From Kribbella turkmenica (GTDB taxonomy: Bacteria > Actinomycetota > Actinomycetes > Propionibacteriales > Kribbellaceae): DNA of 34,876 nt. Every line of letters begins with the position of its first letter. Positions within the stretch are counted from its first letter, which is position 1. Of the stretch, positions 1 through 34,876 are shown in pieces. The stretch is from the NCBI RefSeq assembly GCF_004348725.1, contig NZ_SMKR01000070.1:1-34876 (forward strand), written 5' to 3'. The position numbers were made by a program, and so were the translations under genes. Under the pieces are notes generated by a model, which did no database searches, was not told the DNA's origin, and saw only the letters and a program-made list of their open reading frames with translations.

Positions 1-27
1 GACGACCCCTGGCTCGAGAACCGCTGA
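1..27 (+). CDS. C-terminal end of an unidentified protein (partial)
   Basis: The first nine codons read DDPWLENR followed by TGA, in frame from base 1. Only the tail of the gene is inside the window, so no family can be named. It is called coding because the stop codon is followed at once by a strong hairpin and the next gene faces it. The frame assignment is therefore an inference from context. Confidence 0.4.
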   Translation, partial: DDPWLENR

Positions 28-33
28 GTCCCG

Positions 34-63
34 CCGCACCCCTGCCGTCGGGCGGGGGTGCGG
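34..63. terminator. Hairpin terminator between convergent genes
   Basis: A 13-bp stem (34-46 with 51-63, one T-G wobble) closes a four-base loop GTCG. There is no T tract, as usual for GC-rich actinobacterial terminators. It lies between the upstream plus-strand gene ending at 27 and the psuG stop at 64, so it can serve both directions. Confidence 0.7.
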
Positions 64-984
64 TCACCCGGCGGTGGCCGCGAGGGTGGTGGCGATGCGG
101 GCGGCGATGGTGGCGTTGTTGCGGGCGAGGGCGAGGTTGGCGGGGATGCTGCGGCCGTCGGTTTCCTTCTCGATCCGTTCGAGGACGTACGGCGTGACCG
201 CCGGGCCGGTGATTCCCGCCGCGGTGCTCGACTCGAGCGCGGCGGCGAGGACCGCGTCGATGTGCGCCTCCGGGATCTCGTCGGCGACCGGGATCGGGAC
301 GGTCAGGAGGACCCCGGTCGACGGTCGCGTGCGGAAGCGCAGTACGTCGCAGACCACCTGCTCGTCGTCGACCCGGTGGGGGACCGGCAGCCCGCTGGAT
401 CGGGTGTAGAACGCCGGGAACCAGTCGTGCTGCCAGCCGAGCACGGGCACGCCGACGGTCTCGAGGTACTCGAGCGTCCGGGGCAGGTCGAGGAACGCCT
501 TGGCGCCGGCGCTGACGGTGACGATCGGGTGGTTGGCGATCGCGTCCAGGTCGGCCGAGATGTCCCCGGTGACCTCCGACCCGCGATGGACACCGCCGAT
601 GCCGCCGGTGGCGAAGACCGAGATGCCGGCGGCGTGCGCCAGCGCGACCGAGGCCGACACCGTGGTGACGCCGACGTCCCACCCCTGTGCCCGGGCCACC
701 GCCAGATCGCGCTCGGCGACCTTCCGGGTGCCGTGCAGGACGCGCTTCTCCTCGTCGGCGGTGAGACCGACGTGCGGCCGGCCATCGAGGATCGCGGTCA
801 CGGCCGGCACGGCGCCCTGGTCGAGGACGGCCTGTTTGCAGCGGGCGAGTGCCTCCGCGTTCGCGGGGGCGGGCAGCCCGAGGTTCGAGAAGATCGTCGA
901 CTCCAGCGCGACGACCGCACCTCCCTCGGCCAGGGCGTGCGCGACGTCGTCAGCGACGACGAGTCCGGCGGGGTTGTCAGTCAC
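64..984 (-). CDS. psuG: Pseudouridine-5'-phosphate glycosidase
   Basis: Cytosolic enzyme that reversibly splits pseudouridine 5'-phosphate into uracil and ribose 5-phosphate, the second step of pseudouridine breakdown. The 306-residue product has the usual family length. Residues known from E. coli PsuG to be catalytic or substrate-binding are visible: Glu28 in ALESTIF, Lys88, Asp145 in GDISADL, and the Schiff-base lysine Lys162 in SAGAKAFLD followed by TLEYLET. The start is GTG at 984, preceded by CAGGAG six bases upstream. A longer frame reaches 1188, but it runs antisense to nothing conserved and lies inside the kinase gene, so it was refused. The gene overlaps the kinase stop by 8 bases and is surely translated from the same mRNA. 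Identification is firm. Confidence 0.93.
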   Translation of the reverse strand: MTDNPAGLVVADDVAHALAEGGAVVALESTIFSNLGLPAPANAEALARCKQAVLDQGAVPAVTAILDGRPHVGLTADEEKRVLHGTRKVAERDLAVARAQGWDVGVTTVSASVALAHAAGISVFATGGIGGVHRGSEVTGDISADLDAIANHPIVTVSAGAKAFLDLPRTLEYLETVGVPVLGWQHDWFPAFYTRSSGLPVPHRVDDEQVVCDVLRFRTRPSTGVLLTVPIPVADEIPEAHIDAVLAAALESSTAAGITGPAVTPYVLERIEKETDGRSIPANLALARNNATIAARIATTLAATAG

Positions 985-1846
985 GTACGGCTCCTGGTGC
1001 GTGGAGGGTGGCGCCTGGCTCAGTGAGGACCCTACTTGCGAGGGCGTGGCCCGCTGCGACCGCCTCGAGAGGCTCTGCCTGCTGCAGTACGGCGGACAGG
1101 AAACCGGCGGCGAACGCGTCGCCGGCGCCGGTCGTGTCCAGCACCCGGTCGACCGGCGGGACCGGGACCGCGGCCGACCGGCCGTCACCGAAGTGCACCT
1201 CGGTCGGATCCAGGCCGTTCTTGACCACGACCGTCGTACCTCGGCCGGCGAGGTCGCGCAATGACCCGAGCTCGGCTTCGGCGCCGTTCGCGAACACGTA
1301 CCCCGGCCGCAGTGCGCCGACCAGGTCGCGGAAGGTCGCCGGGCCGACGGAGTCGATGAGAGCGACCGAGGACCCGTCGACGGCGAGTACCGCGCCCTCG
1401 GCCCGCGCGATGGCCGCGGCCTGGCGGAGGACCTGGCCGGGCGGTCCGGTGAGCGAGTACGCCGAGAGGTGGATCGCGGCCGCGCCGGAGATCCAGGAGT
1501 CCGGGACGTCGGCGAGCTCGGCCGAGGCCGCCCGGTCCGGGTACATCGTCCGTTCCCCGGAGGCGTCGACCAGGATGACGATCGTGCCGGTCCGTCCCCG
1601 GCGCTGGACCCTGGCGTCGACGCCGGCCTTGCTCAGCTCCTGGACGAGCGCCTCACCGGCCGGGTCGTCGCCGACGCGGCCGACGAACCGGACCGGCGTA
1701 CCCCGACTCGCGGCGAACGCGGCGACGTTGGAGGCCGCGCCACCCCGGACGCGCCGGATCCGCGCCGGGTTGTCGGTCCCGGTCCGTGACCCGCCGTCGG
1801 TCCAGACCACGACGTCCTCGACCAGATCGCCGATGCAGACGAGCAC
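977..1846 (-). CDS. PfkB-family carbohydrate kinase, probable pseudouridine kinase
   Basis: A 289-residue ribokinase-fold kinase. The N-terminal substrate region contains GGAASNVAAF near residue 36, and the C-terminal PfkB signature DTTGAGDAFAAGF carries the catalytic Asp243 and the anion hole. The family phosphorylates sugars and nucleosides. The 8-base overlap with psuG makes pseudouridine kinase (PsuK role, pseudouridine to pseudouridine 5'-phosphate) the likely job, but substrate cannot be read from the sequence, so no symbol is given. The start is GTG at 1846, behind an unusually strong ribosome site, AAGGAGGTGG, nine bases away. No pseudouridine transporter lies beside the pair in this window. 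Confidence 0.85.
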   Translation of the reverse strand: MLVCIGDLVEDVVVWTDGGSRTGTDNPARIRRVRGGAASNVAAFAASRGTPVRFVGRVGDDPAGEALVQELSKAGVDARVQRRGRTGTIVILVDASGERTMYPDRAASAELADVPDSWISGAAAIHLSAYSLTGPPGQVLRQAAAIARAEGAVLAVDGSSVALIDSVGPATFRDLVGALRPGYVFANGAEAELGSLRDLAGRGTTVVVKNGLDPTEVHFGDGRSAAVPVPPVDRVLDTTGAGDAFAAGFLSAVLQQAEPLEAVAAGHALASRVLTEPGATLHAPGAVRD

Positions 1847-1888
1847 AGCTATCCACCTCCTTGCCGTAAGGGTATCGTGGCGGCGAAG

Positions 1889-1912
1889 TGCACAAGTGAT
1901 GAGGTTGTAGCA
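1889..1912. promoter_or_regulatory. Imperfect dyad in the divergent psu / SDR promoter region
   Basis: The 104 bases between the two divergent start codons (1847-1950) hold an imperfect inverted repeat, TGCACAA (1889-1895) facing TTGTAGCA (1905-1912), in a locally AT-richer stretch. Its centre lies about 50 bases from each start, so it could be an operator shared by the divergent operons. The Lrp-type regulator encoded at the end of the rightward operon is one candidate ligand. I see no convincing -35/-10 pair. This is weak, inference-level evidence. Confidence 0.3.
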
Positions 1913-1950
1913 GGCGTTACTTTACAGATGACAAGCCCAGGAGGGTGTCG

Positions 1951-2706
1951 ATGAGCAGTCTGGCGGGGCGAGTCGTGCTGGTCACCGGTGCCGGGGGAGG
2001 GATCGGATCGGCGGTCGCGCGGACCGTGGTCGCGCAGGGCGGGCACGTGCTGATCCACGACCTCGCCGACAGCGCCCTGGAGCCGCTGGCGCAGGAGTTG
2101 GGTGACAGCGCGACAACCTTCGTCGCCGATCTGACCGACCTGGCCGCGGTGAAGCGGCTCTGGGACGAGGCGTGGGCCGCGAAGGGACAGGTCGACGTCC
2201 TGGTGAACAACGCGGGTGCGTATCCGCCGGCGCCGCTGGGCGCTCCGCTCGACGAGTGGCTCGCGGTGTGGGACTTCTCGCTCGACCTCCACCTGAAGGC
2301 GCCGGCGGTGCTCTGCCGGGAGGCGGTGAGCGCGTACTCCGCACGCGCGGACGGCGGCATCATCATCAACCTGGCGTCCCGCGCGGCCTTCCGCGGCGAG
2401 GACCCGGAGTACTGGCACTACGCCGCGGCCAAGGCCGGCGTGGTCGCGATGACCCGGACGATCGCCCGCCAGTACGGCCGCCAGGGAGTGACCGCCTTCG
2501 CGATCGCCCCGGGGTACGTCGACACCAACCTGAACCGGCACTTCCGCGACACCGTCGGCGTCGCGGTCGCCGCCCAGCAGACCGGCCTCGGCGAGGTCGC
2601 GCAGCCGCAGGACGTCGCCAACATCATCGCGTTCCTGGCCTCCGGTCAGGCCAGGCACGCGACCGGTACGACGATCGACGTGAACGGCGCGTCCTATGTC
2701 CGTTGA
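1951..2706 (+). CDS. Short-chain dehydrogenase/reductase
   Basis: Classical NAD(P)-dependent SDR of 251 residues. The cofactor loop TGAGGGIG is at 12-19, followed by the VNNAG motif. The catalytic set is Ser143, Tyr157 and Lys161 (YAAAK). The PGYVDTNL segment and the C-terminal GTTIDVNGA strand are typical. ATG at 1951 is chosen because AGGAGG sits six bases upstream; a GTG at 1945 is too close to that site. The stop overlaps the aldehyde dehydrogenase start by 11 bases. With that partner it plausibly oxidises an alcohol or sugar to an aldehyde that is then oxidised to an acid, but the substrate is unknown. It is co-directional with ALDH and an Lrp-type regulator, and divergent from pseudouridine catabolism. 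Confidence 0.9.
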   Translation: MSSLAGRVVLVTGAGGGIGSAVARTVVAQGGHVLIHDLADSALEPLAQELGDSATTFVADLTDLAAVKRLWDEAWAAKGQVDVLVNNAGAYPPAPLGAPLDEWLAVWDFSLDLHLKAPAVLCREAVSAYSARADGGIIINLASRAAFRGEDPEYWHYAAAKAGVVAMTRTIARQYGRQGVTAFAIAPGYVDTNLNRHFRDTVGVAVAAQQTGLGEVAQPQDVANIIAFLASGQARHATGTTIDVNGASYVR

Positions 2707-4168
2707 CCAGGCGTCGGCCCGGATGAGCGCGGACCTGTTCGTCGACGGATGGTGGACCGCGGGCCGGGCCGGCACTCTCGAGAACGTTGACCCGGGCAAC
2801 GGTCAGGTCGTCGGCACGGTGTCGCTCGCCACCGCCGGGCAGGTCGCCGAGGCGATCGCGGCGGCCGAGAACGTGTTTCCGGCGTGGTCCGGGCTGACCG
2901 GCGCAGCGCGCGGAGACGTCCTCCGGCGGGCGGCCGGGCTGCTGGCGGAGCGGACCGAGGAGGCGGTGGCGACGATCCTGCTGGAGACCGGCAAGACCGA
3001 GGCCGACGCGCGCGGCGAGATCGGCCGGGCCGTGCAGACGTTGCGCTGGAACGGCGAGCAGGCAGGCCGGATCCAGGCGTCCGTGTTCCCCGGGGTGGTC
3101 GCCGGCTCCCGACGTACGTCGGTGCCGGCACCGCTCGGTGCGGTTGCGGTGGTCACCGCCTGGAACTTCCCGGCGGTCCTGGCCACGCGGAAGCTGGGCG
3201 CGGCCCTCGCGGCCGGCTGCACGGTGGTGTTCAAAGCCTCCGAGTTCGCGCCGGCGACCGCCCGCCTGATCGTGGAGCTGCTGGCGGAGGCGGGCCTGCC
3301 GGCCGGGGTGGTGAATCTCGTCTTCGGCGATCCGCGGGCGGTGTCGGAACAGCTGACGTCGTCCCCGGCGATCAAGGCACTGTCGTTCACCGGCTCGACC
3401 GCGGTCGGCAAGGCGCTGGCCGCGCAGGCGGCTCCGAACCTCATCCGCACAGTTCTCGAGCTCGGCGGGCACGCACCCGTTCTGGTGATGGCCGACGCCG
3501 ACGTGGATCACGTGGTCGCGGTCACGGCCGGCGCCAAGTTCGGCTCGGCCGGGCAGTCCTGCGTCGCGCCCACGCGGTACATCGTCCACGAGTCGCGCTA
3601 TCAGGACCTCGTCGCGAAGCTGACGGCCGCGGCCGAGGCTCACGTCCTCGGTCACGGTACCGAGGAGGGAGTGACGCTCGGCGCGGTGGCGGACCAGCGG
3701 CGGGTGGACGCGCTGGTCCGGCTCGTGCGGGACGCCGTCGAGCAGGGTGGCACGATCACGACCGGTGGTCGCCAGGTGGACCGCGACGGCTTCTTCTTCG
3801 AGCCGACCGTGATCGCCGGGCCGTCGGCGGACGCCGGGATCCTCTCGGAGGAGCCGTTCGGGCCGGTCGCGACCGTGTCGTCGTTCAGCACGGTGGACGA
3901 AGCGATCGACGCGGCCAACGCCGCGCCGTACGCGTTCGCGGCGTACCTGTTCACCGACAGCCTGAGGATCCGCGACGAGGTCGCCCGGCGGGTGAACGCC
4001 TCGAACCTCGGCGTCAACCAGTTGGCGCCGTCGCTGCCCGACGTACCGCTGGGCGGGCTGGGCAACTCCGGCTACGGCTACGAAGGCGGGCTCGAAGGCA
4101 TTCTCGCCTTCACCCAGCTCCGGCTCATCTCCGAGACTCCCGGAAAGGTCCCCGATGATCGCCGATGA
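2696..4168 (+). CDS. NAD(P)-dependent aldehyde dehydrogenase
   Basis: Aldehyde dehydrogenase superfamily enzyme of 490 residues, normal family length. It oxidises an aldehyde to the acid with NAD(P)+. Visible landmarks are the WNFPAVL cofactor strand, SFTGSTAVGK around the Rossmann loop, the general base Glu255 in LELGGH, and the nucleophile Cys289 in GQSCVAPTR. The EEPFGPV motif lies in the last third. The start at 2696 overlaps the SDR stop and has no clear ribosome site, so translation may be coupled; ATG 2723 (residue 10) is a possible alternative. It overlaps the following regulator gene by 14 bases. Substrate specificity (succinate semialdehyde, betaine aldehyde, sugar aldehyde) cannot be decided. 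Confidence 0.9.
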   Translation: MSVDQASARMSADLFVDGWWTAGRAGTLENVDPGNGQVVGTVSLATAGQVAEAIAAAENVFPAWSGLTGAARGDVLRRAAGLLAERTEEAVATILLETGKTEADARGEIGRAVQTLRWNGEQAGRIQASVFPGVVAGSRRTSVPAPLGAVAVVTAWNFPAVLATRKLGAALAAGCTVVFKASEFAPATARLIVELLAEAGLPAGVVNLVFGDPRAVSEQLTSSPAIKALSFTGSTAVGKALAAQAAPNLIRTVLELGGHAPVLVMADADVDHVVAVTAGAKFGSAGQSCVAPTRYIVHESRYQDLVAKLTAAAEAHVLGHGTEEGVTLGAVADQRRVDALVRLVRDAVEQGGTITTGGRQVDRDGFFFEPTVIAGPSADAGILSEEPFGPVATVSSFSTVDEAIDAANAAPYAFAAYLFTDSLRIRDEVARRVNASNLGVNQLAPSLPDVPLGGLGNSGYGYEGGLEGILAFTQLRLISETPGKVPDDRR

Positions 4169-4697
4169 CCACTCTTCGCTGGCCCGCGTCCAGGACGTGG
4201 CCGCGCCGCCGCGCGAGCCGTACGCCCTGGATGCGATCGACCTCGCGCTGCTGAAGATCCTGGTGGCCGACTGCCGGGCGTCGCAGCGCCAGATCGCGGC
4301 CATCCTGGGCGTCTCGGCTCCCACCGTCGGCGAGCGGATGGCCCGGCTGGAACGCAACGGCGTCGTCACCGGCTACCGCGCCCAGGTCGACTGGTCGGTC
4401 GTCGGCTACGGCCAGGTCGTCTTCCTGTCCATCGAGGCGGCGCCCGGGTACGACGTCGCCGCGATCATGGCCGGCCTCTGGGACCTCGCGGAGGTCGAGG
4501 ACGTCACCCTGGTCACCGGCGAGCTCGATCTGCTGATCCGGATGCGCGTCCGCGACTACGGCGAACTGAGGACCATCCTGATGGAGCAGGTCTGGCGCAT
4601 CCCCGGCATCCAGCGGACCGCGACGCTGCTGTCCGTCGCCGAGATGCCGGCCAAGGACTTCGGCGCCGGCCTGCTGCACAAACTCGAGCCCAGCTGA
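4155..4697 (+). CDS. Lrp/AsnC-family transcriptional regulator
   Basis: A 180-residue regulator. An N-terminal extension of about 24 residues precedes the helix-turn-helix (about 26-72, with DLALLKILVADCRASQRQ and VGERMARLERNGVVTGY). A C-terminal ligand-binding RAM domain (about 85-160) follows. The family binds amino acids or related small molecules and acts as dimers to octamers. It is translated from ATG 4155 behind GGAAAGG, overlapping the dehydrogenase end. As last gene of the operon it probably senses the substrate or product of the SDR/ALDH pathway and controls the divergent region at 1847-1950; that is inference. Confidence 0.88.
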   Translation: MIADDHSSLARVQDVAAPPREPYALDAIDLALLKILVADCRASQRQIAAILGVSAPTVGERMARLERNGVVTGYRAQVDWSVVGYGQVVFLSIEAAPGYDVAAIMAGLWDLAEVEDVTLVTGELDLLIRMRVRDYGELRTILMEQVWRIPGIQRTATLLSVAEMPAKDFGAGLLHKLEPS

Positions 4698-4816
4698 CGC
4701 TCACCGGCCGGCGTCTGTGGTCCCGCCCCGAGGGTGGCAGCACCTCGTGTTCGCGGCCGGCGTCCTGATCCTGGCCGTGCTCTCCGGCGCACCGGTCCTG
4801 CCCTTCAACGGGTCGC

Positions 4817-4845
4817 TGTCACAAGTTGGCGGGCCGTCCGGTCCT
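4817..4845 (+). promoter_or_regulatory. ECF41-type promoter candidate for the patatin operon
   Basis: TGTCACA at 4817-4823, a 16-base spacer, then GGTCCT at 4840-4845, about 44 bases before the patatin start codon. The same -35/-10 pair with the same spacer occurs before the desaturase-like gene. ECF41 sigma factors are known to use TGTCACA with a CGTC-type -10; an ECF41-like sigma gene lies at 10468-11076. The rest of 4698-4889 shows no convincing gene. Confidence 0.55.
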
Positions 4846-4889
4846 GGTTGGTGACAGGTAGCCGAGGACCTGGTCAGGAAGAGGAAGTC

Positions 4890-5819
4890 ATGGGTACGAC
4901 ATGGCGCCAGGACGACCCGCGGACGACCGGCCTGGACGCGCTTCCCCGTCCGGTCGCCGTCGCGCTGGGCGGCGGCGGCGTGCTCGGCGCGGCACACGTC
5001 GGCGTCGGCTACGCGCTGGAGCACCGCAAGTTCGTCCCCGACCTGATCGTCGGGACGTCGGTGGGCGCGCTCACCGGGGCGATCGCGGCCGCCCATCCCG
5101 ACCGGGCCGCACCGTGGCTCGACCAGGTGTGGACCCGGCTGCGCCGACGGGACGTGTTTCCGCTGGGGTACCTGTCGTCGCGGACGAGCATCTTCACCGA
5201 CCGCGGCCTGCGCCGGCTGATCGCGCGGGCCGAGCTGCCGGCGCGGATCGAGCAGTTGCCGATCCCGTTCACCGCGGTGGCGATGGATCTGGCCACCGGT
5301 GATCCGGTCCGGCTCGACCGCGGGGACCTGCCGTCCGCGCTGCTGGCCAGTGCGGCGATCCCGGGTGCCCTGCCTCCGGTCGTCCGGGACGGCCGGACCC
5401 TTGTCGACGGCGGGCTGGTTGCCTACGTTCCCGTCCGCGAAGCCGAGCAGGCGGGGGCGGAAAGCGTGGTGGTCCTGTCGACGGGTCCCGCGAGCTGGCC
5501 GGTCCGTCCGGTCCTGCCACGGCGTCGTCCCGGCGCGATCGCCTCCCGAGCCGCCGTCCTGCAGGTGCATCACCAGATCGAGGTCGACCTGCAGGACGTT
5601 TCCCAGCGCCTTCCGACCGTCGTCCTGCCGACCGGTGTGGACGAATGGCCCGCGCCGTGGGACTTCAGTCATTCCCAGCGCCTGATCAGCACCGCGTCCG
5701 TCACCGCGGGGCGCTTCCTCGACCGGCTGACTGTCAGCGGTCCCGGTCTGTACCGGACCGGCGATCCCGTCGGCCAGGCCGAATCAGTCATCTCCTTCCG
5801 ATCGGGGGCCGGTCAGTGA
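4890..5819 (+). CDS. Patatin-like phospholipase
   Basis: A 309-residue cytoplasmic or membrane-associated lipid acyl hydrolase of the patatin / RssA type. The oxyanion loop GGGGVLGAAH is near residues 28-37, the nucleophile is Ser57 in GTSVG, and the second member of the Ser-Asp dyad is Asp173 in VDGG. It likely hydrolyses phospholipid or neutral-lipid esters. The start is ATG 4890 behind GGAAGAGGAAG; upstream in-frame codons belong to the promoter region. Its stop overlaps the next gene's GTG by 4 bases (GTGA), making it the head of a four-gene operon with a glycosyltransferase, a membrane protein and a hydrolase-like protein. An ECF41-type promoter candidate precedes it. No signal peptide or membrane helix is evident. 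Confidence 0.9.
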   Translation: MGTTWRQDDPRTTGLDALPRPVAVALGGGGVLGAAHVGVGYALEHRKFVPDLIVGTSVGALTGAIAAAHPDRAAPWLDQVWTRLRRRDVFPLGYLSSRTSIFTDRGLRRLIARAELPARIEQLPIPFTAVAMDLATGDPVRLDRGDLPSALLASAAIPGALPPVVRDGRTLVDGGLVAYVPVREAEQAGAESVVVLSTGPASWPVRPVLPRRRPGAIASRAAVLQVHHQIEVDLQDVSQRLPTVVLPTGVDEWPAPWDFSHSQRLISTASVTAGRFLDRLTVSGPGLYRTGDPVGQAESVISFRSGAGQ

Positions 5820-7045
5820 GCACCGTCGCGTTCCTGAACATCGCCATGCACGGCCGCGTCAACCCGACTCTGCCGGTGGTGGCAGAGCTGGTGCGGCGTG
5901 GGCACACGGTCAGCTACCACACCTCGCCGGCCTTCCGGGCGGAGATCGAGGCCGCCGGTGCGGGCGTCCGGCTCTACCCCGGCGGCGAACAGTCGTTGCC
6001 GGATCCGCCCATCCCACTCGTCCTGCTGGAGGGACTCGCGCGGACCGCCGTCCAGGTGCTGCCCAGCGTGCTCACCGAGTTGCGCGAGGTCCGGCCCGAC
6101 CTGATCCTCCACGACGCCGCGTGTCCGTGGGGTGCCGTGGCGGCGCGTGAGCTCGGGGTGCCGGCGGTCTCGTCGTTCACCACATTCGCCTTCAACCAGC
6201 GAGTGCCCAGTCCCACAGCCGTCTCGTGGGACCTGTTGCTCGCGGCGGTGTCCCGGCCGAGCAGTGCCCTGGGCTACCTGCGGGCACGCTGGGAGCTGCG
6301 CCGCCGGTACGACCTACGCGGGTTGCCGCTGGTTGACCTGGGCAACATCCGGCAGCTGCTCAACCTCGTCTACACGTCGCCGGCCTTCCAGCCCGGCGCG
6401 GAGGAGCTCGACCAGTCCTACCGGTTCGTCGGCCCGAGCATCGGCGCCCGTCCCGCCGACGCGCTGTTTCCGGCCGACCAGCTGCAGGACCCGGTGCTGT
6501 ACGTCTCCCTGGGCACGGTCTTCAAGGCCGAGCCGGCGCTCCTGCGGACCATCGCCCTCGCCCTCGCTCCGCTGGCCGGCTCCGTGGTGATCTCGTCCGG
6601 CCAGACGGACCCCACCGCGCTGGGCGTGCTGCCCGCCAACGTGCTCGTACGCCGCTCCGTGCCACAGCCCGACGTACTGGCCCGGGCCGCCCTGTTCGTC
6701 ACCCACGGCGGGATGAACAGCGTCAACGAGGCCATGTACGCCGGGGTCCCGATGCTCGTGGTTCCCCAAGGGGCCGACCAGCCGCTGGTCGCCGCGCGCA
6801 TCGTCGGACTCGGAGCCGGCCTGACGCTGCGGACCGACGAGGTGGCCGAGGCGACCGTACAGACGTGCGCCCGGCAACTGCTGGACGATCCGCGGTTCCG
6901 GGCGGCCGCGGCCACGCTGCGGGCTGAGCAGCGCGGCGCGGGCGGATACCGCCGGGCCGCGGACGAGCTCGAACGCTACCTGCGAGCGACCGGTGCGGTC
7001 GTGCAGCCGGCGCCCGCCGATCCCGCGCGGGAGGCTGATCGATGA
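5816..7045 (+). CDS. MGT-type (family 1) glycosyltransferase
   Basis: GT-B fold glycosyltransferase of 409 residues, resembling macrolide/flavonoid-type and rhamnosyl/glucosyl transferases that move a sugar from an NDP-sugar to a lipid or small molecule. The N-terminal MHGRVNPTLPVVAEL segment is the acceptor-domain start. The C-terminal donor motif HGGMNSVNEAMYAGVPML begins at His297 and ends in a GADQ segment. GTG 5816 overlaps the patatin stop by 4 bases; in-frame codons farther upstream lie inside patatin and were refused. It overlaps the next gene by 4 bases (ATGA). Between a lipase and membrane proteins, a lipid acceptor is plausible but unproven. Confidence 0.88.
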   Translation: MSTVAFLNIAMHGRVNPTLPVVAELVRRGHTVSYHTSPAFRAEIEAAGAGVRLYPGGEQSLPDPPIPLVLLEGLARTAVQVLPSVLTELREVRPDLILHDAACPWGAVAARELGVPAVSSFTTFAFNQRVPSPTAVSWDLLLAAVSRPSSALGYLRARWELRRRYDLRGLPLVDLGNIRQLLNLVYTSPAFQPGAEELDQSYRFVGPSIGARPADALFPADQLQDPVLYVSLGTVFKAEPALLRTIALALAPLAGSVVISSGQTDPTALGVLPANVLVRRSVPQPDVLARAALFVTHGGMNSVNEAMYAGVPMLVVPQGADQPLVAARIVGLGAGLTLRTDEVAEATVQTCARQLLDDPRFRAAAATLRAEQRGAGGYRRAADELERYLRATGAVVQPAPADPAREADR

Positions 7046-7530
7046 CACCGGTCATCGCGCTCGTGCTGCTGGCCGGCCTGTCCGAGGCGACCGGTCGCGT
7101 CCTTCCGCCTTTCTCGCGCCGGCCGGGGATGTCGCGCCCGCTGGTGGCCGGTCTGCTGCTGGTCGGGGCCCTGATCGAGGCCACCGTGATCGCGCTCTGG
7201 CCGCTGACCGCGTGGGCGCTCGCCGAGGTGATCCACCCGGCCGCACGGTCGGACACGTCCGGGCTGGTGTGGACGCCAGGTCTGATCGCTCCGCTGGTTC
7301 TCGGGGCCATCCTTGCGTTCCCCTGGCTCGGTCCGTTGCTGCACTTCCTGCTGTTGGTTGCCGTCGGCGCCGGTCTGGCCGGTGCGCTCGCGGAGGCGAG
7401 CGGGATGGGATGGGGGATCGCCGCCGGCTGCGTGACCGCGGCCGGCGTCGGTCTCGCCCTCGCGGTCGACCTGGTACGGCGTCTGGTCGCGGCGGTCCTC
7501 GCCTCCGGCGCCCGGGAAGCGATCGCGTGA
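7042..7530 (+). CDS. Integral membrane protein of unknown function
   Basis: A 162-residue hydrophobic protein with about four predicted membrane segments, near residues 3-17, 35-60, 78-110 and 118-152. The last is followed by a basic VRRLV stretch. I recognise no family. ATG 7042 overlaps the glycosyltransferase stop (ATGA), and its own stop overlaps the next GTG (GTGA), so it is translationally coupled on both sides. The context suggests a membrane partner of the lipase/glycosyltransferase, for example a lipid-handling or anchoring subunit. That is a guess from position only. Confidence 0.75.
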   Translation: MTPVIALVLLAGLSEATGRVLPPFSRRPGMSRPLVAGLLLVGALIEATVIALWPLTAWALAEVIHPAARSDTSGLVWTPGLIAPLVLGAILAFPWLGPLLHFLLLVAVGAGLAGALAEASGMGWGIAAGCVTAAGVGLALAVDLVRRLVAAVLASGAREAIA

Positions 7531-8465
7531 ACGGCCTGCTGCTCTGGATCGTCGGGCTCGGGCTGGCCCTGATCGTCGAAGCGCTGCTGGCCCGCTACGA
7601 GGTACTCGCGTACAGCGTCGGCTGGCGGACTCCGGTCACGCAGCTTCCGAAGGGCCTGCCCTATGCCCGGGGTGCTGCCCCCGACCGGCCGCCGGCCGCC
7701 TACCTGGTCTTTCTCGACGGCATCGGAAAGCGTCACTTCCACGACAGCCGGGACGGCGGTCAGCTGGTCAAGGCCTTGCTGGCCGGAGCGCCGGAGTTGC
7801 GCGTGCTCGGACAGGTCCAGCCGTACTCGCCACTGGCCGCGCCCTTGTCCGGCCGGCCGGTGTGGAACTGGCTGCGCCGCCGGGCCGGGCTGCTGCTGTT
7901 CCTGCACAACGTCATGCAGACGTTCGTCGCCGCCGACCGGCGGTACCGGCCGCTGTACAACCGTGCCGTCGGCGGCCAGATCGCCACGCAGCTGCGGCTG
8001 GCGGGCTACCAGCCGGGTAGCGGTATCCCAGTCGTCCTGCTGAGCTACAGCGGCGGTGCCCAGGTGGCCACCGGAGCGGTGGACGAGCTGTCCAAGCAGC
8101 TGCGCTGCCCGTTGATGCTGATCCTGCTCGGTGGGTTCCACAACGGAGCCAACGACCTCACGCAGGCCGAGCACGTGCACCAGCTGACGAGTGCGAACGA
8201 CCGGATCGAGCGGGTCGGGACCTGGATCTTCCCGCAGCGCTGGCGCCTGTTCCGCCGTACCGGCTGGAACCGGGCGCTTCGCGCCGGCAGGATCACCGTC
8301 CACCGGCTCGATCCGGCCACGCACGTCGGGCCGCGCAGCTACATCAGCCCGACCGCGATGCTGCCGGACGGCCGCAGCCACTTGGACCGCACGGCCGAGA
8401 CGGTGCTCGAGCTCATCCGGGCGCGCCATGGGGCGGCCGCGGCCACCGACGACTCGTTGCCTTAA
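7527..8465 (+). CDS. Membrane-anchored alpha/beta-hydrolase-like protein
   Basis: A 312-residue product with a single N-terminal membrane helix (about 3-20), then a soluble domain. LVFLDGIGKRHFHDSRDGG and a nucleophile-elbow-like LLSYSGGAQVATGAVDEL suggest an alpha/beta hydrolase fold, with S-Y-S-G-G instead of the standard G-x-S-x-G. A possible histidine is in the C-terminal SHLDRTAETVLELI region. Catalysis is therefore uncertain. The start is GTG 7527, overlapping the membrane protein stop. The stop at 8465 is one base from the stop of the convergent gene at 8467, and no terminator is visible between them. This is the last gene of the patatin operon and possibly a lipid esterase or a non-catalytic receptor. 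Confidence 0.7.
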   Translation: MNGLLLWIVGLGLALIVEALLARYEVLAYSVGWRTPVTQLPKGLPYARGAAPDRPPAAYLVFLDGIGKRHFHDSRDGGQLVKALLAGAPELRVLGQVQPYSPLAAPLSGRPVWNWLRRRAGLLLFLHNVMQTFVAADRRYRPLYNRAVGGQIATQLRLAGYQPGSGIPVVLLSYSGGAQVATGAVDELSKQLRCPLMLILLGGFHNGANDLTQAEHVHQLTSANDRIERVGTWIFPQRWRLFRRTGWNRALRAGRITVHRLDPATHVGPRSYISPTAMLPDGRSHLDRTAETVLELIRARHGAAAATDDSLP

Positions 8466-8466
8466 G

Positions 8467-9381
8467 CTACGAACCTGCCGGGTCGAACCGCCCGCTCCGG
8501 GCGTTGCTCAGGGCAATCGCCTCCTCGAGCGCGGCCATGATGTAACCGGGGACCTCGAGCCCCTGCCGCTCGGCCCAGAGGAGCTCACGTTCCACCAGGC
8601 TCACCTGGCGGGCGACCTCCGGCAGGTCCCGGTCGAACTCGAGCGCCCGGGCGACGTCACCGAAGTCGGCCCGCTGCCGACGGTTGTTCACGCCGACGAG
8701 GTCGAACGACCGGCGGCGCAGGATCCGGGCGAGCTGGAGCTGCCAGTCGCTCAGTCCCTCCTCGCCCACCAGCACCCCGGCCGACATCCGGTAGAACGCG
8801 AAGTGGCCCGGTTCCTGCCGCCTGATCGGCGCGATCACCGTCTCGGCGATGGCGTGCTCGCCCATCGCGCCGAGCCCGTTGACCAGGCGCGAGTACGCGA
8901 TCACCGCGGACCGTTCGGTCGCCGCGCCGGTCAGGTAGTAGAGCAGCCGGATGACACCGAGCATCCCGGGAAGGTGCGAGAGTACGCCGATTAGCCGGAT
9001 CCGGGCGCTGACTGCCAGGTCGGTCTCGGCAGGAGTCATGCCCAAGCTCTGCTGGACCGCGTCGAGCAGGATGCCGTGCTGCAACTCCTGCGGTGACCAG
9101 ACGTCCTCGTAGAAGAGCCGGTCGGTCTCGGTCGCATCGGGCATCAGGGCGCGCAGTTCGAGGACGTTCCGCTCGACCTCGAGCTCGACCCGGGTCAGGT
9201 AGTTGAACACCCCGCCGTACCGGCGGCGCACCTCACCGGGGTCCTTGACGGTCAGGTCGGCGGCGGCGAGTGACAGCGGTGGATGGTCCTCGGCGAAGGT
9301 CTCGACGAAACGACGGAGACCGTCGGCGGACACGCGCCTGGGCACAGCGCTTCGTCCTCCCTGCGTACTCGACTGGGGCAT
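8467..9381 (-). CDS. Ferritin-like di-iron protein, acyl-ACP-desaturase-like
   Basis: A 304-residue all-helical protein with the ligand pattern of carboxylate-bridged di-iron enzymes. Helix glutamates lie around 66-70, an ExxH pair is Glu99/His102 (PQELQHG), a further glutamate is Glu156, and a second ExxH pair is Glu190/His193 (RQEPGHFAFY). Soluble acyl-ACP desaturases and related oxygenases share this arrangement. Such proteins are often left as hypothetical. A role in fatty-acid desaturation or oxidation would fit the lipase and glycosyltransferase operon it faces, but the substrate is unknown. ATG 9381 is preceded by GAAGGTG. Its promoter candidate (9447-9475) is the same ECF41-like element as before patatin. 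Confidence 0.75.
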   Translation of the reverse strand: MPQSSTQGGRSAVPRRVSADGLRRFVETFAEDHPPLSLAAADLTVKDPGEVRRRYGGVFNYLTRVELEVERNVLELRALMPDATETDRLFYEDVWSPQELQHGILLDAVQQSLGMTPAETDLAVSARIRLIGVLSHLPGMLGVIRLLYYLTGAATERSAVIAYSRLVNGLGAMGEHAIAETVIAPIRRQEPGHFAFYRMSAGVLVGEEGLSDWQLQLARILRRRSFDLVGVNNRRQRADFGDVARALEFDRDLPEVARQVSLVERELLWAERQGLEVPGYIMAALEEAIALSNARSGRFDPAGS

Positions 9382-9446
9382 GGCGTCACCTTCGGTGGGG
9401 GCCGGCGCTGCGAACAGTGGTTGACGGTCGCAACGAAGTACCCACT

Positions 9447-9475
9447 AGGACCGTGCGAGCGGTTGCCCTGTGACA
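9447..9475 (-). promoter_or_regulatory. ECF41-type promoter candidate for the desaturase-like gene
   Basis: On the minus strand, TGTCACA (9475-9469), a 16-base spacer and GGTCCT (9452-9447), about 65 bases before ATG 9381. Both hexamer-level elements and spacer are identical to those before patatin. The -35 sits inside an odd palindrome, CCCTGT-G-ACAGGG (9466-9478). Confidence 0.55.
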
Positions 9476-9487
9476 GGGGATCGGCGG

Positions 9488-9516
9488 TGTCACACCGACG
9501 GCGCGTGCCCGGACTT
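9488..9516 (+). promoter_or_regulatory. ECF41-type promoter candidate for the secreted hydrolase
   Basis: TGTCACA at 9488-9494, a 16-base spacer and GGACTT at 9511-9516, about 38 bases before ATG 9555. It diverges from the desaturase-like promoter; the two -35 boxes are 19 bases apart centre to centre. The -35 sits inside the odd palindrome CGGTGT-C-ACACCG (9485-9497). A TATAGA at 9516-9521 could alternatively be a housekeeping -10. Confidence 0.45.
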
Positions 9517-9554
9517 ATAGACGAGTCACATCACCCACGGAACAGGACGGAACG

Positions 9555-10403
9555 ATGACCAGTCCCCGCAGTCAGACAGCGCCCGCCAGGAGGCGACTCC
9601 GCACGGTACCGATCCTCCTCGCCGCACTCGCGCTCCTCGTCAGCCTGGTTCCGGTGCACGGCGCCGCGGCCCAGCACAGCCGGTCGGCGAGGCCTACCGT
9701 CGTCCTCGTGCACGGTGCCTGGGCGGACGCGTCCAGCTGGACCGGCGTCGTCGAGCGGCTCCAGGACGACGGCTACACGGTCCGCGCTATCGCGAACCCG
9801 CTGCGGTCGCTGTCGGGTGACGCGGCGTCGGTGAAGGCCTTCCTGGGCACGGTGCAGGGTCCGGTCGTCCTGGTGGGCCACTCGTACGGCGGCGCCGTCA
9901 TCACCAACGCGGCCACCGGCAACCCCAACGTCAGGGCGCTGGTCTACGTGAACGCCTTCGCACCCGACACCGGTGAGTCGGCGACCCAGTTGGCGGGTTT
10001 GGACTCCGCACTGTCCGCCGACCCGACGACCATCTTCGACTTCGTTCCGGCGACCCTTCCGCCCACCGCGGAGACCGAGCTCTACCTGAAGGAGTCGACC
10101 GTCTTCACCTCGTTCGCGACCGGCCTGAGCGCCGACGACAAGGCCGTCGTCGCGGCCACTCAGCGGGCGGCCACGATCGGCGCCCTGAACGAGCCGTCGG
10201 GCACCCCGGCCTGGCGGACGATCCCGTCGTGGTACCTGCTCGGTACCGAGGACAAGATCATCCCGGCCGGCGTCCAGCGGACGATGGCCACCCGGGCCGG
10301 GTCGAACCTGACGACGTTCGAGGAAGGACACGTCGGCCTGATGACTGACCCGCGGACGACCACCCGGTTGATCGAGCGAGCCGCGAAAGCGGTCGCCCGC
10401 TAG
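9555..10403 (+). CDS. Secreted alpha/beta hydrolase
   Basis: A 282-residue exported hydrolase. An N-terminal signal peptide has RRRLR, a hydrophobic core and an AAAQ-like cleavage site near residue 35. The mature domain has VVLVHGAWADASSW as the oxyanion strand, the nucleophile Ser110 in GHSYGG, Asp233 in GTEDKIIP and His259 in EEGHVGL, a complete triad. It resembles the salicylate-esterase / EstC-type small hydrolases, so an ester substrate is likely. The start is ATG 9555 with a weak AGGACGG site. It faces the ECF sigma gene, 64 bases away, and has an ECF41-like promoter candidate, suggesting it is a target of that sigma factor. Confidence 0.88.
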   Translation: MTSPRSQTAPARRRLRTVPILLAALALLVSLVPVHGAAAQHSRSARPTVVLVHGAWADASSWTGVVERLQDDGYTVRAIANPLRSLSGDAASVKAFLGTVQGPVVLVGHSYGGAVITNAATGNPNVRALVYVNAFAPDTGESATQLAGLDSALSADPTTIFDFVPATLPPTAETELYLKESTVFTSFATGLSADDKAVVAATQRAATIGALNEPSGTPAWRTIPSWYLLGTEDKIIPAGVQRTMATRAGSNLTTFEEGHVGLMTDPRTTTRLIERAAKAVAR

Positions 10404-10467
10404 CTAGCCGGCTGCCGAGGTCGGCCGGGCCGTGCAGGTCAGTGGGCCTCCATGTGGGCCAGCGCAC

Positions 10468-11076
10468 TCAGCCGGCCTGGTCGGCGGCCAGGAACGTCTC
10501 CAGGTCGGTGAAGTCGCCGGCCCGGGCGGCGTTGAGGAAGGCGTGCAGGAAGTGCTGGTGGGACGCCGTGCTCACGGCCGCGCGGCTGTCGTCGGCGATC
10601 CGCCGGCGGGCCCGGCAGACGAGCTGACGGGCGTTCGCGGCGCCGAGGTGGAGGACCTCCGAGATCTGCCGGTACGGGTAGTCGAAGGCCTCCCGGAGGA
10701 CGTAGGCGGCGCGTTCGCTCGGGGTGAGTCTCGTCATCATCACCAGCACCGCCTGCTCGAGCGCGTCGCGGCGTTCGGCCCGGGTCGCCGGGTCGTCGCC
10801 GGGGTCGACCGCCTCGGGGGTCCAGGCCTCCACCGGGGTCTCGCGGCGTCTGCGGGCGGACTGGCGGACGTTGACGGCGAGCCGGACGGTCATCGTCGCG
10901 AGCAGCGCCTGCGGGTTCGCGACGATCGTGCGGTCCACCTTCTGCCAGCGCAGCCAGGTCTCCTGGACGACGTCCTCGGCCTCGGCGGTGCAGCCGAGGA
11001 TGCGGTAGGCGATCGCCATCAGCCGGGGTCGCGCGGCGACGAAGACCGCGACGGCCTCGTCGAGGTCACCGGTCAT
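10468..11076 (-). CDS. ECF41/SigJ-like RNA polymerase sigma factor with truncated SnoaL tail
   Basis: A 202-residue ECF sigma factor. Region 2 is at about 5-75 (AYRILGCTAEAEDVVQETWLRW) and region 4 at about 110-160 (RLTPSERAAYVLREAF, then an HTH ending NARQLVCRARRRI). The linker has WTPEAVDP, which recalls the WLPEP element of ECF41 factors. After region 4 the sequence enters a SnoaL-like domain (FLHAFLNAARAGDF) but stops after about 30 residues, whereas the family usually continues about 100 more. ATG 11076 is used; longer frames lack any sigma sequence. The SnoaL domain normally regulates activity in cis, so this form may be unusually active or defective. No anti-sigma gene is nearby. Confidence 0.88.
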   Translation of the reverse strand: MTGDLDEAVAVFVAARPRLMAIAYRILGCTAEAEDVVQETWLRWQKVDRTIVANPQALLATMTVRLAVNVRQSARRRRETPVEAWTPEAVDPGDDPATRAERRDALEQAVLVMMTRLTPSERAAYVLREAFDYPYRQISEVLHLGAANARQLVCRARRRIADDSRAAVSTASHQHFLHAFLNAARAGDFTDLETFLAADQAG

Positions 11077-11115
11077 CCGTCCCGCGCCAGCGGTTCTGCT
11101 GTCTACTCTTCCCTG

Positions 11116-11158
11116 CACGCTTCCGGCGTTCACGCTTCCGGCCCTCCCGCTCTGACAG
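11116..11158 (-). promoter_or_regulatory. Candidate autoregulatory promoter and direct repeats before the ECF sigma gene
   Basis: On the minus strand, TGTCAGA (11158-11152) and, 16 bases on, CGTGAA give a degenerate ECF41-like pair about 55 bases before ATG 11076. The same stretch holds an 11-base direct repeat, CACGCTTCCGG, at 11116-11126 and 11131-11141 (15-base period). Support is weak. The whole 309-base stretch 11077-11385 has no gene I can defend. Confidence 0.3.
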
Positions 11159-11260
11159 GTGTCTGTGGCCCCACCTCTCACGGTCCGTCGCGGCCGGCGC
11201 GTTCGCGCCCTGGGAAGTCCGTGGGCCACCCCGTGGGTCACTGCGTGGGGACTCCGTGGT

Positions 11261-11294
11261 GGGCCGGACCACGCGGTCGCCGGGCCGGACCACG
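11261..11294. repeat. 13-base direct repeat with 21-base period
   Basis: GGGCCGGACCACG occurs at 11261-11273 and again at 11282-11294, exactly two helical turns apart. The first copy also completes an inverted repeat CGTGGT-N7-ACCACG. The arrangement resembles a tandem protein-binding site upstream of the promoter candidate at 11327, but it may be a by-product of local GC-rich repetition. Confidence 0.4.
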
Positions 11295-11326
11295 GATTCC
11301 GCCACCGTGGTGCCGACGGCTCACGG

Positions 11327-11355
11327 CGTCACAGACCGAGGATCTGCCCTGTCAT
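11327..11355 (+). promoter_or_regulatory. Degenerate ECF41-type promoter candidate before the decayed gene
   Basis: CGTCACA (11327-11333), a 16-base spacer and TGTCAT (11350-11355), followed by a ribosome site (GAGGAGG) and ATG 11386. It matches the element before patatin at six of seven -35 and four of six -10 bases with the same spacer. It would have driven the now broken Rv1733c-like gene. Confidence 0.35.
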
Positions 11356-11385
11356 TCCCTGCAGACTTCGACCGAGGAGGCTGTG

Positions 11386-11911
11386 ATGAGCGCCACCCAG
11401 TGGCCCTCGGTACGACGATCCACGGCCGCGCCGAGGAGAAGGCGGCCCGGCAGCGGGCGCTGCTGCACCCTGTGCGGGCGCGAACACTGGAGAACACCGC
11501 GGGAACCGTCCCGTCGAGTCCGGGACATGTGACCTCGCCCGTTCGCATCGGCTGGCTGGAAGCCTCCGGTGTCTCCCGGGTGGGAACGGCCGACGTGATG
11601 ATCGGCACCATGGCCGGCACCGGACTGACCGTCTGGCTCGACCGGTCCGGCACGATCGTGCCGGCTCCCCGGGAATCCGCCGGTAGCGCGGCCTCCGGCA
11701 CCGCTGCCGCGATGATGTCGCCGATGCTCGCCTGGCCGTTGCTCTGGGCATCGTTCCGGCTGGCCCTCCGGCCGCTCGACCGGCGCCGCGCCGACGCCTG
11801 GGCCCGCGAGTGGGCGCAGGTCTCGGCCCGGTGGACCCGCGCCCAGCGCTCACCGGTCTGGACCTCAACCGGGAACTCTGGGACCCACCGCGCGCGTTCG
11901 GCTACAGGTGA
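11386..11911 (+). pseudogene. Decayed Rv1733c-family transmembrane protein gene
   Basis: A start codon (ATG 11386) with a good GAGGAGG site opens a frame that ends after 48 codons. A different frame through the same DNA encodes the central and C-terminal parts of an Rv1733c-like membrane protein. These include VALGTTIHGRAEEKAARQRA, then VGTADVMIGTMAGTGLTVWL, DRSGTIVP, a membrane segment near 11700-11770 and LDRRRADAWAREWAQ. The expected N-terminal membrane helix is missing. The C-terminus switches again: a third frame gives GLDLNRELWDPPRAFGYR and TGA at 11909-11911. A 5' deletion with frameshift is the simplest reading. A sequencing error cannot explain the missing helix. Family assignment is from remembered pattern. 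Confidence 0.5.
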
Positions 11912-11926
11912 GCGCCGTTCGGCGCC

Positions 11927-11952
11927 GGTTGGTTTGTGTCGGGGCTGGGTAC
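11927..11952 (+). promoter_or_regulatory. SigB-type promoter candidate for the Ser/Thr kinase
   Basis: GGTT (11927-11930), 16 bases, GGGTAC (11947-11952), matching GNNT-N14-16-GGGTAY, the promoter type of actinobacterial SigB/SigF. It ends only 10 bases before ATG 11963, so the transcript would be nearly leaderless. Confidence 0.5.
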
Positions 11953-11962
11953 GGGTGTCGGA

Positions 11963-13342
11963 ATGCTGGTAGCGAAGCGGTACAGGTTGGGTCCGTCGAT
12001 CGGGCGCGGAGGCATGGGGGAAGTGTTCCGCGCGACCGACGAGCAGTTGGGGCGCGCGGTCGCAGTCAAGGTGCTGCTGCCGTCGGACCCGGACGCGCGG
12101 GCGGCCGAGCGGTTCCACCGGGAGGCGCGGGCCGCCGCCCGGCTGAACGATCCGCACGTCGTCTCGGTCTACGACTTCGGCAACCACGGCGACGGGTTCT
12201 TCCTGGTGATGGAGCTGGTCGAGGGCGGGACGGTCGCGGACGAGCTCGCCGGCCACGGAACGTTACCGAAGGATCGCGCGATCCAGATCGTCGAGCAGGC
12301 CGCCGCAGGCCTCGCGGCCGCGCACCGGGAGGACGTCGTCCACCGGGACGTGAAGCCCGGCAACCTGCTGCTGGCGGCCGACGGGACGGTCAAGGTCGCC
12401 GACTTCGGCATCGCCCAGCTCCCAGGGGACGGTGCGACCACGCTGACCGCGGCCGGCCAGATCATCGGCAGCACGCTCTACCTGTCACCCGAACGGGCGC
12501 GGGGCGGCCAGGCAGGCAAGGCCGCCGACGTGTACTCCCTGGGCTGCGTGCTCTACCAGCTGGTGACCGGCCGGCCACCGTTCACGGCGGAACACCCGAC
12601 GGCGATCCTCTACCAGCACGTCGACACCGCGCCGACCCCGCCGAGTGCGATCGACCCCGAGCTCGGCGGAGCGTTCGAGGCCGTTCTGCTCCGGATGCTG
12701 GCCAAGGACCCCGCCGACCGCCCGTCGGCCGCCGAGATCGCGGACGGCGCGTTGCGGGCTCACGGCGGTCAGACCGTGGCCGCGGCGGTCCCGGCGGCCG
12801 TCGGTGCGGCCGAGCCGCCGGCACCGGCTACGGGAGTGCTCGAGTCCGTCGATTCGTCCGGCCGGCGACGTACCAGGATCCTGCTGGCCGCGGCGATCGC
12901 CGTACTCGCGACGGCGGGCGCGGTCTTCGCCGGCGTCCTGCTCAACCGCGAAGACCCGCGCGTGCCGCCGACCACCGATGTCGGCCCGCAACCCGGCGTC
13001 ACGTCCAGGACGCCGGCCTCGACGCCGCGGACCTCGTCCACCGACCCGACCCGGTCCAGCACGACGAACGAGACCACCTCCGGTCCGACGACTCAGGCAC
13101 CCTCTCAGTCCCCGGCCTCGACCCCTTCGTCACCCACCACGTCCCGGCCCACCACGACGCCACCGAGCACGACAGCCCCCAGCACTCCGCCGCAGACCAG
13201 CACCACGCCGACGGAGCCCACTGGCACGCCGACGGAAACCTCCTCGAGCACGCCGCCTCCGGACACGCCGTCGAGCACTCCGGCCTCCGGGAGCCCGACA
13301 CCGGCCGGCGAGCTCACCGGCATCCAACCCGGAGACGACTAG
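11963..13342 (+). CDS. Transmembrane Ser/Thr protein kinase (PknB type, no PASTA)
   Basis: A 459-residue Hanks-type kinase. The glycine loop is GRGGMGEV, the ATP lysine Lys36, the catalytic loop HRDVKPGN (Asp129) and DFG Asp147, followed by GSTLYLSPER and YSLGCVLYQL. A juxtamembrane Ala/Pro linker leads to one membrane helix at about 303-327. The outer part is a 130-residue Pro/Thr/Ser-rich stalk with no PASTA or other sensor domain. ATG 11963 is chosen since the conserved kinase start follows at once and the GGGTAC element lies 10 bases upstream; a GTG at 11936 would start inside that promoter. It probably phosphorylates stress or envelope proteins at the membrane, and its low-complexity stalk may span the wall. 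Confidence 0.92.
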   Translation: MLVAKRYRLGPSIGRGGMGEVFRATDEQLGRAVAVKVLLPSDPDARAAERFHREARAAARLNDPHVVSVYDFGNHGDGFFLVMELVEGGTVADELAGHGTLPKDRAIQIVEQAAAGLAAAHREDVVHRDVKPGNLLLAADGTVKVADFGIAQLPGDGATTLTAAGQIIGSTLYLSPERARGGQAGKAADVYSLGCVLYQLVTGRPPFTAEHPTAILYQHVDTAPTPPSAIDPELGGAFEAVLLRMLAKDPADRPSAAEIADGALRAHGGQTVAAAVPAAVGAAEPPAPATGVLESVDSSGRRRTRILLAAAIAVLATAGAVFAGVLLNREDPRVPPTTDVGPQPGVTSRTPASTPRTSSTDPTRSSTTNETTSGPTTQAPSQSPASTPSSPTTSRPTTTPPSTTAPSTPPQTSTTPTEPTGTPTETSSSTPPPDTPSSTPASGSPTPAGELTGIQPGDD

Positions 13343-13361
13343 GGCACGGTGCCGGAGCGGC

Positions 13362-13386
13362 GTTTTCCGGTGACCCACGCGGGTAC
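13362..13386 (+). promoter_or_regulatory. SigB-type promoter candidate for the SDR at 13396
   Basis: GTTT (13362-13365), 15 bases, GGGTAC (13381-13386): the fullest SigB consensus in the window. The ATG follows nine bases later, implying a leaderless mRNA. Confidence 0.65.
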
Positions 13387-13395
13387 CGCGAGCGC

Positions 13396-14181
13396 ATGCC
13401 TCAAGCGATTGTGACCGGATCGGACAGCGGTATCGGCAGAGCGGCCGCGGTCGCGCTGGCGCAGGACGGCTTCGACGTCGGGATCACCTGGCACAGTGAC
13501 CACGGCGGAGCCGAGGAAACCGCCGAGGAGGTCCGCGGCCTGGGCCGCAAGGCCGAGGTCGAGCAGCTGGATCTCGAGGTCCTCCCGGATGCGGCCGAGG
13601 CGATCGACCGGCTGATCGAGCGCCTCGGCGGTGTCGACGTACTCGTCGCGAACAGCGGGACCGGCACCAGTGAGCTGGCGGTGGACCTTGCCTACGAGGA
13701 CTGGCGCCGGGTGCTGAACGTCGACCTGGACGGCGCGTTCCTCTGCCTGCAGAAGGCGGCGCGGCGGATGATCGACCAAGGGCGCGGCGGGCGGCTGATC
13801 GCGGTCACCAGTGTGCACGAGCACCAGCCGCGCGTCGGCTCGGCCCCGTACGACGCGGCCAAGGGCGGACTGGGGCTGCTGATGAAGACGCTGGCGCTCG
13901 AGCTGGGGGAGTACGGCATCACCGCGAACGCCGTCGCGCCGGGCGAGATCGCAACGCCGATGACCGGCCAGACCGACGAGGACCCGCACGGCAAGGACCG
14001 TCCGGGTGTTCCCCTCGGGCGGCCCGGCGACGCCCGCGAGATCGCCGCGGTGATCGCGTTCCTCGCCTCGCCGAAGGCGTCGTACGTGACCGGGACGAGC
14101 GTGGTCGCGGACGGCGGCATGTTGCAGATGGGCCCGATGGCCGGCAGCCACCTCTCCGACCCCGGCTGGCGACGCCCCTGA
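13396..14181 (+). CDS. Short-chain dehydrogenase/reductase, stress-type
   Basis: Classical SDR of 261 residues. The cofactor loop TGSDSGIG begins near residue 7. The usual NAG is VANSG, catalytic serine is in VTSVHEH, and the Tyr/Lys pair is YDAAK. NAVAPGEIATPM and GTSVVADGGM complete the fold. The substrate is unknown; relatives are annotated as glucose-1-dehydrogenase-like or SDR of general stress regulons. ATG 13396 has no ribosome site but lies nine bases after a perfect SigB-type -10, which fits leaderless translation. A longer frame running back through the kinase gene was refused. A hairpin terminator follows at 14219. Confidence 0.9.
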   Translation: MPQAIVTGSDSGIGRAAAVALAQDGFDVGITWHSDHGGAEETAEEVRGLGRKAEVEQLDLEVLPDAAEAIDRLIERLGGVDVLVANSGTGTSELAVDLAYEDWRRVLNVDLDGAFLCLQKAARRMIDQGRGGRLIAVTSVHEHQPRVGSAPYDAAKGGLGLLMKTLALELGEYGITANAVAPGEIATPMTGQTDEDPHGKDRPGVPLGRPGDAREIAAVIAFLASPKASYVTGTSVVADGGMLQMGPMAGSHLSDPGWRRP

Positions 14182-14218
14182 GGGCCGGCCCCGAGCCGCC
14201 ACCGCTCGTCCGGGGCGA

Positions 14219-14248
14219 CCGGATGGGCTGTCTTCTCAACCCATCCGG
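14219..14248 (+). terminator. Hairpin terminator after the SDR
   Basis: A perfect 9-bp stem, CCGGATGGG (14219-14227) with CCCATCCGG (14240-14248), and a 12-base pyrimidine-rich loop, 38 bases after the SDR stop. No T tract. The rest of 14182-14464 holds only the promoter at 14355. Confidence 0.7.
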
Positions 14249-14354
14249 CCTGGTGGCGACATCCCCGTCGGACTCAGTGGCCACCTTCGCGCGCAGTGCC
14301 CTCCTGACTGGCTCGAATGCGTTCTGATCGGTTCGAATCGCGGGTGGAACTGGG

Positions 14355-14379
14355 GATTGCCGGGCTGCCGGCTGGGTAC
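14355..14379 (+). promoter_or_regulatory. SigB-type promoter candidate for the 14465-16225 operon
   Basis: GATT (14355-14358), 15 bases, GGGTAC (14374-14379); GGAT with a 16-base spacer is an equivalent reading. It lies about 86 bases before ATG 14465. Confidence 0.5.
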
Positions 14380-14464
14380 TGACGGGAGCCCAGGGGGTCC
14401 GACAGTGTGCCGCCGGGAGACCAGACACGTACAGACCACTCACGCTCCTGGAAGGAGTCGTCAG

Positions 14465-15211
14465 ATGACGCCCACGACGAACCAGCGGATGGACGCCGGC
14501 AGTCCACCCGCGGAAGGTGTCACCGAAGCCGCCCGGGACGAGGCCGGGCAGCTGAAGGAAACGTCGGCCGAGGCTGCTCGTCAGGTTGCCGGGACCGTCA
14601 AGGACAAGGCATCGGACGTCCGGTCGGACCTCGGCCAGGAGACCCGGCGGATGGCTGGCCGGACCCGGGACGAACTCGTCCAGCAGGCGGGTCAGCAGAA
14701 GGAACGGGCCACGAACAGCCTGCGCTCGGTCGGCGACGAGCTGCGCGGGATGGCAGAGCACGGTCAGTCCGGGCTGGGTGCCCAGCTGGCGCAGCGCGGC
14801 GCCGAGTTCACTGACCAGGCGGCGGAATTCCTGCAGAAGCACGAGCCCGGCGACCTGCTCGAGGAGATGCGCGGGTTCGCCCGGCGGAAGCCGGGCACGT
14901 TCCTGCTGGCAGCGGTGGCTGCGGGCGTCGTCGCCGGTCGACTGACCCGTGCCTTGTCGGAGGGCGGCACCACGCCGGCCGGCACCGCGGACGCGGCGGG
15001 CAGAACGGCGGCAGAGCCGGGCGGGACGGCGACCGGGAACGGAACCGTGAATCCCGTCGGCGACGCGTATCCCGCCCCTCCGCCGGCACCGTCGACCGCT
15101 CCGCCGGTCACCCCCACCTCGGCACCACCGCCGACCCCCACGCCGGTCGCACCGGACCCGGACCCGGGAGTACCGGTGACACCGAGGTTCGGGCCCGGAA
15201 CGGGCCAGTGA
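14465..15211 (+). CDS. Apolipoprotein-like amphipathic stress protein with membrane segment
   Basis: A 248-residue protein of no named function. Residues about 15-130 are charged, Ala/Glu/Lys/Gln-rich amphipathic helix with repeating TVKDKASDVRSDL-like units, reminiscent of LEA or apolipoprotein helices. A hydrophobic segment (about 140-158, FLLAAVAAGVVAGRL) follows, then a Pro/Thr-rich, probably disordered tail. ATG 14465 has GGAAGGAG seven bases upstream. The next gene begins one base after its stop. This gene order (helical protein, holin-superfamily protein, DUF3618 protein) is common in actinobacteria, where I believe it goes with envelope stress. A SigB-type promoter lies upstream. Confidence 0.8.
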   Translation: MTPTTNQRMDAGSPPAEGVTEAARDEAGQLKETSAEAARQVAGTVKDKASDVRSDLGQETRRMAGRTRDELVQQAGQQKERATNSLRSVGDELRGMAEHGQSGLGAQLAQRGAEFTDQAAEFLQKHEPGDLLEEMRGFARRKPGTFLLAAVAAGVVAGRLTRALSEGGTTPAGTADAAGRTAAEPGGTATGNGTVNPVGDAYPAPPPAPSTAPPVTPTSAPPPTPTPVAPDPDPGVPVTPRFGPGTGQ

Positions 15212-15212
15212 C

Positions 15213-15638
15213 ATGACTGTCGGCGGATCACCACCAGACAGCGGTCCGAACCGGTTGTCGATGGATGAGTCGGTCGGTCAGCTCGTCTCCCAGCTGACCA
15301 ACGACCTGGGACAGTTGACCCGACAGGAGCTGGCGCTGGCGAAGGCCGAGCTCCGAGTCGAGGCGAAGAAGGCCGGCAAAGGCGCGGGCATGCTCGGCGG
15401 AGCCGCGTTCGCCGGCTGGATGGTCGCGCTGTTCGTCTCACTGACGGTGATGTGGGCCCTGGACGAAGTCATGGACCTCGTCTGGGCAGCGCTCATCGTC
15501 GCGGCCGTCTGGGCGATCGTCGCCGCCGTGCTGGCGTCGACGGGACGCAAGGAGCTGCGGGAGGTCAACCCGAAACCCGACCAGACGGTCGACTCACTCA
15601 AGGAGGACGCGAAATGGCTGAAGACCCGGAACAGCTGA
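15213..15638 (+). CDS. Holin-superfamily III / DUF1469-type membrane protein
   Basis: A 141-residue protein with an amphipathic N-terminal helix (VGQLVSQLTNDLGQLTRQEL and ALAKAEL) and two membrane segments at about 58-80 and 85-108, ending in a charged tail. The pattern matches the actinobacterial Phage_holin_3_6 family. Despite the family name there is no phage context, so a structural or stress role at the membrane is likelier than lysis. Its 3' end overlaps the DUF3618 gene by 25 bases and contains that gene's AGGAGG site. Confidence 0.85.
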   Translation: MTVGGSPPDSGPNRLSMDESVGQLVSQLTNDLGQLTRQELALAKAELRVEAKKAGKGAGMLGGAAFAGWMVALFVSLTVMWALDEVMDLVWAALIVAAVWAIVAAVLASTGRKELREVNPKPDQTVDSLKEDAKWLKTRNS

Positions 15639-16225
15639 AACGAGAGATCGAGGCGACCCGTCGCGACGTCGGCCGGGACGTCGACGCCCTGACCGAGAAG
15701 GTCAGCCCGGGGCGCGTCGTCGGCCGGCGGGTCGATCGTGCGAAGTCCGGCGCCCACCGGCTCAAGGAACAGGTGATGGGGCCGGCCGGCGACACGGCCG
15801 GTTCGGCGGTGTCGACGGTGCAGGACGCCGGCAGCAAGGTCGGTGACGCCGTCGGCTCGGCGCCCGGTATGGCCCGGGCGAGGACCCGGGGTGCGCCGCT
15901 GGCCGCCGGAGTGATCGCGTTCGCGGCCGGCTGGGTCGTGGCCGCGGCCATGCCCGCGTCCACGAAGGAACGCGAGCTGGCGCAGGACGCCAAGGACACG
16001 GCGATGGACGCTGCCGGCCCGGTGAAGGAGCAGGCCGCGCAGATGGCCCAGGAGGTCAAGGAGCAGTTGCAGGAGCCCGCGCAGGAAGCCGTCGAGCACG
16101 TCCGGGAGTCCGCATCCCAGGCCGCCGGTGAGGTGGCGGACGAGGGCCGATCGGCGGCTCAGCAGATGGCGGGCGACGCCAAGGAGTCGGCGGGCAACGT
16201 CCGCCAGGCCGGTTCCCCCGCCTGA
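15614..16225 (+). CDS. DUF3618 family protein
   Basis: A 203-residue protein. The N-terminal DUF3618 motif is EQLKREIEATRRDVGRDVDA followed by LTEKVSP. A long helical, Ala/Gly-rich region comes next, then one membrane segment (about 98-116, AGVIAFAAGWVVAAAMP), and the C-terminal 80 residues are a Glu/Lys/Gln-rich amphipathic coil. ATG 15614 has AGGAGG seven bases upstream and overlaps the previous gene by 25 bases. Function is not established for the family; its partners suggest a membrane-surface scaffold made under stress. Confidence 0.87.
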   Translation: MAEDPEQLKREIEATRRDVGRDVDALTEKVSPGRVVGRRVDRAKSGAHRLKEQVMGPAGDTAGSAVSTVQDAGSKVGDAVGSAPGMARARTRGAPLAAGVIAFAAGWVVAAAMPASTKERELAQDAKDTAMDAAGPVKEQAAQMAQEVKEQLQEPAQEAVEHVRESASQAAGEVADEGRSAAQQMAGDAKESAGNVRQAGSPA

Positions 16226-16348
16226 CGATCGGCGGCGCCGGCCGACGAGGGGGTCCGGCTGCCGGAACCTGGTCATGGGCCGCGGCCAGGCAGCGGAGCT
16301 CGGCGGAGCCACCGCCGAGCCGCTGCCACCGCAGCCGGCCGCGCGGAG

Positions 16349-16373
16349 GCGTACAGCGCGGCAATCGGGGTAC
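16349..16373 (+). promoter_or_regulatory. SigB-type promoter candidate for the DUF4383 gene
   Basis: GCGT (16349-16352), 15 bases, GGGTAC (16368-16373), 38 bases before ATG 16411. Nothing else was recognised in 16226-16410. Confidence 0.5.
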
Positions 16374-16410
16374 CGCAATAGTCCGGTAACGGAGGAAATG
16401 AGGAATCGAC

Positions 16411-16872
16411 ATGTCCGACGCAACGAGTACGCGGAACACCAGCACTCCGGTCCAGAAGGCGGCGCTCGCGGTGGCCGTCGTCTTCCTGGCCGTCGGTGTC
16501 CTGGGGTTCGTTCCGGGGATCACCACCGACTACGACACGATGAGCTTCGCCGGCCACAACTCCGACGCGATGCTGCTGGGCATCTTCCAGGTCTCGATCC
16601 TGCACAACATCGTCCACCTGCTGTTCGGTGTCCTCGGACTGGCGCTGGCCCGTACCGCGAGCGGGGCGAAGAACTACCTGATCGGCGGCGGTGTGGTGTA
16701 CCTGATCCTGTGGATCTACGGCCTGATCATCGATCAGTCCAGCTCTGCCAACTTCGTACCCGTGAACACCGCCGACAACTGGCTGCACCTGGTCCTGGGT
16801 CTCGGGATGATCTCCCTCGGCGTTCTGCTCACCCGCCGGACCACTCAGGCGTCCGCCACCCCGAACCGGTAG
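16411..16872 (+). CDS. DUF4383 four-helix membrane protein
   Basis: A 153-residue integral membrane protein with four membrane segments (about 15-36, 62-84, 91-109 and 122-142). GVLGFVPGIT, the central HNIVHLLFGVLGLALAR segment and DNWLHLVLGLGM carry histidines of the kind conserved in DUF4383. Function unknown. ATG 16411 has AGGAA five bases upstream and a GGAGGAAATGAGG-rich leader. It is a single gene between a SigB-type promoter and a bidirectional terminator. The family is widespread in actinobacteria and some members are stress-induced, as I recall. Confidence 0.87.
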   Translation: MSDATSTRNTSTPVQKAALAVAVVFLAVGVLGFVPGITTDYDTMSFAGHNSDAMLLGIFQVSILHNIVHLLFGVLGLALARTASGAKNYLIGGGVVYLILWIYGLIIDQSSSANFVPVNTADNWLHLVLGLGMISLGVLLTRRTTQASATPNR

Positions 16873-16902
16873 TAGGCGGGACCGGGCAACCTCTGCGTGC
16901 CG

Positions 16903-16926
16903 GCCGGGGAGGTGAACCTTCCCGGC
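16903..16926. terminator. Bidirectional hairpin terminator
   Basis: A 10-bp stem (16903-16912 with 16917-16926, one G-T wobble) with a TGAA tetraloop, midway between the convergent DUF4383 gene (stop 16872) and the minus-strand gene (stop 16942). No T tract. Confidence 0.7.
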
Positions 16927-16941
16927 GGCGCGCAGTGACGG

Positions 16942-17397
16942 TCAGAGTTCGTGGCCGGGATGATTCGGCGTCACGCGGCGCTGTTTCATCTCGGCCTCGT
17001 TGAGGTGGCGCCGGCCACCGGTGAGCTGGTCGCGGGCCTGCTTCTCCAGGCCGGCGAACAGGTCGAAGTAGTGCTCGTCGTACGCCTCGATGATCTGGAA
17101 GGTCCAGTGGCCGGGGATCACGTTGCGGCCGATGAGCTCGGTGGTGATCCGGTCCGCGAGGTCGTGGTGGCCGGCCTCGCGCAGCAGGTCGACCGCGTCG
17201 TCGAGCCGGTGGTCGGCACGACCGGTCAGCTGGTGGAAGGCGTAGAGGTGACCTCGGGCCCGGATCGCCGTCTCCAGGGCGTCGGTCAGTGTCCCGACCG
17301 CCGCGACGGTCACGTCGTCGACACCGTCGGGACGCTCGTGCCCTTCCGGCGCGGGCTGGACGTCGAGGTCGGGCTGCAGGTCCGCGGGCTCAGTCAT
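16942..17397 (-). CDS. Conserved helical protein of unknown function
   Basis: A 151-residue soluble protein. An acidic, Pro-rich N-terminus (1-30) is followed by a helical core with AIRARGHLYAFHQLTGRADH, a second segment HHDLADRITTELIGRNVIPG, and WTFQIIEAYDEHYFDLF. His, Tyr and Trp are frequent, but I see no known catalytic motif. I believe homologues are common in actinobacteria without assigned function. ATG 17397 lies nine bases downstream of a SigB-type GGGTAC, with no ribosome site, so leaderless translation is expected. It ends at the terminator shared with DUF4383. Confidence 0.78.
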   Translation of the reverse strand: MTEPADLQPDLDVQPAPEGHERPDGVDDVTVAAVGTLTDALETAIRARGHLYAFHQLTGRADHRLDDAVDLLREAGHHDLADRITTELIGRNVIPGHWTFQIIEAYDEHYFDLFAGLEKQARDQLTGGRRHLNEAEMKQRRVTPNHPGHEL

Positions 17398-17406
17398 GCG
17401 CGGCCG

Positions 17407-17431
17407 GTACCCCCGGCGAGTCGGCGCAATC
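17407..17431 (-). promoter_or_regulatory. SigB-type promoter candidate for the helical protein
   Basis: Minus strand GATT (17431-17428), 15 bases, GGGTAC (17412-17407), then nine bases to ATG 17397. It is arranged back to back with the plus-strand element at 17436. Confidence 0.6.
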
Positions 17432-17435
17432 CCCG

Positions 17436-17460
17436 GTGTAGAGCCGGCCGGCTTGGGTAC
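17436..17460 (+). promoter_or_regulatory. SigB-type promoter candidate for the epimerase/decarboxylase
   Basis: GTGT (17436-17439), 15 bases, GGGTAC (17455-17460), 39 bases before GTG 17500. Only four bases separate it from the divergent element at 17407-17431. Confidence 0.6.
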
Positions 17461-17499
17461 CGAGCGCGCTCGTCGGCGCGGGAGGAGTGAGGTCAGCAG

Positions 17500-18468
17500 G
17501 TGCCCGGGAAGCGAGTAGTGGTGACCGGTGGGGCGGGATTCCTCGGCAGCCACCTGTGCGAGCGACTGCTCGCCGACGGCCATCGAGTGATCTGCCTGGA
17601 CAACTTCCTCACCGGTGTGCCTGCCAACGTCGAGCACCTGATGCCGAACCCGGACTTCACCCTGACCCGCTGCGACATCACCGACTTCCTGCACGTCCCC
17701 GGCCCGGTCGACCTCGTGCTCCACTTCGCCAGCCCGGCCTCGCCGATCGATTATCTCCGCCTGCCGATCCAGACCTTGAAGGTCGGTGCCATCGGCACCT
17801 GGCACGCCCTCGGACTCGCGAAGGACAAGGGCGCCCGCTTCCTGCTCGCGAGCACGTCCGAGGTGTACGGCGACCCGCAGGTACACCCGCAACCGGAGGA
17901 GTACTGGGGCCACGTGAACCCGCTCGGCCCGCGCGGTGTGTACGACGAGGCGAAGCGGTACGCCGAGGCACTCACGACCGCGTACCGGACCAGTGAGTCG
18001 CTCGACACCGCGATCGTCCGGATCTTCAACACCTACGGACCGCGGATGCGCCCGGAGGACGGGCGGGCGATCCCGACGTTCATCCGGCAGGCGCTGGCCG
18101 TCAGTCCGCTGACCGTGGCCGGTGACGGCACCCAGACCCGCTCGGTGTGCTACGTCAGCGACACCGTCGACGGCGTCCTGCGGCTCGCCTTCGGCGACCA
18201 CGCCGGGCCGGTCAACATCGGCAACCCGGACGAGCGCTCGGTGCTCACCATCGCGCAGGACGTCATCGCGATCACCCGCACCACCTCGAGCATCGAGTTC
18301 GTCGACCGGCCGGTCGACGACCCCGCCGTACGCCGGCCGGACACCACCCGGGCGCGCAAGCTGCTGGACTGGGAGCCGCAGGTCGAGTGGCACGACGGGC
18401 TCAGGAAGACCGTGGAATGGTTCCGGCACGCTGTGCACGAGCCGCTGTCAGCACCTCCTGGACGCTGA
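17500..18468 (+). CDS. UDP-glucuronate decarboxylase-like NAD-dependent sugar epimerase/dehydratase
   Basis: Extended SDR of 322 residues acting on nucleotide sugars. GGAGFLGSH binds NAD near the N-terminus. [48 protein letters not shown] and [10 protein letters not shown] are the hallmarks of the UDP-xylose synthase branch, with the Tyr/Lys pair in VYDEAKR. The likely reaction is UDP-glucuronate to UDP-xylose, though a related dehydratase or epimerase cannot be excluded. GTG 17500 is preceded by GAGG seven bases upstream. It faces the heptose operon and overlaps its last gene by 68 bases at the 3' end, so it probably supplies a donor sugar for the same glycan. Confidence 0.85.
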
Positions 18469-19333
18469 TCCGGAGCAGCGCCTCGTCGGTCCGGGCGGCG
18501 TGTGGATCACCGGGGCCGGTGCCGTGGTGGACGACCGTGTGCAGGTCGGAGTCGATCGCCGGCCCCCAGAAGGCCGGGGGAGTAGGGCCGAAGAGGGTGA
18601 CCGACCGAGTGCCGGTCGCCGTCGCCAGGTGAGCGATGCCGGTGTCGGTGCTCAGCACCAGGCCCGCCCGAGCAACCAGGCCGGCGAACTCACCGATCGG
18701 AAGGTCGCCGCTGGCGTCGTTCGCGGGTACTTGTCGTGCGATCGCCCGGCAGAGCTCGCGTTCTGTGCCCGTCAGCACGAGGTCCGCGCCGTCCGAACGC
18801 AACTCGCGGGCGACGGCAGTCCATCGGTCGATCGGCCATCTTCGGGCCCCGGCCGCGGCACCTGGATGTAGGACGACCACGTCGTCGCGGACGACGCCGG
18901 GCACGCTGACTCGGAGGTCGTCGGCCGTACAGTGGCCGCCGGCAGCGTTGACCAGGCGGCACCACCGGTCGACCTCGTGCTCGTCGGACCGCCAGCGGGT
19001 CCGGCTGTGATGCGAAGCCGCCGGACAGTCGAAGGCGAGCAGGTCGGTCGGCCGGCTTTCCTGCAGCAACCGGTGGCTGTCCGGTCCGCGGCCGTGCAGG
19101 TTCACCGCGACATGACTGCCGAGCGCGCGGCCGGGCGGCTGCGCCGACAGGCCCGCGACCGGCACGACGTCGTCGACGATCCCCAGCTCGGCCAGCCAGC
19201 CTCCGAGTCCGGCCGGACCGGCCAGCAGCAGCGGCCGGTCCGGAGCCAGCCGGCGCAGACCCCGCAACGCGGGCACGGCGGTCAGCGCGTCGCCGAGGCC
19301 GAGCGCGCGCAGGGCGAGCACGGGTGCGGTCAC
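18401..19333 (-). CDS. Family 9 glycosyltransferase (heptosyltransferase-like)
   Basis: A 310-residue GT9 enzyme. The N-terminal [18 protein letters not shown] is the typical GD-loop start. The donor domain has [16 protein letters not shown] followed by [12 protein letters not shown], and [26 protein letters not shown]9 enzymes such as WaaC and WaaF transfer heptose from ADP-heptose. It is the last gene of the nine-gene operon, with GTG 19333 overlapping the SDR stop by 4 bases. With GmhA, HldE and a GmhB domain upstream, a heptose donor is the natural inference; the acceptor is unknown. Its 3' end overlaps the convergent epimerase gene by 68 bases. Confidence 0.87.
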
Positions 19334-20013
19334 GGCCAGGACGGCTCCACCGACGGGCAGACCACGAGCTCACGGATCTCGGCACCGGCCGGTTGCCCGA
19401 GCGCGTAGACGATCGTGTCGGCGACGACGTCCGGATCGTTCAGCATTGCGTCCTCCCCGGGCCGGTACCGCTCCGGGCGACCGTCGAAGAAGCTGGTCTT
19501 CATACCGCCGGGCACCACCATCGTCACCCCGACCCGCCCGGCGGTCTCGACCGCGAGCGCCCGGGAGAACCCGACCACCCCGAACTTCGAGGCGCAGTAC
19601 GCCGTGGCGTCGCTCAGGGCCCGCAGGCCGAGGGTCGAGGCGATGGTGACCAGTCGGCCACGAGTGCTCTCGAGGCGTGGAACGGCGGCCCGCGCGATCG
19701 CGGCGGTACCGATCAGGTTGACGGTGACCACCCGCACCCAGTCCTCCAGCGGGACGTCCTCGATCCGTCCGCAGGAGTCGATGCCGGCCGCGGTGACGAC
19801 GCCGGTGAGCGGGCCGATCAGCCGTTCCGCCTCCGCGACCGCCGGCTCCGCGGCCGTTGGGTCGGAAAGGTCCACCTCAACCCAACGGACGTCGTCTCCC
19901 GGCGCTCGCCGGTCCAGCGCGACCGCCGTACCGCCGGCCTTCTCCACGGCCCGGACGACAGCGGCGCCGAGGCCACTGGCGCCACCGGTCACGGCGACTC
20001 GTTCCACACTCAT
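19330..20013 (-). CDS. Short-chain dehydrogenase/reductase of the heptose operon
   Basis: Classical SDR of 227 residues. TGGASGLG is the cofactor loop, VTAAGID replaces NNAG, and the catalytic residues lie in TIASTLG and AYCASK. VVPGGMKTSFFDG follows. It is too short and of the wrong subfamily to be HldD, the extended-SDR heptose 6-epimerase. It may modify a sugar or lipid part of the product. ATG 20013 overlaps the HldE stop (ATGA) and has AAGGAG upstream. It is coupled to the terminal GT9 gene by another 4-base overlap. Confidence 0.85.
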   Translation of the reverse strand: MSVERVAVTGGASGLGAAVVRAVEKAGGTAVALDRRAPGDDVRWVEVDLSDPTAAEPAVAEAERLIGPLTGVVTAAGIDSCGRIEDVPLEDWVRVVTVNLIGTAAIARAAVPRLESTRGRLVTIASTLGLRALSDATAYCASKFGVVGFSRALAVETAGRVGVTMVVPGGMKTSFFDGRPERYRPGEDAMLNDPDVVADTIVYALGQPAGAEIRELVVCPSVEPSWP

Positions 20014-21371
20014 CGAAAACTCCTTCCGTCGAGGATCGCGCTGGTCGAGCGGCCGGGCAGCAGCGGGACCACGACCACCCGGCCGCCCCAGCCGCGCACA
20101 ATGGGGGCCTCGGGCAACGAATCGGCGTCGTAGTCGCCGCCCTTGACCCAGACGTCGGGCCGGAGCTGGTCGAGCAGCTCGGCCGGAGTGTCGCCGCCGA
20201 ACACCTCGACGGCGTCGACGCACCGCAGGGACCGGAGCACCCGGCACCGGTCGCCGACCGGGTTCACCGGCCGGCCGGCTCCCTTGAGCCGTTGGACGCC
20301 GGTGTCTGAGTTCACCAGGACCACGAGCGCGTCACCGAGCTGCCGGGCCGCCTCGAGACCGGCGATGTGCCCGGCGTGCAGAACGTCGAAACAGCCACCC
20401 GTCGCGACGACGGTGCCACCGGCGGCGCGGATTCTCCGGATCAGGTCCGCCGCGGTCAACTGCTCGGAGCTGTCGACGACCCGTTCGGAGTACGCGGGAG
20501 CCTGCACGCCACCCGCACGCAACCAGTGAGCGGTGTCGTCGGCGGCGTCGGCGATGGCAGTACGAACCACCGCCCCCGCGCCGAGAGCGGCCGCGACCGT
20601 GCCGGCGAAGCGGTCGCCGGCGCCGCAGGCGTCGCCGTGGTGCTTGAAGGTGGCCGGGACGAAGACGGCCGGGCTGCCGCCGGCGGACAGGAACACACCG
20701 GCCGCGCCGTCGGTCACGGCGACCGCCCAGGCCTGCCACTGGTCGCGCAGCCGCTCGGCGAGTTCGTCGGGCGGTCCCGCCGGCAGCCGGGCGAACTGTC
20801 TGGCTTCGGCTTTGTTCGGGGTGACGAGACACAGCCCCGGCACCGGCTCCGCGCCGCGTGGATGCGGATCCCAGACCATCGCACGCTGGCTCGCCCAGCG
20901 CCGCAGTACCGATCGGACGCCCGGATGGCTGATCAGACCGCCGGCATAGTCGGAGACCAGGACCGCGTCGGAGTCCTCCAGTTCCGCCTCGAGCGCCTCC
21001 AGATCCGGGTCGTCGACGATCGCCGCCTCGGCTTCGACGTCCATCCGCAGGACGGACTGGCCGGCGCTGCGGATCCGGGTCTTGCACCGGGTGCCCGGCG
21101 TACTGGCGATCACGGTGACCGGAAGTCGGTCGGTCAGCAGGGTGGACAGTCGCTTGGACGGTTCGTCGTCGGCCAGCGCGGTGACGAGGTGGACCTCGAT
21201 CCCCGGCCGGCCCGCGAGCAGCGTCGCGGCCAGGCCGGCGCCGCCCGCCCGTTCGGCCTCGGCACCGATCTCGACCACCGGGACCGGCGCCTCCGGCGAC
21301 ACCCGGTGCACCTCGCCGTCGATGTCGCGGTCCAGCAGGACGTCGCCGATCACGAGCACCCGGGTGATCAT
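20010..21371 (-). CDS. hldE: Bifunctional heptose-7-phosphate kinase / heptose-1-phosphate adenylyltransferase
   Basis: A 453-residue fusion matching the HldE (RfaE) layout. Residues 1 to about 305 are a PfkB kinase (VIGDVLLDRDIDGEVHRVSP, EAPVPVVEI, GGAG, and the C-terminal GACGAGDRFAG with its catalytic Asp). Residues about 318-453 are a cytidylyltransferase-fold adenylyltransferase with GCFDVLHAGH (HxGH at 332-335), VNSDTGVQRLKG, GRPVNPVGDR and VKGGDYDAD. The enzyme phosphorylates D-glycero-D-manno-heptose 7-phosphate at C1 and, after GmhB, makes ADP-heptose. E. coli HldE is 477 residues. ATG 21371 overlaps the gmhA stop by 4 bases. The nucleotide could be other than ADP in an actinomycete, but the domain most resembles the ADP type. 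Confidence 0.9.
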   Translation of the reverse strand: MITRVLVIGDVLLDRDIDGEVHRVSPEAPVPVVEIGAEAERAGGAGLAATLLAGRPGIEVHLVTALADDEPSKRLSTLLTDRLPVTVIASTPGTRCKTRIRSAGQSVLRMDVEAEAAIVDDPDLEALEAELEDSDAVLVSDYAGGLISHPGVRSVLRRWASQRAMVWDPHPRGAEPVPGLCLVTPNKAEARQFARLPAGPPDELAERLRDQWQAWAVAVTDGAAGVFLSAGGSPAVFVPATFKHHGDACGAGDRFAGTVAAALGAGAVVRTAIADAADDTAHWLRAGGVQAPAYSERVVDSSEQLTAADLIRRIRAAGGTVVATGGCFDVLHAGHIAGLEAARQLGDALVVLVNSDTGVQRLKGAGRPVNPVGDRCRVLRSLRCVDAVEVFGGDTPAELLDQLRPDVWVKGGDYDADSLPEAPIVRGWGGRVVVVPLLPGRSTSAILDGRSFR

Positions 21372-21961
21372 CGACCGACCTCCGGACCGAGGAGCATCAC
21401 GCGCTCCAGGGCCGCGCAGAGTGCGTGGATGGCGATCAGGTGGGCCTCCTGGACCGCGGTCGGGGCGATGCTCTCGATCGCCAGCACCTCGTCGACCTGC
21501 TCGGCCAGCGGATTCGGCCGCGGACCGGTCATCGCCCAGACGTGCAGCCCGAGCAGGCGTCCGGCGTCGGCAGCGGCCAGCAGGTTCGGGCTCGCGCCGC
21601 TGGTCGACAGCAGGATCAGTACGTCGCCCGGCCGGCCATGGGCCTCGACCTGCCGGGCGAACACCCGCTCCTGGCCGAAGTCGTTGCCGATGGCCGTCAT
21701 CGTCGAGGAGTCCGCGTGCAACGCGATCGCGGGCAGCGCCGTGCGGCCGGACTCGAAGCGACCGACCAGTTCGGCGGTCAGGTGCTGCGCCTCGGCCGCG
21801 CTGCCACCGTTGCCGGCCGCAAGGAGATGGTTCCCGGCGGCGAAGGCGACGGCCAGTTCCCGGCCCCAGCGGTCGAGCACGTCGTTCTGCCTCGCGAGGC
21901 TCTGCAGACCGTCGCCGAGTTGGTCGAGGTGTTCGTTCAGAGTGCCGAAAGCCGCTTTCAT
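21368..21961 (-). CDS. gmhA: Sedoheptulose-7-phosphate isomerase (SIS domain)
   Basis: A 197-residue SIS-domain isomerase, close to the 192 residues of E. coli GmhA. It converts sedoheptulose 7-phosphate to D-glycero-D-manno-heptose 7-phosphate, the entry step of heptose synthesis. GNGGSAAEAQHLTAELVGRF places His60 and Glu64 at the known zinc/catalytic positions, and Gln171 and His179 sit in AVQEAHLIAIHALC. LLSTSGASPNLL is the sugar-phosphate loop. ATG 21961 overlaps the preceding glycosyltransferase stop, and its stop overlaps hldE. The direct neighbourhood of hldE makes the assignment strong. Confidence 0.9.
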   Translation of the reverse strand: MKAAFGTLNEHLDQLGDGLQSLARQNDVLDRWGRELAVAFAAGNHLLAAGNGGSAAEAQHLTAELVGRFESGRTALPAIALHADSSTMTAIGNDFGQERVFARQVEAHGRPGDVLILLSTSGASPNLLAAADAGRLLGLHVWAMTGPRPNPLAEQVDEVLAIESIAPTAVQEAHLIAIHALCAALERVMLLGPEVGR

Positions 21962-23160
21962 CCGATCCTCCCCGAGGTCACCGGAGACACGATCCGGCGG
22001 TAGACGTCCTCCGTCGCCGCGGCCACTGTGGGCCACGTGTACTTCGCAAGCACCCGAGCGTGTCCGGCGCGGCCGAGAGCCTCTCGGCGGGCCGGGTCCG
22101 CCAGCAGTTCCCGCAGTACGACGGCCAGCCGCACCGGATCCCGTGGTGGCACGTGGATCCCGGTGACGCCGTCGACCACGGTGTCCACCAGACCGCCGAC
22201 GGCCGAGGCGACGACCGGCCGTCCGCAGGCCATCGCCTCCAGCGGCACGATCCCGAACGGCTCGTACCACGGTGTGCAGGCGACCACGTCGGCCGACCGC
22301 AGCAACGCGGGTACCTCCGTCCTCCTGACCGGACCGATCAGCGAGACGCGGTCGGCCACGCCGGCCTGCTCGGCGAGGGCTCGCAACCGGACGACCTCCG
22401 GGTCGGCGTCGAAGCCGGTCGACGGACCGCCGGCCACGACGAGTTCGGCGCCGGCGACGTGGGCGAGGGCGGCGATGACTGTGTCCACACCTTTGCGCTC
22501 GACCAGCCTGCCCAGCGAGAGGATCCGGCCGCGGCCGCCGTGCCGGCGCCGCTCGGCCGGTGGGCCGGGTGGGAACGCGTCGACGCCGCACGGGACGACG
22601 TGCATGACCTCGGGCCGCGCGCCCAGCGCCAGAAGCTCGCGCACCTCGTCGGTCGCGGTGGCGATCACGGCGTCGGACCGCAGGGCGAGCGAGGTCTCGA
22701 TGTCCACCCGGTCGTCCGGGCTCGGGTCATGGCTGCCTTGGTGACGGCGCTTGACCACACCGAGGGCATGGAAGGTCTGGGCGCTCGGCAGCGGCATCCG
22801 TCGGCGGGCCTGGACGGACGCGACGCCGGACATCCAGAAGTGCGCGTGGACGACGTCCGGTGGCCGGTCCGCCCAGTAGACCGTCAGCCAGTCGCCGAAC
22901 GCGGGCATATAGGGCTGCAGTTCGTCCTTCGCGATCGGCCGCGGTGGTCCGGCGGGCACGTGGATCACATCGACGCCCGGGCCGAGGCACATCCGTTCCG
23001 GCGTGCCGTGATGGTCGCGCCGGGTGTAGACGTCGACCGTGTGGCCGCGCTCGGCCAGCGCCAGCGACAGTGACGCGACGTGGACGTTCTGGCCGCCGGC
23101 GTCGGCCCCACCCAGGACTGCCAGCGGACTCGCGTGCTCGGAGATCATCGCGATCCTCAT
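21958..23160 (-). CDS. Family 4 glycosyltransferase
   Basis: A 400-residue GT-B retaining glycosyltransferase. The N-terminus has MRIAMISEHASPL and GGADAGGQNVHV, the loop seen in MshA and sucrose-phosphate-synthase-like enzymes. The donor domain carries ILSLGRLVERKGVDTVI, CTPWYEPFGIVPLEAMACG (the EX7E motif) and GTG-type loops. It transfers a sugar from an NDP-sugar to the growing glycan at the inner membrane face. ATG 23160 overlaps the upstream gene stop by 4 bases; longer frames lie inside that gene and were refused. The acceptor is unknown. Confidence 0.88.
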   Translation of the reverse strand: MRIAMISEHASPLAVLGGADAGGQNVHVASLSLALAERGHTVDVYTRRDHHGTPERMCLGPGVDVIHVPAGPPRPIAKDELQPYMPAFGDWLTVYWADRPPDVVHAHFWMSGVASVQARRRMPLPSAQTFHALGVVKRRHQGSHDPSPDDRVDIETSLALRSDAVIATATDEVRELLALGARPEVMHVVPCGVDAFPPGPPAERRRHGGRGRILSLGRLVERKGVDTVIAALAHVAGAELVVAGGPSTGFDADPEVVRLRALAEQAGVADRVSLIGPVRRTEVPALLRSADVVACTPWYEPFGIVPLEAMACGRPVVASAVGGLVDTVVDGVTGIHVPPRDPVRLAVVLRELLADPARREALGRAGHARVLAKYTWPTVAAATEDVYRRIVSPVTSGRIG

Positions 23161-24116
23161 CGGCACACCTCCTTCAGGATCCGGTTCCATTCGTCGAGAA
23201 ATCTGGGCAGCCCGAAGTGGTCGAGGGCGTGCAGCCGGGCGGCGAGGCCGACGTCGCGGGCCTCGGCCCGGTCGGACTGCCAGCGCAGGGCGGTCCGTGC
23301 CAGGACGTCGGGGTCGGAGCTGACGACGCCGGCCTGTGCAGGCACTGACTCGGGCGCCGCGGTCGAGGCGATCACGAGGACCGGACAGCCCAGCGTCATC
23401 GCCTCGACGAGGGACAGCCCGAGGCTCGTCCACCGGCAGCTGTGCAGGTAGGCGAGGTGGTTCGCGGTCCTGGCGTGCAGCTCCTTCTGGGACAGGTCGT
23501 CGGTGGCCGCGAGCCCTGGGCCGAAGCGGCCCGCGAGCTGGTCGGCGCCCATTCCGTAGACCCCGACCGGCACGTACTGCGAGATCCGCTGCACCAGGTC
23601 GAGTCCGGCGACCCGCCAGCGCCGGACCGGTTCGTTGACGGCGACGGCGAGCGAGTCGAGCCGGCCGGTGTACTGATAGCCGTAGTCGGGCACACCGTGC
23701 TCGATCACGACCGTCGGTGCCAGTCCGTTGTCCCAGGCCATCGCGTTGAACTGGGTGACGTGCACGATCGGTATGTCTGCCCGGGCGGCCAGCGGATGGA
23801 TCCATTCGTCGACATCCCCGCGGGGCGTGTTGTGCTCGACGTACACCGCGGGCACCCCGTGCCGGCCGAGCGCGCGACCCGACCAGCGCTGGAACAGTTG
23901 GAGCTCGCTCAGGCGTTGCAGCACGACGACGTCGATGTCCTCGTCGGCCAGCTCGGCCGGCCGGACCTCCCGCACGGCCGACGGCCACTCGTAGGTCAGA
24001 GCACGGCCGCGGCCGTCGGGTCCGCGGTCCGGGAGAACCGGCACCAGGTAGTCGTGGTCACCCTGGACGAACGACGTCATCCAGGACGCGTGCACGTGCC
24101 AGGCCAGGATCTTCAC
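23157..24116 (-). CDS. Glycosyltransferase, GT-B type
   Basis: A 319-residue protein beginning VKILAWHVHASWMTSFVQGD and carrying VVVLQRLSELQLFQRW, VYVEHNTPRGDVDEW, PTVVIEHGVPDYGYQYTG and a C-terminal donor segment SLGLSLVEAMTLGCPVLVIA, with an EX-E-like LVEAM motif. This is a divergent GT-B glycosyltransferase, related to families 1/4. GTG 24116 overlaps the GT9 stop by 4 bases. One of four or five transferases in the operon, so the glycan probably has at least that many linkages. The sugar it transfers is unknown. Confidence 0.8.
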   Translation of the reverse strand: MKILAWHVHASWMTSFVQGDHDYLVPVLPDRGPDGRGRALTYEWPSAVREVRPAELADEDIDVVVLQRLSELQLFQRWSGRALGRHGVPAVYVEHNTPRGDVDEWIHPLAARADIPIVHVTQFNAMAWDNGLAPTVVIEHGVPDYGYQYTGRLDSLAVAVNEPVRRWRVAGLDLVQRISQYVPVGVYGMGADQLAGRFGPGLAATDDLSQKELHARTANHLAYLHSCRWTSLGLSLVEAMTLGCPVLVIASTAAPESVPAQAGVVSSDPDVLARTALRWQSDRAEARDVGLAARLHALDHFGLPRFLDEWNRILKEVCR

Positions 24117-25105
24117 GCGACCTCCTCGAGGAGTTTGTGCACCGCGATCACCGCTTCCTCGATCGCGACACCGTTCAGGCAGGGGTGACCGGGGATCGGG
24201 CACTCGCGCGCGCGGGTGTCACGGCAAGGAGCCTGCTGGTCGCCGAGCAGGATCGCCGGCACCCGCCAGGGCGCCCAGCGGTCGGGCGGCACCACCGGGG
24301 CGAACAGCGAGACGACCGGTGTGCCGACCGCCGCGGCGAGGTGGGCCGGGCCGGTGTTGCCCACGACGGCACAGTCGGCGCCGTCGAGCAGCGCGGCCAG
24401 CTCGGCGTACCGCGTCGTCCCGCCGCGGTCGATACCGTTGTCTCCGGCAACGAACCGGGTGAGCTCGCGTTCCGCCGGTGATCCGGTGACGAGCACGCGA
24501 TGGCCGGCGCCGGTGAGCGCGGTGACGAGAGCACGGAACCAGTCCGGGCTCGCCGTACGGGCGGGGACCGAGGCGCCCGGGTGGACGACGACGTACGCGT
24601 GCTGTGCGGGCGGCCGGACCTGCCGCACGCGCAGGGATCCGTCGTCGCCGGGCGGCAGGTCGTAACCGGCGGCACGGACGAGGTCCAGGTTGCGTTCGAC
24701 CTCGTGCCCCGGCCGCGGCCGGTGCCGCAGATCCAGCAGCGATCCCGGGTAGTCCACGCAGTTGGCCGCGAGGTACTTCAGTCCGGCGAGCCGTAGGACG
24801 AGGGCCAGCGGCAGCGGGCTCTGGTGGTACGACGTCAGGATGAATCCGGCCCCGAACTGTTCGAGCGCGAGCGCGTCGATCAGCGTGTCCACCGAGCGCC
24901 GCTCGACCGGGGGTGGTGAGAACCCGGTCCACGGACAGGGCCAGGTCAGCACGTTGCGGACCCCCGGCAGCAGGCGCGCGGCCTGTTCACCGCTGGGTGC
25001 GACCAGGAGTGTCACCCGGTCCCGCGCCGCGATGGCCCGGACTGCCGGGCCCGCCAGGAGTACGTCGCCGTCGTTGTCCATTCTGGCGACCAGGACGCTC
25101 CTCAT
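24113..25105 (-). CDS. Family 9 glycosyltransferase (heptosyltransferase-like)
   Basis: A 330-residue GT9 enzyme, starting MRSVLVARMDNDGDVLLAGP, the characteristic opening of WaaC/WaaF-type heptosyltransferases. VVVHPGASVPART, VLVTGSPAERELT and VVGNTGPAHLAAAVGTPVVSLF form the donor-binding domain. A late cysteine-containing segment (CRDTRARECPIPGHPCLNG) resembles that of GT9 relatives. ATG 25105 overlaps the GT2-GmhB stop. Two GT9 enzymes in one operon with ADP-heptose genes argue for two heptose additions, or one heptose and one unrelated sugar. Confidence 0.87.
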   Translation of the reverse strand: MRSVLVARMDNDGDVLLAGPAVRAIAARDRVTLLVAPSGEQAARLLPGVRNVLTWPCPWTGFSPPPVERRSVDTLIDALALEQFGAGFILTSYHQSPLPLALVLRLAGLKYLAANCVDYPGSLLDLRHRPRPGHEVERNLDLVRAAGYDLPPGDDGSLRVRQVRPPAQHAYVVVHPGASVPARTASPDWFRALVTALTGAGHRVLVTGSPAERELTRFVAGDNGIDRGGTTRYAELAALLDGADCAVVGNTGPAHLAAAVGTPVVSLFAPVVPPDRWAPWRVPAILLGDQQAPCRDTRARECPIPGHPCLNGVAIEEAVIAVHKLLEEVA

Positions 25106-26556
25106 CGCAGCCCCTTCAGGACCTGGTCCACGGCGGTCCGCAGGTCGGGTGCGGTGACCCGGGCGGCGAGAATCTCCTCCGGCCGGGTCCGGTCGTTGGG
25201 CACCAGGATCGACCGGGCCCCCGCGGCGTCTGCGGCGCCCAGGTCGGCGGCGATGTCGCCGATCACCACGATCTGCCGCGGCGGCACGCCGAGACTGCGG
25301 GCGGCCGAGCGGATCAGTCCGTCGGCGGGCTTGCGGCAGCCGCACCCGTCCTCCACCGTGTGCGGACACACCTGCCAGGTGTCGAACGGACCGACCAGGT
25401 GGTCGATCCGGTCGTTCACCGCGCAGACCTGGTCCGCGGTCGCGAGGCCACGGCCGATCGCCGACTGATTGGTGACGACACCGACCCGCAGACCCGCCGA
25501 GCGAAGCCGCTCGACGGCGGTCGCGGCGTCGTCGACCGGAGTGACCTTCTCCGGATCGCCGTTGTACGGGACGTCGTGCACGAGCGTGCCGTCCCGGTCG
25601 AACAGGACCGCCCGGACCGGCTCCGGCCAAGCCTGGCTGCCGCGGAACCGCCACCATCCGGCGATCCGGTGGCCCACTGCCGCGAACGGAATCAGCCACG
25701 AGGTGGCGGCCATCCGCCCCGTCTCACGGGGAGTTCGTGGACCGGCCGCGATCCGGCGAATCGCGAACTCGGCGTACAGGACGAGCCAGAGGGCCAGCCC
25801 CGGACGGCGGTATCGGCTCAATGCGAGGACGGCCGCGCAGACCGTGGCCACATGGTGGGGGAACCGGCCCGGTGGACACTCGGTGCGCGCACGCCATCGG
25901 CGGCCGTGGAGTGCTCGCATCAGTGCGTCGTCGGCGTTGCCTCGCTGCACGCGGACACTGATCCAGAAGTCGGCCGGGCGCACCGGGTGGACGATGTGCC
26001 GCTCGCCGCGGACCAGTCGCCAGCCGTCGTCGCGAACCCGACGGGCCAGGTCGGCGTCCTCGCGGTACGCGCGCCGGAACCGCTCGTCGAATCCGTCGAC
26101 CGCGTGGAGCGCGAGCGTCCGGTAGGCCATGTCCGCCGTTGCCCAGTGCGCGGTGCGGAGCCCCGCCGTACTGCGCTCCCAGTCGGTCGGCCGTCGCCCC
26201 TGCGGATCAGGGACCCGGATTTTCGCTTGGACACCCGCCACCTCGGGCCCGGCCGCGGCCAGATCGGCCAGCAGCTTCGCCGACCAGCTGTCGGGAAGCC
26301 GTACGTCGTCGTCGAGGAACACCACCCACTCGGTGCCGGCGGTCTTCCAGCCGACGTTGCGGGCGGCCGCCGGACCGCGGCCGCCGCTCGAGCGAACGGT
26401 GATCGGGAGGTCCACCGCAACGGGTGCGAGCGCGTCCGGGCCGTCGTTGACCAGGACCACCTGGTCGGGCCGATGGAGCTGCGCCGCGAGGTCGGCCAGC
26501 AGATCGGTCAGGGAAGAACGTCCCAGCGTGGGAACGACGACGGTCCAACTCGTCAT
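25102..26556 (-). CDS. Fusion of family 2 glycosyltransferase and GmhB-type heptose bisphosphate phosphatase
   Basis: A 484-residue two-domain protein. Residues 1 to about 240 are a GT2 (GT-A) domain: VVVPTLGRSSL, VVLVNDGPD, GGRGPAAARNVGW and the metal motif VVFLDDDV. A hydrophobic, basic linker with one or two membrane-associated segments (about 245-300) follows. Residues about 314-484 are a HAD-IIIA phosphatase: nucleophile Asp320 and Asp322 in LFDRDGTL, VVTNQSAIGRG, and the GmhB zinc site Cys397-His399-Cys405-Cys407. GmhB removes the 7-phosphate from heptose 1,7-bisphosphate, the step between the two HldE reactions. No separate gmhB is in the operon, so this domain is likely to fill the gap. 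ATG 26556 overlaps the carbamoyltransferase stop. Confidence 0.87.
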   Translation of the reverse strand: MTSWTVVVPTLGRSSLTDLLADLAAQLHRPDQVVLVNDGPDALAPVAVDLPITVRSSGGRGPAAARNVGWKTAGTEWVVFLDDDVRLPDSWSAKLLADLAAAGPEVAGVQAKIRVPDPQGRRPTDWERSTAGLRTAHWATADMAYRTLALHAVDGFDERFRRAYREDADLARRVRDDGWRLVRGERHIVHPVRPADFWISVRVQRGNADDALMRALHGRRWRARTECPPGRFPHHVATVCAAVLALSRYRRPGLALWLVLYAEFAIRRIAAGPRTPRETGRMAATSWLIPFAAVGHRIAGWWRFRGSQAWPEPVRAVLFDRDGTLVHDVPYNGDPEKVTPVDDAATAVERLRSAGLRVGVVTNQSAIGRGLATADQVCAVNDRIDHLVGPFDTWQVCPHTVEDGCGCRKPADGLIRSAARSLGVPPRQIVVIGDIAADLGAADAAGARSILVPNDRTRPEEILAARVTAPDLRTAVDQVLKGLR

Positions 26557-28190
26557 CGGAACGACTCCGCGCGGCGGACCACGTGAGGTCCGAGGACGAG
26601 CAGGTCGGCCGGTGTCGAGCCGAACAGTTCGAGGGCGTCCGACGGGCTGTCGACCATCGGCCGGCCGGCGGTGTTCAGGCTGGTGTTGACCAGCACGGGC
26701 AGCCCGGTCCGCCGGTCGAACTCGTGCAGCAACCGGGCGAGCAGAGGTTCGGCCGCCGGGTCGACGGTCTGGATCCGGGCGGTGCCGTCGACGTGCACTA
26801 CGGCGGGGATCCGTTCCCGCCAGGTGGCGACGACGTCGTGGACGAACAACATGTACGGGCTGGGCAGCGGGCCGTCGAAGATCTCGGCCGCCCGGCCGGC
26901 GAGGACCAGCGGCGCGATCGGCCGGAACTGCTCGCGTCCCTTGATGTCGTTCAGCCGCTCGAGATTGCGTGGGTCGCCAGGGTGCGCGAGCAAGGACCGG
27001 TGCCCGAGGGCGCGCGGTCCGTACTCCGACCGGCCCTGGAACCAGGCGACGACCGCGTTGCCGGCCAAGGCCTCGGCGACCGTCGCCGCGAGGTCCCGCG
27101 GTGTCTCGAACGGCAGTCCCGCCCGCGCCAGCCGGGCGCCGAGCTCGTCGTCGGTCCAGCCCCGGCCGAGCGCGGCGGTCGTCATCGGCATCGGCGCACG
27201 GCCGGCGCCGGCGCTCAGGTGGAGCGCCGCGCCCAGCGAGGTTCCGGCGTCACCGGCGGCCGGCTGGACCCAGATCTCGTCGTACGGTCCGCGCCGGGCG
27301 AGCATGGAGTTGGCGACGCAGTTCAGTGCCGTGCCGCCGGCCATCGTCAGGTTCCTGGCGCCGCTGCGGTCGTGCAACCAGCGAGCGAGGTCGAGCAGAA
27401 CCTCCTCGAGTCGCTGCTGCGCGCTGCAGGCGAGGTCGGCGTGCGCGTCGCCGAGTGAGTCGCCTTTGCGGACCTTGGGCGCATACGCCTCCCAGTCCAC
27501 CGGGTCGGTGACGAACCCGCCGTCACCGGTCGCCCGGACGAGTTCGCGGAAGTCATCCAGGTGCCGCGGTTTGCCGTACGACGCCAGCGCCATCACCTTG
27601 TACTCGTCGCTGGAGCGGAGGAAGCCGAGGTGCTCGGTCAGGTCCTCGTAGAGCAGACCGAGTGAATGCGGGAGTTCCTGGGCGGCGAAGACCTCGAGGT
27701 CGGGGCCGGTGTAGCGACCGGCCAGGTGCGACGCGCGCTCGCCTCGGCCGTCGAGCACCAGGCAGGCGCTGTCCCGGAACGGCGCGGCCAGGCCGGCCGA
27801 CGCCGCGTGGGCCACGTGATGCTGAACGAACCGGACCTTGTCCGGGTCGAGACCGGGCAGGGACGCGGCCAGGAACCTGGGCGCCCGGCGGGCGTAGTCC
27901 GTGCGGACCGCGTCGCCGGGGTCGCTGACGCCGAGGCCGGCCAGGTCGACGCACAACGCGGGGTCGAACGAATAGCCGACGAGGTCGAGGTCCTGCGGCC
28001 GGATCCCACCCTGGTCGAGACACCAGCGCATCGCCTGCTCGGGCAACTCCCAGGCCGACCAGGGCACAGGCCGCTTGCCGTGCTTGCGGCGGCTGAACCG
28101 CTCCTCTTCCGCCGCCGCCACGATCCGGCCGTCCACCACGAGCGCGGCCGACGGGTCGTGGAAGATCGCGTTGACTCCGAGCACTCGCAT
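26553..28190 (-). CDS. NodU/CmcH-family O-carbamoyltransferase
   Basis: A 545-residue enzyme, usual length for the family. It transfers a carbamoyl group from carbamoyl phosphate, through an adenylate, to a sugar or antibiotic hydroxyl. Landmarks are VNAIFHDPSAALVVDG, EEERFSRRKHGKR, the metal/nucleotide histidines in HHVAHAASA (124, 125, 128), MAGGTALNCVANS, WFQGRSEYGPRALGHRS and VNTSLN. ATG 28190 follows GGGGAGG ten bases upstream. First gene of the nine-gene operon, with a SigB-type promoter candidate at 28229-28253. It presumably decorates the heptose-containing glycan, as carbamoylation does in some LPS cores and in Nod factors. Confidence 0.9.
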   Translation of the reverse strand: MRVLGVNAIFHDPSAALVVDGRIVAAAEEERFSRRKHGKRPVPWSAWELPEQAMRWCLDQGGIRPQDLDLVGYSFDPALCVDLAGLGVSDPGDAVRTDYARRAPRFLAASLPGLDPDKVRFVQHHVAHAASAGLAAPFRDSACLVLDGRGERASHLAGRYTGPDLEVFAAQELPHSLGLLYEDLTEHLGFLRSSDEYKVMALASYGKPRHLDDFRELVRATGDGGFVTDPVDWEAYAPKVRKGDSLGDAHADLACSAQQRLEEVLLDLARWLHDRSGARNLTMAGGTALNCVANSMLARRGPYDEIWVQPAAGDAGTSLGAALHLSAGAGRAPMPMTTAALGRGWTDDELGARLARAGLPFETPRDLAATVAEALAGNAVVAWFQGRSEYGPRALGHRSLLAHPGDPRNLERLNDIKGREQFRPIAPLVLAGRAAEIFDGPLPSPYMLFVHDVVATWRERIPAVVHVDGTARIQTVDPAAEPLLARLLHEFDRRTGLPVLVNTSLNTAGRPMVDSPSDALELFGSTPADLLVLGPHVVRRAESFR

Positions 28191-28228
28191 CCGGCTCGAA
28201 CCTCCCCTTGGTCGACGAGACGGCGGCA

Positions 28229-28253
28229 GTACCCGGTCGAAGTGCTTGTACAC
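28229..28253 (-). promoter_or_regulatory. SigB-type promoter candidate for the heptose operon
   Basis: Minus strand GTGT (28253-28250), 15 bases, GGGTAC (28234-28229), about 39 bases before ATG 28190. The same GTGT and 15-base spacer precede the epimerase gene at 17500. Confidence 0.6.
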
Positions 28254-28368
28254 GGCCAGTAGCGCTGCTCGTCCGGAATCCGGCGGAAATCGGCAGAACC
28301 GCTGCTATGGGTGTCCGCCTGGGTACTGCGGCCCTGGTACCGGCGAGACGAAAGGCGGTGACGATCGG

Positions 28369-28695
28369 ATGGAGCAGCCAGGGATCGGCGGACCGGAGAG
28401 CAACGCGGTCCGGATCCGCGGTGCGGCCGGCGCGTTGTACTCGGCACAGCATCTCCTCGAGGCCGTGGCCCAGCCGTCACTCGACGAGTGGGCCGCCGAC
28501 CTGGACGCGCTGAACCGGGTCATCGCCGCCGCCGAGGCGCTGGCCGTCTGCCTGGCGAACCGGCGGCCCGCGTCCGGAGTCACCGATCAGGACGCGCACC
28601 TGCTCGTCAGTGCTGGCGAGCTGCTGCAGAAGGCGGGCCTGATCCTCGCGGACCAGGTCCGGCGGAGGCCGGGGTCACCGTCGGGCTCGCGGTGA
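28369..28695 (+). CDS. Small helical protein of unknown function
   Basis: A 108-residue soluble protein with a polar N-terminus, a helical core (AAGALYSAQHLLEAVAQPSL, ALNRVIAAAEALAVCLANRR, HLLVSAGELLQKAGLILADQ) and a basic tail. I recognise no domain. It starts at ATG 28369 with AAAGGCGG some distance upstream and ends eight bases before the sigma factor stop on the other strand. Location next to a SigB/SigF-type sigma gene makes a regulator or stress protein possible, but nothing resembles an anti-sigma kinase or STAS antagonist. A GGGTAC lies upstream at 28321 without a fitting -35. Confidence 0.6.
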   Translation: MEQPGIGGPESNAVRIRGAAGALYSAQHLLEAVAQPSLDEWAADLDALNRVIAAAEALAVCLANRRPASGVTDQDAHLLVSAGELLQKAGLILADQVRRRPGSPSGSR

Positions 28696-28703
28696 CCCCG
28701 ACG

Positions 28704-29510
28704 TCAGACCGACAGTGCCAGCCGTAGCTGGACCATGATCCGCCCGAGGAGGCGCGACACCTGCATCTGGCTGACGCCGATCTCGTGACCGATCTCGGCC
28801 TGGGTCCGGTGTTCCAGGAACCGTCGCTGGAAGATCAGCCGGTCGCGGGCGGGCAGGTTGTCGACGACCGGCCGGAGCGACTCGATCTGGTCGATGAGCT
28901 GATAGGTGTCCGCCGGATCCGCGACCTGCTGGCCGCGGGTGATCGACGAGCCGTCGTGCAGCGGAGTGTCCAGCGAGGACGGCGTGAAGCACCCCTGTGC
29001 ACGCTGCGCCTCGATGACCTCCTGCACGTCCAGGCCGAGCGCCTCGGCCAGTTCGTGGGAGCTCGGCCAGCGTCCGAGCCGGGCCGCCAGGGCACCTTCG
29101 ACAGCGCTGATCCGGGTCTGGGTCTCCTGCAGGCGTCGAGGCATCTTGACCGCCCAGGCATGGTCGCGGAAGTGGTGGCGGATGCCACCGCGGATGGTGG
29201 GGACGGCGAAGGACCGGAAGTCGGATCCGTCCACCGGCCGGTAGTTGCGGGCCGCTTTGACCAGGTGCTCGTACGCGACCTGGTCGAGGTCCTCGGCGTC
29301 GACGCCACGCCGGTAGTACCGGCTCGCCAGCGTGCGGGCGAGCGGAACCGACACAACAATCGCTTGATCGAGCAGGTCTTCTCGTCGCGGACCGGATGCT
29401 TCCGCGGCCTCGCGGAGCAGCCTCTCCGCGGTCGCCGCCTGCTCGTTGCGCGTCTCCGTGCACTCCACGACGGCCACGGACGGACGGGGCTGCTGAGTGA
29501 TGAACGACAT
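28704..29510 (-). CDS. SigB/SigF-type RNA polymerase sigma factor
   Basis: A 268-residue sigma factor of the stress/sporulation group. Region 2 spans about 50-120 (RYYRRGVDAEDLDQVAYEHL, then NYRPVDGSDFRSFAVPTIRG and GIRHHFRD). Region 3 is at about 125-200 and region 4 at about 215-268 (LPARDRLIFQRRFLEHRTQA followed by GVSQMQVSRLLGRI, the group hallmark). ATG 29510 is used although the ribosome site GCAGGCGG is weak. Its own GCTT-N15-GGGTAC promoter candidate lies 70 bases upstream, which fits autoregulation. Eight such elements in the window suggest its regulon surrounds it. No anti-sigma gene is adjacent, so activity control must lie elsewhere. Confidence 0.92.
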   Translation of the reverse strand: MSFITQQPRPSVAVVECTETRNEQAATAERLLREAAEASGPRREDLLDQAIVVSVPLARTLASRYYRRGVDAEDLDQVAYEHLVKAARNYRPVDGSDFRSFAVPTIRGGIRHHFRDHAWAVKMPRRLQETQTRISAVEGALAARLGRWPSSHELAEALGLDVQEVIEAQRAQGCFTPSSLDTPLHDGSSITRGQQVADPADTYQLIDQIESLRPVVDNLPARDRLIFQRRFLEHRTQAEIGHEIGVSQMQVSRLLGRIMVQLRLALSV

Positions 29511-29579
29511 CTGAACCGCCTGCGAATTCACTGGCCGGCGAAGGTGGCTGGGGTTGAACCACGGCCGGACCACCCCCGG

Positions 29580-29604
29580 GTACCCAGGCCTATCCGGCTG
29601 AAGC
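29580..29604 (-). promoter_or_regulatory. SigB-type promoter candidate for the sigma factor gene
   Basis: Minus strand GCTT (29604-29601), 15 bases, GGGTAC (29585-29580). This suggests positive autoregulation with a leader of roughly 60 bases. Confidence 0.55.
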
Positions 29605-29657
29605 ATCTGCAGTCGGCCGGTTTCGAGCAGTCGGCGCAGGGGAACCGCCACGCACCG

Positions 29658-29903
29658 ATGAAACCGAACGAACTGGTCTGGAGCGCGCGGGCCGTAGCCC
29701 AGTTGGACGCCGCGTTCTGCCACCGCGCGCCCGCCGAGGCGGCCCGGCTCGTCGACAAGCTGGCGAACCTGCCGTTGACCGGATACGGCCGGCCGGACGA
29801 CGAGGTGATGACGCTGTACTGCCTCGGGTTCCGGGTCGACTACCAATGCGTGGGCGCCGGAACCACGCTCAAGATCCTCGAGGTCCAGCAGCTCCTGCCC
29901 TGA
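29658..29903 (+). CDS. Small RelE/ParE-like protein, tentative
   Basis: An 81-residue protein, MKPNELVWSARAVAQLDAAF onward, with a central LPLTGYGRPDDEVMTLYCLG and a C-terminal hydrophobic strand FRVDYQCVGAGTTLKILEVQ. Helical hairpin followed by beta strands, together with the length, recalls type II toxins of the RelE/ParE fold. The usual C-terminal catalytic Arg/Tyr pair is not evident and no antitoxin gene is adjacent. ATG 29658 is the likely start, with AGGGGAA rather far upstream. It may be a solitary toxin-fold protein or something else. Confidence 0.5.
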   Translation: MKPNELVWSARAVAQLDAAFCHRAPAEAARLVDKLANLPLTGYGRPDDEVMTLYCLGFRVDYQCVGAGTTLKILEVQQLLP

Positions 29904-30036
29904 GTCGGCGCGGCCCGGCACAACGGCCGGCGCCTGTCCCGGCCGGATCGCAACCTTCCGCGCTCCGGCCGCATCGTGACGAGTGAGGGGAATCGCGGCC
30001 GGGGGACCGCGGCGATGCGGAGGGGAGGACACAGTC

Positions 30037-31989
30037 ATGCGATTCACGAGGACGGCAGGGGTGGCCGTCGCCATCGCCCTACTGCTGGCGGGGGCGCAAG
30101 CGGCAGAGGGAGAGACACGGTCGCCGGGCGCCCCGCCGGGCATCCAGATCGTGCCTGGGCCGGAGGGCCCCGGCGAAGCACAGTTCGTGCCCGGCGCGAG
30201 CAACGTCGTACCCGCGACCGCGCCGCCGGCCACCGACATCGGCACGAGCAAGGTGCAGTCGCTGGCGGCCCCGTTCTACGCGTGCCCGGGATTCAGCGGG
30301 ATCGATCGGACGAACCCGCTGGCGAACCTGTACCGCGACACCTACGCCTGGGGACCGTACGCACCCGTCAAGGTCGGCAACGGCGGCGGGAACATCAACT
30401 GGCTGGCGAACCCGTACAAGAACGCGAGCTGGTACATGTGGTTCCACTCCCTGCGCTGGCTCGGCCAGGGCATCATCGCGGGCGGCAAGGGTGATCTGGC
30501 CGCGATGACACGGGTGAACACGATCGCCTGGGACTGGTACCGCGACAACCCGTACTCGTGGAAGGGCAACGTCGGCGCCTGGGAGTCGACCATGCACCGC
30601 GCGAACGTGCTGATCTGTCTGCGGCAGGCGATCCTGTCCGGCCTGCAGGTAACGACGGTGCCGGCGCGCTACGCCTGGATCGACACGGCGCTGCTGAGTC
30701 ACGCACGCTTCCTGACGTACAACTGGAGCGGCGCCTGGAACCACGGCACCGACGAGAGCATCGCGTTGTTCGGCCTCGGCTGCACGCTGAACCGGACGGA
30801 CTACAAGAATTTGGCGGTGCAGCGGTTCGGGGCCGCGATCACGACCTCGATCGACGCACAGGGCTCGACCAACGAACAGTCGACCGGGTACGCGGCGTTC
30901 AACTACTCGCTCTGGGGCCGGGCCGTCGCGGTGATGCAGAACTGTGGCGTCTCTCCCGGTACGACGATCCCAGCCCGGCGGGCGTTGCTGGCCAAGTGGC
31001 TGACGCTGGCGACGAACTCGCTCGGCAAACTCCATCAGCTCGGCGACACCGAGCTCCAGGCGACCTACCCATGGCCGGGCACGCCGATGGAGTACGCCGG
31101 TTCGCTCGGGACGAAGGGTACGGTGCCGCCGTGGCGGGTCGGCGTCTACGCGGCGGGCCACGTCTTCGGCCGCACCGGCTGGGGGACCGACCCGGCGCGG
31201 AGGTTCGCGGGGGAGTCGACGTACAGCATCAGGTTCGGGCCGGCGCGAGCGTTCCACGGACACAGCGACCACACCAGCATCACCTACACCTCGCGCGGCC
31301 GGGACATCGTGATCGACGGCGGGTACGCGGCGTACTCGGCGGGTGTGTGGCGGAGCTGGACTCTGAGCCCGTCGGCGCACAGCGTGCTGACGACACCGCT
31401 GTCGAAGGACACCAACCCGGTGACCCGGCTGGCGGCGTACGCCGTGAAGGCGAACGCGGAGGCGTACCAGTTCACCGACGTGCCGGGCAGCGGGATCAGC
31501 CGGATCCGCTCGGTCCTGGTGCTGAAGGACCCGGACCTGATCGTCACCTGGGACCGGGCGTCGTCGAGGACCGCGCAGTTGTACCGGACGCTGTGGCACC
31601 TCCCGCCGGACCAGCGGGCGACCGTGTACTCGCGGACGACCGCGGTGGCGATGGCGCCCGGTGACTCGACCAAGACGATCGTGTTCCAGGTCCCGTTCAA
31701 GCAGGCGCTGCCTGCCGGCGCGACGCTGGTCCACCAGGCTCGGACGAACCCGATCCAGGGCTGGTACTACCCGAGCAGCTACGTCCGGAAGTCGGCGCCG
31801 ACGGTCCTGATGGCCCGGTCCGGCACGATGGCGTCGATCCTGTCGTTCGTCGTCCCCGTGCGGGCCACGGGCTCGGTCACCTACCGCGTCCGGCAGTCGG
31901 GACCGACGTTCATCGTCAGCCTGAACGTCGGTGGCAAGCCCGCGACGATCGCCATCTCCGCCGGCGGGTCGCTGTACCGGGCCGGGTAG
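30037..31989 (+). CDS. Secreted heparinase II/III-like polysaccharide lyase
   Basis: A 650-residue exported protein. The signal peptide (about 1-24, MRFTRTAGVAVAIALLLAGA) is followed by a Pro-rich linker. An alpha/alpha-toroid domain (about 90-370) contains NHGTDESIALFGLG and NEQSTGYAAFNYSLWGRA, which should hold the catalytic Asn and Tyr. The C-terminal beta-sandwich has FGPARAFHGHSDHTSITY and VIDGGYAAY, the heparinase II/III signature with its active-site histidine. It likely cleaves an acidic polysaccharide by elimination; alginate- or heparin-like substrates are known for the family. ATG 30037 follows GGGGAGGA seven bases upstream. A secreted glycosidase gene follows on the same strand. 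Confidence 0.87.
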   Translation: MRFTRTAGVAVAIALLLAGAQAAEGETRSPGAPPGIQIVPGPEGPGEAQFVPGASNVVPATAPPATDIGTSKVQSLAAPFYACPGFSGIDRTNPLANLYRDTYAWGPYAPVKVGNGGGNINWLANPYKNASWYMWFHSLRWLGQGIIAGGKGDLAAMTRVNTIAWDWYRDNPYSWKGNVGAWESTMHRANVLICLRQAILSGLQVTTVPARYAWIDTALLSHARFLTYNWSGAWNHGTDESIALFGLGCTLNRTDYKNLAVQRFGAAITTSIDAQGSTNEQSTGYAAFNYSLWGRAVAVMQNCGVSPGTTIPARRALLAKWLTLATNSLGKLHQLGDTELQATYPWPGTPMEYAGSLGTKGTVPPWRVGVYAAGHVFGRTGWGTDPARRFAGESTYSIRFGPARAFHGHSDHTSITYTSRGRDIVIDGGYAAYSAGVWRSWTLSPSAHSVLTTPLSKDTNPVTRLAAYAVKANAEAYQFTDVPGSGISRIRSVLVLKDPDLIVTWDRASSRTAQLYRTLWHLPPDQRATVYSRTTAVAMAPGDSTKTIVFQVPFKQALPAGATLVHQARTNPIQGWYYPSSYVRKSAPTVLMARSGTMASILSFVVPVRATGSVTYRVRQSGPTFIVSLNVGGKPATIAISAGGSLYRAG

Positions 31990-32007
31990 GCGAATCCCCA
32001 TGAAATC

Positions 32008-32036
32008 TTGACAGCGTTAAGTAAAGAAGCCAATAT
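32008..32036 (+). promoter_or_regulatory. Housekeeping-type promoter candidate for the GH27 gene
   Basis: A consensus -35, TTGACA (32008-32013), stands in a markedly AT-rich patch, with CAATAT (32031-32036) 17 bases on as a poor -10. TATCCT at 32034 is an alternative with a spacer of 20. The GTTAAGTAAA stretch between them could be an operator half-site. The -35 is convincing; the -10 is not. Confidence 0.45.
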
Positions 32037-32045
32037 CCTATCCGA

Positions 32046-32078
32046 TCCGGGTTCTCGGATTCTTGTCGAGGACCCGGA
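32046..32078 (+). promoter_or_regulatory. Hairpin in the presumed 5' leader of the GH27 gene
   Basis: A 12-bp stem (32046-32057 with 32067-32078, one G-T wobble) and a nine-base loop, just after the promoter candidate and 45 bases before ATG 32123. It may stabilise or attenuate the leader, or be the terminator of the upstream lyase gene. Confidence 0.5.
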
Positions 32079-32122
32079 CGGCCGGGGCCTCGGCTGACAG
32101 ATCGTCAGAGAGGTCACCGCTC

Positions 32123-34582
32123 ATGACCAGATCCCTACCGGGCAAGGCACGACGAGGCGTCGTCGTGGGACTCGCCGTCGCCGGGCTGCTCTCGGCCGGA
32201 CTGGCGGCCACGTCGTCCGCCGCACCCGCGCCGCGCGCGACGACGACTGCGACGGCGGCGGCCGCCGCGACTACGGGACCCGCCGGCGGGCCGGCGGGGG
32301 AGAAGGCGCTCAAGCCCTACATGGGCTGGAGCAGCTACAGCATGCAGGTGTACTCGCCGCCCGGCAGCAGCTGGATCTCGGCGGCGCAGCTGAAGGCGCA
32401 GTCGGACGCGATGCACGAGAAGCTCCAGCCGTACGGTTACGAGTACGTCAACATCGACGCCGGCTGGAACGGCGACATCGACGGGTACGGCCGGCCGGTG
32501 CCGAGCACGACCCTGTACCCCGACGGATTCCAGGACGTGATCGACCATATCCACGGCAACGGCCAGAAGGTCGGTCTCTACGGCATCCCGGGCATCAGCC
32601 AGACGCTGATCGACGCCAACCTCCCCGTGTATGGCGCCCCCGAGTGCAAGACCGGTGACCTGCCGGTGCGGCCGCTGAAGAAGGCGGACTACTGGGGGCT
32701 CGGCTTCGCGATCGACTTCTCCAAGCCGTGCGCGCAGAAGTACGTCGACTCGATCGCGGACCTCTACTCCTCGTGGGGCGTGGACTTCCTGAAGTTCGAC
32801 AGCGTCACGCCCGGCTCGGGGATCAGTGACCTGTCCCTCGACGCCCGCGGCGACGTCAAGGCGTGGTCGCAGGCGCTGGCTCGCCACGGCATCTGGCTCG
32901 AGCTCTCGTGGGCGCTCGACATCAACTACGCCGACTACTGGAAGCAGTACGCCAACGGCTGGCGGATCGACTGGGACGTCGAGTGCTACTGCCCCGGTCA
33001 GGCGCTCACCACCTGGCAGAACATCGCGCGACTGTTCCCGAAGCTGGCCGACTGGTGGCGGCACGCCGGACCCGGCGGCTGGAACGACCTCGACTCGCTG
33101 AACGTCGGCAACGGCCAGATGGACGGTCTCACCCGCGACGAGCGCCGTACGGCGGCGACGCTGTGGGCGGTGTCGGCCGCCCCGATGTACATCGGGAACG
33201 ACATGACCAGGCTCGACCAGCTCGGACTGGAACTGCTGACGAACCGTGAGGTGATCGCGGTCAACCAGGCCGGGCGTCCCGCGCGGCCGGTGTCGACGAA
33301 GACCAACCGGCAGGTCTGGTTCGCGCTCAACCCGGACAACACCTACACCGTCGCCCTGTTCAACCTCGGGCAGACCGACGCGGACATGACCGTGAACTGG
33401 CCGGACCTCGGGCTGTCCGGTACCGCGAAGGTGCGCGACCTGTGGGCCCGCAAGGACCTGGGACAGTTCACGTCCGGCTTCACCGCGGAGAACGTGCCGA
33501 TCCACGGCGTCCGGCTGCTCGAGGTCACACCGCAGAAGAACTCCGCGATCACCGTCAACGACGACGACCTGCGGGTCGCGTACGACGGTGACTGGCAGCG
33601 CAACGGCAACCGCGAGGTCCCGGCCGTGTCGGAGCCGCTGACCGTCGCGGTGACCGACTCTTCGGCCAGGGCGGGGGTGACGAACGCCGGCGTACGGACG
33701 GTCGAGGTCAACAACGACGACTCGCAGATCGTCTACACGGGCTCGTGGAGCCGGAGCACGGGACGTGGGCTCGGTGACTACCAGGACGACGTGCAGTACA
33801 CCGAGACCAACGGCGACTCCTTCTCGTACAGCTTCGTCGGGACCGGCGTCGACTACGTGACCGAGACCCACAACTCACAGGGTGACGTCGACATCTACGT
33901 CGACGGTCAGCTCAAGGAGACCGTGAGCACGTACCGCGAGGACGGGCGCGGGGCCCAGCAGGTCGTCTACAGCATCTCGGACCTGCCGAACGGAACCCAC
34001 ACGATCCGCGGCGTGAAGAAGTCGGGTCAGTTCATGCTGCTGGACAAGCTGAACGTCCGCCAGGAGAGCCTGCTGAACCCGGACACCGCGAGCTTCGACA
34101 AGTCGGCCCCGGCCGACGTCAGCGTCCAGATCGGACGCGACCCCGGCGAGCTCCTCGCCGTGTCCAAGGCCGGCACCGACCTGCTCAAGGGCACCGACTA
34201 CACCGTCGACGGCGCCGTCGTCACCATCCGGCAGGCGTACCTCGCGGCCCAGCCGACCGGAACCACGAAGCTCGACTTCCGCTTCCGCGGCGACTACCGC
34301 GACGACATCCACGCCACGACCGCCGACGGCGCGTCCGTCACCTTCGCGTTCACCGGCAACAGCGTCCAGTGGATCACCGCCCTCGCCCCCGACCAGGGCG
34401 AGGCCGACATCTACGTCGACGACGAACTCGTCCGCCGCGTCGACCTCCACAACGACACCCGTGTGACGGCCCACCAGGCCTTCACCACCACCCTGAAGAA
34501 CGGCCCCCACACCCTCAAGATCGTCAAGATGTCCGGCGGCATCCTCCGCAACGACACCATCCGCTACACGACCGCCAGGTAG
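32123..34582 (+). CDS. Secreted modular GH27 glycosidase (alpha-galactosidase-like) with X2 module
   Basis: An 819-residue exported enzyme. A signal peptide (about 1-34) and Ala/Thr linker precede a GH27 TIM barrel (about 62-380) with YMGWSSYSMQ, YVNIDAGWNGD, nucleophile Asp226 in FLKFDSV and a candidate acid/base Asp283 or Asp285 in RIDWDVEC. A C-terminal beta domain (about 390-475, WFALNPDNTYTVALFNLG) closes the catalytic part. Then come a beta-sandwich region (about 480-650), an X2-type module (about 651-725, NPDTASFDKSAPADVSVQI) and a second copy of the sandwich (about 726-819). The usual reaction is release of alpha-galactose or beta-arabinopyranose, not decidable here. ATG 32123 follows AGAGAGG nine bases upstream. 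Confidence 0.88.
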   Translation: MTRSLPGKARRGVVVGLAVAGLLSAGLAATSSAAPAPRATTTATAAAAATTGPAGGPAGEKALKPYMGWSSYSMQVYSPPGSSWISAAQLKAQSDAMHEKLQPYGYEYVNIDAGWNGDIDGYGRPVPSTTLYPDGFQDVIDHIHGNGQKVGLYGIPGISQTLIDANLPVYGAPECKTGDLPVRPLKKADYWGLGFAIDFSKPCAQKYVDSIADLYSSWGVDFLKFDSVTPGSGISDLSLDARGDVKAWSQALARHGIWLELSWALDINYADYWKQYANGWRIDWDVECYCPGQALTTWQNIARLFPKLADWWRHAGPGGWNDLDSLNVGNGQMDGLTRDERRTAATLWAVSAAPMYIGNDMTRLDQLGLELLTNREVIAVNQAGRPARPVSTKTNRQVWFALNPDNTYTVALFNLGQTDADMTVNWPDLGLSGTAKVRDLWARKDLGQFTSGFTAENVPIHGVRLLEVTPQKNSAITVNDDDLRVAYDGDWQRNGNREVPAVSEPLTVAVTDSSARAGVTNAGVRTVEVNNDDSQIVYTGSWSRSTGRGLGDYQDDVQYTETNGDSFSYSFVGTGVDYVTETHNSQGDVDIYVDGQLKETVSTYREDGRGAQQVVYSISDLPNGTHTIRGVKKSGQFMLLDKLNVRQESLLNPDTASFDKSAPADVSVQIGRDPGELLAVSKAGTDLLKGTDYTVDGAVVTIRQAYLAAQPTGTTKLDFRFRGDYRDDIHATTADGASVTFAFTGNSVQWITALAPDQGEADIYVDDELVRRVDLHNDTRVTAHQAFTTTLKNGPHTLKIVKMSGGILRNDTIRYTTAR

Positions 34583-34594
34583 CCCGCACGACCG

Positions 34595-34644
34595 GCGACC
34601 CGGGTCGACCGTCCAAGAACTGTATGACGGTCGGCCCGGGTCGC
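34595..34644 (+). terminator. Strong hairpin terminator after the GH27 gene
   Basis: A 19-bp stem (34595-34613 with 34626-34644, one G-T wobble) with a 12-base loop, starting 12 bases after the stop. It is the longest perfect-type hairpin in the window, with no T tract. Confidence 0.8.
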
Positions 34645-34654
34645 GGGCATGCTG

Positions 34655-34676
34655 CTCCCCAAGGGTTGTTGGGGAG
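34655..34676 (+). promoter_or_regulatory. Perfect inverted repeat overlapping the ArsR ribosome site
   Basis: CTCCCCAA (34655-34662) and TTGGGGAG (34669-34676) around a six-base spacer. The right arm ends in GGGGAG, the likely Shine-Dalgarno of the next gene. It may be the operator bound by that repressor or an RNA hairpin hiding the ribosome site. Confidence 0.55.
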
Positions 34677-34684
34677 TGAGGATC

Positions 34685-34876
34685 GTGGCCGAGGACGGGG
34701 TCAAGGAGTTGCGGGCGACGGCCCATCCGGTGCGGTTGCGGATGTTGTCGTTGCTGACCGGGACGGCGATGAGTGCGGCGGAGGTGGCCCGGGAGCTGGG
34801 GCTGACGCATGCGAACGCGTCGTACCATCTGCGGATCCTGCTCGAGTCGGGCACCGTGGTGGAGGCGGGGGAGGAG
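34685..34876 (+). CDS. ArsR-type winged-helix transcriptional regulator (N-terminal part)
   Basis: The first 64 codons are in the window; the gene runs off the end. VAEDGVKELRATAHPVRLRM starts the fold. TAMSAAEVARELGLTHANAS and YHLRILLESGTV form the helix-turn-helix and wing of an ArsR-like repressor. GTG 34685 has GGGGAG eight bases upstream; GTG 34676 is in frame but would sit on that site. A palindrome covers the ribosome site, consistent with autorepression. The inducer is unknown. Confidence 0.8.
   Translation, partial: MAEDGVKELRATAHPVRLRMLSLLTGTAMSAAEVARELGLTHANASYHLRILLESGTVVEAGEE

Follow-up and report, generated by a model that had tools for sequence, protein, structure and literature searches.

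Heptose is a sugar familiar above all from Gram-negative bacteria, and the occurrence of genes for the ADP-heptose route in an operon of an actinomycete raises the question of what this operon makes. The DNA considered here is from Kribbella turkmenica (GCF_004348725.1, contig NZ_SMKR01000070.1), and the window refers to the whole stretch of 34,876 nucleotides that was analysed; the host is an actinomycete of soil type. An earlier note on this DNA had described an operon of nine genes at 18401-28190, and their minus-strand translations, none of which contains an internal stop, confirm them. The 4-base overlap claimed for every junction is likewise read directly off the sequence in 8/8 cases, the four bases at 26553, 25102, 24113, 23157, 21958, 21368, 20010 and 19330 being ATGA, ATGA, GTGA, ATGA, ATGA, ATGA, ATGA and GTGA, respectively, on the coding strand, and a purine-rich GGAG-like stretch lies within the preceding gene ahead of most of these overlaps. 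The families assigned in the note (viz. GmhA, HldE, a GmhB domain, two GT9, a GT2, two GT-B, an SDR and an O-carbamoyltransferase) agree with the Pfam and NCBIfam results and are supported by solved-structure matches and motifs. However, although the operon itself stands, the note overlooked a convergent predicted UDP-glucuronate decarboxylase, an adjacent SigB-type sigma factor and a promoter.

The isomerase, kinase, phosphatase and nucleotidyltransferase of the ADP-heptose route are all represented in the operon, with their catalytic motifs present. Gene 6 (21368..21961, minus strand; SIS_2) is the GmhA sedoheptulose-7-phosphate isomerase, which matches phosphoheptose isomerase structures at E 1e-37, retains the QH...E and QE.HL...H stretches, and scores 154 bits with TIGR00441 (cut-off 209); it would convert sedoheptulose 7-phosphate to D,D-heptose 7-phosphate. 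Gene 7 (20010..21371, minus strand) is HldE, which combines heptose-7-phosphate kinase and heptose-1-phosphate nucleotidyltransferase (PRK11316, 276 bits vs 521; TIGR02199, 174 vs 181.5; structures 5x9q and 4e84) and carries the motifs GAGDRF, FDxLHAGH, KGGDY and LLPGRSTS; its kinase domain would yield the 1,7-bisphosphate. Gene 2 (25102..26556, minus strand) joins a GT2 glycosyltransferase and a GmhB-type HAD phosphatase in one protein (PF00535, HAD-IIIA and PRK08942), whose nearest structure is the D,D-heptose 1,7-bisphosphate phosphatase 4pnh, and the HAD half is predicted to strip the 7-phosphate. This fusion is seen in 51/63 loci, and the HAD motif CxH...CxCRKP is present in 108/108. No HldD 6-epimerase was found over the TIGR02197 cut-off in the 351 contigs of the genome (13 matches, the best at 98/274.6 bits), so that D,D-heptose would be used directly, without epimerisation. 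If these enzymes instead work on other sugars, then heptose is not made. The HldE, GmhA and HAD matches all lie under the NCBIfam equivalog cut-offs, and the HAD motif, which reads DRDGT in 88/108 loci, is DRDDT in 20/108 (both aspartates are kept). However, this reading is very improbable in our judgement, as the four activities occur within one operon that also encodes two GT9 enzymes, the best structure matches of GmhA, the HldE kinase domain and the HAD domain are heptose enzymes, and the nucleotidyltransferase motifs are retained in most loci.

The two GT9 heptosyltransferase-type enzymes, both matching PF01075, are the candidates for heptose transfer. GT9a is encoded by gene 3 (24113..25105, minus strand); when 22 orthologues are combined into a profile, the matches include WaaC (E 6e-16) and WaaF (E 4e-13), and G13-D14 and N250-T-x-P-A-H255 are invariant. 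GT9b is encoded by gene 9 (18401..19333, minus strand), the cwgJ counterpart by position, with structure matches to 3tov, WaaF and WaaC and invariant G14-D15 and D230-T-G-x-x-H235. The Gram-negative LPS inner-core pathway (GmhA-HldE-GmhB-HldD, WaaC/WaaF) shares these NDP-heptose steps and likewise has GT9 transferases, whereas in our case HldD over the cut-off is lacking from the genome and the GmhB domain is fused to GT2. For actinobacteria, NDP-heptose synthetases of a didomain and a tridomain type were reportedly described by Tang et al. in 2022. In the STTR5 enzyme, the Arg of the (F/L)xxGRSTT stretch is linked to the use of ATP, CTP and UTP, according to commentaries on Tang et al. 2024 (PMC11461863, PMC10948575). 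The HldE described here is didomain as well; its LLPGRSTS has the Arg, with S in place of the last T. This Arg is present in 27/33 relatives and absent in 6/33. The tridomain form is resembled by locus L092, where GmhA and HldE share a single open frame of 756 codons. The subject of those commentaries, as far as their accessible text goes, is enzymes and immune sensing, whereas the present work concerns a glycan operon, its gene order and its promoter.

Of the remaining genes, gene 1 (26553..28190, minus strand) encodes an O-carbamoyltransferase (CmT) of the NodU/TobZ/GdmN family and is the cwgB counterpart by position; it matches PF16861 and PF02543, and the structures of TobZ, GdmN and the novobiocin carbamoyltransferase at E 1e-80 to 1e-90. 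A longer open reading frame extends over 26553-28253, but the ATG at 28190, the start given in the earlier note, is very probably the true one because the N-terminus is conserved from there and the promoter falls inside the longer frame. Gene 4 (23157..24116, minus strand) is a GT-B fold (GT4-like) glycosyltransferase with a weak Pfam match, whose AlphaFold model (pLDDT 91.6) retrieves GT4 enzymes in Foldseek (e.g. 7qsg, E 3.6e-12, TM 0.75), the top match being a mycobacterial methylmannose polysaccharide mannosyltransferase. Gene 5 (21958..23160, minus strand; PF00534/PF13439) is an MshA-like GT4 enzyme that reaches 241 bits with TIGR03449, under the MshA cut-off of 462.5, and gene 8 (19330..20013, minus strand; PF00106) is a classical SDR oxidoreductase with generic SDR structure matches. 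The claim that an ADP-heptose pathway, five glycosyltransferases and an O-carbamoyltransferase are present in one operon is supported by domains, structures and motifs. The convergent tenth gene (17500..18468, plus strand) is a predicted UDP-glucuronate decarboxylase (UDP-xylose synthase) that matches human UXS1 structures at E 1e-101 with 344 bits (next family 142 bits); its Streptomyces counterpart gives 304 vs 135 bits, and the TSEVYG-type and YxxxKR motifs are present in 52/52. Due to these matches, here and in Streptomyces, xylose is predicted as one of the sugars, probably added by one of the GT2, GT4 and GT-B enzymes. This identification, with the xylose predicted from it, appears to be new.

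The distribution of this gene set was examined in 114 loci (the window included) that were picked for carrying HldE. The exact order of the window, inclusive of the SDR, recurs in 25/114 and the run HAD-GT9a-(GTB-GT4)-GmhA-HldE is consecutive in 100/114, and because of this the arrangement is not due to chance. The earlier note had proposed a co-occurrence search in actinobacterial genomes. Of 396 Actinomycetota genomes, 43 contain HldE (E<=1e-40) and 40 contain GT9a (E<=1e-30), the two being shared by 37 genomes vs 4.3 expected, while in its own genus full-length HldE, GT9a and a close CmT occur in the same 8/38 genomes. Within Actinomycetota the set has a patchy distribution. Patchiness (8/38 in the genus) could also be expected of a secondary-metabolite cluster for a heptose natural product, such as a nucleoside or aminoglycoside resembling septacidin, hygromycin or spicamycin; NDP-heptose enzymes are known in septacidin biosynthesis and for hygromycin B (PMC11461863, PMC10948575), O-carbamoyltransferases (TobZ, GdmN) occur in antibiotic pathways, and a gene for an EryCIII/UGT-like glycosyltransferase lies at 5645-7045. 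However, the order is kept across many families, the promoters are of a stress-sigma type, and, in accord with the earlier note, no scaffold-building family (peptide synthetase or polyketide synthase) was recognised among the window proteins scanned, which cover part of its open reading frames; such a product is thus most unlikely.

The note had also supposed that similar clusters may exist with no product assigned to them. Such clusters do exist, but a known operon, viz. cwg (cell wall glycan) of Streptomyces, went unnamed; the original work on it is said to date from 2002. The present operon is a variant of this actinobacterial gene set and not an orphan, because its order carbamoyltransferase-GT2-HAD-GT9-GTB-GT4-GmhA-HldE-GT9 matches the Streptomyces loci and the published cwg gene list. 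The order decarboxylase-CmT-GT2-HAD-GT9a-GTB-GT4-GmhA-HldE-GT9b is seen in 8 loci, of which the six named are from Streptomyces (e.g. L131, S. violaceoruber, with a decarboxylase-type first gene), and 9/10 modules of these loci, compared together with the published table for cwg (SCO6179-SCO6190), are in the same order and co-directional here. In that 2018 table, cwgH (SCO6186) is a putative phosphoheptose isomerase and cwgI (SCO6187) a putative bifunctional synthase/transferase (PMC5839063), and their counterparts, genes 6 and 7, are at the expected positions. The two operons differ in that GT2 and HAD are fused here but are separate genes in Streptomyces (by position cwgC and cwgD), the SDR ahead of the last GT9 is extra here and missing from the 8 loci with the Streptomyces-type order, the decarboxylase gene is convergent here but the first gene in Streptomyces-type operons, and two further cwg genes are without a match here. 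The product of cwg in S. coelicolor is only predicted (PMC6767563).

The two operons also differ in their promoters. In Streptomyces, vancomycin induces cwg, partly via the envelope-stress factor sigma-E, whose promoter is reported at a distance of 147 from the first gene (PMC6767563). This promoter is present in one Streptomyces-type locus with 27/29 bases, at a distance of 149 bases. In contrast, its best match in the whole window has 9/29 mismatches, and the 600 bp ahead of gene 1 contain no AAC-N14-18-CGTC site. Instead, a promoter island AGCGCTACT-N4-GTGTA-N14-GGGTAC (28229..28266, minus strand) lies upstream of gene 1; it aligns in 8/8 genus loci whose DNA is otherwise diverged, all eight have a predicted sigma-B/F-type promoter, GTGT-N15/16-GGGTAC, ahead of the operon, and the gene 1 site is the only match to GCGCTACT-N2-5-GTGTA-N12-16-GGGTA in its own genome. 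Outside the genus, GTKT-N14-16-GGGTA occurs before 9/54 CmT genes against a background of 0.0046 (~0.5%; p 4e-12), although p-values of this kind overstate independence as many loci are related. In the controls, genus included, the opposite strand gave 1/61 and the reversed pattern 0/61, and a scan of spacings from 8 to 24 gave 14 at N15 and <=1 at every other spacing. Sites of the GTTT/GNNT-N14-16-GGGTA type are found before transcription units. The promoter was counted before 35/189 first genes of units vs 8/785 internal genes, all eight of the latter being CmT. In the Streptomyces-, Micromonospora- and Arthrobacter-type loci no such promoter was found ahead of the operon's first gene, and three Micrococcales loci have the site solely ahead of a second HldE copy or of a separate GT9b.

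The decarboxylase gene has a site of this kind (GTGT-N15-GGGTA(C), 17436..17459, plus strand), and an exact GTTT-N15-GGGTA is ahead of it in 6/7 genus relatives, L064 having none. Directly upstream of the operon, in the same direction, is a gene for a SigB/SigF/SigG-type sigma factor (28704..29510, minus strand; start read as 29510) with sigma-70 regions 2, 3 and 4 and a TIGR02980 score of 206.8 bits, under the cut-off of 234.35. A sigma gene is near the operon in 31/113 loci vs 0/40 control regions. Upstream of it lies a GCTT-N15-GGGTA(C) site (29581..29604, minus strand), with GNNT-N15/16-GGGTA in 5/5 genus relatives that carry this gene in the fetched stretch, and autoregulation is possible. 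The operon promoter agrees in shape with those of SigB homologues in S. coelicolor, and the SigB/SigF-type stress regulons of actinomycetes are similar in having a GTTT or GNNT -35, a GGGTA-like -10 and an adjacent sigma gene of the family with its own site (PMC8346170); cwg-type genes are not among the members listed in the accessible part of that source. This promoter of the operon appears to be new, and it suggests that stress switches the operon on, with the SigB/F-family factor driving both the operon and the decarboxylase gene; the glycan would therefore probably be an envelope component for osmotic, stationary-phase or wall stress. Responses of related genes are on record: cwgA and its neighbour are salt-activated in S. 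coelicolor (PMC13011467), and in Frankia salt increases both a SigF-domain sigma factor and a gene annotated as ADP-heptose:LPS heptosyltransferase (PMC5563000).

The product should be a carbamoylated glycan with heptose, the carbamoyl groups being added by the carbamoyltransferase. The earlier note had spoken of a surface or storage glycan; a glycan is the natural reading, but the sequence cannot separate the two locations, as none of the nine proteins shows a clear membrane segment in a crude hydropathy scan, and the 10/15 recurrent neighbour clusters scanned gave no recognisable flippase, polymerase, priming transferase or exporter. These results, the MshA-like gene 5, the fold of gene 4 and the SigB/F-type promoter would also fit a soluble intracellular oligosaccharide or glycoside (e.g. 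a compatible solute or a redox/storage glycoside) built on a small acceptor by cytosolic transferases under osmotic stress. However, a set of five transferases would be large for a small solute, Streptomyces cwg responds to vancomycin as noted above, and genes that in our view commonly accompany exported acidic glycans lie near the operon in some relatives, viz. those for pyruvyltransferase (14/113 loci) and UDP-glucose dehydrogenase (20/113), vs 0/40 controls, so that a soluble product is unlikely. Heptosylation of proteins by the GT9 enzymes, as the BAHT family does for autotransporters, has a precedent in the use of ADP-heptose via aah in E. coli (PMC11461863), but five transferases and a carbamoyltransferase imply a longer glycan and no acceptor protein was recognised, albeit without a dedicated search, and we consider it extremely improbable. 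From the computed gene content, conserved order and promoter conservation we infer the enzymatic steps, glycan structure, location and induction, and it is rather likely that this cwg variant makes a carbamoylated, heptose-containing glycan under stress, whose assembly would be cytosolic, most likely on a lipid carrier, with its export left to machinery encoded elsewhere, and which is probably displayed on the envelope. In Rhodococcus ruber, deletion of a heptose-1-phosphate guanosyltransferase gene of a GDP pathway abolishes the capsule (PMC12298843); our literature searches yielded no actinomycete wall polymer for which a heptose-containing structure has been proven.

In Streptomyces, cwg is known as a target of envelope stress and its product is so far only a prediction; the comparison made here names what to seek (heptose, xylose and carbamoyl groups), in which organisms (the named carriers) and under what condition (SigB/F-type stress in its own genus). 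It is tentatively possible that in many Actinomycetota the cwg-type set makes an O-carbamoylated glycan that contains D-glycero-D-manno-heptose and xylose and is deployed under stress as a common part of the Gram-positive envelope, with SigB/F control in several families and sigma-E control in Streptomyces. If heptose is confirmed, a precursor regarded as Gram-negative would have a use in Gram-positive bacteria as well; vertebrates sense this precursor via ALPK1 (PMC11461863). With the gene set almost unchanged, a switch of sigma factor would be a clear example of regulatory rewiring, and a heptose envelope glycan outside the Gram-negatives would, if true, add a new class to the wall or lipid-linked polymers.

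The nine minus-strand genes running from 28190 down to 18401 are correctly delimited and assigned to families in the earlier note, as is seen from their clean translation and family matches, and the 4-base overlaps that it described are present at all eight junctions (ATGA six times, GTGA twice). Of the nine genes, a simple filter on G+C by codon position picked 1, 2, 4 and 7 and missed the other five, for which the family matches are clear. When the window was scanned for tRNAs and Rfam families, none was found. Gene content and order were compared in 114 loci, viz. the window, 33 loci from phylum or genus genomes and the best 80 of 536 named loci. Of these 114, 100 have HAD-GT9a-(GTB-GT4)-GmhA-HldE in an unbroken row, and 56 have the whole set (carbamoyltransferase, GT2, HAD, both GT9 proteins, viz. 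GT9a and GT9b, GTB, GT4, GmhA and HldE) in one direction. A GT2-HAD fusion is present in 51 of 63 loci, the 12 split cases being nine named Streptomyces loci and three loci that share one genus. In the family, which is represented by a single genus in the collection, 8 of 38 genomes have full-length HldE of this type. GT9a and a close carbamoyltransferase are found in those eight too, and a ninth genome has a carbamoyltransferase match of 38%. Of 396 genomes drawn as a phylum sample, 43 have HldE (E<=1e-40), 40 have GT9a (E<=1e-30) and 37 have both. Among the matches listed, at least part of the set is carried by Nocardia, Amycolatopsis, Prauserella, Cellulomonas, Actinomadura, Micromonospora, Arthrobacter, Geodermatophilus and Acidimicrobiales MAGs. 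Many Micrococcales-type loci (Arthrobacter-type, e.g. L098, L102 and L107) without the carbamoyltransferase and GT2 have a second, more distant HldE after the operon.

A gene order matching that of the cwg ('cell wall glycan') operon of Streptomyces coelicolor, a known sigma-E target, is seen in eight loci, six of which are named Streptomyces; cwgH and cwgI are given in PMC5839063 as a putative phosphoheptose isomerase and a putative bifunctional synthase/transferase, respectively. In one locus, L083, the published sigma-E cwg promoter is present at 27 of 29 bases, 149 bases before the first gene, the published distance being 147. Based on the matching order and the L083 promoter, the operon is, by sequence comparison, a relative of cwg. 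The exact promoter is absent from the 80 named loci (best 80 of 536); when mismatches are allowed, the best upstream matches are in L083 (2), L176 (5), L087 (7) and L141 (8), and S. violaceoruber (L131) has only a 9-mismatch match, which is not upstream of its operon. No heptose product for cwg was found in the literature searched, chiefly open-access. The interpretation offered in the earlier note is supported with regard to the heptose and glycan enzymes, but it was incomplete on the relation to cwg, a decarboxylase gene and a SigB/SigF-type promoter.

GmhA matches phosphoheptose isomerase structures (E 1e-37), HldE matches the structures of a heptose-7-phosphate kinase (4e84) and of a putative cytidylyltransferase (5x9q), and a D,D-heptose 1,7-bisphosphate phosphatase is the closest structure to the HAD part of gene 2. 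In alignments of the HAD domain, the first motif is DRDGT in 88 and DRDDT in 20 of 108 loci, and CxH...CxCRKP is kept in all 108. Because GmhA, HldE and the HAD domain score below the NCBIfam equivalog cut-offs, we infer their biochemistry. In both GT9 proteins, which match WaaC/WaaF, a Gly-Asp close to the N-terminus is invariant and a (D/N)T...H motif is kept. Gene 1 is a predicted O-carbamoyltransferase, and gene 4 is modelled at high confidence as a GT-B fold with GT4 enzymes nearest. The SDR gene is present in the window's operon, whereas it is absent from the Streptomyces-type operons. In commentaries on Tang et al. 2024, the Arg in (F/L)xxGRSTT is linked to the use of CTP and UTP; the HldE of the window reads LLPGRSTS at this motif, and Arg is found in 27 of 33 relatives. 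Five loci sharing one gene order (L071, L079, L081, L082 and L086) have Tyr for this Arg together with DRDDT in the HAD motif, a combination that is possibly a substrate variant. In locus L092, GmhA and HldE are in a single open frame of 756 codons with none of the other operon modules nearby, an arrangement like that of the published tridomain NDP-heptose synthetases. A tandem pair of cytidylyltransferase-like genes lies elsewhere in the window's own genome (contig C183:3401-5116), and like pairs occur in many genus members, including those lacking the operon; these were set aside, as they match the HldE C-domain only.

In the window's own genome no HldD 6-epimerase scores over its cut-off; due to this, D,D-heptose is the expected unit, and the reading as an LPS core pathway was rejected. 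For the protein of the convergent tenth gene (17500-18468, plus strand), Pfam and NCBIfam give a generic epimerase/dehydratase only. Its first label, dTDP-glucose dehydratase-like, was overturned by its match to human UDP-glucuronate decarboxylase (344 bits, with the next family at less than half of that); the S. violaceoruber counterpart scores 304 bits to this decarboxylase versus 135. From this decarboxylase-type gene, xylose is predicted as a component of the glycan. UDP-glucose dehydrogenase genes are close by in 20 of 113 operon loci versus 0 of 40 control regions, and in 0 of 7 genus relatives; in the own genome, this family has matches at other places (best identity 40%).

Across the eight genus loci, the DNA upstream of gene 1 has diverged but for one island, AGCGCTACT-N2-4-GTGTA-N14/15-GGGTAC, whose GTGT sits 55-65 bases before the gene start. 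This island resembles the promoters of the SigB/SigF family, for which PMC8346170 gives GTTT or GNNT followed by GGGTA. In loci outside the genus, which are independent of the discovery of the motif, GTKT-N14-16-GGGTA is present in the 200 bp before the carbamoyltransferase gene in 9 of 54 (exact GTTT-N15 in eight), where the background rate is 0.0046 for each 200 bp (p 4e-12, although such p-values overstate the certainty because the loci are related). Permuted motifs gave a mean of 0.07 and a maximum of 2, versus 9 for the true motif. When spacings of 8-24 were scanned in 61 loci including the genus, N15 accounted for 14 cases, spacings 8, 14 and 16 for one each and the rest for none, with 0 in the reversed sequence and 1 on the opposite strand. 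Sites precede 35 of 189 first genes of units (carbamoyltransferase 9/38, decarboxylase 15/43, GTB 5/12, others 6/96), six of them before an HldE copy, GT9b or SDR gene, where some may be chance, versus 8 of 785 internal genes, all 8 being before a carbamoyltransferase standing behind another gene. Five loci have a separate site for GTB-GT4 where this pair stands apart as a unit. The promoter pattern follows transcription units. For the convergent decarboxylase gene, 6 of 7 genus relatives have exact GTTT-N15-GGGTA upstream, the window has the GTGT form and L064 has none. No such site precedes the first operon gene in Streptomyces, Micromonospora or Arthrobacter-type loci, and none of 107 HAD genes has one at 250 bp or less from the aligned start. 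Because GTTT-N14-16-GGGTA occurs 16 times in the whole genome versus 7 in the reversed control, single sites mean little without conservation. Further GTTT/GNNT-N15-GGGTA sites lie at 13362-13385 (plus), shortly before an SDR gene (from ~13399), and at 16349-16372 (plus), just upstream of a DUF4383 gene (16411-16872), with a Holin-X gene (15213-15638) between them.

Directly upstream of the operon is a gene (28704-29510, minus strand) for a SigB/SigF/SigG-type sigma factor, which scores 207 bits versus the family cut-off of 234. The sigma gene has a GNNT-N15-GGGTAC site of its own, and a GNNT-N15/16-GGGTA site is likewise present in the five genus relatives that have the gene inside the stretch compared. 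Of 113 operon loci, 31 have a relative of this gene nearby, and none of 40 control stretches, drawn from 20 of those genomes, has one. Among other stress-type neighbours, the corresponding counts in 113 operon loci and 40 controls are 26 vs 6 for a GSP39-type SDR, 9 vs 0 for SRPBCC, 9 vs 0 for Holin-X, 3 vs 1 for DUF4383 and 2 vs 1 for a ligase; for topoisomerase IB they are 13 vs 0 (p 0.02). Any of seven stress markers, the sigma gene included, is present in 54 of 113 versus 7 of 40 (p 7e-4), but of these only the sigma gene is claimed, because the markers were picked from the loci themselves. The clustering of neighbouring ORFs was noisy: 10 of 15 clusters were Pfam-scanned, and the other 5 included the largest (89 loci), which was taken for shadow ORFs. 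An aldehyde dehydrogenase family (e.g. L089:102-1466) is near 49 of 113 operon loci versus 4 of 40 controls, a second GT2 family (e.g. L121:14074-14985) near 38 versus none, and a polysaccharide pyruvyltransferase family (e.g. L128:5747-6634) near 14 versus none. By the sigma gene, on the plus strand, are genes for a heparinase II/III-like protein (29983-31989) and an alpha-galactosidase that carries CBM_X2 and CE2-type domains (32063-34582). Elsewhere in the window, a gene for an ECF sigma factor of SigJ/TIGR02957 type (10468-11241, minus) has a PknB-like Ser/Thr kinase gene (11936-13342, plus) beside it, and overlapping IndA-like and PfkB kinase genes (64-1846, minus) are presumably a pseudouridine catabolism pair.

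We consider it reasonably probable that the product is a stress-induced, O-carbamoylated glycan with heptose and probably xylose, which would be built in the cytosol, most likely on a lipid, and then displayed on the envelope. A soluble product would agree with no membrane protein or exporter being recognised in the operon, but it is unlikely. The envelope is favoured by the control through envelope stress in Streptomyces, by how many transferases there are and by the acid-sugar genes near some relatives. The reading as a natural-product cluster was rejected, no synthase for a scaffold having been recognised among the window proteins that were scanned. The predicted sugar and the regulatory link were not found in the literature searched. 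With regard to a stress-induced envelope glycan, the cwgA gene of S. coelicolor is reported as activated by salt (PMC13011467), and in Frankia under salt a gene annotated as a heptosyltransferase and a sigma factor with a SigF domain both rise (PMC5563000). Further, a Rhodococcus ruber strain mutated in the gene for a heptose-1-phosphate guanosyltransferase is described as having lost its capsule (PMC12298843), and although that pathway, as described there, is GDP-linked and differs from the heptose pathway of the window, the loss of the capsule speaks, by analogy, for heptose at the actinomycete surface.
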